This document shows positions 1 to 64,000 of a stretch of DNA of 64,000 nt, piece by piece. The stretch comes from Multifurca ochricompacta (taxonomy: Eukaryota > Basidiomycota > Agaricomycetes > Russulales > Russulaceae): NCBI GenBank assembly GCA_022496185.1, contig WTXG01000173.1, positions 1 through 64,000 on the forward strand. The letters run 5' to 3'. The notes under the pieces are model-generated. The model was not told the DNA's origin. It did not search any database and saw nothing but the letters and a program-made list of their open reading frames with translations. A program made the position numbers and the translations under genes. The stretch's first letter is position 1, and each line of letters starts with the position of its first letter.

Positions 1-599
1 TTGCTCTGTGATCGGTCTCTGGTAAACGTGGTCGGCAGGACTCCCGTAAGGCGTCCTGATGGGGGAGGGAGGTTTGGAGCAGGGACAATGGGAGCGGGGT
101 CGGGTAACTGTGCAGCAATGGTCGACATTGTTGGGTATGTAATAGTTGGGGTGTCTGAGGTTTGTCGTGTGATCTGGGGAGAGACTAAAGCAGATGTTCT
201 GAACGTAGTACTCTTGGGTGCAACTGTCTGAGCCGTAAAACTGGTGGCTATAACTTGTGCGTCTTCGCTGCCTTCTTCGATGTATTCTTCTGGTTCTGAA
301 TCTGTGACGATGGCTGGAGGATTCTCTCTCCAGGGTCCTAGGCCATACTCTGGTGGGGCGGGTCCTGTGGTAACCCAGGAACGATGGCTTCTAGAGTAAC
401 AGATGCGGTACCAGACCCTCTTCTGTTCGTCGTATTCAACTGGCTGGTACTGGTCGTCGTGATAGACGTAGTATCCAAACTCGGTTTCAAAATCTTTCCA
501 GACGGCAGAGCCAAGGACTTGTTGTGAAAGATTATCCTCATCTCGGCGGTCGATGAGTTCTTCGTTGTGCAAGGTCTGACTGCGGCTGGATGAAGCCAC
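1..599 (-). CDS. Gypsy E1 gag, N-terminal part, cut by window edge
   Basis: Reading the minus strand from 599 to the window edge gives about 199 codons without a stop. They align along their length with the gag N-termini at 41436 and 56191 (shared core FGYYVYH, then RVWYRI, then a proline-rich tail with AQLPDPAP). Gag forms the particle that packages the element RNA. The first conserved codon is GTG at 599-597, and no in-frame ATG lies between the LTR and this point. The 5' LTR (622-1215) and primer site (609-619) lie directly upstream. I see no stop or frameshift, unlike every other gag here, so E1 may be young. The zinc knuckle and pol would lie beyond the left edge. Confidence 0.85.
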   Translation of the reverse strand, partial: MASSSRSQTLHNEELIDRRDEDNLSQQVLGSAVWKDFETEFGYYVYHDDQYQPVEYDEQKRVWYRICYSRSHRSWVTTGPAPPEYGLGPWRENPPAIVTDSEPEEYIEEGSEDAQVIATSFTAQTVAPKSTTFRTSALVSPQITRQTSDTPTITYPTMSTIAAQLPDPAPIVPAPNLPPPSGRLTGVLPTTFTRDRSQS

Positions 600-608
600 A
601 GTGGGGAG

Positions 609-619
609 AGACTCGACTT
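609..619 (-). promoter_or_regulatory. Primer-binding site of gypsy E1, self-priming type
   Basis: The minus strand reads AAGTCGAGTCT two bases after the LTR end. This is the exact complement of AGACTCGACTT inside the same LTR (plus 848-858), which lies about 30 nt downstream of a TATA-like TATATAAGG (884-892). The arrangement is that of Tf1, where the transcript's own 5' end primes minus-strand synthesis. No tRNA 3' end was recognised. Confidence 0.7.
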
Positions 620-621
620 AA

Positions 622-1215
622 TGTAACGCCTGGTGCGGGCGTTCGTCACGACGTGTGATGAGTCATGTAGCAAAACTACGAAGTCAGGTGTGCACTGTCT
701 TTCAAGTACACGGAGTTTGGGTGAGAAGTCAATACCAAGGAGCTAATCCCTTAGTATCGGTGAGCAGAAGAGTGCCAAAAGCACTGAGACGATTCAAGAG
801 TCGGGTCTTAGGAATCACCCAGAAGGTAATGCACCAAGTCGATTAAGAAGTCGAGTCTAAGGCATACAGGCTATCTAGGCAGGCCTTATATACGTAATAG
901 AGGTCAGAGTCTAAATCGGAGTACTGTACTCGATGTATCAACAAAGTCGTAATATATCTGGATGGGGGACGGAGTCAATGTGGGCCAGGTGAGAATATAC
1001 GTAGATGAATCTGGTATAGTCGCGATTCTGGTGGGAAAATATGTAAGCGTTCTTGTGTAAAATATGAGTCAGAGATAAGCACAGCCTTGGTCAAAGATAA
1101 GGGACAAATATGTACAAAGGAAGTCATAACATGGTCAACGAAGGGGCAAACGGAGTCAAACAGCACGTCACGTGATGGAGAAAGGAAACAAGACGACGCA
1201 GCGGGGTTTGTAACA
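622..1215 (-). repeat. LTR family E, 5' LTR of gypsy E1
   Basis: A 594-bp LTR with TGTAAC and GTAACA ends on the plus strand. It matches 35912-36505 and the two halves of 36600-38103. A TATA-like box on the minus strand (884-892) fits the minus-strand promoter. The five bases after it are GTACC. The partner duplication would be off-window. It sits inside a forward family-G LTR. Confidence 0.9.
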
Positions 1216-1555
1216 GTACCTCACTCAGGATGTATTTAAGCTACTAGATTAACTGAGACAGACTTTAAGTCTGTTCTCTTGTATCTAATACAGGTGCATT
1301 CAACTTCATAGAACCCCACTTGAACTCCCTAAGTAGCAGCTTGAGGAGTCTTCTTCCCAGTAGCTTAGCAGGGCCTATTGCCACTGCCTTTGACTCGTTT
1401 TCTGCACGCACCCCCTCCATATCATTGTGGGCACTTGAAACGTTGACCTGAACTGGATCTTCTTTACTAGAACTTGAATCTTGAGTGCACCCAGATCTTG
1501 AGGGCCTTCAGACACAGAAAACATGACTGGACACAGCAGGCACCTGGCTGTGACA
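1216..1555 (+). repeat. LTR family G, 3' portion, forward copy
   Basis: This matches the 3' half of the complete copy at 43965-44719: a 'TTAAGTCTGTTCTC' block near 1268, 'AGGGCCTATTGCC' near 1370, and the end CTGGCTGTGACA. Its 5' half is displaced by gypsy E1, which is inserted at GTAC. The LTR lies inside the copia 1 reverse transcriptase. The five bases after it are CTGTT. Confidence 0.75.
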
Positions 1556-3336
1556 CTGTTATTAGTGTTGGCTGCACTTGAGGATTGGGAAATCCACCAG
1601 ATGGATGTCAAATCGGCATTCCTACATGGTGATCTGGATGAGGAGATTTACATGGAGCAACCTGTTGGTTTCATCATTGCTGGACAAGAGTCCAAAGTTT
1701 GCAGGCTACAGAAGGCTCTGTATGGCCTCAAACAAGCTTCAGGGGCATGGAACTTGCAGTTCCATGCAGTTCTCAATGAACTGAGCTTTACCCAGATGTA
1801 CTCTGATGCAGGAGTATATTTGTATCATCACCAAGAGGGGGATGGTTCACTTTTTGTCATTTTATATGTTGATGACATCACTATACTTGGGTCCTCCACT
1901 AAGAAGATTCAATGGCTGAAGGACTCTCTATCTAGCCAATATGAGATGACCGATCTTGGCAACATCCAGTCTTACCTTGGAGTTAACATCACCAGGGATC
2001 GTCCTAACAAGACACTGGATATTGACCAGACAGCCTATGTGTCATCAATAGTTGAGAGGTTTGGAATGGGGTTCCAACCCAGTATATACTCCTCTACCCT
2101 CTGGCATGGATGTTCACTTGGTCAAGTTTGAAGACCAAGCATCTACCTCTGACATTAAGAGGTATCAGCAGTTAATGGGGTCTCTGCTTTGGGTGCAGAT
2201 TGGAAGCAGACCTGACATTAGTTTTGCTGTTGCATGCCTTAGCCAATTTGCTTCCAACCCTTCCCAGCAGCATATGCAACTTGCAAAGTATGTCTTAGCC
2301 TATTTAAATGCTACAAAAGACTACAAGTTGCACTATTCTGGAGGGAATGGTGAAGTTGGCCTTCATGGCTATGTGGACTCTGTCAACAATCATGCTGCAG
2401 GTTATACTGACTGTGGTTAGTAGTGGTTAGGCTAGAACAAAAGACAAGTACTTCAGAGGTTAGAAGAACTCTCTATTATACTATACTACTGACCTAGAAC
2501 AAAGACAAGTCTATATAGAACATTAGTCTAAAGGTAGTAGAGAGTAAAGTGAGGGAACTTACACTTCAGAGGTTAGAAGAACTCTGAAGTGTAAGAGATG
2601 AAACAGACACCCTTATATACCCATGGGGCCAGGGGAAATGGTCTGTGTGCACTGGGAGTAAGTCCACAAGTGCTGGACAATAAACAATGAGGGATAAAGG
2701 CCATTGGCCAAAGAGATATCACGTGCTTACTGCACATTACTAAGTACATCACTAATTAGCTGAGTAAGGTGAGAAAGAAATGTAATAAAGATATCATAAA
2801 AAGTCCAAACTCTGGAACCTAATCTAATCTCATCTAAAGTGATCCTTAGATGCCTGAAGCATCTCCAGACATGTCCTGTGTCAACAGACTCCTCATGGGG
2901 AGATCAAGAGGACTGCCACTCCACCTCAGGCTATGTCTTTTTCCTTGCTAATGGAGCCATTAGTTGGTGTTCCAGGAAACAAAAGACAGTAGCACAGTCC
3001 ACCACAGAAGCCGAGTACATGAGCCTTGCTGAGGCTTCAAATCAGGCTGTGTGGTATAGGACCTTTATGCAGGAACTGGGCTATGAAGTTTCTTCACCCA
3101 TTCAACTGCATTGTGACAATAAGGGTGCTGTAGATCTAGCATTAAACCCTGTCACAGGAAGGTGATCAAAGCACATACCAATAAAGTACCATGCCATTAG
3201 GGAGTATGTAGAATCACACCAGATTGACTTGGTGTGAACTCCCACTGGAGAGATGCTGGCAGATGGCCTTACAAAGTCTCTGCCTAGGTCATCTTTTGAT
3301 CACATGGTAACTGGATTTGGACTAGTGCTGGAATGA
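1556..3336 (+). pseudogene. Copia 1 pol: reverse transcriptase and RNase H, broken
   Basis: This is the Ty1/copia reverse transcriptase (RVT_2 type) followed by RNase H. Visible motifs are WEIHQMDVKSAF, LYGLKQASGAW, the catalytic YVDD near 1867, and in RNase H TEAEYMSLAEA and DNKGAVDLALNP. It would copy element RNA into DNA in the particle. Lesions are a one-base frameshift near 2070, a solo LTR at 2381-2886 inside RNase H, and TGA stops near 3163 and 3235 where copia 2 reads arginine. The 5' half (gag, protease, integrase) is missing to the left of the inserted LTR G. The stop is at 3334-3336. Confidence 0.9.
2381..2886 (-). repeat. Solo LTR family D in copia 1 RNase H
   Basis: A 506-bp insertion beginning TGTCAACAATC and ending TGTGTCAACA, flanked by GACTC on both sides (2376-2380 and 2887-2891). 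Taking out the LTR and one GACTC brings the RNase H frame back across the junction (GYVD to SSWGD). It is in reverse orientation to copia 1, whose own 3' LTR is the same family. Confidence 0.93.
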
Positions 3337-3631
3337 GAGAGCTGGAATCTGGAGACTTTGTATACCAGTCTCACTTTCCCACCATGAGCATGTTCTTGAC
3401 CTCGAGAGTGACACAAGAAGTGTGTAGAGTTTCAGTTTGCATAAGTGAATCACCTCAATATGCCTCTGAACCCTACACTTCTTGTTGACTCGTCCCTGTC
3501 AAGTTGTTGACTCATTCTCAACATTGACAACCTGAGACTTGCTCACTGGTGATATGTTCATTCAATTGTGATGGCAGTGTGCTCATTCAACTCATTTCCC
3601 ATCTATGATTGATGCCTTCAGCATGGAGGGA
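3337..3631 (+). other. Copia 1 3' noncoding segment with polypurine tract
   Basis: About 295 bp between the pol stop and the 3' LTR with no reading frame of note. It ends in the purine-rich GCATGGAGGGA (3621-3631) directly before the LTR. That is the expected position of the plus-strand primer in an LTR retrotransposon. Confidence 0.6.
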
Positions 3632-3800
3632 TGTTGACACAGGATGTGTCTGGAGATGCTTCAGGCATCTAAGGTTCGCTTCAGCTGTAGATAAGATTAG
3701 ATTAGATTCCAGAGTTTCTTCAACCTCTGAAGTATACTTGTCTTTCTAGCTCACTGCTACTAACCACAGTCAGTATAACCAGCAGCATGATTGTTTGACA
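3632..3800 (+). repeat. 3' LTR of copia 1, family D, internally deleted
   Basis: It starts TGTTGACACAGG and ends TTGTTTGACA like other family-D LTRs but is only 169 bp instead of about 507. The middle third or more is missing. The join lies in a short CAGAGTT shared by both edges of the gap, which suggests a microhomology deletion. The next five bases, GCAAT, belong to the underlying reverse LTR G and may be copia 1's target duplication. The other side is off-window. Confidence 0.75.
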
Positions 3801-3810
3801 GCAATAGGCC

Positions 3811-4214
3811 TAAAGAACGCAGCCTGAGGTTAGACAATCCAAACTACCTAGAATGGTAGTTATAATTCAGTTGTGATGGTCAGAACTGTATATTAATTAG
3901 TCTTTACCTAGAATGGTAGTTATAACTAGTGCACGTTAGCTACATAGGTAAAGATAAGATAACAGAATACTCACTTCAGTTGTGATGGTCAGAACTGAAG
4001 TGAACTGTACAGTGAGAGTGTCCTTAAATACTGTAAATGAGTGTGCTTATAGTAACCAAGACAATAAAGGATTGTGTCTAATCAAGTAAGGTATCAAAGT
4101 ATTCACAGCAAGGTGAAACACAGTCCGCGTGCTACTGCACAACACACAACTTGCTTGTTAGTACCACACACTTAGTGATTGATCCGACCTGGCCATATTG
4201 ATCCATTTCCGACA
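3811..4214 (-). repeat. 3' LTR of copia 2 (family J)
   Basis: A 404-bp repeat. On the minus strand it begins TGTCGGAAATGG and ends TTCTTTA. A nearly identical copy is split over 11126-12130. On the minus strand it follows a polypurine run (GGGGGGA). Confidence 0.92.
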
Positions 4215-4224
4215 TCCCCCCGTG
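4215..4224 (-). promoter_or_regulatory. Polypurine tract of copia 2
   Basis: The minus strand reads a G-rich run (CACGGGGGGA) abutting the 3' LTR at 4214, between the pol stop and the LTR. This is the expected plus-strand primer. Only position and purine content support it. Confidence 0.65.
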
Positions 4225-4241
4225 ATTGAGACAATCCTGGA

Positions 4242-5798
4242 TTAGATAAGCCCTAGTCCAGTGACAAAGTCTTGGAGTTGCGTATGCATGTGTGGTTTTG
4301 TGAATCCATCAGCTAGCATTTCTCCAGTGGGTGTCCTGATTAGATCAATGTGTCCCTGTTCGACGTATTCGCGAATGGCGTGGAATTTGATAGCAATATG
4401 TTTGGATCTTTGCCTGGTCATGGGGTTGAGAGCCAAGTCCACTGCCCCTTTGTTATCGCCATGTAAGGGAATCGGATCTGTGACATCATAGCCAAGTTCC
4501 AAGAGGAAGCTCCAGTACCAAGTGGCTTGATTTGCTGCTTCGGCAAGTGCCATGTACTCTGTGTGAGTGGTGCTTTGGGTGACAGTCTTCTGCTTACATG
4601 AGGTCCAAGAGATGGATGAGTCAGCAAGTAAAAAGACGTAGCCTGAGGTGGAATGATGATCGTCGGCATGGTCCCCAAGACTGGAGTCTGAGTAGCCGAC
4701 AAGTCCCTCTCCATGCACTCCATCATAGCGAAGCCTAAGGTTGGCTGTGCTCCTTAGATAAGCCAGCACATATTTGACAAGTCGCAGGTGTTGCGGTGAA
4801 GGATTTGCTGCATACTGTGCAAGATGCGCTACAGCAAAAGATATGTCAGGGTGAGTCCCAATTTGCATGTACAGAAGGCTCCCAATAATTTGTTGATAAT
4901 ATGTGATTTCTGTTTGAGTAGCCTGTTCAGTGTGCTTTACCAGGTGGACATCTGCCCCAGCAGGGAGTGGTGTGCGCGCAGGGTTTGCATCCGCCATCCC
5001 AAAGCATGCAACGATCTCTCCAATGTACCATGATTGATCAATTTCCAGATGCTTGATAGATCTGTCACATGTGATCTGGACTCCAAGATATGAGTCGATC
5101 TCACCTAGATCTGTCATTTCATAGTGCTTAGATAAGATCCCCTTGATCCGGTTAACTTCCTTGAGAGTATTGCCTAAGATAGTGATGTCATCAACATAGA
5201 GGATTATGATTGCTGTACCCTTCCTGTCTTGACAATGACACATGTATACCCCGGCATCAGAAAAAGTGCGCATGAAGCCGAGTTCCAATAGAACTCCATG
5301 GAATTGCAAGTTCCATGCGCATGAGGCTTGTTTGAGTCCATAAATTGCCTTTTTCAGTAGGCATACCTTATTTGTCTGGCCCGATGTGATGAAACCCTCT
5401 GGTTGCTCCATATAAATTTCCTCATCCAGTAGTCCATTCAGGAATGCCAACTTGACATCCATTTGATGGATCTCCCAATCCTCTAGCATGGCCAATGCTG
5501 GCAGTAGTCTCAGAGACTTGAACCGGGCTACTGGAGAAAATGTTTCATCATAATCAATACCTTGAATTTGTGTGAATCCCTTAGCAACTAAGCGTGTGTG
5601 AAAGCATCCATTGGCTTTGCACTTGAAAACCCACTTGGACTTCACAGCCTTCCGATCAGCCAGTAAGTCCACTAGCATCCAAGTTCCATTCTTGGCTAGT
5701 GCATCCATTTCGTATTGGCATGCATCCTGCCAGTCGCTAGTGTAGTCTGACTTCATTGCCTCCCGATATGTGAGCAGATCACTATATGCAGCCGCCAT
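4242..5798 (-). CDS. Copia 2 pol C-terminal half: RT and RNase H
   Basis: An unbroken 518-codon frame. It contains RVT_2 motifs (KWVFKCKANG, LVAKGFTQ, WEIHQMDVKLAF, YGLKQAS, catalytic YVDD near 5200) and the RNase H tail (TEYMALAEA, DNKGAVDLALNP, RSKHIAIKFHAIREY). It ends in an LADGFTKP-type copia C-terminus. In the intact element it would be the end of one gag-pol polyprotein. Position 5798 is the first methionine after a frameshift, not a true start. The RT core and YVDD are intact. Upstream parts are broken, so the element is not autonomous. Confidence 0.92.
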   Translation of the reverse strand: MAAAYSDLLTYREAMKSDYTSDWQDACQYEMDALAKNGTWMLVDLLADRKAVKSKWVFKCKANGCFHTRLVAKGFTQIQGIDYDETFSPVARFKSLRLLPALAMLEDWEIHQMDVKLAFLNGLLDEEIYMEQPEGFITSGQTNKVCLLKKAIYGLKQASCAWNLQFHGVLLELGFMRTFSDAGVYMCHCQDRKGTAIIILYVDDITILGNTLKEVNRIKGILSKHYEMTDLGEIDSYLGVQITCDRSIKHLEIDQSWYIGEIVACFGMADANPARTPLPAGADVHLVKHTEQATQTEITYYQQIIGSLLYMQIGTHPDISFAVAHLAQYAANPSPQHLRLVKYVLAYLRSTANLRLRYDGVHGEGLVGYSDSSLGDHADDHHSTSGYVFLLADSSISWTSCKQKTVTQSTTHTEYMALAEAANQATWYWSFLLELGYDVTDPIPLHGDNKGAVDLALNPMTRQRSKHIAIKFHAIREYVEQGHIDLIRTPTGEMLADGFTKPHMHTQLQDFVTGLGLI

Positions 5799-7797
5799 AA
5801 GCAGAGCACGATGCCCAAGTCGCCCATCCTCACCTAACTCAGCATTATCTTCACCAAAGTAGCATGGATTCCTGCGAGGATTCTCTCACAGTCTCCAAGG
5901 GGGCATGTCCTCCAAAGTGGGGACAACAGTCCGCTGAGTCTGGAGAAACCAGTTGCACAGCATGTGGGGCAGAGGCTCTTGCATTGCAGGGCGTGAAGGC
6001 GGGGTAGCCCAGACTGTATTACCAGAACTTGGGGTTTGTGTGGCAACAGGGGATGGCGTCCTTGGCGGATCAACCTCCCCTTGAGTTTGTGTAGGGACAG
6101 CCATAGGGAATGTAATGGCCAGTGGCCCCTCCAGGGCCTTAGGTTGATCAGAACGAATGGATGGCTCACCATTGTCCTGAAAAGGAAAGGAGCATTTGTC
6201 AAATCTCATGTCGCGCAACAGGACGACTGCTTGGGTACTCTTGTTCCATAGCCAGTAACCCTTAGAACCTGGCTCATACCCAACAAGCATCATCTCAATT
6301 GATCTTGGATCGAGCTTTCTACGCTTGTTCTCAGGCACATGAACATATGCCTTGCATCTGAAGACACGGAAATAAGTGACGTCTGGAGTGTGACCAGCAC
6401 TCCAGAGCTTGTGAGGCATGTGCCAACCTATAGTTTGGGTGGGAGTTCTGTTGTAAGTATGAACGGCAGTGTCCACTGCCAACTCCCAGAAGCCAAGGGA
6501 CAGGCCAGCACTGTGTAACATAGAGTGTGCCTTGTCCATGATGGTCCTGTTCCATCTCTCAGCTATGCTGTTTTGTTGCAGCGATCCCTGTGACATTTTC
6601 TTGCTGCTGTTTTGGCTTTTCTCCTTTTTTCTTCTATGCCCCTCTCTTTTGATGTCATAGACCTTGTGACCTTAGTATGATATCATAGTACATTACATCT
6701 AGACTATGACTTCATAGTAGCTATATTGTATTTAAGGACTTCAATAAATCCAAGGACAGACTAAGTCTGTTCTCCTTGTACCAATCAAAGGTCCTTAAGA
6801 ACTTCCCTTCAGCCCTCTTCAAGTATGTGACTTGGGAAGGTTTGGCTCACCAGTGGCTCCAGCAAAGGCTCTTGCCTTGCTATCTGAATATCTTGACTTC
6901 ACATGCGATGTCCAGACTCGTTGCCTTGATCCATACTGGCCACGTGCTGTGTGACATCTTGACTTGACACCTGTATACCTTGATTACCTTGTGACCTTGA
7001 CCCAGACCCGAACCGACACATGCTGAAGGACCTGTGTGCAACAATCCCAGCATCATCAACTTATGCTCGATCCCCCATTCGTCCAGTACAGACCTAAGCG
7101 CGCCTGACATGTACTCCCCCCCGCAATCTGAGTGCAAGGCTAGCATTTTTTCTGATGATTGAGTCTCAGCCCAAGCTAGGAATTTCTGAAATGCTGTTGC
7201 ACACTGATCTTTGGATCTGAGGAAGTAGATCACACCATGTCTAGAGTAGTCATTGATAAATGTTGCAATGTAGAGCACGCCTTGAATAGACTGAACCTGC
7301 ATCAGGCCGGCCAGATTGCTGTGAACGACCTGTAGCCACTGGTCCGATTGCTTGTGAGAGGACTTGAAGGGGAGTCGCATGTGCTTCCCAAGCTCACACC
7401 TGGGGCATGGCGACTGATGTTGATCAATCAGAGCATCCAATGATATCCCCTTGACGGATTCATGATACTGCTTGAGGGCATTGTATGACATATGCCCCAT
7501 GTGGCGATGCCAGATGTCGATAGGTTGTGACATTTGAGCATGCACATTGAGTCCAGCCATGGAGGCATCCAGCCAGTATAGGTTGTCCTCCAGGTAACCC
7601 TGCGCTACCGTCTGGTCTCAGACTGAGATCGTGAAAATCTTATCTGTAAAAGAGATCTGAGCCCCCTTCTGAGCAAGTGCATGCGTAGAAATGAAATGTG
7701 TTGTAATGTCTGGTATGTGCAGCACGTTGCTTAGGGTGATCTCAGAACCTCTACTACCTGCAGTGGTTTTGAATACCACAGTCCCAACCCCAATTTG
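5799..7797 (-). pseudogene. Copia 2 pol: GAG-pre-integrase and integrase, broken
   Basis: The minus strand holds the integrase zinc site (WHRHMGH with CPRC near 7400-7490), the catalytic core and the C-terminal linker. The second Asp (HSDCGGEY) and the Glu (SIAERWNRT) are present. The first Asp, usually in D-L-x-G, reads Asn in HSNLAG near 7325. Other lesions are TGA stops near 7797 and 7620, a frameshift near 5885, and a solo LTR at 6589-7043 splitting the core between the second Asp and the Glu. It would insert element cDNA into the genome. Confidence 0.88.
6589..7043 (+). repeat. Solo LTR family B in copia 2 integrase
   Basis: A 455-bp insertion from TGTGACATTT to GTGTGCAACA with ATCCC on both sides (6584-6588 and 7044-7048). 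It resembles 54302-54895 but is shorter. It carries the same 'GACAGACTAAGTCTGTTCTC' block and TATTTAAGGAC promoter-like stretch. Confidence 0.92.
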
Positions 7798-8176
7798 TCA
7801 CACATTCGAGTTATCTCCCAGGCGTACAATGCCAGCCACCGGAGTATACTGAATAAAGTCAGACCGATTTGGGGTGATATGATGCATTGCGCTGGAATCC
7901 ATCATCCAACGTGATTGCACAGCCGAGTAAAGGGAAATGCAGAGATTGTCATTGTCATTGCCTATCTCTATGATAGATGCTGTCTGAACTGCTAAGTGCA
8001 CGTTAATGGCCTTGTTACTGGCCTGCATGGTCTCCGATCCCTTCTTCTCCTCCAGATCCTTTTTCTTCTTCCAGCACTCTACAGCCTTGTGCCCTTTCTT
8101 CTGACAGTAGAAACATTTGGTATTCTTCTTGTCATGTTTTTGTTTGATGGGCGCGGCTTTGTTGAGTGAGGCAGAA
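7798..8176 (-). pseudogene. Copia 2 gag zinc knuckle and protease start
   Basis: On the minus strand a CCHC knuckle (CFYCQKKGHKAVEC, near 8060-8100) follows a basic stretch. About 60 residues later comes the protease active-site region WMMDSSAMHHIT near 7895. Copia proteases normally read D-S-G-A here, so the Gly-to-Ser change probably inactivates it. The frame ends at a TGA (7797). On the upstream side it is cut by the LTR A insertion at 8177. Confidence 0.8.
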
Positions 8177-8763
8177 CTGTTACATCCAGTGCGGGATGTT
8201 CCACATGACTTGTGTGACAGCGTTAGACAGATATTCAGATAAGAGACCAATAAGGCCTCTTGGAGTTAAGTAGGACGAGTCAAAGTCAAAGGGGCTGTTC
8301 CCTAAGATGATGTTGAACAGGAAAGTGCCAAAAGCACTGAGACAGATGAGTCAAAGGTTTCAAGGGGAAGTCCAGAAGACAAACACCAATGTATTCAATA
8401 AGTCAAGTCTGAGGTCTACATTGTAGTTACAGCAGACTTATATACGTAATTGAATGGGCATCTACGAGATAAGGAAATGGAGTCAAGTGGGCCTGAATAT
8501 ATGAAAGCGGAGGGTGTAAAGCCTGGCTTCTGATAGGGAATTAAGTAAGTGTCTGGTCTTAGAGATAAGGAGATAAAGAGATAAGAAGGCAATCATAGGC
8601 AAATAGAGAGTCAACAGATACAAAGCGGATCACAGGGATGGAAGAAGGGCATGTGACGGATCCCAGGATGGAGACGTAATCAGAAAGTGTAGCGTAGGTG
8701 GAAGAGCTGGGTTTGTGTTAGGGAGGGTGAAGAAAATAGGTGTGCTTGGTGGGGTTTGTAACA
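8177..8763 (-). repeat. Solo LTR family A in copia 2 gag
   Basis: A 587-bp reverse LTR, TGTTACATCC to GTTTGTAACA. The flanks AGAAC (8172-8176) and GGAAC (8764-8768) are a five-base duplication with one change. It interrupts copia 2 gag between the capsid part and the zinc knuckle. TATA-like box on the minus strand near 8445. Confidence 0.9.
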
Positions 8764-9152
8764 GGAACCACCAGATCGATGACCTTCCTCATTCAGAATC
8801 CACTCTTGGATAGTCTGAGGGGTAAGATCCTTTGGCAATCTGGATGCTAAAATGGTGGATGCAATGGCAGAATACAATTCAGGAAGTGCTTTGATCAGGA
8901 TGAAACTAAACTGGAGATCTGAAATCTCCATCTCGTTGTTTTTCAGTGTGACATGGGCATCATTGAGTTTCTGCAATTGCAGGAGCATGGGGGAGGACTC
9001 GTCTAGCGCGGTGCCAGTGAGGGCAGACCAAGTATTGAAAGTGGACATGGATCCGACTCCCCCATAGATGCGTTTGAGCTTGTCCCATTTAGCTTTACAT
9101 GTGACAAACTTAGTGTCATCTGCCATGGCTGTCCAGACATCCTTCTGAGCAT

Positions 9153-10557
9153 TGTGACACTTTCTTGCTATTATTTCGCGTTTTCTCTCTTTTTCTGTCT
9201 TCTATGTCCCTTTCCTTCACTATGTAACAGGTGAAGCTCCATGTACACTTAGAAACAGGAAGGGCAAAGAAAAGGTTGACCTAAGTCATTGGGCATACCG
9301 CGGAGGCAAACGTCACACGTTAAGTAATGACGGGGACCTGTGTCACCCACTGTGGTTTTGCAACCATGATGACGGTGTCTGAAACCTGAAGAAACTGCAG
9401 CCCCAAGAGGACAAGATGGGGCTACAGGCTGTTACAGGGGGTCTTATATACATTTCTCAGTGTAACGAAGTAAGCAGTAAGTGTAAGCAAGAATCAGCAA
9501 GTATCAGTCAGCTGTATTGCTGACTGAGCCTTATCTTTGTGATTCATAAGCTGCTTTACTCTGCTGACTGATCATGCTCCACAGTGTGATGTCATAATGA
9601 TGTCACTGTGGAGTAGATAACTGATATGTAGTCTAGCCCTTTGGTCTGGAACATGTCTATCTACTGATACATGTGATTCTGTGCTAAAATTGGCCATGGC
9701 CCAACCTGGGCCCTTATCTAGAGCTCCACTTACCTAGAACCTTCTAGGCTGGACTCCTCTTATCTTGATAACAGCTCCACTTGGTCTAGAACTGTCTAGA
9801 CTGTGGGGCCTTGCCTATTGTGGTAAACACAATAGAGAATCGACTTGTTATTGTTGAGTGGCTCTTGTGCTGACTAAGCAGCATGTGACTATTACATGTG
9901 ACTCGGTCACATGATCCATGTCACGACTACATTCCCATGATCACGTGTTGAGACTGCTGGGTAATCTTCCCACAGTCATGTGATCCAAAAGGGAGAAAAT
10001 AAAAGGAAAAATAAAATAGAGCCGTGACACACTACATACCTTATCAGATCCACTTATCTGATGATCATAGCCTGGACAAGGGATTCAACTCCCATGTCAT
10101 CTGATTGATGATCTCATAGCTGATGTCATAGACCTTGTGACCCTAGTATGATCTCATAGGTGATGTCATGACCATTGTGACTTGTTATGATATCATTTGT
10201 ACAAGACTCTAGACTATGACTTCATAGTAGCTACATTGTATTTAAGGACTGCAATAAATCCAAGGACAGACTAAGTCTGTTCTCCTTGTACCAATCAAAG
10301 GTCCTTAGGAAGTCCCTTCAGCCCTCTTCCAAGATGTGACTTGAGAGGGTTTGGCTCACCAGTAACTCCAGCAAAGGCTCTTGCCTTGCTATCTGAATAC
10401 CCTGACTTCACATGCAATGTCCAGACTCATTGCCTTGATCCATACCGGCCATGCATTGTAACGTCTTGACTGGACTTGACACTTGCATCTCTTGACTGAT
10501 TTGATTGACCTTGACCCAAACCCGAACTGACACATGCCGAAGGACCTGTGTGTGACA
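9153..10557 (+). repeat. Solo LTR family B in copia 2 gag
   Basis: It starts TGTGACACTTTC and ends TGTGTGTGACA, like 54302-54895, but is interrupted by an LTR C (9223-10029). The host gag has ATGC on both sides of the insertion, read on the minus strand. A fifth base does not match, so the duplication is either four bases or mutated. Net length is about 593 bp. Confidence 0.88.
9223..10029 (-). repeat. Solo LTR family C nested in LTR B
   Basis: An 807-bp reverse LTR with CACTA on both sides (9218-9222 and 10030-10034). It matches 36855-37760 but lacks a 98-bp segment present there. This is the third layer at this point: LTR C in LTR B in copia 2. Confidence 0.92.
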
Positions 10558-10760
10558 GCATAGAGCTCAAGGATTGCTAAGAGAACCCCTTCAGTAGCCT
10601 CCCAGTCAGCAGGAGGGCTAGCAGGCTTGTCTTCAAGCAGGTGGTTCTGGACGCCATTCAAACAGAACAGAGCCATCATATGTGCTGACCAAACTGGCCA
10701 GTTCGATCCATCTAGGATCTCAATTGCAGCAGAAGGTGGGAAAGTGAACGCAGGTGCCAT

Positions 10761-11113
10761 GGTGCATGTAAGCAACAATTTCCAATCTGGGTAGAGGAGC
10801 TGTCAGACCCAGATCGTGAAGACCAATCAAGTCCTGATGTATCCAACTGTATGCTCTGAACCGCAAAGGGTCCAGTCCCGATTAGGGATTGCTCACACGT
10901 GCTTCAGTGTCACCATGCTCCATTGCACGGCTCACATGAAGCCTGGTGAGGGGCCCAGTCTACACCAATCCACTGGTTCCAGGGACCAGGGAATAGGACT
11001 ACAAAAGAACAGAGGCTTGCCTTATTGGGAGATGCAAAAATGCGTGAATTACTGAGTAAGGAAGCTTGTGTATTAAATTCGATCTTCTTCTGGATTTAAT
11101 TCAGTTACAGCCA
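10761..11113 (-). other. Copia 2 untranslated leader
   Basis: About 350 bp between the primer site and the gag ATG on the minus strand. No protein motif is visible on either strand, and the short frames here overlap only by chance. It probably carries packaging signals, which is an inference from position. Confidence 0.55.
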
Positions 11114-11125
11114 GGGCCCATAACC
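11114..11125 (-). promoter_or_regulatory. Primer-binding site of copia 2, initiator tRNA anticodon arm
   Basis: Directly after the LTR the minus strand reads GGTTATGGGCCC. The complement, GGGCCCATAACC, is the anticodon stem-loop of eukaryotic initiator tRNA-Met rather than a tRNA 3' end. Drosophila copia is known to prime this way from a tRNA half. The same 12 bases follow the LTR of copia 3 at 30623. Confidence 0.8.
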
Positions 11126-12130
11126 TAAAGAATGCAGCCTGAGGTTAGATAATCCAAACTACCTAGAATGGTAGTTATAATTCAGTTGTGATGGTCAGAA
11201 CTGTATATTAATTAGTCTTTACCTAGAATGGTAGTTATAACTAGTGCATGTTAGCTACATAGGTAAAGATAAGATAACAGAATACTCACTTCAGTTGTTA
11301 CGCCCAGTGCGGGATGTTCCACATGACTTGTGTGACAGCTCAATTCATAGGTTCAGGTAAGAAACCAATAAGGCTTCTTGGAGTTCAAGTGGGATGAGTC
11401 AAAGTCAAAGGGGCTGTTCCCTAAGACAATGTTGAGCGGAAGAATGCCAGAAGCACCCGAGACAGTGAGTCAGAGATTCAAAGGGGATGTCCAGAAGACA
11501 AGCACCAATGTATTCAATAAGTCAAGTCTGAGGTCTACAGTGTAGCTAGAGTGGACTTATATACGTAACAAGGTGGGCATCTACGAGATAAGAGCTATGG
11601 AGTCAGGTGGGCCCGAATATACGAAAGCAGATGGCGTAAAGCCTTGCTTCTGATAGGGGATTAAGTAAGTGTCCGGTCGTAAAGATAAAGAGATAACGAG
11701 ATAAAGAGATAAGGAGTCAAACACGGGTACACAGCAAGTCAACAAGTCCAAAGCAGGTCATGGGGATGGGAGCAGGGCACGTGATGGATCCCAGGATGGA
11801 GACGTAATCATAAAGTGCAGAGTGGGTGGTAGAGAGGGGTTGTCGTTGGGAAGGTGGAAGAAAATGGGGTTACTCAGCAGGGATTGTAACATCAGTTGTG
11901 ATGGTCAGAACTGAAGTGAACCATACAGTGAGAGTGTCCTTAAATACTGTAAATGAGTGTGCTTATAGTAACCAAGACAATAAAGGATTGTGTCTAATCA
12001 AGTAAGGTATCAAAGTATTCACAGCAAGGTGAAACACAGTCTGCATGCTACTGCACAACACACAACTTGCTTGTTAGTACCACACACTTAGTGATTGATC
12101 CGACCTGGCCATATTGATCCATTTCCAACA
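11126..12130 (-). repeat. 5' LTR of copia 2 (family J), split by LTR A
   Basis: Pieces 11126-11295 and 11897-12130 align with 3811-4214. AGGCC follows at 12131-12135. The two LTRs differ by a few transitions, for example CGTGCT against CATGCT near the right end. Confidence 0.92.
11296..11891 (-). repeat. Solo LTR family A in copia 2 5' LTR
   Basis: 596 bp, TGTTACGCCC to GATTGTAACA, with TCAGT on both sides (11291-11295 and 11892-11896). Reverse orientation. Confidence 0.94.
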
Positions 12131-12226
12131 AGGCCCTGCTGAAGATCTGGGGTGAAGGCTTCCCAAGTTGCAGCTTGGGAAGTTCAAGAGGGATTCTGAT
12201 GAAGGACAGTAAACCTGTATTGGATA

Positions 12227-13656
12227 TAGTGATTGTCAAGGGTTTTCATACCTGCGCAGGTAAGCGCCATGGGTTTTGCTGGGTATGGGTACGGGTATAC
12301 AGCTCCCAACCTGTGGAAACCTGTACCCATGTGGCGGGTTTGGCAGGTATAGGTGCCAATTATCCATTGACAAGATCAGTAGAAATTCTAAGATAAAACA
12401 CATCTGCAGCCACAAAAATAAAAGATCTCATCTGATGTATGCTATAGGGTATCTTTAAATATGTTCTAGTATTATCATATGAAATATCAAAGCAGATTAA
12501 CGGTGCGATGTAAAATAAAAGTGTTATCAGTGATCCACTTCTTGAAAATCATGATGCACCTGTTTTATCAACGTGTGACCAATTCTGCCAGTCTGGCACT
12601 ATCTAAAATACTCTCTAGACTACTTTAGATTATAATATAATCTAATTATCAAATTAGTTTACTGAAAAAAGGCCCGTGTGTATCTACAAGCTGCATGGGG
12701 CAGTGACTACATTGCATCGCATGGTGGTCTGACCTCCTTCCTATTAAGGAAGGTTGACTTAAACGCACAAGGACAGTTGCGCTTGTATGAAATGAAAGCA
12801 GAATAATAAAATAATAATGTAAATAAAGGATCCTTTTAATCTTCTGAACATAAACCAACAATATTTGAGGAATCTTGAGTAGCCATAAATGAATGTGTTG
12901 TGTCCAAGTGCTTATCTCCTTGACCGGGATGGCCCAGGCCACTTATCCGAAATGCACAGAAACACAAAGAACAGTCATGCTCATATAAAATTAAAACCAG
13001 AATAATAAAATAAAAATGGAATAATAAATTATCTTAATCTTATGAACATAAAATAGGAATTTTGAGGGATCTTGAGTAGCCATAAATGAACACGTTGTGT
13101 CCAAGTGCATATCTCCTTGACCAGGATGTCCTGGGCCAGATGTCCAAAATGCGCGATGCAAGTAAAGAACTTGCATGCATTTCATTTTATGGGTAACCCA
13201 GGTATCAAAACAATTACCCAGGGGTTACCCCTGCAAATTGCTATGTGTTCATCAAATTTTTTTGCATTCTGTGTGGTTATCTGACAGGCTTTTCATCAAT
13301 GTTCTATAACATCCTATCTAATCATCTCTGTATACTGTATTTTAGTTGTGCTTGTATAAAATTGAAAGCAGAATAATAAAATAAAAATGGAATAATGAAT
13401 TATCTTAATCTTCTGAACATAAAATAAGAGTCATTGAGGGATCTTAAGCAGCCACAAATGAACATGTTGTGTATCTTCTTGGTCCGGGAAGTCCCAGGCC
13501 AGGTATCCAAAATGCGCGATGCAAGTAAAGAACTTGCACGCATTTTCACAGGTGACCCGCGGGTAAGCCACGGGTTACCTGTACCCGTCACTACGGGTAC
13601 AGGTATGGGTACAGGTACCAACAAGGATACCCCAGGGTTACCCCTGCCAATCACTA
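12227..13656 (+). mobile_element. hAT-type non-autonomous element F1
   Basis: It starts TAGTGATTGTCAAGGG and ends CCCCTGCCAATCACTA, imperfect terminal inverted repeats of about 16 bp, with ATTGGATA duplicated (12219-12226 and 13657-13664). Eight-base duplications and TAGNG ends are hAT hallmarks. No transposase is encoded. It carries GC-rich GGGTAC-type subterminal repeats at both ends and three diverged copies of a roughly 200-bp unit inside. It sits in the reverse LTR G. Confidence 0.92.
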
Positions 13657-14039
13657 ATTGGATACAAGAGAACAGACTTAAAGTCTGTCTCTACTAGTGT
13701 GTCCTCCTTAAATACAAGTATTCTAGTGTCTTTGTAAGTAAAGGAGAATATTCAGTATAGTAAAGTAAAAGTCCATGTGAATCTCCAGTGGAGATTGAGA
13801 CAGGAAATGTAGGTGGTATTGCACCCACTCCAAAGGCAAATGAGTGTCAGTCCAACTCAGTCTAAGTCCGAAAATCAGATCAGATAAGAAAAGATCATCA
13901 ACTCCAGTCACATGACTCGGAGTAAGAAGTCGAAACGCTGAAACAAAAGTCGAACGCGCGCGGGTCGAAAAACCGTCACAAAAGTCACACGCGCGTCACA
14001 AGAGCGTCACAAACCGTTACATCGACAAAAAGCGTCACA

Positions 14040-14519
14040 ACGGGTCAGCCGTACCCGTCCTATTACCGTCAAATGGACAGCCGTTACCGTAAAACAGACA
14101 GTGTGCAGCCCTAAGTGAACCAGCAATCTAAGTTATTTCTCTTTATCTTTATGTGCTAAATAACTTCACAATGACAACAAGCGCAAGGTCAAATGGAACT
14201 AGCAAGCAGCGTATTCGCAAGTACAAGCACGGCACACCCTGTCTCTCTCCTTTTGGGGACACACTTTGCCTTACACTCACCGCGGATTGGATCCGTTCAC
14301 CCACCAAAGAGCAAACAATACCGGGTTGACGGGCCGGGGAACAGCCGCCCTGCATTGCCTTGTTGCCTCGTCTTGTCCTCATGCTCATGCTCTATAAAAC
14401 ATGTATTCTGGTGTGGTCTTTGCCGTTCTCCAGCACCCGCAACCATTTTTGCCATTTACTCTCTCAATTAATTTCCAGAGGACCCGCGGTTACTGTGATT
14501 CTTGTGCATTGAATAAACC
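14040..14519 (+). promoter_or_regulatory. Upstream region of the CHAT gene with TATA box
   Basis: First single-copy-looking DNA after the nest. TATAAAA at 14393-14399 lies about 120 bp before the proposed start codon, followed by pyrimidine-rich leader sequence. No other regulatory motif was recognised. Confidence 0.5.
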
Positions 14520-17500
14520 ATGGCCCAAGAACGTAAGTGCACAACTAAGTCACCTCTTTCCCGAGCATATGCCCTTCTATCATCAGTAATTGATTTTTTC
14601 TTATTCGCAGCCTCCATCATGGAACTTGACCAAATTATCATTTCTCATCAGCGTGCTCTCTCATGGATCCCCCGATCTCACCCCGCTTACACTGCCTGCA
14701 TCCACCGTCTGGCTAGATCACGATTCGAACGCTATCAGCTATCAGAACAGAAGGAAGATCTTGACAAATCTATTGTTCATTTCACCGAAGCGATCTTTCT
14801 TCCACCTTCCTGGGGATTATACCTAAACGTGGTTCAAGTCTTCTTTGAACTCGTACATCCCCTTCTTCTTCGTTCCAAGAAGTTCAAGCAACCTGAGGAT
14901 GCCAAGTGTGCGGTTGAATACCTTCGTTATCTCCGAGGACTACCCCTTGATACCTTTGAGGTCCCGCACGAAGTCGCCACAGCATCGCTTGTTCAGGCGT
15001 TGGGTATTCAAGTTGAGCTGGAAGCAGGTGGGACGGGGGATATTGAGGAGATGGTGATCCTCTGCCAAGAACTTCTCGCCTGTCACAGCTCAGCAAACTA
15101 TCCAACTCACGCCATTGATGCCTTTGTCCTTGCCATTTCACACAAATTTCTTCAATGGAAGCAAATAGAGCCGATAGATGGAGTCATTCAATGCCTTCGG
15201 GACGCGCTGAAGATCTTACCGCCAGGCTCTCATCGAGTTCTTCTAGGACTGGCCGTTTCCCTCTCAATTCGATTCTTGAAAATTTATTCAAACGACGATT
15301 ACGATGAGGCAATGACCCTCCTAGAGAGTGTCATTGCCTCAAGTCCTCTTGGAGATGACCCCTATCAATTTCAGATTCAAGCTTCGGTATGTGCCGCGAT
15401 TCTTGCGCACACGAGAGCTATCCTCTATCCAAACCCAGAATATTTAGAGGACGCGAATTCCCGTTGTCGTACCTTACTCGGCTCTTCTTCCCTTGACAAC
15501 AACCTTCGGTATGCAGTTACCCTTAACATGGCACGCCTCGCTAAGGAGCGCTTCGAGAACTTCGGTCTCACAGAAGCTCTTCAAGAAGCACGTTCATATA
15601 TTTCCGAAGCGGTCAGCCTTGCCTCATTGTCCTCAGCTCACAGCATATATCAAGATAAAAATGAAGCTGTCCGGATGGCGTATCCGATGACCGTGGTAGA
15701 GGAGAAAATCCGAAATCTTCGCGAACTAATCTCCAAGACTCCCCCGGGCAACTCCAATCACAACACACACATCTATGGTCTTGCGGATTGGTATACAACC
15801 AAGTTCTCTCGTACGAACGATATAAAGGACCTTGAAGAGGTGATCAAGTGCCGCCGGCAACTACTTGCGTCAGCTGACACGAGTCATCCAATTGGATCCC
15901 GACTGGCATTCTATTTGGGCTTTGACCTCTACAAGGCGTTTGAGTGCTCGAATAAAATGGAGTACCTTGACGAGTCTATCACTGTGCATCGCGGTCTTCT
16001 CGAAATGCAAAGCGGGCAGCCATACCACTTCTTTGTAATCCAACAACTTTTCGAGTCTTTATCCCAACGCTTCAGGTTGCTTCGTCGAAGACAGGATTTG
16101 GATGAAATCATTAAGCTAATTCGTTTGGGTGCCAATGACAAATTCGCAAAGGTATCTGACCGATTTACTTTGTCATGCTGCTGGGCATCCACTGCGCGAT
16201 CAGCCAGGCACCCGTCCGTCTCTGATGCATACCAAATGGCCAAGTCATTAATACAGAGCTCATTTATCTCCGCGCCGACCTTACAGATACAGCATTCTCA
16301 ACTCGTCGCAATGCGAGGGCTCTGTGACAAGATGCCGCTGGACTACGCATCTTACCAGATCGACATGGGTCAATTCACTCAGGCTATTGAGACTCTAGAA
16401 CAAGGGAGGGCCTTACTATGGTCTGAAATGCGTGGTCTTCGCAATTCCATGGATCAACTTTCTCGAGTCAATTCACCTTTAGCGGCGAAACTTGCAGCAA
16501 TTAATCAGGATCTCGAGTCACTCACCATGTCCATCACGCCGAGTGGGACTATAGAGATCAGCGGTGGTGGATCACAGATTGGTGATGGGATGGACCCATT
16601 CGGTCGTCTGGTGGTCAAGCAACAGAAGCTTCTGGAGGAGCGGAATGTGCTCGTGTCACAGATCCAAGAATTACCAGGGTTTGGTGACTTTCTGAAGACG
16701 CCGTCATTCGAAACTATTCGTTTTGCCGCTTCACATGGGCCAGTCATTATTATCAACCATAACAAGTGGCGTTCCGATATCCTCATTCTCTTTCAAGACA
16801 CTCCCCCTTCCCTTATCCCTACAACCAATGATTTCTACGACCGTGCAAATAAACTAAGAGATCGCCTAGTGGTCGCACGAAAGGAGGGTCTCGATTCAGG
16901 CGAATACAAGCGCGCTTTACGTTCTGTACTCGACGGCCTTTATAACCTCGTCGGCGAACCAGTCATTCACAAGCTCCACACTTTGGGTGTACCAGAACAA
17001 TCACGAATCTGGTGGTGTCCAACCTCCGTTTTCTGCTCTCTTCCACTTCATGCGATGGGCCCAATCCCATCATATGACGGTGTCAAGCGGTACTTTTCAG
17101 ACCTATATATCCCTTCATATACACCGACACTCTCTGCACTCATCGAGTCTCGCAAACCCAGTCCAAAAACATCTTACCAACCTTCGTTACTCCTTGTGGC
17201 TAATCCAGATGAATCCTTACCAGGCGCTTTTGGAGAGATGGAAATCATACAGTCTTTCAATTCGCGGGTGCCGGTGACCACCCTCTGTGGGAAGAACGCG
17301 ACACCGGCTGGTGTGGTGGAAGGACTGCGACATCACAGATTGGTACATTTCGTGTGTCATGGAAAACTCGAGACTGGAAAACCATTCGATGCATCATTCA
17401 AGCTGTTCGATGATGAACGCCTTACTCTACTCGACATCGTACGCTCTCAACTGCCTGCTGCTGAATTTGCATTCCTTGCTGCATGTCACACTGCGGAATT

Positions 17501-17777
17501 GACAGATGACAGTATTGCTGACGAGGGACTTCATCTTACCGCGGCAGTGCAATACTGTGGGTTTCGAAGTGTGGTCGGGACGATGTGGGAGATGGCAGAT
17601 ATAGATGGATCTGAAATTGCAGAGAATTTCTACAAGTCGATGTTCTCTGGTTATGGAGAAGGGGTACCTTATCACTTGAGGTCTGCGAGGGCGCTTCGTG
17701 ATGCTACGCGGAAGATGAGGAGAAAGAAAGGGATGACTCTGGAGCGGTGGGTGAACTTTGTTCATTACGGTGCGTGA
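14520..17777 (+). CDS. CHAT-domain protein with N-terminal helical repeats
   Basis: The genomic frame is 1085 codons. Removing an in-frame 78-nt intron (14533-14610) leaves about 1059. The first 600-odd residues are helical and TPR-like, with recurring LA-x-SLxxRF and LxEAIxxxRxLL patterns. The C-terminus is a CHAT domain (caspase HetF associated with TPRs), a clan-CD protease-like fold. The expected dyad is visible: His at 17358-17360 in HFVCHG and Cys at 17484-17486 in LAACHTAEL, followed by FRSVVGTMWEM. Such genes are numerous in Agaricomycetes; substrates are mostly unknown and some relatives act in regulated cell death. No stop or frameshift is seen, and repeats flank it on both sides. 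Cytosolic by absence of signal or membrane segments. Confidence 0.88.
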   Translation: MAQERKCTTKSPLSRAYALLSSVIDFFLFAASIMELDQIIISHQRALSWIPRSHPAYTACIHRLARSRFERYQLSEQKEDLDKSIVHFTEAIFLPPSWGLYLNVVQVFFELVHPLLLRSKKFKQPEDAKCAVEYLRYLRGLPLDTFEVPHEVATASLVQALGIQVELEAGGTGDIEEMVILCQELLACHSSANYPTHAIDAFVLAISHKFLQWKQIEPIDGVIQCLRDALKILPPGSHRVLLGLAVSLSIRFLKIYSNDDYDEAMTLLESVIASSPLGDDPYQFQIQASVCAAILAHTRAILYPNPEYLEDANSRCRTLLGSSSLDNNLRYAVTLNMARLAKERFENFGLTEALQEARSYISEAVSLASLSSAHSIYQDKNEAVRMAYPMTVVEEKIRNLRELISKTPPGNSNHNTHIYGLADWYTTKFSRTNDIKDLEEVIKCRRQLLASADTSHPIGSRLAFYLGFDLYKAFECSNKMEYLDESITVHRGLLEMQSGQPYHFFVIQQLFESLSQRFRLLRRRQDLDEIIKLIRLGANDKFAKVSDRFTLSCCWASTARSARHPSVSDAYQMAKSLIQSSFISAPTLQIQHSQLVAMRGLCDKMPLDYASYQIDMGQFTQAIETLEQGRALLWSEMRGLRNSMDQLSRVNSPLAAKLAAINQDLESLTMSITPSGTIEISGGGSQIGDGMDPFGRLVVKQQKLLEERNVLVSQIQELPGFGDFLKTPSFETIRFAASHGPVIIINHNKWRSDILILFQDTPPSLIPTTNDFYDRANKLRDRLVVARKEGLDSGEYKRALRSVLDGLYNLVGEPVIHKLHTLGVPEQSRIWWCPTSVFCSLPLHAMGPIPSYDGVKRYFSDLYIPSYTPTLSALIESRKPSPKTSYQPSLLLVANPDESLPGAFGEMEIIQSFNSRVPVTTLCGKNATPAGVVEGLRHHRLVHFVCHGKLETGKPFDASFKLFDDERLTLLDIVRSQLPAAEFAFLAACHTAELTDDSIADEGLHLTAAVQYCGFRSVVGTMWEMADIDGSEIAENFYKSMFSGYGEGVPYHLRSARALRDATRKMRRKKGMTLERWVNFVHYGA
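14533..14610 (+). other. Proposed intron 1 of the CHAT gene
   Basis: Donor GTAAGT at 14533 and acceptor TTCGCAG ending at 14610, with a CTAAG branch-like site near 14545. The 78 nt are a multiple of three and contain no stop, so retention would also keep the frame. The sequence before the donor is only 13 coding bases. If it is not spliced, or if translation starts at the ATG at 14619, the protein core is unchanged. Confidence 0.6.
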
Positions 17778-18120
17778 TGGAGGAAAGCTTTCGCTAGCGG
17801 TTGGTATCTTAATAGCGTTTGGGTAAGAGCCTTCGGCTTCACCTACTTACATCGTATGTCAAGAAATTTGTATAGATGCTTTTTCGTTTGATAGTATATC
17901 AGTTCGTGTGGAGGTATATGATTGGAAACAGTATTTATTTTTTGGCGTTACCCGTGGGATTTGTTTAAAAAATATCTAGGTTGGGTATCGCCTAAGGACG
18001 GTTGTGCATCTTTCTTCTCCGATCACCACCATCTGCTTGAGCTTGTCCCTCGGATCGCTCGCACTGCTTGCTTTGAGAGTAACTAGATACACACTATAAA
18101 CTGTCCACAATCATAGTTTC
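17778..18120. other. 3' flank of the CHAT gene, no gene seen
   Basis: About 340 bp of AT-richer sequence after the stop codon. No reading frame, repeat match or clear polyadenylation signal stands out. Confidence 0.4.
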
Positions 18121-18760
18121 TTACCCCCTATCCAACACCAGAAGTGGATGGCTTGCTGCCCTAGTTACTGCCACAAAACATAGAGATGGGGCCTCAGACC
18201 TCACCTCGATCCCACTCCTCACACTCTCTAAGCTACAAACTACGACAACTGAGGTCAATGCTGCCCTACGGGTAGCAGACCCACTCCAACAAACCCCAGG
18301 TTTGCCACGACTGGGCTTTTGCCAGGCCATCACAGACCCTGGACATCGCAGCCATGAAACTAACCCCCCTCTCTGAGACACTGTTGGTGACAATGCATTC
18401 AACAATACTCAAAGACTTATGTCACCAACATTTTGGCTGACCTATCTGATAATGCCGCAGGCTACAGCTTGTATTACCTGGGCCAATCACTCACCCCCTT
18501 AACAAGGACTCTGAACTTGGCATCTCTACTGCCCAAGCCACCATCACAGCGACCACAGTGGCATCTATGCTTGACTGTGGTATAGGGAAGCATGATGACC
18601 CTGCTCTACCAATTGTGGGCCTCACACCTTCCTCACTCAGCGCTCATCAGAGACGCCCTCAGGTCCCCAGATCTGAAACAACTGACAGGATTGGAATTCC
18701 TTCCATGCACAGATTCCACCTAGTTTCACAGCATGACGCCCAAGCCACACACGGAGGCTG
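18121..18760 (+). pseudogene. Decayed coding-like stretch, unrecognised
   Basis: The plus strand has a frame of roughly 75 codons from about 18130 (SGWLAALVTATKHRDG, then LLTLSKLQTTTTEVNA) that lacks a start and ends at a stop near 18376. A second stretch runs to 18761 and includes STAQATITATTVASML. Composition looks like protein coding rather than noncoding, with stops and shifts between the parts. I cannot assign a family. It may be a remnant of a gene or of a gag-like ORF. Confidence 0.25.
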
Positions 18761-18874
18761 ATCATATCACATGATGCTCGATCAAGCGGCCGGCATCTTC
18801 AACACTCGAAGTGATGTCCTCCATGCCATGAATCGGGTCCTTCCTTATACTACTTACATCAATGCATACTAAAC

Positions 18875-19524
18875 TTGGACTTGGCTCATGTATATAAACA
18901 CGAGTATCTTATCCATGAAATACTCACTTTGTCTCTTCTCTTCATCTCATTGTGTGCCACAGCCTTCGAAGGTAGCGAACGGACTATCAACTTTCAACAG
19001 TTTTCGATGGATTCAGCCTCATCAACGCATTCGGCATTATCGATGTTACCGACATTCGATGTAGACCAGTTCTCAGCCATTTTGCTTTGTGTATTCAAGC
19101 CTTCAAGTGTAGAAAACAGCCTACCAGACTTGCAAGGCCACTCGTCTGTCTCAGCGTTCTCATCGACATCGAATCCCTTCTTCTCTCCCCTTTTCTCACT
19201 CTCGTGGAACCTCTCTCCGCTTCGAACTCATAGGGAGAGACGACAGATATCGAGTCTGCATCAACGGACCTGTGTCATTGTCTTTGGACAGGTGCCGCAG
19301 GGTGTCCCTATTTTCCTGCCACAGTCCCAGGAAGGGCGTCCGCAGATTCACCGATGGCCAGCAATGGACAACAATTCAGAACACAATTGGGTGAAGACTT
19401 TCTGGTGAGTAAAAAGAGTTGGTCAGTACGAGAGAGCCCGCTCATCACCCGTCGCAGGTTCCCAAGCAAGGAATCAATGGCTTCGCACAGCAGGAGGGCA
19501 CAGGCCCCACCGCGCGAATAAGTG
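18875..19524 (+). CDS. Uncertain small gene, unrecognised
   Basis: TATATAAA near 18890 is followed by a 177-codon frame ending at 19408. The first in-frame ATG after the leader-like part would be at 19007 (MDSASSTHSALS). A plausible 53-nt intron (GTGAGT near 19405 to CGTCGCAG near 19457) would join it to a short second exon ending at a TAA near 19520. Serine-rich, no domain or membrane segment recognised. Alternative frames also fit the splice, so product and even existence are uncertain. Confidence 0.25.
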
Positions 19525-19806
19525 GTCACAAATGGACCCATCTGTTGAGCCGGTAACGGATCAGAGTTGGCCGGACCGGATCAGAGGTGACCGGTGTTGG
19601 CAGTGCAAGATGATACTTACACACTCGTTTATTATGATTAAGTACATTCCTTATGATCACAGCACAGCAGTCTTTACAGTATTTAAGAACAGTATTTTTA
19701 TATCTTACAATGCAGTTGTTTTGACCAGATTTATCAGGCTGCGTTTCCACACCATCGACTGCCACCCCTAGTCCTAACCCTCAACAATCCGGTCCTCGAC
19801 AAGTAG

Positions 19807-20861
19807 ATGGTAAGCGCATACAGCGCATCATATTCATCGAGCTCCTTGTCAGGTTCGTCGCCACCAGAAACACCTGTGGGCTTCGAATTTAGTGGTCGCG
19901 GCAACGAACCTCTCACCCTACCCGATCTAGACCTGCAGGTCGATAGCGACTCATTATTTCTCTCGGATCTCACCTCGATGGATAACCACCCTATGAAGTT
20001 CTCGGACGTGCCTTCGGGAGGGTATCATCCCGAGTCAGCCGGAGTTGTCGTGTTGCGCCCTATGCCAAGTTGACTGCAAGTCAGTGCGTGAAAGCGAAGA
20101 GACACGAGAAAACCCCCAAAGTTGTACGTCCCCTGGATCGGCTACCCATAGAAGGGTCGACGCCTACTGTGACATCAGTAGCCCTCGACACCTTTGGTAA
20201 TTCAAACCTATCCACCGAATGCAGAGAACTCGGAGGACTTGCAAACAGGCTGCTATGGCGACTTAGGATACCTTCGCATGGTCCCCATGGTGCGCAGTGC
20301 GCTATTCGTTACTTGCTCCGACAGTACGCCTCGGAGTCGATACCAGGGCGTGGGGTCATTTCCATCGACTCTGGTTTCCAGGCTCTCGACGTTGCCGTCA
20401 ACGGCGTGGCCCAGCGCCGCCCCCGATTCAAATTTCCGTCTGTTATCCACAGCGCCAAAGTGCTTGAATACATGTCGGTGCCAGACAATTTAACCCAGGT
20501 AGGCTCGGGGACAATCCTGGCGCCGGCAACCGTGCAGGTCGTCCAAGTTCCATCGGCGGAGCCTTCCACACCAGTGCGTAAAACGCTAGTTGACAGAGAA
20601 TGGGCAGAATATATCTGCGAGGAGTGCACGAAACTGCAAGGCCGTGTGGTCAGTTTCAACTGCAGAAAGGACCTGAATCGGCATAGGTCGACGACCAAGG
20701 TTCACAAGGCGCCAGCGGTTGCGATTTGCAGTTTTGGAAGGACCATTATGCGAAAGGACGCCATCAAACTCCACCTCCAGCACTGCAAAGGGCAGGGGAT
20801 AGTTTGGCAGCAGGATAACAGTAAGAAGAAGCATAAGAGAAGAAGTGAGGAAGGAGAATGA
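19807..20861 (+). CDS. C2H2 zinc-finger-like protein, two exons
   Basis: Exon 1 from the ATG at 19807 encodes a serine-rich acidic N-terminus (SYSSSSLSGSSPPETP). Removing a 59-nt intron (20022-20080, GTATCA to CTGCAAG) joins it in frame to a second exon ending at 20861, about 331 residues in all. The C-terminus carries a zinc-finger-like pair: C-x2-C (YICEECTK) with a later LNRHRSTTKVH, then a second, poorer site ending KLHLQHC, and a basic tail (KKKHKRRS). This resembles fungal C2H2 transcription-factor-like proteins. DNA binding is inferred, not shown. Without the splice the two frames are separate. Confidence 0.55.
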
Positions 20862-21478
20862 TACAAGGCTTAATGGCCTTGGGGGAGTATGGACTTCGGC
20901 GACACTCACGGACGCCCCTTTTATATAGCTGTACCCCCTCCTTGATTTACCAGCCTGATTCCCTTTTCAACAACAATTTTCCCGAGAAAAGCATTCTCTT
21001 CGATAGCTTGTTTTCAGTTTTCAACAGCTATTTGGATTATTAGGACGTCTTCAACTTGTTATGAATGGTTATATTGTATTCATTTATTACTGTCTGTGTA
21101 ACTGCCAAAGGCGTACATTGTCGTTAACGAGCAAGAGCAATGCACACGGAAAGAGGAAACTTGAAGGGTGTAAACAGAACAAGGGATGTGTTGAACTTGG
21201 TTGTCAGGGTCGTGAGTCTCAGTCTCAGCTCAGCTTCCGAGTTGGTTGTGATCGTGGTTAAATGGTTACACAGCTTGTCCTCACAAGATCATCGAGGACG
21301 TGAACGTGAACGTGAAGCTTTGTGGTCGCTGTCGCTCGAATGTGACACGTGAGTCAGCACATTGTGACGCGTTACGTGATGTTTACATACAGAGACAAAC
21401 AGTATCTGATGTACATGCCTGCGTTTTACTTCATCTTTTTGGCATTGGTCAGCATTCGCAGTGAGTCATTGCAAGAGT
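20862..21478. other. Intergenic, right edge of the gene island
   Basis: About 600 bp with no supported gene. A TATATAG-like stretch lies near 20920. The last bases, GCAAGAGT, are the target duplication of the next element. Confidence 0.4.
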
Positions 21479-24335
21479 TAGTGATTGGCAGGGGTAACCC
21501 TGGGGTATCCTCGTTGGTACCCGTACCCGTACCTGTGGGTTACCCACAGGTCACCTGTGAAAATGCGTGCAAGTTCTTTACTTGCATCACACATTTCAGA
21601 TACCTGGCCTGGGCCTTCCCAGACCAAGAAGATACACAGTGCATTCATTTGTGGCTGCTTAAGATCCCTCAATGACTCTTATTTTATGTTCAGAAGATTA
21701 AGATAATTCATTATTCCTAGTGATTGTCAAGGGTTTTCATACCCACGTGGGTAAGTGCCACGGGTTTTGCCGGGTACGGGTATGGGTATATGGCTCCCAA
21801 CCCGTGGAAACCCGTACCCGCGCGGCGGGTTTGGCGGGTATAGGCGCCGATTATCCATTGACAAGATCAGTAGAATTTCCAAGATAAAACACATCTGCAG
21901 CCACAAAAATACAAGATCTCGTCTGATGTATGATACAGGGTGAATTTAAATATGTTCTAGTGTTATCCTACAAAATATCAAAGCAGAGCAACGGTGCGAT
22001 GTAAAATAAAACTGTTATCAGTGATCTACATTCTTGAAAATCATGATGCATCTGTTTTATTAACACGCGACCAATTCTGCCGGTCTGGCACTATCTAAAA
22101 TACACTCTAGACTACTTTAGACTATTCTATAATCTAATTATCAAATTACTTTATTGAAACAAGGCCCGCGTGTATCTACAAGCTGCATGGGGCAGCGACT
22201 ACATTGCATTGCATGGTGGTCTGACCTCCTTCCTATTAAGGAAGGTTGACTTAAACGCACAGAATTGTGCATCCAGGGACCAGGACAGTCGCGCTTGTAT
22301 GAAATGAAACTAGAATAATAAAATAATAATGTAAATAAAAGATCCTTTTAATCTTCTGAACATAAAACAACAATTTTTGAGGAATCTTGAGTAGCCATAA
22401 ATGAATGCGTTGTGTCCAAGTGCTTATCTCCCTGACCGGGATGGCCCAGGCCATTTATCCGAAATGCGCAGAAATGCAAAGATTGGTCGCGCTCGTATAA
22501 AATTGAAACCAGAATAATAAAATAAAAATGGAATAATAAATTATCTTAATCTTATGAACATAAAATAGGAATCTTTGAGGGATCTTGAGTAGCCATAAAT
22601 GAACGCGTTGTGTCTGAGTGCGTATCTCCTTGACCGGGATGGCCTGGGCCGATTGTCCGAAATGCGCGATGCAAGTAAAGAACTTGCACGCGTTTCATTT
22701 TATGGGTAACCCAGGTATCAAAACAATTATCCAGGGGTTACCCCTGCCAATGTCTATGTGTTCATTAAATTTTTTTGCATTCTGTGTGGTTATCTGACAG
22801 GCTATTCATCAATGTTCTATAACATCCTATCTAATCATCTCTGTATACTGGATTTTAGTTGTGCTTGTATAAAATTGAAAGCAGAATAATAAAATAATAA
22901 TGGAATAATGAATTATCTTAATCTTCTGAACATAAAACAAGAGCCATTGAGGGATCTTAAGCAGCCACAAATAAACGCGTTGTATATCTTCTTGGTCCGG
23001 GAAGTCCTGGGCCGGTTATCCGAAATGCGCGATGCAAGTAAAGAACTTGCACGCGTTTTCACGGGTTACCCGTACCCGTAGTGACGGGTATGGGTACGGG
23101 TACGGGTACCAACGGGTATACCCCAGGGTTACCCCTGCCAATCACTAATTATTCCATTTTTATTTTATTATTCTGCTTTCAATTTTATACAAGCACAACT
23201 TAAATACAGTATCAAGAGATGATTAGATAGGATGTTATAGAACATTGATGAAAAGCCTGTCAGATAACCACACAGAATGCAAAAAAATTTGATGAACACA
23301 TAGCAATTTGCAGGGGTAACCCCTGGTAATTGTTTTGATACCTGGGTTACCCATAAAATGAAATGCATGCAAGTTCTTTACTTGCATTGCACATTTCGGA
23401 TATCCAGCCCGGGACATCCCGGTCAAGGAGATATGCACTTGGACACAACGTGTTCATTTATGGCTACTCAAGATCCCTCAAAGATTCCTATTTTATGTTC
23501 ATAAGATTAAGATAATTTATTATTCCATTTTTATTTTATTATTCTGGTTTCAATTTTATACAAGCACGACCAATCTTTGCATTTCTGCACATTTCGGATA
23601 AATGGCCTGGGCCATCCCGGTCAGGGAGATAAGCACTTGGACACAACGCATTCATTTATGGCTACTCAAGATTCCTCAAAATTGTTGGTTTATGTTCAGA
23701 AGATTAAAGGATCTTTTATTTACATTATTATTTTATTATTCTAGTTTCATTTCATACAAGCATGACTGTCCTGGTCCTGGATGCACAATTCTGCATGTTT
23801 AAGTCAACCTTCCTTAATAGGAAGGAGGTCAGACCACCATGCAATGCAATGTAGTCGCTGCCCCATGCAGCTTGTAGATACACGCGGGCCTTGTTTCAAT
23901 AAAGTAATTTGATAATTAGATTATAGAATAGTCTATATTAGTCTAGAGAGTATTTTAGATAGTGCCAGACCAGCAGAATTGGTTGCGCGTTAATAAAACA
24001 GATGCATCATGATTTTCAAGAATGTAGATCACTGATAACAGTTTTATTTTACATCACACTGTTGATCTGCTTTGATATTTTGTAGGATAATACTAGAACA
24101 TATTTAACACCACCCTGTAGCATACATCAGACGAGATCTTGTATTTTTGTGGCTGCAGATGTGTTTTATCTTGGAAATTCTACTGATCTTGTCAATGGAT
24201 AATTGGCGCCTATACCTGCCAAACCCACTGCGTGGGTACGGGTTTCCATGGGTTGGGAGCCATATACCCATACCTGTACCTGGCAAAACCCATGGCACTT
24301 ACCTGCATGGGTATGAAAACCCTTGACAATCACTA
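21479..24335 (-). mobile_element. hAT-type element F2, reverse, carrying F3
   Basis: The ends are TAGTGATTGGCAGGGG and CCTTGACAATCACTA, with GCAAGAGT and GCGAGAGT flanks (seven of eight match). Without the nested F3 it is about 1419 bp and matches F1 in reverse. No coding capacity. Confidence 0.92.
21718..23147 (+). mobile_element. hAT-type element F3 nested in F2
   Basis: A complete 1430-bp copy, TAGTGATTGTCAAGGG to CCTGCCAATCACTA, with ATTATTCC duplicated (21710-21717 and 23148-23155). The target lies in an internal AT-rich unit of F2. Confidence 0.94.
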
Positions 24336-24380
24336 GCGAGAGTATTGCACTCCTGGTGGCATCACAGTGTTGTAATGTAA

Positions 24381-25625
24381 TGCTCAGCAGGGCGTTCTGT
24401 GCAACATGCACCGATCAGCTTGAGTCCACCAGTCCAGCACTAGTCAGCCACATCTGTGGCACCTGACACTGTGGGTCCGGGATCTACAACAGGCCTAGCA
24501 CAACAGGGCTAGCCTCTTAGCTCCAGGATGGATAGGAAAATGTGCCATAACCAAGCACAGAGGAAGATGGGAAGAGTCAGCCAAAGGGAGCTAATCCCCT
24601 AAGGCTGTTGAGTGGGAACAGGGCCAAGCTGAGTGTGCTGAAGCCCTATAGAGCGGCAAGAAGGTTCAAAAGGAAGGGTACACACCCATTGCCAGAGGCA
24701 ATGGGGGTCCCTGTAAGGATCTCAAAGGCACAAAAGAAGGGGAAAAGGCTGTGATAGATTCTGGGGTCTAAGGTCTCTAGGCTGAAGGCCCATAGAGGTC
24801 AAATCTAGGGTTGTACAAACTGTCTACAGGGTCTTATATACTGTATGGGGATCTGGTTTGTAGCTAATCAGGAACAGGGTCAGAGTCCTTATCATCCAAT
24901 AGCAGATAAGATGTCAAATATAGTCCATGATAAGGATAAGCCTTATCAGAAGCATAATCATGTGGGACAGCCCCACAGGAGTCATATCAGTGTGGGAGGA
25001 TTCCCACCAGGGTCAGGGGTAAATGGGGAGATAACAGGTCCCACAGGAGTCAGGGTGGATGTGGGAATACTCCCACAGGAATCAGAGAAGTGAATGATGA
25101 GCCAGATGGGCCATGTGATCAGAAAGGGGTAAATGATCAGATGAAGATGCTGTGATCAGGGTCAGGGATCACATGGTCCAAAGTCACATGGTCAGGGATC
25201 ACATGGCCAGGAGTCACATGACTGGCAGAGGGTCAAGTACAAGCCAAAGTCGTCTAGTTGTCTGGACTGGTCAGATTGGCAGGGACAATGTCAGGGGTTC
25301 CTATGGGTGTCAAGCACAGGGATAGGGTCAGGAGCAGTGGCCAAGGCATAAGCCAAGGCAGCAAGGAAGGGTGGTGTACATCCAACAGTGTAGCAGCTTA
25401 ACTACCAGCAGGTTAGGTGTAAATGGTGGCATGGGAGGTCAGTCCTATGAACAATGTCACAGGAATCAGGGTAGGGTCCTGGGCACACAGGCCACAGGCA
25501 TCAAGGAAGGTCCCAAGGCAACAGGCCAAGGGCATCAAAGAGTGGTCCAGAGAAGGAGGAGATCAAGGATAGTGCAAGGAATCAGGCATGGTGTACAGGG
25601 TTAGGAAAAGAGTAGGGTCGTAACA
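24381..25625 (-). repeat. Solo LTR family I
   Basis: A 1245-bp segment from TGCTCAGCAGGG to GGTCGTAACA with TGTAA on both sides (24376-24380 and 25626-25630). A TATATAAGACCC-like box on the minus strand near 24835 suggests reverse orientation. It is rich in imperfect short repeats of the type 'CACAGGAGTCA'. A 90-bp fragment of it recurs at 54896-54986. Confidence 0.75.
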
Positions 25626-26410
25626 TGTAAGGTTTTGTATCCTCAAGTTTGAATCCTGCATTAGAAGAACTTGGCAATTGAGAGAGAATGTGTTGAATAG
25701 GACTGTGTGCCATCTGTTTGATGGTGAAGGATGGGTACAGCTGACCAGTACACTTTCCATTTTTGGTACTCACTGGATTGCTGACGGTACAGTAGGGCTG
25801 CATGCTGTACCCATAGCTTATGGTATGATGGTGCTGTAGTACGGTGCTGTACCCATACCATACCAGCTCAAGTCAATCATCAAGACAGATGGTTACGGGT
25901 ATGGAAAATGCCATCCGAACCCATCAAAAAACGGCCGTAGACGGCATTAGATGGCATGGATGGCAGGGCTTTAATCTTGTCATTAAGCCACCAAAACTCC
26001 CCCACTATAGTATCTTTACCTATTTAGATAGTAGATAAGTGTTAGCTAAATATGGTAAAGATAAGAGATAAGATAAACTAACTAATACTCACTTCAGTTT
26101 ATGTGGTCAAAACTGAAGTGAACATGTACAGAATAGTGACCTTTTATACTGCTCAGAGGAGCATGACAATAAGTAGAATAAATATAGTTATTTAAATGTG
26201 ACAAGACAGAAGGAATGTGTTGTGTGTGCAATGTCTCTGAATCAATTATCTGATGCACTTTAGATTATCTTATCATAATCATAAGATCGAGTCCACCCAG
26301 GAGCCCAGCTGTCCGGTCTCTGGTCCCAGTTGCAACCGGCCCATCTCAACAGCATATTATAGAGTAGATTAGATTAGTGGATGGGGCACAATCTCCCTCT
26401 GTTGCCTGAC
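25626..26410. repeat. Mosaic of old repeat fragments
   Basis: 25690-25815 is similar, in reverse, to the centre of the large inverted repeat near 28372-28500 (shared 'CCATTTTTGGTACTCAC'). 26010-26230 is a diverged copy of the copia 2 LTR (shared AATACTCACTTCAGTT and ACTGAAGTGAAC). Between and after them I see no gene. Confidence 0.5.
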
Positions 26411-27213
26411 AAGAAGCAGTTGCAGCAGTCGAACCTTGCCTCACCCAATCAACTCCATTACCTTTACTTTTCCCTGTGGGGTTTTTTCAATGGGGCGCCG
26501 CCCTAATACATTTACAGTAGCTACTAGGGGTGTTACGTCCGGTGCGGGATGTTCCACACGACTTGTGTGACAGCTCGATCTACGGATTCAGGTAGGAAGT
26601 CAATAGGACTTCCTGGAGTTTGGGTGAAGTGAGTCAAAGTCCAGAGGGCTGCCCCTCGAGACAATGTTAAGTGGAAAGTGCCAAAAGCACTTGAGACAAA
26701 CGAGTCAGAGTTTCAAAGGGGATGTCCAGAAGACAAGCACTGATGTATTCAATAAGTCGAGTCTGAGGTCTACAAGGTAGATACAGCAGACTTATATATG
26801 TAAGTAAACGGGCGTCTATGCGATAAGGGACTAGGATCAGGTGGGCCCAAATATACGGAAGTGGAGGGCGTAAAGCCTAGCTTCTGATAGGGTATTAAGT
26901 AAGTGTCTGGTCATAAAGATAAGGAGATAAGGAGATAAGAGAGCAAACAGCGGTACACAGTCAGTCAACAGATACAAAGCAAGTCACGGGGATGGAAGTA
27001 AGGCACGTGAGGGATCCCAGGATGGGGACGTGATCTGGAAGTGTAAAGTAGGCGGTAAAGAAGGGTCGTCGTTTGGGAGAGTGAAGAAGACAGGAAGAGA
27101 GGGTAAAAATTGTAACAAGGGGACCCTTTGTACTAGATAGCCATGCGACCTAGGCAAGGCCTTGCAAGTGCGTCAATGAAACTTGATTCAAAAAAAAAAA
27201 AGAAGCAGTTGCA
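26411..27213 (+). repeat. Short poly-A retroposon with 14-bp duplication, split by LTR A
   Basis: AAGAAGCAGTTGCA occurs at 26411-26424 and again at 27200-27213, directly after a run of A (27190-27200). Between them, without the LTR at 26531-27117, about 175-190 bp remain. That is the structure of a LINE-mobilised SINE or processed RNA copy. I could not match its body to tRNA, 5S or 7SL by eye. Confidence 0.65.
26531..27117 (-). repeat. Solo LTR family A in the poly-A retroposon
   Basis: 587 bp, TGTTACGTCCGG to AAATTGTAACA, with AGGGG on both sides (26526-26530 and 27118-27122). Reverse orientation. Confidence 0.94.
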
Positions 27214-27540
27214 TCTTGCACACACACAAGCTGATACTGCACTGGGTCATTGAGCTGTCTATTAGTCTATATATTTGATTTTTGCCTTATTGTAATTGAA
27301 TTTTGGTCTGCCAGAGTCCAGTTGGAGGTATGCTCACATTTACCACACTTGGCTTTAGGAGTTGCCTTGTGCAAGCCCAAATATAGTTTTTGGGATGCCC
27401 CTTTTTGGGGCATGTTTTGGTATTGTTTCTCTGATGTCTCTTTTGTGATAATGTACCTACAATTACATTTATTGAGGGAGTTCATGTTCCAGTATGCCCT
27501 GTTTACACCAATCACACTCACAGAAGCAAATGCAATGCTT
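27214..27540. other. No supported gene
   Basis: An 84-codon minus frame (27521-27267) contains a CGKC and several charged residues but has no recognisable domain. The rest shows nothing I can name. It may be the outer part of the inverted-repeat element that follows. Confidence 0.3.
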
Positions 27541-28703
27541 GAAGTCCCTCTATGAGTTTCAGATTATGGCTGGTAAAGTAGATTGTTGGTGTTATGATCA
27601 GGACTGAGTGACCCTATTTTCTTCACTCTCCCTAATGAGAATCCCTCTCTCCCGCCAACCCTTCACTTCTTGATCATGTCCCAGTCATGGAACCCCTCAT
27701 GTGCCTTACTTCCCTCCCCGTGACCTCCTTTGTACATATTGACTCATTGTTTGTGCTTGCTTATGCCTTATCTCCTTATCTTCTTATCTCCTTATCTCTA
27801 AGACCGGACACTTACTTAATTCCCGATTAGAAGCCAGGCTTTATGCCCTCTGCTTTTGTACATTCGGACCCACTTGACTCCATATCCCTTATCTATAGAT
27901 GCCCACCTGTTTACATATATAAGTCCGTCGTAGTTACAGTGTAGACCTCAGACTTGACTTATCGAATACATCGGTGCCTGTCTTCCGGACATCCTCCTTT
28001 GAATCTTTGACTCATTTGTCTCAGTGCTTTTGGCACTTCTCCATTCAACATTGTCTTAGGGAACAGCCCCTTCAACTTTGACTCGTCACATTGAAACTCC
28101 AAGAGGTCCTTTTGGCCTCTTATCTGAATCACTGAATGAACGCTGTCACACAAGTTGTGTGGAATGTCCTGCACTGGACATAACAGTTGGGTATTGTACT
28201 CATAAACTACATAAAAATGTGTAGAATAGCCATAAGAATACACCTATTCATTGCTTTATCACTCTAAGCTTCTTGCTCATGCTACCCTGGTCAACTTTAT
28301 TTTCTCTAGTAATACCATCTACTACCATATACCATAAAACGGCCATACTGTACCCATACCATACTGTCAGTGATCTGGTGAGTACCAAAAATGGAAGGTG
28401 TATGGGTCAGCCATACCCATCCTTCACCATCAAATAGATGGCCATCACCATCAAACGGATGGCGCACAGCCCTACAGTACAGTATGGGTACAGTATGGCT
28501 GTTTTACGGTATACGGTAGTAGAGGGTATTACTAGAGAAAATAAAGTTGACCAGGGTAGCATGAGCAAGAAGCTTAGAGTGATAAAACAATGAATGGGTG
28601 TATTCTTATGGCTATTCTACACCTTTTTATGTAGTTTATGAGTACAATACCCAACAATCTACTTTACCAGCCATAATCTGAAACTCATAGAGGGACTTCA
28701 AGC
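27541..28703. repeat. Large inverted repeat, arms split by LTR A
   Basis: 27545-27589 plus 28186-28370 is the inverted copy of 28490-28703: 'CCTCTATGAGTTTCAG' in the left arm and its complement near 28686, then matching AAGCTTCTTGCTCATGC and complement near the centre. The loop carries 'CCATACCC'-type repeats. It looks like a foldback or MITE element. Its right arm ends where the copia 3 LTR begins, so the true end is hidden. Confidence 0.7.
27590..28185 (+). repeat. Solo LTR family A in the inverted repeat
   Basis: 596 bp, TGTTATGATCAGG to CTGGACATAACA, with GTTGG on both sides (27585-27589 and 28186-28190). Forward orientation, with ATATATAAG near 27918 and the presumed transcript start AGACTTGACTT shortly after. 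Confidence 0.94.
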
Positions 28704-30622
28704 TGTTGACACCCTATGTGTCTGGAGATGCTTCAGGCATCTAAGGTTCGCTTCAGCTGTAGATTAGATTAGATTAGATTCCGGAGTATCGGACTTTTTA
28801 TGTTATCTTTATTACATTCTTTTACTTCTTACTCAGCTGATTAGTGATGGATAGTGATTGGCAGGGGTAACCCTGGGGTATCCTTGTTGGTACCCATACC
28901 TGTGGGTTACCTGCAGGTCACCTGTGAAAATGTGTGCAAGTTCTTTACTTGCATCGCGCATTTCAGATAACTGGCCTGGGACTTCCCGGACCAAGAAGAT
29001 ACACAATGCGTTCATTTATGGCTGCTTAAGATCCCTCAATGACTCTTGTTTTATGCTCAGAAGATTAAGATAATTCATTATTCCATTTTTATTTTATTAT
29101 TCTGGTCTCAATTTTATACAAGCACAACTAAAATCCACCCCAATATACAGAGATGATTAGATAGGATGTTATAGAACATTGATGAAAAGCCTGTCAGATA
29201 ACCACACAGAATGCAAAATAATTTGATGAACACATAGCAATTGGCAGGGGTAACCCCTTGATAATTGTTTTGATACCTGGGTTACCCATAAAATGAAACA
29301 CGTGCAAGTTCTTTACTTGCATCGCGCATTTTGGACATCCGGCCTGGGACATCCTGGTCAAGGAGATAAGCACTTGGACACAGTGTGTTCATTTATGGCT
29401 ACTCAAGATCCCTCAAAGATTCCTATTTTATGTTCATAAGATTAAGATAATTTATTATTCTATTTTTATTTTATTATTCTGGTTTCAATTTTATATGAGC
29501 ACGACTGTTCTTTGCATTTCTGCACATTTTGGATAAATGGCCCAGGCCATCCCGGTCAAGGAGATAAGCAATGCATTCATTTATGGCTACTCAGGATCCT
29601 TCAAAAATTGTTGGTTTATGTTCAGAAGATTAAAAGAATCCTTTATTTACATTATTATTTTATTATTCTGGTTTCATTTCATACAAGCGTGACTGTCCTG
29701 GTCCCTGGATGCACAATTCTGCACATTTAAGTCAACCTTCCTTAATAGGAAGGAGGTCAGACCACCATGTGATGCAATGTAGTTGCTGCCCCATGCAGCT
29801 TGTAGATACACATGGGCCTTGTTTCAATAAAGTAATTTGATAATTAGATTATAGAATAGTCTATATTAGTCTAGAGTGTATTTTAGATAGTGCCAGACTG
29901 GCGGAAATGATCGCACGTTAATAAAACAAATGCATCATGATTTTCAAGAATGTAGATCACTGATAACACCTTTATTTTACATTGCACTGTTGATCTGCTT
30001 TGATATTTTGTAGGATAACACTAGAACATATTTACATTCATCCTGTAGCATACATCAGACGAGATCTTATATTTTTGTGGCTGCAGATGTGTTTTATCTT
30101 GGAAATTCTACTGATCTTGTCAATGCATAATTGGCATCTATACCCACCAAACCCGCTGCGCAGGTACGGGTTTCCATGGGTTGGGAGCCATATACCCGTA
30201 CCCATACCTGGCAAAACCCGTGGCGCTTACCCGCGCAGGTATGAAACCCCTTGACAATCACTAGTGATGGACTTAGTAATGCACAGTATAGCATGTGATT
30301 CTCCTTTGGCCAATGGCCTTTATCCCTCTTGTTTATTGTCTGGCACTTGTGGACTTATTCCCAGTGTGCACAGACCATCCTTTGGGGTATATAAGGGTGT
30401 CTGTTTCATCTCTTTCACTTCAGAGTTCTTCTAACCTCTGAAGTGTAAGTTCCTTCTACTATACTTCTCTTTTACCTTTGACTAACTGTCTCTTGTAGAC
30501 TACTTGTCTTTTAGGTGTGTAGTATAGTAATAGAGAGTTCTTCTAACCTCTGAAGTACTACTTGTCTTTTAGCTTTACTGCTACTAACCACAGTCAGTAA
30601 CCAGCAGCATGATTGTTCAACA
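28704..30622 (+). repeat. 5' LTR of copia 3 (family D), split by F4
   Basis: It starts TGTTGACACC and ends GATTGTTCAACA. With F4 (28852-30263) removed it matches the other family-D LTRs in forward orientation. A copia-type primer site follows immediately at 30623, so this is a 5' LTR and not a solo. Confidence 0.85.
28852..30263 (-). mobile_element. hAT-type element F4 in copia 3 LTR
   Basis: A 1412-bp reverse copy with GTGATGGA duplicated exactly (28844-28851 and 30264-30271). Same ends, subterminal repeats and internal units as F1. No coding capacity. Confidence 0.95.
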
Positions 30623-30634
30623 GGTTATGGGCCC
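30623..30634 (+). promoter_or_regulatory. Primer-binding site of copia 3
   Basis: GGTTATGGGCCC directly after the family-D LTR, identical to the site of copia 2. It is complementary to the anticodon arm of initiator tRNA-Met. Confidence 0.8.
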
Positions 30635-31549
30635 TGCTGCTCAAACTGATCTGTAATTCCCTTTTTTGTTCATTACAGCCCAACTCACTCTTGCACAAAC
30701 AAGCTCTCACAAAAAGCTTCAAAGTCTTTCCCACTGCTTCTTCTGTGAGCTTTCCTATCTACTGTCTGTGCACCTTAACTAGTGATTGTCAAGGGGTTTC
30801 ATACCTGCACAGGTAAGCGCTGCAGGTTTTGCTGGGTATGGGTACAGGTATATGGCTCCCAACCCATGGAAACCCATACCCATGCAGCGGGTTTGGCAGG
30901 TATAGGCGCCAATTATCCATTGACAAGATCAGTAGAATTTCCAAGATAAAACACATCTGCAGCCACAAAAATACAAGATCTCGTCTGATGTATGCTACAG
31001 GGTGGCATTAAATATGTTCTAGTGTTATCCTACAAAATATCAAAGCAGATTAATGGTGCGATGTAAAATAAAATTCTTATCAGTGATCCACTTTCTTGAA
31101 AACCATGATACATCTGTTTTATTAATGCGTGACTAATTCTGCTAGTCTGGCACTATCTAAAATACACTCTAAACTAATATAGACTATTCTATAATCTAAT
31201 TATCAAATTACTTTATTGAAACAAGGCCTGCATGTGTCTACAAGCTGCATGGGGCTAGTGTTTAAAAGTCCGGTTGCCCTAACCGAAAAAGCGACCGGAA
31301 CTGGACCGGACCCAACCAAATGCAACCAGACCACCGGTTGCGGTTGCCCAGATTCTGTGACTTATCGGTTGCCGGTTGCATGCTATTACAGAATATTGAA
31401 AGACCGATGAAAACCGGTTTAGACCGGTTGCAACCGGTCTATTTCCATATATGGCATAGCCAAAGTCCACAGCCATGGGAATACCCGACTCGCAGATCCG
31501 AGTCACCCGGGAGAAATTCCTGTGGGCTCCTAAACTGGAAATAAATGGC

Positions 31550-31640
31550 CAAAATTGGGAATTGAACCCAAGACCTACAGTCAGAGCCATGTCTACACAC
31601 ACGCACTCCCACTCAACCACTGAGCCACACAGTCTCACTA
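31550..31640 (-). repeat. tRNA-like SINE head, reverse
   Basis: The minus strand shows a polymerase III A-box (GTGTGGCTCAGTGGTTGAGT, 31630-31611) and a B-box (GGTTCAATTCC, 31568-31558) about 45 nt apart. The acceptor stem of a real tRNA is not evident. Best read as the head of a tRNA-derived SINE. Confidence 0.6.
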
Positions 31641-31709
31641 CTAAAACCACACAATATATATTATATATGGTTACTAAGAGTATTATTAGATGTGTATCCT
31701 AAGTATCAT

Positions 31710-32160
31710 GACAGTTTGTGACGAATTTGTGACAATTTATCTGCTTAGTGCAACACTTGCATTTCCAGTCTCAATCTCCAGTGGAGATTCACATGGCTAG
31801 CCATTATACTGAGCATTCTACCTTACTTACAAGACACTAGAGTACATGTATTTAAACAGAACATATTGGAAAGACAGACCTCCAGCAGGGCCTATTGCCA
31901 CTGCTTCAACTCGCTTCTTGCACGCGTGCCCCTCTTGTAACTTGTGGGCCTCTTGAACGTTGACCGCGGCTCTTGTAGTTCGCTTTGACAGTCTTGAATC
32001 AACTTGCTTTTGATAGCCTTGACCTTGAGCCTCGATCCTGGCCCTCTGTGGTTCGCCTTAATACTGTGACTTGACTGATCCTTGACAGTCTCGACCTTGA
32101 CCTTGCGCACACTCCATAACTTGAAGGACTGCGGCTTGAATGACCTTGACACAGCAGAAA
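31710..32160 (+). repeat. Diverged LTR family G remnant in hAT2
   Basis: It shares 'CTCCAGTGGAGATTCACATG', TACATGTATTTAA, AGGGCCTATTGCC and a GACACAGCAGA end region with LTR G, with many changes and a gap in the middle. No clean duplication is seen. Confidence 0.65.
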
Positions 32161-32169
32161 TTAGAACAG

Positions 32170-33290
32170 ACTTAACAGAACTTAGAATGAGAAACACTCA
32201 CCGAACCCGCAAGGAGACGACAACGCGTCCCCTTTCCCGAATCCCCGAACGACAACGTCTCACTCAGCGCGAGAACCACAGACCCCTCCAATAGATGACG
32301 CGTCCCTCGAATACCAATCTCCGGATCAAAACTTAACAGACAGATCAGTAGCGCTAGACATTGAGAGCGCCTTACCGAGAACCAAAACTGCCTTGCCCTT
32401 CTTGCAAGCGACTCCCCGATCGACAGCGCCCCACTCGACGCTGAACCAACGAACCCGGATTTCCTCCTCGAACCTCGACTGGAAGCATGACTACTCCAGG
32501 AATCTTCAGTGACATCCATCGATATGAATCTTGCAGCTGTGGCGACCTCCTTCCCATTTGCCCTTCCTACCCGATTAACCAACGACGTCGACCCGAAGCT
32601 GAAAGGGAACGCACGCTAGTTAGAATCATAAGAGGAGAACGCACCTTTCAACTGACATACACGCCTCGCGGTCAACCTCTACCAAGGGACGTGGTACCAC
32701 GTCCGCCCTAACAATCTAGGACAGGACAAAGCTATTAGAAAAGCCCCAAAACAAAACCAGACTCAACGCACCTGATTCCTCCAGAACCCCACCAAACCAA
32801 ACACATCCTCCAACCGTCAATCGAAGCACTACCAGCAGGAGCGAACCTGGACACATGTCGACCACATTTCCTGAACCCCAACCTAGACAACGACAGCGAT
32901 CAGCTAAAGACCCAGAAGAAGGACACACCGACTTACTATTAACCACGACACCCAAGGATGGGACGACCGGAGGATGAATTGAAGAGGTACCACCCCATTG
33001 TTTGACGGAAACCGGGCAAAGGCAAAGTATTGGTGGACTCAGATAGAGCTCCACAACTTCCTGAATAACCAAGTGACAATCATAAGACATGAGATACCCA
33101 GAGTGTCCATGTGTTGGGCCTAATGAGAGGACCAAAAATTAACCGATGGGCGACGGAGAAGATGAGGTGGCTAGCCAATGTAGCCCACACTAGAATTCAA
33201 GAGCCGCACCCGTGGGAGAAATTCCGACAAGTGTTTCAGGTGGCATTCACCGATATAACCGCCGAGCAAAAAGTGTTACAACTTGTATTA
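32170..33290 (+). pseudogene. Gypsy 4-type leader and gag fragment in hAT2
   Basis: The start (ACTCACCGAACCCGCAAGG) resembles 40290-40330. The end carries a gag stretch: W-x-Q-I-E-L-H-N-F-L, then LMRGPKINRWATEKM (near 33115) and HPWEKFRQVF. The matching piece of gypsy 4 at 51790-51990 reads LMRGPEIERWVVE. Frames are broken and no pol is present. It was captured or pre-existing inside hAT2. Confidence 0.65.
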
Positions 33291-33440
33291 GATGTATATC
33301 CTAAGTATCTAATTAATTGTGAACACATTTTTAATCTTATCACTTGTATTATCTATGTTGAACCAAACAAAGATACTGGTACAGATGTTCCAGGATAGCA
33401 GTCTGACATAATTGTGATTACACATAGATAACACTAGTGA

Positions 33441-33770
33441 TAAAATCAAAAACGCGTTCACAATTAATTAGATACTTAGGATATATACATCTAAGTGATA
33501 AGATCAAAAACGTGTTCACAATTAGTTAGATACTTAGGACATACATCTAAGTGATAAGATCAAAAATGCGTTCACAATTAATTAGATACTTAGGATATAC
33601 ATCTAATACAAGTGATAAGATCAAAAATGCGTTCACAATTAATTAGATACTTGGGATGTACATCTAAGTGATAAGATCAAAAATGCGTTCACAACTAATT
33701 AGATACTTAGGACATACATCTAAGTGATAAGATCGAAAACGCATTCACAATTAATTAGACACATGCATAA
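33441..33770. repeat. Minisatellite, about six units of 54-60 bp
   Basis: The unit reads roughly 'GTGATAAGATCAAAAATGCG' then TTCACAATTAATTAGATACTT and AGGATATACATCTAA, repeated about six times with small changes. A shorter inverted relative lies just upstream near 33290-33340. Confidence 0.8.
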
Positions 33771-33804
33771 CCCTATATATAATATATTGTGTGATTTTAC
33801 TAGT

Positions 33805-33885
33805 GAGGCTGGGTGGCTCAATGGTTAGAGCACCGGACCGAGTGTGTACTTGGAGGTCTTGGGTTCAATCACAGATGTTGCCATT
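33805..33885 (+). repeat. tRNA-like SINE head, forward
   Basis: A-box-like TGGCTCAATGGTTAGAGC (33814-33831) and B-box-like GGTTCAATCAC (33862-33872). Spacing fits a tRNA or a tRNA-derived SINE. I do not see a paired acceptor stem, so I do not call a working tRNA. Confidence 0.55.
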
Positions 33886-34644
33886 ATATTTTCTGGCATG
33901 CTCTTTGATAAATATCATCCTCATTATGATATGATTATTACTACACTACTATACCCCTATTACATAAATTTCATATTGTAGGACCGGTTCAGACCGGTTG
34001 TGGACCGGCAACTGGACTGAAAAAGACCGTTTTTCGGTCTTTAGGTGGTCCGGTCCAGTTATCTGGACATAAGGTGCAACCGGCAACTGCAACCGGTTGC
34101 CGGTTGTGTCCCATTATGGTCAAAAAACTGGACTGGACCAGACTTTTAAACACTACATGGGGCAGTGACTACATTGCATCACATGGTGGTCTGACCTCCT
34201 TCCTATTAAGGAAGGTTGACTTATACACGCAGAAATGTGCATCCAGGGACTAGGACAGTCGTGCTTGTATGAAATGAAAGCAGAATAATAAAATAATAAT
34301 GTAAATAAAGGATCCATTTAATCTTCTGAACATAAACCAACAATTTTTGAGGAATCTTGAGTAGCCATAAATGAATGTGTTGTGTCCAAGTGCTTATCTC
34401 CTTGACCAGGATGGCCCAGGCCATTTACCTGAAATGCACAGAAACACAAAGAACAGTTGCACTTGTATAAAATTGAAACCAGAATAATAAAATAAAAATG
34501 GAATAATAAATTATCTTAATCTTATGAACATAAAATAGGAATCTTTGAGGGATCTTGAGTAGCCATAAATGAACATGTTGTGTCCAAGTGTGTATCTCCT
34601 TGACCGGGATCTCCTGGGCCAGATGTCCAAAATGTGCGATGCAA

Positions 34645-35220
34645 TGTTATGACCCTTGCCTAGCAACCCGCTTTTCTTTCATCTCCCCAATGACGATCCT
34701 ACTTTACCACCTACACTACATTTCTTGATCATGTCTCCATCCTGGGATCCATCACATGCCTTGCTCCCTTCCCCATGACCACCTTTGTCCTTGTTTATAC
34801 CGCTTTGCTTATGATTGTTTCCTTATCTTCTTATCATTACGACCAGACACTTACTTAATTCCCTATCAGAAGCTCGGCTTTACGCCATCCGCTTTCATAT
34901 ATTTGGGCCCACATGACTCCTGCTATCTTATCTTTAGGTGCTCATTCGATTACATATATAAGTCTGCTGTAACTACCTTGTAGACCTCAGACTCAACTTA
35001 TTGAATACATTGGTGCTTGTCTTCAGGACATCCCCTTTGCTCCTTGACTCGTTTGTCTCAGTGATTCTGTCACTTCTCCACTCAACATTGTCTTTGGGAA
35101 CAGCCCCTTTGACTTTGACTCATCTCATTTCACTCCAAGAGGCCTTATTGGTTTCTTATCTGATTATGAATGATATGCTGTCACACAAGTTGTGCAGAAC
35201 ATCCTGCACCGGACGTAACA
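34645..35220 (+). repeat. Solo LTR family A in F5
   Basis: 576 bp, TGTTATGACCC to CCGGACGTAACA, with TGCAA on both sides (34640-34644 and 35221-35225). Confidence 0.94.
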
Positions 35221-35911
35221 TGCAAGTAAAGAACTTGCATGTGTTTCATTTTATGGGTAACCCAGGTATCAAAACAATTATCCAGGGGTTACCCCTACCA
35301 ATTTCTATGTGTTCGTCAATTTGTTTTGCATTCTGTGTGGTTATCTGACAGGCTTTTCATCAATGTTCTATAACATCCTATCTAATCATCACTGTATACT
35401 GGATTTTAGTTGTGTTTGTATAGAATTGAAAGCAGAATAATAAAATAAAAATGGAACAATTAATTATCTTAATCTTCTGAACATAAAACAAGAGTCATTG
35501 AGGGATCTTAAGCAGCCACAAATGAATGCGTTGTGTATCTTCTTGGTCTGGGAAGGCCCAGGCCAGTTATCCAAAATGCATGATGCAAGTAAAGAACTTG
35601 CATGCATTTTCACAGGTGACCCACGGGTAACCCATGGGTTACCCATACCCATAGTGATGGGTATGGGTACGGGTACAGGTACCAACGAGGATACCCCAGG
35701 GTTACCCCTGCCAATCACTAACCTTAACACCCCACAGGATGATGCAGTTTGCTGCTCATCCTGAACTGTTTGGCTAGCCCTTCGGGGTTCTTGCAAAAGG
35801 TGTGAGGGACCCTTAAGTGGGAGAATCACCTTAAGCTCCTTGAGTGTGCACTAGGTATTAGTAGCTTCATAGTTGTAGCTGGGTTTTTGTCCCATAGATA
35901 GTTTTAGTAGG

Positions 35912-36505
35912 TGTAATGCCTGGTGCGGGCATTCAGCACGACATGTGATGAAGTTGCGTAGCAAAACTACAAAGTCTTTGTACACTGTGTTACTAGTGCA
36001 CAGAGTTGAGTGACAAGTCAATACCAAGGAGCTAATCCCTTAGTACTGGTGAGCAGAAAAGTGCCAAAAGCACTGAGACGATTCTGGAGTCAGGTCTTAG
36101 GGATCACCCAGAAGGTAATGCACCAAGTTGATTAAGAAGTCAAGTCTGAGGCATACAGGGCTATCTAAGCAGGCCTTATATATGTAACAGGGATTGGAGT
36201 CCAAATCGGAGTAAAGTACTTGGCATATCAACGAAGTCATAATATCACTACAAGGGGAAATGGAGCAGGGGTGGGCCAGGTGAGAATATATGTAGACATA
36301 TCTGGTATAGTTGTGATTCTGGTGGGAAAATACGTAAGAGTCCTGATGTAAAATATGAGTCATAGATAAGCACAGCCCAAGTCAAAGATAAGGAACAAAT
36401 AAGTACAAAAGAAGGCATAAGCATAATCAACAAAGGTTAAACAAAGCCAAACAACAAGTCACATGGCACAAACAAAGGAAAAGACGATGTAGCAGTGTTC
36501 ATAAC
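35912..36505 (-). repeat. LTR family E, 3' LTR of truncated gypsy E2
   Basis: 594 bp, TGTAATGCCTGG to GTTCATAACA, followed on the plus side by the internal 3' tail of the same family (36506-36599). The element therefore points to the minus strand. Confidence 0.85.
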
Positions 36506-36599
36506 ATTACCCCCTCTTTAAGTCCTAGCAGAGCCAGCTAGATTGGCATACCATTGTCATCCTGGACCAAGGAGAGATAGTCGTCAGCTATGGTGTAGT
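36506..36599 (-). other. 94-bp internal tail of gypsy E2
   Basis: It matches 38104-38197: the polypurine tract (complement of TACCCCCTC) and the last codons of ORF3 up to GGTGTAGT. The next LTR starts exactly there, so E3 was inserted into E2 at GTAGT, or the two arose by recombination. Confidence 0.7.
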
Positions 36600-38103
36600 T
36601 GTAACACCTGGTGCGGGTGTTCAGCATGATGTGTGACAAGTCGCGTAGCAAAACTACGAAGTCAAGTGTGCACTTGTCTTTCAAGTACATGGAGATCGGA
36701 TGAGAAGTCAATACCAAGGAGCTAATCCCTTAGTACCGGTGAGCAGAAGAGTGCCAGAAGCACTGAGATGGTTCAAGAGTCGGGTCTTAGAGATCACCCA
36801 GAAGGTAATGCACCAAGTCAATTAAGAAGTCGAGTCTAAGGCATACAGGCTATCTGTCACGGCTCTACCTTATTTTTCCTTTATTTTTCCCTTTTTTGGA
36901 TCACATGACTGTGGGAAGATTACCCAGCAGTCTCAACACGTGATCATGGGAATGTAGTCGTGACATGGATCATGTGACTGAGTCACATGTAATAGTCACA
37001 TGCTGCTTAGTCAGCACAAGAGCCACTCAACAATAACAAGTCGATTCTCTATTGTATTTACCACAATAGGCAAGGCCCCACAGTCTAGACGGTTCTAGAC
37101 CTAGTGGAGCTGTTATCAAGATAAGAGGAGTCCAGCCTAGAAGGTTCTAGGTAAGTGGAGCTCTAGATAAGGGCCCAGGTTGGGCCATGGCCAATTTTAG
37201 CACAGAATCACATGTATCAGTAGATAGACGTGTTCCAGATCAAAGGGCTAGACTACATATCAGTTATCTACTCCACAGTGACGTCATTATGACATCACAC
37301 TGTGGAGCAGGATCAGTCAGCAGAGTAAAGCAGCTTACGAATCACAGAGATAAGGCTCAGTCAGCAATACAGCTGACTGATACTTGCTGATTCTTGCTTA
37401 CACTTACTGCTTACCTCATTACACTGAGAAATGTATATAAGACCCTCTGTAACAGCCTGTAGCCCCCATCTTGTCCTCTTGGGGCTGCAGGTGAGTAACT
37501 GTCTACACAAGTTTGATACATAGTGCTAATGGTATCCTGCCTCCCTGTGTGACTTGATCCTTTGGATCTTGTCCTCTTGGGGCTGCAGTTTCCTCCAGTT
37601 TCAGAATGCCGTCATTGTGGTTGCAAAACCACAGTGGGTGACACAGTTCCTGGTCATTACTTAACACGTGACGTTTGCCTCCGCGGTACGCCCAACGACT
37701 TAGGTCACCACACCCTTTGCCCTTCTGTTTCTAAGTGTACACGGAGCACCACCCGTTACACTATCTAGGCAGGCCTTATATACGTAATAGAGATCGGAGT
37801 CTGAATTGGAGTAACATACTCGATGTATCAACGAAGTCGTAATATATCTGAATGGGGAACAGGGTCAAGTGGGCCAGATGAGAATATATGTAGATGGATC
37901 TGGTATAGTTGCAATTCTGGTGGGAAAATATGTAAGCATTCTGATGTAAAGTACGTGTCATAGATAAGCACAGCATGAGTCAGAGATAAGGAGCAAACAA
38001 GTACAACGCCAGTCACAACACAGTCAACAAAGGGACAAACACGTCCAAACAGCGAGTCACGTGAAAGAAAAGGGAGCAAGACGATGCAGCAGGGTTTGTA
38101 ACA
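36600..38103 (-). repeat. LTR family E, 3' LTR of gypsy E3, split by LTR C
   Basis: Pieces 36600-36854 and 37766-38103 give 593 bp matching 622-1215. On the minus strand it follows a G-rich polypurine tract ending GTAA. Confidence 0.9.
36855..37760 (+). repeat. Solo LTR family C in LTR E3
   Basis: 906 bp, TGTCACGGCTC to CACCCGTTACA, with CTATC on both sides (36850-36854 and 37761-37765). It is longer than the copy at 9223-10029 by a 98-bp segment (37491-37588) bounded by 23-bp direct repeats. Confidence 0.94.
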
Positions 38104-38134
38104 TTACCCCCCCTCTAAGTCCTAGCAGAGCCAG

Positions 38135-39324
38135 CTAGATTGGCATACCATCATCATCCTGAACCAGGGAGAGGTAGTCGTCGGCTATGGCGTAGTGGTC
38201 TGCATCATAGTTCTCCTTTTCTTCATCTGTGGGGCAAATGTGTGTTCATAGAAAACCATAGGGCCCCTGTCTCCCACAGCAAAAGCAGCCGTCATAAACA
38301 TGACAATCGATTTCTCGGTGGCCAGCGTTGTGGGAGAGACATTTGCCACACCACCCCGATGGGTTCTGGACAGTGGGGGCTTGCATGAGTTGTCAGAATA
38401 GGCATTGACGACTCCAGTGTGAGGTGCTCTGGCAATGTTGACATCGTTTCTTGGCCATGGGGCAACACCAGCTAAGATGGTACTTGCTGTTGCAGCGCCA
38501 GCAAAGCTTGCTGTCAGGGTTTTTGTGGAGACATGGCATTTCGAAACAGTGGGGGTTAAGCCGGGGTGCAAGGTTGAGGCAGCAACGAGGGAGTGGTCGT
38601 GCAAAAATGTCAGCGTACCATTCAGATATGATTTGGTATGCCTCTCCTTGTTCCAATCTCATCCTGATGCTCGCCAGGTGATGCTCTATGTCAAAGACCC
38701 CTCGGTTAATTTTTACCATTTGTCACTCATAGTTGCGACGCTGCATCTCCAAGTTGTCCCTGAGTGCCTGGAACTTATGCAACCGCGCAATTTTGGTGGT
38801 TAGTTGTGGCATACGTAGGTCTCGGAGCACCTCATTGATGGTGAAGGTGTGCGGGTCATGGGCTGATAGGTGTTGCAAATGTTCTGGCCCCAGGACATAA
38901 TGAAGTCTGTTGATGGTCCTTTCTTCTAGGTACACTGGAGCCCTGTAGACTGGCCCTCCCTTCTCTAGACAGCCGGCTACATCCATACCTTTGTTGGTGT
39001 AGTAAATATATTTGGCTACCTCCGTAGTGCTGTCGTTCTTGGATGACAGGATCATGAGTGGGAAGTAGAATTGTGAGTTGGGGTTGTTCGGGAAAAATGG
39101 GAACTCTGGGGACTCATCACTGAAGTCCACGTTGATCAGGTCATTGGGATGGGGGTGTTGGGCAAATTAAAATCTTTGTCGATGTTGATGATTCTGTCCC
39201 CTTCAGCCACTTTGACGGTCGCATCATAGTCAATAGGAGAAAGTGGGCGAGAAGGAGGATGCACAGGAGTAGATAGGGGAAACACATCGATGGCAGCAGA
39301 GGCGTGGACTTTGGATGGTGACAT
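38135..39324 (-). pseudogene. ORF3 of gypsy E3, unrecognised CCHC-rich protein
   Basis: Proposed start ATG at 39324 (MSPSKVHASAAIDVFP), stop TAG at 38137-38135, about 395 codons. Shared with gypsy 2 and 3: SPIDYD near the N-terminus, EFPFFPNNPNS, GMDVAGC and PVYLEER, a helical middle, then CWRCNSKYHLSWCC, CQHCQSTSHWSRQC, CGKCLSHNAGHREIDC and a C-terminal SLVQDDDG. Lesions: a frameshift near 39135, a TGA near 38723, stops near 38393 and 38250. The two C-x2-C-x4-H-x4-C knuckles suggest nucleic-acid binding. The position after the chromodomain end is the same as in the other two elements. No named family is recognised. Confidence 0.7.
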
Positions 39325-39427
39325 GGATATTATTCTAGTCAGTTGTGGGGGAGTGGACTGTCTAATAGCATATATTCTGTCTTGCTCTTTATCTGCCTCT
39401 GGATGGCGCCTATAGAAGTCATTGATA
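39325..39427 (-). pseudogene. End of gypsy E3 pol, truncated
   Basis: The minus strand reads INDFYRRHPEADKEQ in the frame leading to ORF3. This aligns with the last residues after the chromodomain in gypsy 3 (LILEFHAQHPEAPKDN). Everything upstream is missing; a MITE begins at 39428. Confidence 0.55.
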
Positions 39428-39642
39428 CAGTGCCTCACAAAACTGAGTCAATGTTTTGCACTTTTGCACTGTTTGTTGAATATTGCATCAGCCAAAACAA
39501 ATATAAACAAAGTCTTGGTAGACCATAAAAGGTACAAGATAAGGGTTATGTAATGCAACAATAATTATGTAAGTCTGATCAAAACCTGTGGAGCTATGCC
39601 CATTTCAAATTGGGGACTCATTGACTCAGTTTTGTGAGGGGG
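39428..39642. mobile_element. 215-bp Tc1/mariner-type MITE
   Basis: The left end CAGTGCCTCACAAAACTGAG and the right end, inverted, share about 20 bp (CTCACAAAACTGAGTCAATG). TA lies on both sides (39426-39427 and 39643-39644). CAGTG ends and TA targets are typical of Tc1-like elements. The interior has no coding capacity. Confidence 0.8.
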
Positions 39643-39699
39643 TATCAGAAATGTCAGAATCTGATGCTCCACCAAATGTACAGCAACCAATCCTTAATA

Positions 39700-40233
39700 T
39701 ATGGTTACCATAGTTATCTTAATATTGATGGGACCTGGAATAGAGCTATTTAACCATGGTTTACATTCCCAGAATATTATAATTTCCCAATGCACCCCAC
39801 CTCCTCTGCTCAGAAAGAAAACATGCTCTCTCTGGCCTCTGAAGGTCATTCCACTCACACTATTGCCTCCAGGCTCAGCCTCAGCTAGTCCACAGTCTCT
39901 AGGACACTCAGGACTCTCCTTCCCAACCATCAGTCACCTCATTTTGGTCATCTTTCCAAGCTCTCTGCTACCTCTGAACATGCTATCATGATACAAATCA
40001 CCACAGGAAGGGTTGGCAATGCTGTCCAGGCCACAAAGCACATCAATTCCATCATCTCCATCCATGTCTCTTCACAAACTGTGCACTGGGTTCTTAAACA
40101 ACATTCATTCAAGGCTGTAACAAAGAAGAAAAAGCCACTACTCTCTGCAGTACATTGCAAGAAGCTCTTAGCCTTTGCTTTGAAGTACCAAAACTGGACT
40201 ATGGAGGACTGGCATCTGGCCCAAACCTGTTGA
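39700..40233 (+). pseudogene. Tc1-like transposase fragment
   Basis: The frame 39988-40233 reads VSSQTVHWVLKQHSFKAV, then KKKKPLLSAVHCKKLLAFA and NWTMEDW. This is the second helix-turn-helix and linker region of Tc1 transposases, just before the first catalytic Asp. The catalytic core (DDE) is missing: the frame ends at a TGA and gypsy 4 sequence follows. Earlier parts are in other frames. It is not functional. Confidence 0.75.
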
Positions 40234-40269
40234 TTTGGTCTCATCTCACCAAATCACCCTCGACATGGA

Positions 40270-40827
40270 AACCTGATAGAAGAATCAGAACCTGAGAAAA
40301 GGAAACAACTCACCAAACCTGCAAGGTGATGACAATGTGTCCCTTGCTTTGACACCGAACCCAACCTCGGAGCTCAATAATGCTCCAATCGAATCCTACA
40401 ACAGATTTATAGTTCTTGCAAGAAGACTCCCCAACCAGAAACTGAAGACATACCACCTGTAAACCAAAACCGCCTTACATCGCTTGCCAGCGATCCCCAA
40501 CTGACAGCGTCCAGAGTAATGGACCTGTGAACCCAGAATACTTGAACCCTGATTTGAAGCAACGTTGCTTCATGAACAGACCATCAAATCCATCGAAAAG
40601 AAACTTGACACCATGACTCTGAAGTCCCGGTTTGACATCCTGAACCTAACTCACCAGAAGATCCCCTTTTCAACCCATCACATACAACCAACCCATCATT
40701 GTTTTCAACATTTCCAGAAGCTGCAATGTCAATCACACAACCTGGAAAGGCACACCGAGCATCCTTTGGAATGACGACCCAGCCAAGCATGCCTGGAGGA
40801 AACAATGGACATGAAAACATACCACAG
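40270..40827 (+). pseudogene. Gypsy 4, 5' internal piece before gypsy 2
   Basis: The start (ACTCACCAAACCTGCAAGG) parallels 32200. A short frame reads TIKSIEKKLDTMTLKSRF. The piece stops at CACAG (40823-40827), the target duplication of gypsy 2, and continues at 51686. No 5' LTR of gypsy 4 is visible. Confidence 0.55.
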
Positions 40828-41415
40828 TGTTACGACCAGGGCCCAGCAGCCCTATTTTCTTTACCCTCCCAACAGAGATCCCACTCGCCCACCGATGTTA
40901 CACTTCCTTATTATGTCTCCCTCCTGGGACCCCTCACATGCACTGCTCCCATCCCTGTGACTGTTGTTTGGACTTATGTACATACTATTTGCCCATGCTT
41001 ACCCTTCTTATCTTGTTATCTCCTTATCTTATGATCAGACACTTACTTAGTTCCCTATCAGAAGCCAGGCTTTACGCCCTCCACTTTCGGATATTTGGAC
41101 CCACTTGACTCCGTACTCTTATCTCATAGACGCCCGCTGAGTTATGTATATAAGTCCGCTGTAGCTACCTAGTAGACCTCAGACTCGACTTATTGAATAC
41201 ATCGGTGCCTGTCTTCTGGACATCCCCTGTGGAACCTTTGACTCGTTTGTCTCAGTACTTTCGGTACTTCCCCACTCAACATAGTCATCAGGTACAGCCC
41301 CTTCGACTTTGACTCATCCCACCCATACTCCAAGGAGCCTTATTGGTTTCTTACCCAAACTTGTAAAGTTACGCTGTCACACACATCGTGTGGAACGTCC
41401 CGCATCGGACGTAAC
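40828..41415 (+). repeat. 5' LTR of gypsy 2 (family A)
   Basis: 588 bp, TGTTACGACCAGG to ATCGGACGTAACA. TATATAAG lies near 41146; the presumed transcript start AGACTCGACTT is at 41181-41191. One base there has changed relative to the 3' LTR. Confidence 0.95.
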
Positions 41416-41418
41416 ATC

Positions 41419-41429
41419 AAGTTGAGTCT
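41419..41429 (+). promoter_or_regulatory. Primer-binding site of gypsy 2, self-priming type
   Basis: AAGTTGAGTCT lies three bases after the LTR. It is the exact complement of AGACTCAACTT in the 3' LTR (51450-51460). It pairs with the 5' LTR version through one G-U wobble. Confidence 0.7.
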
Positions 41430-42660
41430 CTCATTGTGGCTTCCAGCCGCAGTCAGACCCTCTTCTGTGAAGAACTCATCGAACGCAGAGACAAGCATAA
41501 TCTTTCACAGCAAGTACTTGGCTCTGCCACCTGGAAAGACTTTGAATCTGAGTTTGGATACTACGTCTATCACGACGGAAGATACCAACTGGTAGAATAC
41601 AACGACAAAAAGAGAGTTTGGTATCGCATCCGATACTCAGATAGCCGACACTCTTGGGTCACAACAGGACCCGCCCCACCTGAATTTGGATTGGGACTGT
41701 GGAGAGAAAATCCCCTGGCCATTATCACGGACTCCGAACCAGAGGAGTACATAGAAGAACATAGCGAAGAAGCACTGGTATTAGCGTCGACTACAACCCC
41801 AGTTGCACCAGCAGTTGTCACAATCAGAGCCCCTGCATTGACAACTCCTCAAATATCCACACAGTCCACCAGTACCGTTACCCTGTCCCAAAAGATGTCC
41901 ACTATTGCCACCCAACTCCCAGACCCAGCCCCTCCACCCCCACCACCCCCACCAGTCATGATGCCACCGAACATACCCCCACCCTCTGGATGACTGTCTG
42001 GTGTATTACCCAGACATTCACTGGGGATCATTCGCAGAGCAAGAAATTCATGTTGGAGTTTATGACATTCAAAAACTTCAACCATGATGTCCCCCAGATC
42101 ATTAACCCTTTCCAACGCACCAACCTGTTCTTATCCCTAATACGAGGGGACACGGTGGATGACTGGACAATGGAGCAGCTGGAGTGGCTGAACGAACAAG
42201 TTGAAAGTGGTCATCGCACCACTAGTGAAGTTCTCTGGGAAACCATTGCCCAGAGATTTAAAGATGCGTTTACGGATGGGCAGGCCAAGCAGAAGGCTGC
42301 CCGAGAGTTAAAGTCCTTGAAGATGGAGAAGGGAGAACTAGATGCCTACGTGGCGAAGTTCAGGAGCCTGGCCAACAGGGCTGGGTATGACACAGATGAA
42401 GAAGCGACACTGGATCTCTTCTCACAAGGGTTGCCCAATCCACTGGTCAAAAATATCATCCAGTTCCACCACCCCCAGGACTGGGATGGATGGGTTGATG
42501 CTGCTCGACGACAGCAGCAGGACTATCTTGACTTCCAAACATGTTTCAGAATCAACACCAAGAAAGGAAAGACCCGCAACCAGTGGAAGGCCGCCTTTGG
42601 GATAAAACCCACTCATGTCTCCCAGAGGGACCCAAATGCCATGGACACCTCGGCCGACAG

Positions 42661-43809
42661 TAGTGTTTAAAAGTCCGGTCCATTGGACCGAAAAAAGACC
42701 ACAAACCGGACTGGACCGGACTGATGGCAACCGGACCACCAGTTGCAGTTGCCCCAATTTTTCACACATGCAGTCTGCAGTCCATCAACAATGATAGACT
42801 GCCTAAAAACCGGACTAGACCGGTATGGACCGGTCTGGACCGGTCTTTTTGGTGCCTTAAAGATAAGATAAGATAGAGCATTCTAATATAGATAACTACC
42901 ATTGAAAACTGCACAGAATGCAGATAGTGATGGATGCATAAGGCTTAAGGCAATCAGAGACACTCAGAATTGTGCATAGAGCAAGTATATTACTATTACT
43001 ACTATCCTACAAAGTTTCAGATCAGATCATGCATCTGATCTGAAGTGAGACAAGAATCAGTTACAGTGACTCAAAAATGTGATTCAATGTTTGGCACTCT
43101 CTGGTTATTTGTAAATTAATAACAAAGCTAGGCCAAACAGAGCCACGTGTTTGGTGTAGGCCTGGCAGATGTACATAATAGCTTTATACCAAAAAAGGAA
43201 TGATGTAATTATGAGTGGTATTCATGGAGATATAGGCAATTTAATCTGATGCATCATTGAATCACCTTTTTGAGTCACTGCAACTGATTCTTGTCTCACT
43301 TCAGATCAGATGCAAGATCTGATCTGAAACTTTGTAGGATAGTAGTAATAGTAATATACTTGCTCTATGCACAATTCTGAGTGTCTCTGATTGCCTTAAG
43401 CCTTATGCATCCATCACTATCTGCATTCTGTGCAGTGTTTAATGGTAGTTATCTATATTAGAATGCTCTGTCTTTATCTAATCTAATCTTTCCTTGTAAT
43501 AACCAGTCCATGATATATGACCAATATTCCTACAGTTTAGTTTATGTGGTTAACTTTAGCTTATCTCTTGTCTTGAAAGTGTCTGGGAACTGACCTCTGA
43601 CCAGTTCGGACTGGTTCAGACCAGTTGTGAACTGGTTGCATGAAAACCGGTTGCAACCGGTTGTTGGACCGAAACCGGACTGGTATGGACCAGTCCTAAG
43701 CGGTCCAGTCTGCAGTTGCAGTATATTTGAGTTACTGTAGACCAGTTGCCAGTCCAGTCCACATGAAATATATTGAAAAAACTGGACTGGACCGGACTTT
43801 TAAACACTA
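42661..43809. mobile_element. hAT1, 1.15-kb non-autonomous hAT-type element
   Basis: The ends TAGTGTTTAAAAGTCCGGT and GGACCGGACTTTTAAACACTA are inverted repeats. GCCGACAG is duplicated (42653-42660 and 43810-43817). GACCGG-type repeats lie near both ends. The middle is a nearly perfect palindrome with arms of about 225 bp (42860-43090 and 43257-43486). No coding capacity. It interrupts gypsy 2 gag just before the zinc knuckle. Confidence 0.95.
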
Positions 43810-43964
43810 GCCGACAGAACCAGAGCACGGGCTGTGCTCACTGAGGATGAGAGGCAGACGTTGATGAAAGAAGGAAGGTGTTTTCGCTGCAAAGCACAGG
43901 GCCACATGTCAAGGGAATGCCCAAAGAAGGGAGCATGAGTGGCAGAGGCAACAGTTGCGCCTGT

Positions 43965-44719
43965 TGTGACGCTTTTTGTCGATGTAACGGTTTGTGACGC
44001 GCGTGTGACGTACGTGTAACGTTTTGTGACGGTTTTTCGACTTGCGCGCGTTCGACTTGTTTACTTGTTTCAACTTCTCACTCCGAGTCATGTGACTGGA
44101 GCTGATGATCTTTACTGATCTTTACTTATCTGATTTTCGGACTTCTTAGACTGACTGGGATTGACACTCATTCGCTTTTGGAGTGGGTGCAACACCACTG
44201 GCACTTCCTGACCCAATCTCCACTGGAGATTCACATGGACACTTACTTTACTATATTGAATCTTCTACTTTATTTACAAGACACTACAGTACATGTATTT
44301 AAGCAGAACATATTGGAGAGACAGACCTTAAGTCTGTTCTCTTGTATCTAATACAGGTCTACTGTTCTTCACCAGAATCCCCTTGAACTTCCTAAGCTGC
44401 AACTTAGGAAGCCTTCACCCCAGAACCTCCAGCAGGGCCTATTGCCACTGCTTCGACTCGCTTCTTGCACGCGTGCCCTTCTTATCTTGTGTGGGCCTTG
44501 AACCCTAACCGCGGCCCTCTGTGGTTTGCTTTGACACCTTGAATTGACTTGCTCTTGATAGCCTTGACCTTGATCCTTGATCCTTGATCCCGGCTCTTGT
44601 GGTTCACCCTGACCCCTTGAACCAACTTGTCCTTGACAGTCTTGACCTTGCAGGCACTCCATATCTTGAAGGGGCTTGACTTGAACGATCCTAGACACAG
44701 CAGAGACCTGGCTGTGACA
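43965..44719 (+). repeat. Solo LTR family G in gypsy 2 gag
   Basis: 755 bp, TGTGACGCTTTTTG to CTGGCTGTGACA, with CCTGT on both sides (43960-43964 and 44720-44724). This is the only complete family-G copy in the window. The start is rich in GTGACG/GTAACG tandem motifs. Confidence 0.94.
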
Positions 44720-44857
44720 CCTGTCCATAACAATCCACCTACCGTTGACAAAAAGACGCTGACAAAGGAGGAAAAGGCGCAAGAAATATGGGCCAACATG
44801 ATGAAAGAAAGTGAGGAAGTGCGAGCCATCTTAGTAGAGAAGGCATTCGCCAAAAAG

Positions 44858-44870
44858 GATTTTTAACTGG
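44858..44870 (+). promoter_or_regulatory. Candidate minus-1 frameshift site between gag and pol
   Basis: Gag ends GAT TTT TAA. The pol frame is the minus-1 frame and is open across the T run (TTT TTA ACT GGC). Gypsy 3 has the same T5 run followed by TGA (57695-57701). Function is inferred from the conserved layout. Confidence 0.4.
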
Positions 44871-45740
44871 CTCTACCCCTTCGGCCTGGGCGCGAGCATT
44901 ACATGTAACCTCTGTGTACACTAGTTGCTTCAAATCATTGAAAATACCAGTACATTTCGAAACTACACAGAGGATGGCCGACCATGACATCTTGATTGAC
45001 TCAGGAGCCACCGACAATTTCATCAGCCCCCGGATGGCAAGAACCATGGGTTTGGGGATGCTGGAACTCCCCCAAGAAAAGAACATTTGGAATATAGACG
45101 GAATGGCCAATAAAGCCAGAAGAATTACCCACTACACTGACCTCAACGTCCAAGTGGGAGAAAGGACAAAGGCAATTCAATTTCTTGTCACAAACCTAGG
45201 AAACAAAGATTTAATCTTAGGGTATCCATGGTTGGCTGCATTCGAACCAAAGATCAACTGGAGCGATGCAACCATGGATAAAGAGTTCTACCCTGTTCTC
45301 ATCACATTGCTAGGGTACAACTATGCCATCCAACATACAAAAATACAATGGTTAGAGGAAGAAGACTCAGGTCACTGTTATGCTATGAAAGCATCAGAAC
45401 TCGCCCAGAAGGTGGTGGAAGGGCATGCAGAGAAGACCTTTGAGGAGGTAGTGCTGGGAGTTTACCACCGACATTGGAAGGTGTTTTCAGAAGAAGAGTC
45501 ACAACGCTTCCTGCCCACATGACCTTGGGACCATGCCATCGAATTCACACCTGATACCCCGTCTGCCATTGATTGCAAAATCTACCCACTGTCCCAGAAC
45601 GAACAAGCAGCGCTCACCACATTCCTCGAAGAGCACCTTCCAAAGGGGTATATTCATCCGTCAAAGTCACCATATGTGTCACCCTTCTTCTTCATCAAGA
45701 AAAAGGACAGCAAACTTCGACCTGTTCAGGACTATCGATG
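44867..45740 (+). pseudogene. Gypsy 2 protease and start of RT
   Basis: The retropepsin active site reads ILIDSGATDNFIS near 45000, followed by DLILGYPWL typical of chromovirus proteases (the second conserved motif). The linker leads into the RT start ([22 protein letters not shown]). A TGA at about 45521 breaks the frame, and F6 is inserted at 45749 after GATAAATG. Protease would cut the polyprotein. Confidence 0.9.
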
Positions 45741-45748
45741 GATAAATG

Positions 45749-47200
45749 TAGTGATTGTCAAGGGGTTTCATACCCACGCGGGTAAGCGCCGCGGGTTTTG
45801 CCGGGTACGGGTACAGGTATACGGCTCCCAACCCGTGGAAACCCGTACCCGCGCGGCAGGTTTGGCGGGTATAGGCGCCGATTATGCATTGACAAGATCA
45901 GTAGAATGTCCGAGATAAAATACATCTGCAGCCACAGAAATACAAGATCTCGTCTGATGTATGCTACAGGGTGGCGTTAAATATGTTCTAGTATTATCCT
46001 ACAAAATATTAAAGCAGATTAATGGTGCGATGTAAAATAAAATCCTTATCAGTGATCCACTTTCTTGAAAACCATGATACATCTGTTTTATTAACGCGCG
46101 ACCAATTTTGCCAGTCTGGCACTATCTAAAATACACTCTAGACTAATATAGACTATTCTATAATCTAATTATCAAATTACTTTATTGAAACAAGGCCCAC
46201 GTGTGTCTACAAGCTGCATGGGGCAGTGACTACATTGCATCACATGGTGGTCTGACCTCCTTCCTATTAAGGAAGGTTGACTTAAACGCGCAGAAATGTG
46301 CATCCAGGGACTAGGACAGTTGCGCTTGTATGAAATGAAACCAGAATAATAAAATAATAATGTAAATAAAGGATCCATTTAATCTTCTGAACATAAAACA
46401 ACAATTTTTGAGGAATCTTGAGTAGCCATAAATGAACGCGTTGTGTCCAAGTGCTTATCTCCTTGACCGGGATGGCCCGGGCCATTTACCCGAAATGCGC
46501 AGAAATGCAAAGAACAGTCGCGCTTGTATAAAATTGAAACCAGAATAATAAAATAAAAATGGAATAATAAATTATCTTAATCTTATGAACATAAAATAGG
46601 AATCTTTGAGGGATCTTGAGTAGCCATAAATGAACGCGTTGTGTCCAAGTGCATATCTCCTTGACCAGGATCTCCCGGGCCGGATGTCCGAAATGCGCGA
46701 TGCAAGTAAAGAACTTGCACGCGTTTCATTTTATGGGTAACCCAGGTATCAAAACAACTATCCAGGGGTTACCCCTACCAATTTCTATGTGTTTGTCAAT
46801 TTTTTTTGCATTCTGTGTGGTTATCTGACAGGCTTTTCATCAATGTTCTATAACATCCTATCTAATCATTGCTGTATACTGGATTTTAGTTGTGCTTGTA
46901 TAAAATTGAAAGTAGAATAATAAAATAAAAATGGAATAATTAATTATCTTAATCTTCTGAACATAAAACAAGAGTCATTGAGGGATCTTAAGCAGCCACA
47001 AATGAACGCGTTGTGTATCTTCTTGGTCCAGGACGGCCTGGGCCGGTTATCCGAAATGCGCGATGCAAGTAAAGAACTTGCACGCGTTTTCACGGGTGAC
47101 CCGCGGGTAACCCGCGGGTTACCCGTACCCGTAGTGACGGGTACGGGTACGGGTACGGGTACCAACGAGGATACCCCAGGGTTACCCCTGCCAATCACTA
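45749..47200 (+). mobile_element. hAT-type element F6 in gypsy 2 RT
   Basis: 1452 bp with GATAAATG duplicated exactly (45741-45748 and 47201-47208). It keeps the most CpG sites of all F copies (for example GCGCGGCAGG, where others read TGCAGC or CATGCA), so it may be the youngest. Three internal units start near 46341, 46541 and 46912. Confidence 0.96.
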
Positions 47201-47208
47201 GATAAATG

Positions 47209-49772
47209 CCTATACCATAAAGAATGCCTATCCTATTCCCCTCATCTCCGAGCTCATTGATACCATGCGAGATAAGTCCCTCTTTTCCAAAATGGACGTC
47301 CAGTGGGGATACAACAACATCAGGATTAAGGAGGGAGATCAATGCAAGGCAGCATTTAAGACCAATCAGGGACTCTTCGAACCAAATGTTATGTTCTTTG
47401 GTCTTACCAACTCACTGGCTACTTTTCAATCTATGATGAATCACATCTTCCACGACCTTATTCTCACAGGTGAAGTAGTGGTGTACATGGACGATATCCT
47501 AGTGGCTACAGTTGATGATCTGGTCCATCACCGGGAATGGGTTCACCAAGTGCTGGACATCCTACATGAACACGATCTGTATCTCAAACCAGCCAAGTGT
47601 TCATTCGAGCAACAAAGCGTAGAGTACCTGGGAGTTATCCTGGAAGGAGGACATGTATGGATGGACCCCGTAAAGGTACAAGGGATCCGAGAGTGGCCCA
47701 CACTGACATGTGTCAAGGATGTGTGATCCTTCATTGGATTCTGCAATTTCTACCGACAATTTGTACATGGGTTTTCAGGAATCGCCCAACCGTTGAACGG
47801 GTTGCTAAAGAAAGATGTACCTTGGCATTGGGAAGGAGAGCAACAGCGAGCCTTCGAACAGATCCAAGACATTGTGGGTTCAGAACCGGTCCTCTTGCAA
47901 CCAGATCTAGCAAAACCCTTTGAACTTGAAGTTGATGCTTCACACTTTGTGAACAGTGCAGTACTCAACCAACGGGATGCAACAGGGTTGCTTCACCCAG
48001 TCGCCTTCTATTCGGAAACCTTCTCACCAGCGGAACACAATTACGACATCTGGGATAGAGAACTGCTCACCATTGTAAAAGCACTACGACATTGGCGACC
48101 ATATTTAGCAGGGACCCCTCATAAGACCATTATCCACACTGACCACTCCAATCTACTCTGTTGGAAAGAACCCCACAAGATCAGTCGACAAGTGGCTCGT
48201 GAAGTTTTGGAGCTGGAGGAGTACAGTTTCATGTTAAAACACATTGCAGGAAGTCGCAATGCATGTGCAGATGCCCTGTCACGACGACCTGACCTAAACA
48301 ACGGAGAGGAAGATAACAGCAACATCACAGTACTCCCTGAAGAAGTCTTCGCAAAGACAGCCATTGTCAGTCTCCACGACATGGACTTATGGGCTCAGGT
48401 GTCACAAAATATGAACCAACCATTATGTCAATCATGGGCTGACGCACACAACCTGAAAAAGGTTGACGGATTATGGTGGAAGGACAGAGATCGACTCATT
48501 GTCACCGGTGGCGACAACATTAAGAGGGGGGTGATCCATTTTCACCACAACCTTCCCTCTGCAGGGCACCCAGGTATTGCCAACACATACGCCTTGGCTA
48601 AACGAGATTACTGGTGGCCAAATATGAAGAAGGACATGGAGGACTATGTCAAAGGATGTGTGGACTGCCAAGCCAATAAAGTAAACACGCACCCGCACCC
48701 ACCAGCACTATTCCCGATCACGCCTACAGCTTTGCTACCATTCCAGACCATTGCGATGGATTTCATTGTCAAACTTCCAGTCTCCAGAGGTTTTGATTCC
48801 ATCTTGACTATTACTGACCATGACTGTTCGAAAGCAGCATTGTTCATACCATGCAATGAGTCCATCACAGCGGAAGGTGTAGCCAAACTTTACCTGGATC
48901 ACATCTACAGGCATTATGGCCTCCCGGAAAAGATTATCTCAGACCGTGACCCACGCTTCACTTCCACATTTGCCAGAGCACTCTGTAAAGTGCTGGACAT
49001 AACCCAGAACATCTCAACAGCCTACCACCCACAGACAGATGGACAATCAGAAAGGACAAACCAGTGGCTCAAACAATATCTTCAATTCTGGTGCAACAGA
49101 CGACAGGATGACTGGGCTGACTGGCTGGCAATGGCAGAATTTGCACATAACTCCTGGCCCAATGGCACCACAAAGACTCCCCCATTTTCACTTATCATGG
49201 GATGGACACCCCAGACCACCTGGGCCAAGAAGCCCACAAACGTCCCATCAGCTGCGCAGCATATCAGCCAATGGGAGGAAATCAGGAAATCGGCCAATGA
49301 GAACCTGTTAAAGGCGCAAGAAGCCCTCTCAGGAAGACCTTCGAAGTTCACACCTTATCGGACCAATGACCTTGTCTGGTTGGATGGGAAGCACATTCAC
49401 ACGTCACATCCAACAGCCAAACTAGCACCCCGACGTCATGGACCTTTCATGATAACAAGGAAGCTGTCAGATGTGTCATACAAGCTCAAACTTCCATCCA
49501 CATGGAGAATCCATCCAGTCTTCCATGCCAGACTTTTGACACCTTACAAAGAAACGTCCCTACATGGGGAGAACTTCCTGAGACCTCCCCCTGAATTGGT
49601 TGATGGAGAAGCAGAATGGGAAGTGGAGCAAATTCTAGACTCCTTACATAAAGGCCGAGGGCGCAAGTTACACTACCTGATCAAGTGGAAGGGTTTCCCA
49701 GACTCTGACAATTCGTGGGAACCAGCCAGGAATATCTTTGCCCCAGATCTGATCATGGAGTTCCACTTATGA
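47209..49772 (+). pseudogene. Gypsy 2 pol: RT, RNase H, integrase, chromodomain
   Basis: RT resumes at [14 protein letters not shown] and carries the catalytic [12 protein letters not shown] (near 47485). A single TGA at 47724 (gypsy 3 reads Arg) precedes a 659-codon open frame from 47793. That frame holds RNase H (FELEVDASHF, HTDHSNL), the integrase zinc site (HFHHNLPSAGH with CVDCQANK), the catalytic core (MDFIVKLP, SDRDPRFTS, GQSERTNQW, all acidic residues present) and a chromodomain (LHYLIKWKGFPDSDNSWEP). It ends at a TGA after EFHL, where gypsy 3 runs 12 residues longer. The chromodomain would tether integration to modified histones. Confidence 0.93.
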
Positions 49773-49870
49773 CATCCCCAAGCGCCCAGAAACAGTTAAA
49801 AGGAGGACAGACTCTCAACTTCTTTCCCCCAGAACAACACTTCACCAGCAATGTCCTAACCACAACTAAG

Positions 49871-51064
49871 ATGTCCTCCTCTTTCATCGCTGCCTCCACT
49901 GCCATTGACACCTTCGCCGCCACTACTGTGGTCATAGAGGCTTTCCCTTCCACTCACCCCTCCACTCGTCCTTCCTCCCCTATTGACTACGAAGCTGCTG
50001 AAGAACGAGTCAAGAACCAATCACCTAATCCCAACGATGATTTCACTCACTCCGAAGAACCCCACCCCAACGACCTCCTCGACATGGAACAAGATGACGA
50101 TGTACCCGAGTTCCCCTTCTTTGTCAATAACCCGAATTCCTCTATGTACTTCCCCCTTGAGATCACCATGGCCAATGGAGAAAAGGTCATAGCTAAGTAC
50201 ATATTTTACACCAATGGAGGGATGGATGTCGCGGGGTGTATGAAAAAGGATGGACCTGTCTATGGAGCCCCAGTTTACTTGGAGGAACGGTATACTGGCC
50301 GTCTTCACCACACAATGAGTGATGAACAGTTGGGACACCTTGTGGCTGATGATCCCTGAGTGTTTGCAATCGACGAGGTACTGAATGACATGTGACTTCC
50401 ACGTCTCAAGGCCAAAGTAATGAGACTGCGGAAAACCCTTATGCTTTGCACCATGCTCAATACCCAGTACAAGGAGTACATGAAGCAAATGACAAGGCTC
50501 ACGAGGGGAATGTTCCAAGTGGAGCAGGAGTTGACGGAGATTCAGAAAAGGCTGGAGAAAGGGGATGCATATCAGACAATTGCCGAGAGGTATGCAGACA
50601 CCTACGCACGACCCCTTCCCCCATGATCATTAGGGGTGGCACCACAACTGCTGCCAAACCAGTTTGAGATGCCGCGTATGCACGAAAACCCCCGCAGAGA
50701 GACTTGCTGGCGATGCGACAGCAAGTATCACATCAGCTGGAATTGTCCTCTCAACCACAAATGGTGTCGTCACTGCCGAAGTAACCTGCATTGGAGCCGG
50801 TTCTGTATTTTCCAACATCTGGGTGTTGCTCCCACCATTGTCAATCCCTCGGGCTGGTGTGGAAAATGTCTGCGACACAACGTGGGACATTGTGAACTCG
50901 ATTGCCCCATCTATGACCTGTGTCACCAGTGTGGGCGACGTGGCCCATATGGTTTCCTGCGCACACACCAATGCGCCGTAGATGAAACTTACACCGTAGA
51001 AGATCGGAACCTGGCAGACAATTATGTGGACTTGGTCCAGGATGACGATGGTGCGCGTTTCTAG
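49871..51064 (+). pseudogene. ORF3 of gypsy 2, unrecognised CCHC-rich protein
   Basis: Start ATG at 49871 (MSSSFIAASTAIDTFAA), about 75 bp after the natural pol end. One frame runs to the stop at 51062, about 397 codons, broken only by three TGA codons (50357, 50393, 50624). Order: threonine/proline-rich N-terminus with SPIDYEAAEERVKN; EFPFFVNNPNS; GMDVAGCMKKDGPVYGAPVY; a helical, coiled-coil-like stretch (QYKEYMKQMTRLTRGMFQVE); knuckles CWRCDSKYHISWNC and CRHCRSNLHWSRFC; CGKCLRHNVGHCELDC; CHQC-x11-HQC; acidic end LVQDDDG. RNA or DNA binding is likely from the knuckles. It sits where some LTR elements carry env or other ORF3 genes, but no signal peptide or membrane span is seen. Family unknown to me. 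Confidence 0.75.
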
Positions 51065-51081
51065 CTGGGTCAGCTCGAGCC

Positions 51082-51095
51082 AGAAAGGAGGGTGA
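51082..51095 (+). promoter_or_regulatory. Polypurine tract of gypsy 2
   Basis: GAAAGGAGGGTGA abuts the 3' LTR. Gypsy 3 has AGAAGAGGGGGTGA in the same place. Confidence 0.7.
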
Positions 51096-51685
51096 TGTTA
51101 CGACCAGGGCCCAGCAGCCCTATTTTCTTTACCCTCCCCAACAGAGATCCCACTCACCCACCGACGTTACACTTCCTTATTACATCTCCCTCCTGGGACC
51201 CCTCACATGCACTGCTCCCATCCCCATGACTGTTGTTTGGACTTATGTACATACTATTTGCCCATGCTTACCCTTCTTATCTTGTTATCTCCTTATCTTA
51301 TGATCAGACACTTACTTAGTTCCCTATCAGAAGCCAGGCTTTACGCCCTCCGCTTTCGGATATTTGGACCCACTTGACTCCGTACTCTTATCTCATAGAC
51401 GCCCGCTGAGTTATGTATATAAGTCTGCTGTAGCTACCTAGTAGACCTCAGACTCAACTTATTGAATACATCGGTGCCTGTCTTCTGGACATCCCCTGTT
51501 GAACCTTTGACTCATTTGTCTCAGTACTTTCGGTACTTCCCCACTCAACATAGTCGTCGGGTACAGCCCCTTCGACTTTGACTCATCCCACCCATACTCC
51601 AAGGAGCCTTATTGGTTTCTTACCCAAACCCGTAAAGTCGCGCTGTCACACACATCATGTGGAACGTCCCACATCAGACGTAACA
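51096..51685 (+). repeat. 3' LTR of gypsy 2 (family A)
   Basis: 590 bp, TGTTACGACCAGG to ATCAGACGTAACA, followed by the CACAG duplication. It keeps the perfect complement of the primer site at 51450-51460. Confidence 0.95.
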
Positions 51686-51690
51686 CACAG

Positions 51691-52495
51691 GGAGGACCTC
51701 AACCTCCACTAACATCCCAAGATAGCCCAATTCCAAGAGGAAGGATGGAAGGGACTCCACCTCCATTCTTCAACAGAAACCGAAACAACACTGAATAGTG
51801 GAGGACTCAGGTAGAGCTCCACTGTTCCTTGAATCACCAGACAGTGATGATGCAGAACAAACGATTCCAACTTGCCTACATTCTCACCTTGATGAGAGGA
51901 CCAGAGATCGAACGATGGGTTGTTGAACAAACATGATGGATAAGGGACATCGTAACAGGAAGGATAAGAAAGCACCACCCATGGGAAACGTTCTGCTGAG
52001 CGACCCACCACTGAACCAACTGGAGTTTGCCGTGGGAAGACAGGTCTGACTCGAAGGAAGACACAAAAACACATTTTCCTTCTTCCAAGCTGGCACCATG
52101 CCAATTTGGACCATTCACAATAAAAAGATCAGATACCTTCAACTGCCTGCCGATTAAACTTGCCAGCCCACATGAAGATACACAACATGTATCCCTTATC
52201 ACCCTATCATGAAACAGAAGCCCACTGAGTGAGCTACACATGCCCGCCACCTAATCTTGTCAACAGCAAAGAAGAATATGAAGTTGAGCGCCTTATCAGA
52301 CATTGATATCATGGCCGTATGAAGACACTGCATTCCTAGTCCACTGGAAAGGTACCCTTTTAACAATGACTCCTGGGTAAGCCCAAAGGACCTGCACACT
52401 GACGACCTCATCGCAACCTACTATGCCTCTATAATGACCGCCGCTCTGACATCTATGCGTCGAGGACACCGCAAGCCTTAGGAGGGGGGTAATTA
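51691..52495 (+). pseudogene. Gypsy 4 gag and pol end, internally deleted
   Basis: A gag piece (LMRGPEIERWVVEQ near 51890, HPWETF) passes within about 50 bp to a pol C-terminal piece (SSKLAPCQFGPFTI near 52080) and a chromodomain remnant (YEVERLIRH near 52270, VHWKG, NNDSW). Nearly all of pol is missing. Stops and shifts abound. The end, near a G-rich GGAGGGGGGT (52482-52491), is followed by more internal sequence, not an LTR. Confidence 0.7.
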
Positions 52496-54301
52496 TTCCA
52501 TCTGTGACTCAGTGTTTCCCCATTTGCTCTACCCTGGCACGCATCAAGAGCTTCGCCTGCCCTTTCATTCAAATTGTTCATCAAACCCAACGCATGCCCA
52601 GAACATCCACCTCAAAATCTTCGCCATCAGCATCTCAGCTGACAATGCAGCCCGAATCTGGCACATCTCAGCAGCCCTGGATGCCACCAACAAAGCAGCA
52701 ATAACATTTCCCGCAGCAGCACCGACACCGCCTCCCACGCCAGCACCACCGAATGAAGACCCGATCGTTACAAAAAGTCAGAACGCGCTTGGCAGAAGAA
52801 CAAGTTCAGCGCATTCAAGCCAACCAGTTTGACGACAACCCAAGACTCTCCAGCTCCGCCAACCCCTGTGGCCATGTCAGTCAACGACATAGGTCTTCAT
52901 AAGTACATCCACCCTGGGCCGCCATTTCATCTGAAACCACATCCACTCAATGCACTACCCACACCAATGCATCAGGAGTAATGAAGGTCACACCTTGTAC
53001 GCCAGGTTTGTGAGTTCAATTACCGACAATGTAACCCCCAGGTCCTCGCCACAATGGGCGAGGACCAGCTGCCTTTTGCTTTCGCGCTTCATGCCAGAAA
53101 CCACCATGAAACCCACAATGACCCAAACCCCTGACCTCGTGCTTCCAACTGTCACAGCAAGGTGCAGTGCTGTGTCAAGGTTCAGGAGTCAAGGTCATTG
53201 GTTGAGGATCGAGTCTGTCTATCAAGCCTTAAACAAGACTGAGTCAGGTTGTGCCAGTCAAAGGGCACGTGCGCGAAGTGAAGTCGAGCAGCGACACTAA
53301 GTCCTGCTACAAGTTTTCAAAGGGTCGAAGTTCCTTCAAGGCACGGCTTAAAGGTTTCAAGTGGAAGGCAGTTTCAGTCCAATGATGTGAGTCCCAGTAC
53401 ACCTGTATTGCTACAGAAGAACAGACTTAAAGTCCTGCTCTGATCTACTAGGGGTTTATATACATGTTCTGTGCTATGAAGGTTGTTTCTGGTAGTTACT
53501 AGAGCGTTCACTAGGTAGTCTAATGGTTATGCAGTAGAATACCCCAGAAAGATAAAGAAAGGAGAGGGGTTGTGCCCTCTAATGCTGATCTGTAAGCAAC
53601 TAAGTAAGCTCAGTAAGCAAATCAGTCAGCAGATAAGTAATAAGTCCTTCATAAGCAAGTCATGTGGTAGTTGATGCGTCATTTAAAGTAAAGTAAGAAG
53701 AAAAAGGTTACTGTTCCAGTGACTCTCCCACTCTGGTGTCAGTGACAAGGATTGTCACACCAACAGTGCTTACTTGACACAGAGGCACCCTACACCGAGT
53801 TGATCAACACCGTGCTGGATGACCTCCATGACCCTGGGGTCTGGGCTGAGGTGACGAGATTCTGCACCGCGACTAACGACTTGGATGTAACCCAGCAGGC
53901 CATGACTGCCACACGAAAGCAAATAGAAATAACAGTCCAGAAGGTACGAGCATCGATGCAAGTGCTGACATGACACAATGCATACCACCGAATTAATCCA
54001 CACCGCAACTACCTATACGCCTGGCAAAGATTGCATCCGACCGAACAAGCTCACAAGAATCATGCCGCACCTGGAACCATGTGCCGTCTTGCAAGAAGGA
54101 CTTGACAACACATGATGCCCTCAAACACCAATGACCCTGCAAGGTCCGTGCAGCATCCGAAGCTGCATGACGTCCCTCAAGCTGGAGGACTGGATGATAC
54201 TTGACAACCACCTGATGACCGTGCGCGCCATGACCACGAACCCTGCCGCCACCAACATTCAATGATGTTTGGGGGCAAACGTCAACCTACAGAAGGGGTA
54301 A
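52496..54301 (+). pseudogene. Gypsy 4 region between chromodomain and 3' LTR
   Basis: About 1.2 kb excluding the LTR K insertion. Frames include 52512-52832 (proline/alanine-rich, PAAAPTPPPTPAPPNEDP) and 53752-53973 (helical, DLDVTQQAMTATRKQIEI). I cannot align them with ORF3 of gypsy 2 by eye, but position and the mix of a Pro-rich and a helical part are similar. The purine tract AGAAGGGGTAA (54291-54301) abuts the 3' LTR. Confidence 0.5.
53150..53759 (-). repeat. Solo LTR family K in gypsy 4
   Basis: 610 bp, TGTCACAGCAAGG to GGATTGTCACA, with CCAAC on both sides (53145-53149 and 53760-53764). A TTTATATACATG stretch near 53456 suggests a promoter on the minus strand. Single copy here. Confidence 0.9.
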
Positions 54302-54895
54302 TGTGACACTTTCTTACTAGTATTTCGCGTTTTCTCTCTTTTTTTTGTCTTCTATGCCCCTTTCTTTCACTGTATACCTTATCAGATCCACTTATCTGAT
54401 GGCCATAGTCTGGACAAGGGATTCAACTCCCATGTCATCTGATTGATGATCTCATAGTTGATGTCATAGACCTTGTGACCTTAGTATGACCTCATAGATG
54501 ATATCATGACCATTGTGACCTACTATGATATCATTTGTACAAGACTCTAGACTATGACTTCATAGTAGCTACATTGTATTTAAGGACTACAATAAATCCA
54601 AGGACAGACTAAGTCTGTTCTCCTTGTACCAATCAAAGGTCCTTAGGAAGTCCCTTCAGCCCTCTTCCAAGATGTGACTTGAGAGGGTTTGGCTCACCAG
54701 TGGCTCCAGCAAAGGCTCTTGCCTTGCTATCTGAATACCCTGACTTCACATGCAATGTCCAGACTCATTGCCTTGATCCATACTGGCCATGCATTGTAAC
54801 GTCTTGACTGGACTTGACACTTGCATCTCTTGACTGACTTGATTGACCTTGACCTGAACCCAAACCGACGCACGCCAAAGGACCTGTGTGTGACA
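54302..54895 (+). repeat. 3' LTR of gypsy 4 (family B)
   Basis: 594 bp, TGTGACACTTTC to TGTGTGTGACA, preceded by a polypurine tract. The most complete family-B copy. It links the solo LTRs at 6589 and 9153 to a gypsy chromovirus. Confidence 0.85.
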
Positions 54896-54986
54896 GGTCC
54901 TGTGAGCAACAGGTCACAGGCATCAGGGTAAGGTCCTGGGCACACAGGCCACAGGCATCAAGAAGGTCCCAAGGCAACATACCAAG
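54896..54986. repeat. Fragment of LTR family I
   Basis: 'GGTCCTGGGCACACAGGCCA' and neighbours match 25470-25530. The fragment is cut by gypsy 3 on its right. CCAAG at 54982-54986 is the left target duplication of gypsy 3. Confidence 0.7.
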
Positions 54987-56168
54987 TGTTACAACCTCGA
55001 CCAAGCACTCCTCTTTTCTTTTCACTCCCTCACTCGGACCCCATGTGCCCACCTACATTACATTTCTTGATCATGTCTCCTTTGTTACAACCATTGCCAA
55101 GTCTCCCCATTTTCTTTACCCTTCCCAACAAGAACCCCTCTTTACCACCCACCCTACACTTTCTGATCACATCTCCATCCTGGGATCTGTCACATGCCTT
55201 ACTTCCCTCCCCGTGACCTGCATTGTACTTGTTGACTCACTGTTTGCTTGTGTTTGCCTTCTTATCTCCTTATCTCTTTATCTCTTTATCTTTACGACCA
55301 GACACTTACTTAATCCCCTATCAGAAGTGAGGCTTTATGCCATCCACTTTCATATATTTGGGCCCACCTGACCTTGTTATCCTTATCTCATAGGTGCTTG
55401 CTAGATTATGTATATAAGTCTGCTGTAGCTACCTTGTAGACCTCAGACTTGACTTATTGAATACATTGGTGCCTGTCTTCTGGACATCCCCTTTGAATCC
55501 TTGACTCATTCATCTCAGTGCTTTCAGCACTTTTCTGCTCAACATTGTCCTAGGGAACAGCCCCTTTGACTTTGACTCGCTCCACTTAAAACTCCAAGAA
55601 GCCTTATTGGTTTCTTACCTGAACCCACAGATCGCGCTGTCACACAAGTCATGTGGAATGTCCTGCACTGGACGTAACATCCTTCCTGGGATCCATCATA
55701 TGCGCTACTTCCATCCCCGTGACTGTGTTTGTCCCTGTTGACTCGTCTTTGCTTACAAATACCTTTCTTATCTTCTTATCTGTATGACTGGACACTTACT
55801 TAATTCCCTATCAGAAGCCAGGCTTTATGCCCTCCACTTTTGGATATTTGGACCCACTTGACTCCAATGCTCTTATCATTAGATGCCCATTTCCTTACAT
55901 ATATAAGTCCGCTGTAACTACACTGTAGACTTCAGACTCAACTTATTGAATACATCAGTGCCTGTCTTCTGGACTCCCCTTTGAACCCTTTGACTCATCT
56001 GTCTCAGTACTTCTGGTACTTCCCTGCTTAACATTGTCTTAGGGGACAGCCCCTTTGACTTTGACTTGTCCCACTTGAAACTCCAAGGGGCCTTATTGGC
56101 TTCTTATCTGAATATATGATGAACGCTGTCACACAAGTTGTGTGGAACGTCCCACACTGGACATAACA
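54987..56168 (+). repeat. 5' LTR of gypsy 3 (family A), split by a solo LTR A
   Basis: Pieces 54987-55082 and 55685-56168. TATATAAG at 55900-55907 and AGACTCAACTT, the presumed transcript start, at 55934-55944. Confidence 0.93.
55083..55679 (+). repeat. Solo LTR family A nested in the same family
   Basis: 597 bp, TGTTACAACCATTGCC to CTGGACGTAACA, with TCCTT on both sides (55078-55082 and 55680-55684). Confidence 0.95.
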
Positions 56169-56170
56169 TC

Positions 56171-56181
56171 AAGTTGAGTCT
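56171..56181 (+). promoter_or_regulatory. Primer-binding site of gypsy 3, self-priming type
   Basis: AAGTTGAGTCT two bases after the LTR, the exact complement of 55934-55944 in the LTR. Confidence 0.7.
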
Positions 56182-56190
56182 CCTTCCAAT

Positions 56191-57701
56191 GTGGCTTTGT
56201 CCAGCCGCAGTCAGACCTTGTTCAAAGAAGAGCTCATCAACCGAAGAGAAGAGAATAATCTTTCACAACAGACACTTGGCTCTGCCATCTGGAAAGATTT
56301 TGAGTCTGAGTTTGGATACTATGTCTATCACAACAGAAGATACCAACTGGTAGAATACAATGACAAAAAGAGAGTTTGGTATCATATCCGATACTCGGAG
56401 AGTAAACATTTGTGGGTTACCACTGCTCCCACTCCACCAGAATTTGGTCTCAGACCATGGAGAGAAAACCCACCTGCAATCATCACCAACTCAGAACCAG
56501 AAGAATACGTCAAAGAAAATAGTGAAGATGCACCAGTATTAGCATTGTCTACACCCCTGGTTGCACCTACAGTTGTCATGATCAGAGCCCCTGCCTTGAC
56601 AACCCCCCAGATATTGATACAATCCACCAACACCATCACCCCATTCCATCAAGCCATGTTGACCATTGCTGCCCAGCTCCCCGACCCTGCTCCTCCTCCT
56701 CCTCCTCCTGTCATCCCAAACATTCCTCCACCATTGGGATGCCTCTCAGGAATCTTGCCCCAGACCTTCATGGGAGATCACTCCCAGAGTAAAAAATTCA
56801 TGTTGGAGTTCACCACCTTTAAGAACTTCAACCATGATGTCGCCCAGATCATTAACCCCTTCCAACACACCAACCTCTTCCTCTCACTTATTAGAGGCGA
56901 TGCAGTTGACAATTGGATGATGGAGCAGCTTGAGTGGCTGAATGAGCAGGTAGAAAGTGGACGTTGCACTACAAGTGAGAGTCTATGGGAAATGATTGCC
57001 CAGAGGTTCAAAGATGCATTCACTGACAGGCAAGCAAAGCAAAAGGCAGCCAGGGAATTGAAGTCCCTGCGGATGGAAAAGGGGGACCTTGATGCCTATG
57101 TGGCAAAATTCAGAAGCCTGGCAAATTGAGCAGGCTATGACACCGACGAAGAGGTGACCCTGGATCTCTTCTCTCAGGGACTCCCAAACCCACTTGTCAA
57201 GAACATCATCCAATTTCACCACCCTCATGACTGGGATGAATGGGTCAATGCTGCTTGGCGACAGCAACAAGACTATCTTGATTTCCAGACACGATTTGGA
57301 GTCAATACAAAGAAAGGGAAAACACAAGAACAGTGGAAGGCAGCATTTGGCATTAAACCAACGCATGCTACCCAGAGGGACCCTAATGCAATGGATACCT
57401 CAGCAGACAGAGTACAGGCAAGAGCTACACTCACAGAAGACAAGCAACAGACGCTGATGAAGGAAGGACAGTGCTTCCGCTGCAAAGCACAAGGGCACAT
57501 GTCCCAAGACTGCCCAAAAAAGGGGTACAGGTTGCGGAAGCAACTACTACACCTGTAGCCCCTGTCCACAATAACCCACCTGCTGCGGACAAATGAACCA
57601 AAGAAGAGAAGGCCCAGGATATATGGGCAAATATGATGAAGGAAAGCAAGGAAGTGCGCGCTATTCTTGTTGAGAAGGCGTTCACAAAGAAGGATTTTTG
57701 A
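56191..57701 (+). pseudogene. Gypsy 3 gag, broken
   Basis: GTG start as in the other two gags (ALSSRSQTLFKEEL). Capsid region with FMLEFTTFKNFNHD and LFSQGLPNPLVKNI, knuckle CFRCKAQGHMSQDC near 57478, C-terminal AILVEKAFTKKDF then TGA at 57699. Lesions are a TGA at 57127, a one-base loss near 57525 and a TGA near 57594. Confidence 0.9.
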
Positions 57702-58710
57702 TAAGCTCCACCCCGTTGGCCTGGGCATGAGCACTCCATGTTACCTCTGTGTATACTAGTTGATTCAAATCATTGAAAATACCAGTTCATTTCGAGACTA
57801 CACAGAAGATGGCTGACTGAGATATCTTGGTGGACTCAGGAGCCACAGATAACTTCATTAGTTCATGACTAATTAAAACCTTAAGCCTGGGGATGCTGGC
57901 TCTTCCTCAGGAAAAGAATATTTGGAACATTGATGGGACAGCTAATTGCACTGGAAAGATCACACATTATACTGATCTAAATGTCCAGGTTGGGGAAACA
58001 ACAAAAGTCATTCATTTCCTGATCACCAACCTAGGGGACGAGTGTCACAACCTACCCAGCGTACCCAACAGATGGCAAGATGTGGGGGACACACAAGCAG
58101 TGACAACAGCCATGTGGGGTCCGCAAGGACATCGCTGGCTTAGTCATGATGTCCCACGCCGAAGCCCAGAAGACAGATACGGCATGAGGTACAGAAGCAG
58201 ATCACATGACAGTAAGGTTTGATGCCTCATGTACAGAAGGACCCTGAACCTTAGTTGATGTGGGAAGATGGTGGCACTGGTTCTGATGGAAGGTTCCATA
58301 GTCACACGTCCAGAACCACAAGCGTCTAGATAAGCCTGATAAGAACAGATGACTAAGCTAGTACCAGCATGTATATATACCCTAGCTAGCCTCACTCAGA
58401 TGTTCCCCATCTTGAGCTCCTGTGACAACTAGTAGCCTTGTGGACCTTTAAACTCCTTCCTTGCGTCTCACCAGCCAAACTCATCCCTTTGGTACTCGTC
58501 CTCTGTGACTTGTACACTGAGCCTGTGACTCTGGTAGACCCTGCGTCGGACTTATTGTCTTCTGCATCGACCCAAGATCGTCCCGACCTTGTCTCTGTGA
58601 CCTAGCCGCCCGCACTCGACCGTGTACGCCCCTCTGAGCATAACAACAAGGATCTCATTCTGGGATATCCATGGCTTGCTGCCTTTGAACCAAAAATTAA
58701 CTGGGCTGAT
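57702..58710 (+). pseudogene. Gypsy 3 protease, split by LTR H
   Basis: Active-site region LVDSGATDNFIS near 57828 with stops around it (TGA near 57747 and 57818, a TGA near 57868). It resumes after the LTR at DLILGYPWLAAFEPKINW. It would process the polyprotein if intact. Confidence 0.85.
58043..58645 (+). repeat. Solo LTR family H in gypsy 3 protease
   Basis: 603 bp, TGTCACAACCTACC to CTGAGCATAACA. The flanks ACGAG (58038-58042) and ACAAG (58646-58650) are a duplication with one transition. Single copy in the window. Confidence 0.88.
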
Positions 58711-61700
58711 GTGACGATGGATAAAGATTCGTATCCAACTATCATTACGTCATTGGGCTATGATTACACCATCAGACACCCAACAGTAAGGGCCACAAGC
58801 ACAGATGAAGAAGATCCTGGTCGTTGTTATGTCACCAAGGCATCTGAGTTAGCCCAAAGAGCAGTACAAGGGCAGGTGGAGAGGACTTATAGTGATATAG
58901 TGCCAAGCACCTATCACTGGCACTGGAAAGTGTTCTCTGAAGAAGAGTCACAGCACTTTCCACCTGCCCAACCATGGGATCATGCTATAGACCTGCTCCC
59001 TGATGCGCTGTTGGCAATAGATTGCAAAATCTACCCACTGTCCCAGTCTGAGCAGGTAGCATTGACGGAATTCCTTGAGGAACATTTGGCAAAAGGATAT
59101 ATTTGCCTGTCCAAGTCACAGTATGCCTCGCCCTTCTTCTTCATCAAAAAGAAGGACGGCAAGCTGCGACCAGTCCAGGACTATCGACGAATTAACACTC
59201 ACACTGTGAAAAACACCTACTCCCTGCCACTTATCTCCAAGCTCATTGATACCATGAGAGACAAGTCCCTTTTCTCGAAAATGGATGTGCAGTGGGGTTA
59301 CAACAATGTCAGAATTAAAGAGGGTGACCAATGCAAAGCGGCGTTCAAAACAAACCAAGGACTGTTCAAACCAAATGTCATGTTTTTTGGTCTTATGAAC
59401 TCACCAGCAACATTCCAATCCATGATGAATCACATCTTCTGTGATCTCATTCTTACTGGTGAAGTGGTAGTCTATATGGATGACATCCTAGTGGCCACCT
59501 CGAACAACTTGAGCCACCATCAAGAGCAAGTGCATCAGGTGCTGGATATATTACAAGAACACGACCTGTACCTCAAACCAGCCAAGTGCTCCTTTGAACA
59601 ACAGAGTGTTGAGTACCTAGGAGTTATCCTAGAGGGAGGACAAGTGCACATGGATCCTATTAAGGTGCAAGGGATCCAAGAATGGCCTGTGCCAACTTGT
59701 GTCAAAGACATCCGATCATTCATTGGATTCTGCAACTTCTACCAATGCTTTGTCAAGGGATTCTCAGGCATCGCACGACCATTGAACGATCTCTTGAAAA
59801 AGGATGTGCCATGGCATTGGGGCACCGCACAACAACAGGCTTTCGAACAGATTAGGGACCTCGTTGGTTCAGAACCAGTACTCATTCAACCAGATCTGAG
59901 TTGCCCCTTTGAACTAGAAGTGGACACCTCTCACTTTGCAAATGGAGCAGTACTATACCAAAGAGATGTTGCACAGATACTCCATCCAGTGGCATACTAC
60001 TCTGAGACCTTCTCCCCAGCTGAACAAAATTATGACATCTGGGACAGGGAGCTCCTAGCCATAGTCAAGGCACTTCGACACTGGCGACCCTACCTAGCAG
60101 GAACTCCCCATAAAACCATCATTCACACTGATCATTCCAATCTATTATATTGGAAAGAGCCCCACAAAATCAGTTGACGTGTAGCACAAGAGGTCCTGGA
60201 GCTCGAAGAGTATAACTTCACCCTGAAACACATTGCTGGAAGCCAGAATGCCAGAGCAGATGCACTATCACGGAGACCTGATATGCATACAGGAAAGGAC
60301 AACAATAACGATGTCACCGTCCTCCCAGAGGAAGTGTTTGCAAAGACTGCCGTAGTCAGTCTCCACAATATGGACTTATGGGCACAGGTTTCACAAAACA
60401 TGAACCAAGAATTATGCCATTCATGGGCTGATGCACACAACTTAAAAGAAGTCAATGGCCTTTGGTGGAAGGATGGGATCAGCTTGTTGTCACCGGTGGC
60501 AACAACATTAAGAGGGGGGTGATCCATTTTCACCACAACCTCCCCTCTGCTGGCCACCCTGGCATTGCGAACACCTATGCCCTTGCCAAGAGAGACTATT
60601 GGTGGCCCAATATGAAACAGGATGTTGCAAACTACATGCAGGGATGCGCAGCATGTCAAGCAAACAAAGTCAATATGCACCCAAGAATCCTGCTGCTACA
60701 CCCCATTACTCCCATCTTGTCAATCCCTTTCCAGACCATCACCATGGACTTCATTGTCAAGCTGCCTGAGTCACAGGGCTTTGATACCATCCTCACAATC
60801 ACCAACCATGATTGCTCCAAAGCAGCCCTATTCATACCCTGTAACAAAACTATCACAGCTGAAGGAGTGGTGAGACTATACCTGAACCACGTATACCGCC
60901 ACTATGGACTCCCCAAGAAAATCATATCCAACCAAGATACCCAATTTACATCAGCATTCACCAAAGCCTTATGCAAGACATTGGACATCACACAGAACAT
61001 TTCCACAGCTTATCATCCACAGATGGATGGACAGTCCGAGCAAACAAACCAGTGGTTAGAACAGTACCTTCAGTTTTGGTGTAACAGACAACAAGATGAC
61101 TGGACAGAGTGGCTATCGACCACGGAGTTTGCTCACAATTCATGGCCCAATGGGATGACAAAAGCTACCCCCTTCTCCTTATCATGGGCTGGACTCCATG
61201 CACCACATGGACAGATAAGCCCACTAACGTCCCTTCAGTAACCCAACAAATACACCAATGGAAAGACCTACGACAATTGGCCAATGAAAACCTGGCAAAG
61301 GCACAGCAACTTCTAGCTGTGCAGCCAAGCATGTTCACACCTTATCAGACCAATGACTGGGTCTGGCTCGAGGGAAGAAACATTCACACATCACACCCCT
61401 CAGCCAAACTAGTGCCCCAACATCACAGACCCTTCCAGATCAAAAGGAAGCTGTCAGACATATCTTATGAACTGCAACTGCCGCTGAAATGGAAGATCCA
61501 CCCTGTCTTCCATGCCAAGCTTCTGACCCCATATAAGGAAACCTCCATTCATGGGGAAAACTTCCCAAGACCCCCACCTGACCTTATCAATGGAGAAGCA
61601 GAGTGGGAAGTGGAGTGCATTCTAGACTCAGGACGAAAAGGCCGAGGGCACAAACTGCACTACCTGATTAAGTGGAAGGGATTCCCAGACTCTGACAATT

Positions 61701-61786
61701 CGTGGGAGCCAGCTGGGAATATCTTTGCCCTGGCCCTTATCTTGGAGTTCCACGCCCAACATCCAGAGGCGCCCAAAGACAATTAA
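58711..61786 (+). pseudogene. Gypsy 3 pol: RT, RNase H, integrase, chromodomain
   Basis: RT motifs [22 protein letters not shown] and catalytic YMDDILVAT (near 59475), then RNase H and the integrase zinc site (HFHHNLPSAGH, CAACQANK). The second catalytic Asp of integrase reads Asn (ISNQDTQF near 60930, gypsy 2 has SDRDPRF). Lesions: TGA at 60175 (gypsy 2 CGA), frameshifts near 60470 and 61180. Chromodomain LHYLIKWKGFPDSDNSWEP, and the pol end HPEAPKDN with TAA at 61784. Confidence 0.92.
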
Positions 61787-61860
61787 AAGGACAGCCCCAG
61801 CCCCATCGAATTCCTCAGTACATGCTTCCCCAGCAATGTCCTAACACCATCAAATCCATT

Positions 61861-63567
61861 ATGTCTTTCATTGCTGCCAATGCCACTGTCAATGCTTTCA
61901 CCACCACTGTAGTTGTCAAGAATTTCCCTGCCACCCATCCTTCCACTTGTCCCTCTTCTCCCATTGATTATGAGGCTGCCGAAGCACGGGTCAAGAACCA
62001 GTCCCCTAACCCCAATGACGACTTCAACCACTGTGAGGAGCCACACCCAAATGACCTGTTGGGCATGGAGTCAGACAATGAAGTTCCTGAGTTCCCATTC
62101 TTTGCCAATAACCTGAACTCATTGATGTACTTTCCTCTCGAGATCACCATGGCTGACAGAACGGTAGCCATTGCTAAGTATATCTTCTACACGAATGGAG
62201 GATGGATGTGGCTGGATGCATGAAGAAGGATGGCCCTGTCTATGGGGTGCCAGTCTATTTGGAGGAAAGGTATACCGGCTGCCTCCATCACACCATGAGT
62301 GATGAACAGCTGGGGCATCTGGCTGCTGAAGACTCCCACGCTTTCGCAATCGACAAAGTCATGAATGACATGCGCCTTCCGCATCTCAAGGCTGAGGTAA
62401 TGAGACTGCAGAAGAACTTGACGTTGTGCACCACACTTAACCAACAGTATCAGGAGCATGCCAAGCAGATGACAAGGTTGACCAGTGGGATGTTCCAGAT
62501 AGAGCAGGAACTGGTGGAGATTCGGAAGCGGTTAGAGAAGGGGATGTCAAACAATCATGCTGCTGGTTATACTGACTGTGGTTAGTAGCGGTTAGGCTAG
62601 AAAGACAAGTATACTTCAGAGGTTGAAGAAACTCTATATTAACTATACTACTGACCTAGAAAGACAAGTATCTACAGAAGACGTTAGTCAAAGGAAAGTA
62701 GAAAGTATAGTAAGACTTACACTTCAGAGGTTGAAGAAACTCTGAAGTGGAAGAGACGAAACAGACACCCTTATATACCCATGGGGGCCAGGGGAAATGG
62801 TCTGTGCACACTGGGAATAAGTCCACAAGTGCCGGACAATAAACAGAGAGGGATAAAGGCTATTGGCCAAAGAGATATCACATGCTTACTGCACATTACT
62901 AAGTCCATCACTAATCAGCTGAGTAAGGTGAGAAAGAAATGTAATAAAGATAACATAAAAAGTCCGATACTCCGAGATCTAATCTAATCTAATCTACAGC
63001 TGAAGCGAACCTTAGATGCCTGAAGCATCTCCAGACACATCCTGTGTCAACAGGGGACACATACCAGACTATTGCTGAGAGGTATGCAGACACTTATGCG
63101 CAACCTCTCCCCCACAATCATTGGGAGCTGCACTGACGCTGTTGCCTAACTGATTTGAAATGCCATGGATGCATGAAAACCCCTGTGGAGAGACCTGCTG
63201 GCGATGCAACAGCAAATATCACATCAGCTGGAACTGCCCCCTCAATTGCAAGTGGTGTCATCATTGCCACAGCAACCAACATTGGAGTCGGTTCTGCATC
63301 TTCTGCCACATTGGAGTGGCCCCAACAATCATTAACCCATTGGGATGGTGTGGCAAGTGCCTGCATCACAATGCTGGACATCGCGAACTCAATTGTCCCA
63401 TCCACGATCTGTGCCATCAGTGTGGCCAGTGCAGTCCATATGGATTCCTGCATACCCACCAATGTCCCCAGGATTCAGACAAAGAGAATGACACCCTTGA
63501 TGACTGTAATGTAGCTGATGACTACCTGGAGCTGGTACAGGATGATGACAGTATGAGTCATTTCTAG
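61861..63567 (+). pseudogene. ORF3 of gypsy 3, split by solo LTR D
   Basis: ATG at 61861 (MSFIAANATVNAFTTT), 75 bp after the pol stop. Same order as in gypsy 2: SPIDYEAAEARVKN, EFPFFANNLNS, DVAGCMKKDGPVYG, PVYLEERYTG, helical middle, then after the LTR CWRCNSKYHISWNC, CHHCHSNQHWSRFC, CGKCLHHNAGHRELNC, CHQC-x11-HQC and ELVQDDD. Lesions are a one-base loss near 62205, the LTR at 62545, a one-base loss near 63110 and a stop near 63147. Stop TAG at 63565-63567. Confidence 0.75.
62545..63052 (-). repeat. Solo LTR family D in gypsy 3 ORF3
   Basis: 508 bp, TGTCAAACAATC to CTGTGTCAACA, with GGGGA on both sides (62540-62544 and 63053-63057). A copia LTR inside a gypsy element. Confidence 0.95.
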
Positions 63568-63584
63568 CCAGGTCTGCTAGAACC

Positions 63585-63598
63585 AGAAGAGGGGGTGA
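63585..63598 (+). promoter_or_regulatory. Polypurine tract of gypsy 3
   Basis: AGAAGAGGGGGTGA abuts the 3' LTR start at 63599. Confidence 0.75.
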
Positions 63599-64000
63599 TG
63601 TTACAACCTCAACCAAGCACTCCTCTTTTCTTTTCTCTCCCTCACTCAGACCCCATGCACCCACCTACGTTACATTTCTTGATCATGTCTCCTTCCTGGG
63701 ATCCATCATATGCACTACTTCCATCCCCGTGACTGTGTTTGTCCCTGTTGACTTGTCTTTGCTTACAAATACCTTTCTTATCTTCTTATCTGTACAACTG
63801 GACACTTACTTAATTCCCTATCAGAAGCCAGGCTTTATGCCCTCCACTTTCGGATATTTGGACCCACTTGACTCCGATGCTCTTATCATTAGATGCCTGT
63901 TTCCTTACATATATAAGTCTGCTGTAACTACACTGTAGACTTCAGACTCAACTTATTGAATACATCGGTGCCTGTCTTCTGGACTCCCCTTTGAACCCTT
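63599..64000 (+). repeat. 3' LTR of gypsy 3 (family A), cut by window edge
   Basis: TGTTACAACCTCAACC and onwards matches 54987-55082 plus 55685 on. The presumed transcript start AGACTCAACTT lies at 63944-63954. The end and the right target duplication (CCAAG expected) are outside the window. Confidence 0.95.

What the first reader, a model, noticed from the sequence alone, without database searches (positions are those of the whole stretch)
49871..51064. An extra conserved ORF (ORF3) downstream of pol in chromoviruses
Seen: gypsy 2 carries a separate frame of about 397 codons that starts 75 bp after pol and ends just before the polypurine tract. Gypsy 3 (61861-63567) carries the same. Its only breaks in gypsy 2 are three TGA codons. 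It has PEFPFF, GMDVAGC and PVYLEER blocks, a helical middle, four Cys/His clusters and an acidic end. Known: typical Tf1/sushi-type chromoviruses end with pol. Inference: an accessory nucleic-acid-binding protein of the element, perhaps a second nucleocapsid-like factor. No env features are seen.
Basis: partly seen in the sequence, partly recalled or inferred. Interest (0 to 1): 0.88.

Follow-up and report, generated by a model that had tools for sequence, protein, structure and literature searches.

The report
Four-knuckle accessory protein of fungal retrotransposons
A very common family of jumping genes in this fungal genome carries an extra, strictly preserved gene for a probable DNA/RNA-binding protein that matched no catalogued protein family, made as a separate protein in one branch and joined to the enzyme polyprotein in another.

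Summary
Window 49871-51064 is a 397-codon frame between pol and the 3' LTR of a chromovirus, broken only by three TGA codons. It is no local oddity: 53 of 104 scored copies in the host assembly have no stop, and a degenerate 27-base motif of the frame occurs 791 times. Selection is strong (median dN/dS 0.02-0.09 by copy set; 0.044 against 0.068 for the adjoining pol end, 666 pairs). Fifteen of 16 Cys/His ligands are invariant in 59 copies, the sixteenth in 58. New: a second family, also in this window (38135-39324, minus), has an ORF3 52-55% identical and in frame with pol; one genomic copy is a single 889-codon frame with integrase, chromodomain and all of ORF3. In the first family ORF3 has its own ATG and no fixed frame relation to pol. 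No Pfam, PHROGs or PDB family matched; the only relatives found are two truncated Multifurca proteins. Best reading: an element-encoded nucleic-acid-binding accessory protein working with Pol. Function is inferred; both AlphaFold models failed. New variant of a known kind.

The parts
40828..41416 (+). 5' LTR of gypsy 2 (family 1), TG...CA, preceded by target-site copy CACAG at 40823-40827
   Evidence: 96.4% identical to 51096-51685 over 590 columns; 5-bp duplication read from the flanks
44914..45522 (+). protease part of gypsy 2
   Evidence: Pfam gag-asp_proteas E=2e-08
47265..47726 (+). reverse transcriptase part of gypsy 2 pol
   Evidence: Pfam RVT_1 E=3.4e-25
47793..49799 (+). RNase H, integrase and chromodomain part of gypsy 2 pol; pol stop TAA at 49797-49799
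   Evidence: Pfam RT_RNaseH, Integrase_H2C2, SH3_Tf2-1, Chromo, weak rve; stop position
49800..49870 (+). 71-nt spacer; pyrimidine tract followed by AG at 49820-49832
   Evidence: read; Y4+AG present 15-60 nt upstream of the ATG in 51 of 51 family-1 copies examined and 0 of 8 family-2 copies
49871..51064 (+). ORF3 of gypsy 2, 397 codons plus TAG, TGA at codons 163, 175, 252
50705..50746 (+). Zn knuckle 1, CX2CX4HX4C
   Evidence: ligands invariant in 59 of 59 aligned copies
50765..50806 (+). Zn knuckle 2, CX2CX4HX4C
   Evidence: first Cys kept in 58 of 59 copies, the other ligands in 59 of 59
50858..50905 (+). Zn knuckle 3, CX2CX6HX4C (a second invariant His leaves the ligand open)
   Evidence: 59 of 59
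50921..50974 (+). Cys/His cluster 4, CX2CX11HXC
   Evidence: 59 of 59
51082..51092 (+). polypurine tract
   Evidence: read; not tested functionally
51096..51685 (+). 3' LTR of gypsy 2, followed by CACAG at 51686-51690
61109..61786 (+). end of gypsy 3 pol with chromodomain
   Evidence: Pfam SH3_Tf2-1 and Chromo
61861..63567 (+). ORF3 of gypsy 3, split by an insertion at 62545-63053
   Evidence: tblastn pieces, self-comparison
38135..39324 (-). ORF3 of gypsy 1 (family 2), decayed, 55% identical to family 1 over query residues 58-394
   Evidence: in-frame Met at 39324
39136..39447 (-). one open frame holding the pol tail (DFYRRHPEADKEQ...) and the start of ORF3: the family-2 pol-ORF3 junction in this window

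Best explanation
ORF3 is a real accessory protein of a very numerous chromovirus group in this (probably russuloid) fungus: an acidic N-terminal region, a conserved PEFPFF...GMDVAGC...PVYLEER region, a probably helical middle, a basic region with four zinc-knuckle-like clusters, and an acidic tail. Most likely mechanism (inferred): it binds the element's RNA or cDNA through the knuckles and works beside Pol, most plausibly with integrase and its chromodomain in the particle or pre-integration complex. In family 2 it is encoded as the C-terminal part of Pol (shown by continuous frames). In family 1 it stands apart and starts at its own ATG, by reinitiation after the pol stop or from a shorter RNA (route not shown).
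For: Shown: 53 of 104 scored copies without a stop. In 59 aligned copies 100 of 102 in-frame stops are TGA and 86 of the 102 lie in columns whose majority codon is CGN, so stops look like CpG decay after insertion. dN/dS medians 0.030 (23 fetched open family-1 copies, 253 pairs, 202 usable), 0.075 (22 copies picked by DNA similarity, 231 pairs), 0.024 (6 low-ranked open copies, 12 usable of 15 pairs) and 0.086 (8 family-2 copies, 28 pairs), against 2.8 and 3.2 in the wrong frames of family 1. In 666 pairs of 37 copies ORF3 0.044 and adjoining pol end 0.068. 15 of 16 Cys/His ligands invariant in 59 copies of two families that are 52-55% identical, the sixteenth in 58. Fusion in family 2: chromodomain-to-ATG distance is 138 nt in 7 of 7 readable copies, with no stop in 5 and one TGA in 2; genomic copy L080 has one uninterrupted 889-codon frame with integrase, chromodomain and all of ORF3. 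Separation in family 1: a pol stop, variable spacer, and all three frame relations among correctly read copies; base -3 of the ATG is A or G in 50 of 51 family-1 copies but T or C in 8 of 8 family-2 copies. The Zn region is basic (16-18 K+R against 7-8 D+E) and the ends acidic (4 copies). Inference: fusion in one lineage suggests that the separate protein also acts with Pol.
Against: No function was measured. No significant match to any nucleic-acid-binding family: Pfam zf-CCHC is not reached by ORF3; best PDB sequence hits (LIN28, a retroviral nucleocapsid) have E of about 0.1, which is chance level. Both structure predictions failed (mean pLDDT 42 and 38). 13 of 51 family-1 copies have an ATG within 70 nt upstream of the ORF3 start. 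Wrong-frame controls in family 2 are only about 1.0 and 1.7. Copies were picked by similarity to the query, which biases dN or DNA distance, and the pol comparison covers only its C-terminal 1.4 kb.
Confidence: 0.55

Rival explanations
1. ORF3 is an antagonist of host silencing or of another fungal defence (a suppressor that binds small RNA or double-stranded RNA), kept because it protects the element rather than because it takes part in replication.
For: Knuckle-bearing protein with basic core; strong constraint; separately started in family 1. CpG-type decay of copies would fit a methylating host.
Against: An arms-race protein would be expected to change faster than Pol, yet ORF3 changes less than the pol end in the same 666 pairs (0.044 against 0.068). 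Fusion to Pol in family 2 fits a replication role better.
Confidence: 0.15
2. ORF3 is a second structural or Gag-like protein (extra nucleocapsid or capsid layer).
For: Overall lay-out (acidic N-terminus, probably helical middle, C-terminal knuckles) resembles Gag; the first two clusters have retroviral spacing CX2CX4HX4C.
Against: Profile comparison with the element's own Gag gives probability 0.2% (a single gag sequence and a shallow profile); gypsy 3 already has a Gag with Retrotrans_gag and one zf-CCHC; in family 2 the protein would be made at Pol dosage, which is low for a shell protein (inference).
Confidence: 0.15
3. ORF3 is simply a lineage-specific C-terminal extension of integrase, ancestral in the fused form, that split off in family 1 and has no separate activity.
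For: Continuous frame in family 2; constant 138-nt junction in 7 of 7.
Against: In family 1 the split form keeps its own ATG in good context and is under equal or stronger constraint. Which form came first was not determined. This rival overlaps with the best explanation.
Confidence: 0.1
4. Captured host gene, or a chance open frame.
For: No known homologue family.
Against: 791 motif copies, 0 for the reversed pattern; of the first 100 listed chromodomain ends 63 have the ORF3 motif downstream on the same strand, 60 of them at 1119-1167 nt, against 2 with one upstream; dN/dS far below 1.
Confidence: 0.03
5. Envelope-like or movement protein.
For: Position downstream of pol matches env; a mildly hydrophobic stretch lies at residues 2-22 (peak Kyte-Doolittle 1.28-1.75 in 4 copies; one exceeds the 1.6 often used for transmembrane segments, a recalled threshold).
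Against: No other hydrophobic peak is higher in those 4 copies; in family 2 that stretch is internal to a fused frame.
Confidence: 0.02

Closest known systems
Fungal chromoviruses (Ty3/Gypsy with chromodomain), survey of Novikova et al. 2010, PMC2864245
   Same: LTRs, gag, protease, RT, RNase H, integrase, C-terminal chromodomain; [quoted passage not shown]
   Different: The text read does not say which element carries it, where it lies or what it encodes, so identity with ORF3 cannot be judged; that section says most full-length elements have one or two ORFs
ORF3-bearing LTR retrotransposons of bdelloid rotifers, PMC5408684 (abstract and outline read)
   Same: A third ORF carried by LTR retrotransposons, several non-envelope types
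   Different: The abstract names env-like, small transmembrane, GDSL esterase and DEDDy exonuclease types and no multi-knuckle protein
Orchid Ty3/Gypsy elements with an AlkB m6A demethylase ORF, PMC9289625 (abstract and outline read)
   Same: An extra RNA-acting ORF fixed in a Gypsy lineage
   Different: Enzyme with known homologues; none was found for ORF3
Retroviral or retrotransposon nucleocapsid (zf-CCHC, PF00098)
   Same: Two of four clusters have the CX2CX4HX4C spacing
   Different: No significant profile match; four clusters, two with other spacing; located after the chromodomain, not in Gag
LIN28 tandem CCHC
   Same: Weak alignment over knuckles 1 and 2
   Different: E 0.08-0.1, not significant
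Hypothetical proteins B0F90DRAFT_1669448 and B0F90DRAFT_1820906 of Multifurca ochricompacta
   Same: P0001 is 66% identical to L073 over 169 residues; P0001 and P0002 are 73% and 72% identical to the first query sequence over 43% and 39% of it
   Different: 209 and 155 aa, lacking the knuckle region; genomic context not seen

Membership tests
Chromovirus (Ty3/Gypsy) | pol with protease, RT, RNase H, integrase in this order | tested here: met
   Pfam hits to separate window pieces of gypsy 2 in that order; rve itself below its cut-off, Integrase_H2C2 well above
Chromovirus (Ty3/Gypsy) | chromodomain at the integrase C-terminus | tested here: met
   PF00385 E=4.2e-14 gypsy 2, 3.6e-13 gypsy 3 and 3.2e-13 family-2 copy L080
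Chromovirus (Ty3/Gypsy) | Gag with capsid domain and zinc knuckle | tested here: met
   Gypsy 3: Retrotrans_gag 2.7e-07, zf-CCHC 7.9e-05
Chromovirus (Ty3/Gypsy) | LTRs TG...CA with 5-bp target duplication | tested here: met
   Gypsy 2 only
Chromovirus, usual lay-out | coding region ends with pol | tested here: not met
   ORF3 follows pol separately (family 1) or in frame (family 2)
Retroviral nucleocapsid (zf-CCHC) | CX2CX4HX4C | tested here: inconclusive
   spacing met in clusters 1 and 2, not in 3 and 4; no zf-CCHC match in Pfam
Retroviral nucleocapsid (zf-CCHC) | binds and anneals element RNA | not testable with these tools
   bench work needed
Envelope protein | signal peptide and transmembrane segment | tested here: inconclusive
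   hydropathy only: peak 1.28-1.75 at the N-terminus in 4 copies; no dedicated predictor run
Pfam, PHROGs or PDB sequence families | significant profile or sequence match | tested here: not met
   best E-values 0.006 or weaker and below curated cut-offs
Gag-derived duplicate | homology to the element's own Gag | tested here: inconclusive
   hhalign probability 0.2%, single gag sequence against a shallow profile

The most novel reading that the evidence does not exclude
ORF3 founds an undescribed class of retroelement protein: a four-knuckle nucleic-acid-binding partner of chromodomain integrase, kept under tighter constraint than the adjoining end of Pol, that evolution has moved between a Pol-fused and an independently translated form, and whose cassette (ORF3 plus 3' LTR) is exchanged between elements at the pol/ORF3 junction. 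It could be what made this chromovirus group so numerous in this genome.
Probability: 0.3. Interest if true: 0.78.

Novelty: new variant of a known kind. Interest (0 to 1): 0.6.

Why it matters
Extra genes fixed in LTR retrotransposons are described as rare (abstract of PMC9289625), and such a gene can expose a step of replication or of the element-host contest that Gag and Pol alone do not cover. Here the extra gene has no relatives in the databases searched beyond two truncated fungal proteins, is kept at least as strictly as the adjoining end of Pol, and exists both fused to integrase-chromodomain and free. That natural pair makes a question directly testable: whether chromodomain elements need a dedicated nucleic-acid-binding partner at integration or packaging. 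It also suggests that some 'hypothetical proteins' of mushroom genomes are pieces of such elements.

Tried and rejected
Protein database searches: a single family-1 sequence found nothing at E<=1e-3 among 1660 candidates; the two-family profile found two Multifurca proteins at E<=1 among 4895; the fused family-2 query restricted to its ORF3 part found nothing at E<=0.01 among 1728, with candidate lengths tied to the 889-aa query. Scans of viral contigs and genome contigs found no relative (the latter holds bacteria and archaea only). Rfam and tRNA searches of the window were empty.

Structure: two AlphaFold jobs with only window pieces as alignment gave mean pLDDT 42 and 38; no fold search was run.

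Frameshift from pol into ORF3 in family 1: rejected because the frame relation takes all three values among copies. Spliced RNA: a pyrimidine tract with AG stands upstream of ORF3 in 51 of 51 family-1 copies (shuffle expectation 0.19 per copy, but copies are related) and 0 of 8 family-2 copies. For a donor, GTNNGT shared by gypsy 2 and gypsy 3 was found nowhere in the aligned 5' stretches and at two places in the pol part, 47874 and 48366, which the larger set did not cover; in 53 family-1 pol ends no position has it in 80%. Left open, not favoured.

Host-gene capture and chance: rejected. Homology to Gag: no support.

Rows dropped: one search kept 59 copies. Left out were 8 loci whose ORF3 length was not a multiple of three or far from 1194 nt (L003, L007-L011, L013, L027), identical duplicates, three copies (L075-L077) that my motif finder missed, and L069 (same place as L062). 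For the pol statistics, 37 family-1 copies passed the alignment filter. In one search nine rows (8 loci and gypsy 3) were read from a misplaced motif and are not used for frame or stop statements, nor are the two without a motif (L061 and gypsy 1).

Unresolved: of the first 100 listed chromodomain ends 37 lack an exact ORF3 motif downstream. At least five of them are ORF3 carriers (C2:315603, C10:19492, C15:29163, C19:23430, C33:85004); whether others lack ORF3 is unknown.

Full report
What is there. Window 49871-51064 is a frame of 397 codons plus TAG between pol and the 3' LTR of a chromodomain Ty3/Gypsy element (gypsy 2). Its only stops are TGA at codons 163, 175 and 252. The element has LTRs at 40828-41416 and 51096-51685 (96.4% identical) and a CACAG target duplication. 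Separate pieces match protease, RT, RNase H, integrase and chromodomain models. Pol's stop is the TAA at 49797-49799 and the spacer to ORF3 is 71 nt. Gypsy 3 carries the same frame, split by an insertion. A third copy, on the minus strand near 38135-39324, belongs to a second family.

It is a gene of the element, not an accident. A degenerate 27-base motif of ORF3 (NPSGWCGKC) occurs 791 times without mismatch and its reversed control 0 times. A chromodomain motif occurs 795 times. Both are rough copy numbers. Among the first 100 chromodomain places listed, 63 have the ORF3 motif within 1.5 kb downstream on the same strand, 60 of them at 1119-1167 nt, while 2 have one upstream and none has one on the other strand. 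Of the 37 others at least five are known ORF3 carriers; the rest were not read.

Selection. Nei-Gojobori medians are 0.030 for 23 fetched open family-1 copies (253 pairs, 202 usable), 0.075 for 22 copies ranked by DNA similarity (231 pairs), 0.024 for 6 low-ranked open copies (12 usable of 15 pairs) and 0.086 for 8 family-2 copies (28 pairs). In one search the same measure in the two wrong frames gave 2.8 and 3.2 in family 1, and about 1.0 and 1.7 in family 2. In 666 pairs of 37 copies ORF3 gave 0.044 and the adjoining 1.4 kb of pol 0.068. These figures are rough: copies were chosen by similarity, synonymous sites are near saturation, and elements recombine. In-frame stops in 59 copies are TGA in 100 of 102 cases, 86 of the 102 in columns whose majority codon is CGN, as expected of CpG decay after insertion.

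Anatomy. All four Cys/His clusters survive in both families: CX2CX4HX4C twice, CX2CX6HX4C and CX2CX11HXC; 15 ligand positions are invariant in 59 copies and one in 58. The region 256-370 is basic and both ends are acidic (4 copies). The most hydrophobic 19 residues lie at the N-terminus (1.28-1.75). ORF3 matches no Pfam, PHROGs or PDB sequence family at a meaningful level, and a comparison with one Gag of the same elements found nothing.

Two ways of making it. In family 1 the copies whose pol end was read in the right frame mostly end with a stop at the same place (TAA, or TAG one codon earlier in one subgroup), apart from decayed copies. The distance from the chromodomain to the ORF3 ATG takes all three values modulo 3, so a fixed frameshift cannot make a fusion. 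The ATG has A or G at -3 in 50 of 51 copies. Thirteen of 51 copies have another ATG within 70 nt upstream, which speaks against simple scanning in those copies. Five further copies picked from the motif list also have a pol stop and a separate ORF3 in another frame; one of these ORF3s is frameshifted and one has a stop near its end. In family 2 the chromodomain-to-ATG distance is 138 nt in 7 of 7 readable copies, always in frame; five are open and two carry one TGA. An eighth copy, L061, has no pol end upstream. The window's own family-2 copy keeps the in-frame junction at 39136-39447, minus strand. Genomic copy L080 has one uninterrupted frame of 889 codons with integrase, chromodomain and complete ORF3. 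In the family-2 search, matches without stops lie in open frames of up to 889 and 850 codons, whereas family-1 matches without stops reach at most 478. Base -3 of the family-2 ATG is T or C in 8 of 8, as expected of an internal methionine.

Mosaic elements. L023 and L034 are 91-97% identical in most pol windows and 77-86% in ORF3 windows; L023 and L014 are mostly 71-81% in pol and 83-93% in ORF3, with the change near the junction. Over 666 pairs, pairwise identity of ORF3 tracks the LTR (Spearman 0.53) somewhat better than pol (0.43). ORF3 plus 3' LTR thus appears to be exchanged as a block; 111 pairs have ORF3 closer than pol by at least 8 points and 11 the reverse, but choosing copies by ORF3 similarity favours the first kind.

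What it does. Shown: a conserved coding sequence, a conserved metal-ligand pattern, two arrangements. Inferred: nucleic-acid binding (from the knuckles and charge) and co-operation with Pol (from the fusion). I favour a partner of integrase and chromodomain in the particle or pre-integration complex over a silencing suppressor, because ORF3 changes more slowly than the pol end. How family 1 translates it is open: reinitiation, an internal promoter or splicing. The pyrimidine tract and AG upstream (51 of 51 in family 1, 0 of 8 in family 2) invite splicing, but no convincing conserved donor was found: none in the 5' stretches compared, two GTNNGT sites shared by gypsy 2 and gypsy 3 within pol, none kept in 80% of 53 pol ends.

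Distribution and prior art. The only relatives found outside this genome are two truncated hypothetical proteins of Multifurca ochricompacta, a member of Russulaceae. The host is thus probably a russuloid mushroom; this was not tested. Nine paper searches, section 5 and passages of PMC2864245, passages of PMC3248453, PMC2774666, PMC3411680, PMC5348765 and PMC5006619, and abstracts of PMC5408684 and PMC9289625 showed no description of this protein. The legend of figure 3 in PMC2864245 does name an additional ORF of unknown function, so extra ORFs in such elements are not new as a kind. The library lacks most subscription papers, and repeat libraries could not be searched.

Noticed in passing
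L023, L034, L050, L014 (family-1 loci): Elements are mosaics: pol and the ORF3-LTR block have different closest relatives, with change points near the pol/ORF3 junction.
   Followed up: partly
window 45749-47200: A 1.45-kb stretch inside gypsy 2 pol that recurs at 12224-13656 and 21718-23147, and in part at 30780-31260, 34153-34644 and 35220-35720: a separate repeat inserted in the element, itself internally repetitive.
   Followed up: no
window 62545-63053: Insertion of about 0.5 kb in gypsy 3 ORF3, 87.5% identical to window 2381-2887.
   Followed up: no
window 55083-56168: Two LTR-like units head to tail at the 5' end of gypsy 3 (55083-55679 and 55680-56168), about 77% identical, so an older solo LTR or a nested insertion adjoins the element.
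   Followed up: no
window 39430-39640: Family-2 element gypsy 1 is cut just upstream of ORF3 by unrelated sequence; a short stretch (ttgactcagttttgtgagg) stands at both ends of a 0.2-kb segment in opposite orientation, suggesting a small element with inverted ends (read).
   Followed up: no
L048 and L049 (G000:C34:60143-61333 and 66043-67233): Two ORF3 copies with the same score, identity and open-frame length lie in opposite orientation about 5 kb apart on one contig, possibly an assembly or inverted-duplication feature.
   Followed up: no
L061 (G000:C463): Family-2 ORF3 copy with no pol end upstream; other sequence, perhaps LTR, stands close before its ATG, so it may be a deleted or recombined element.
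   Followed up: no
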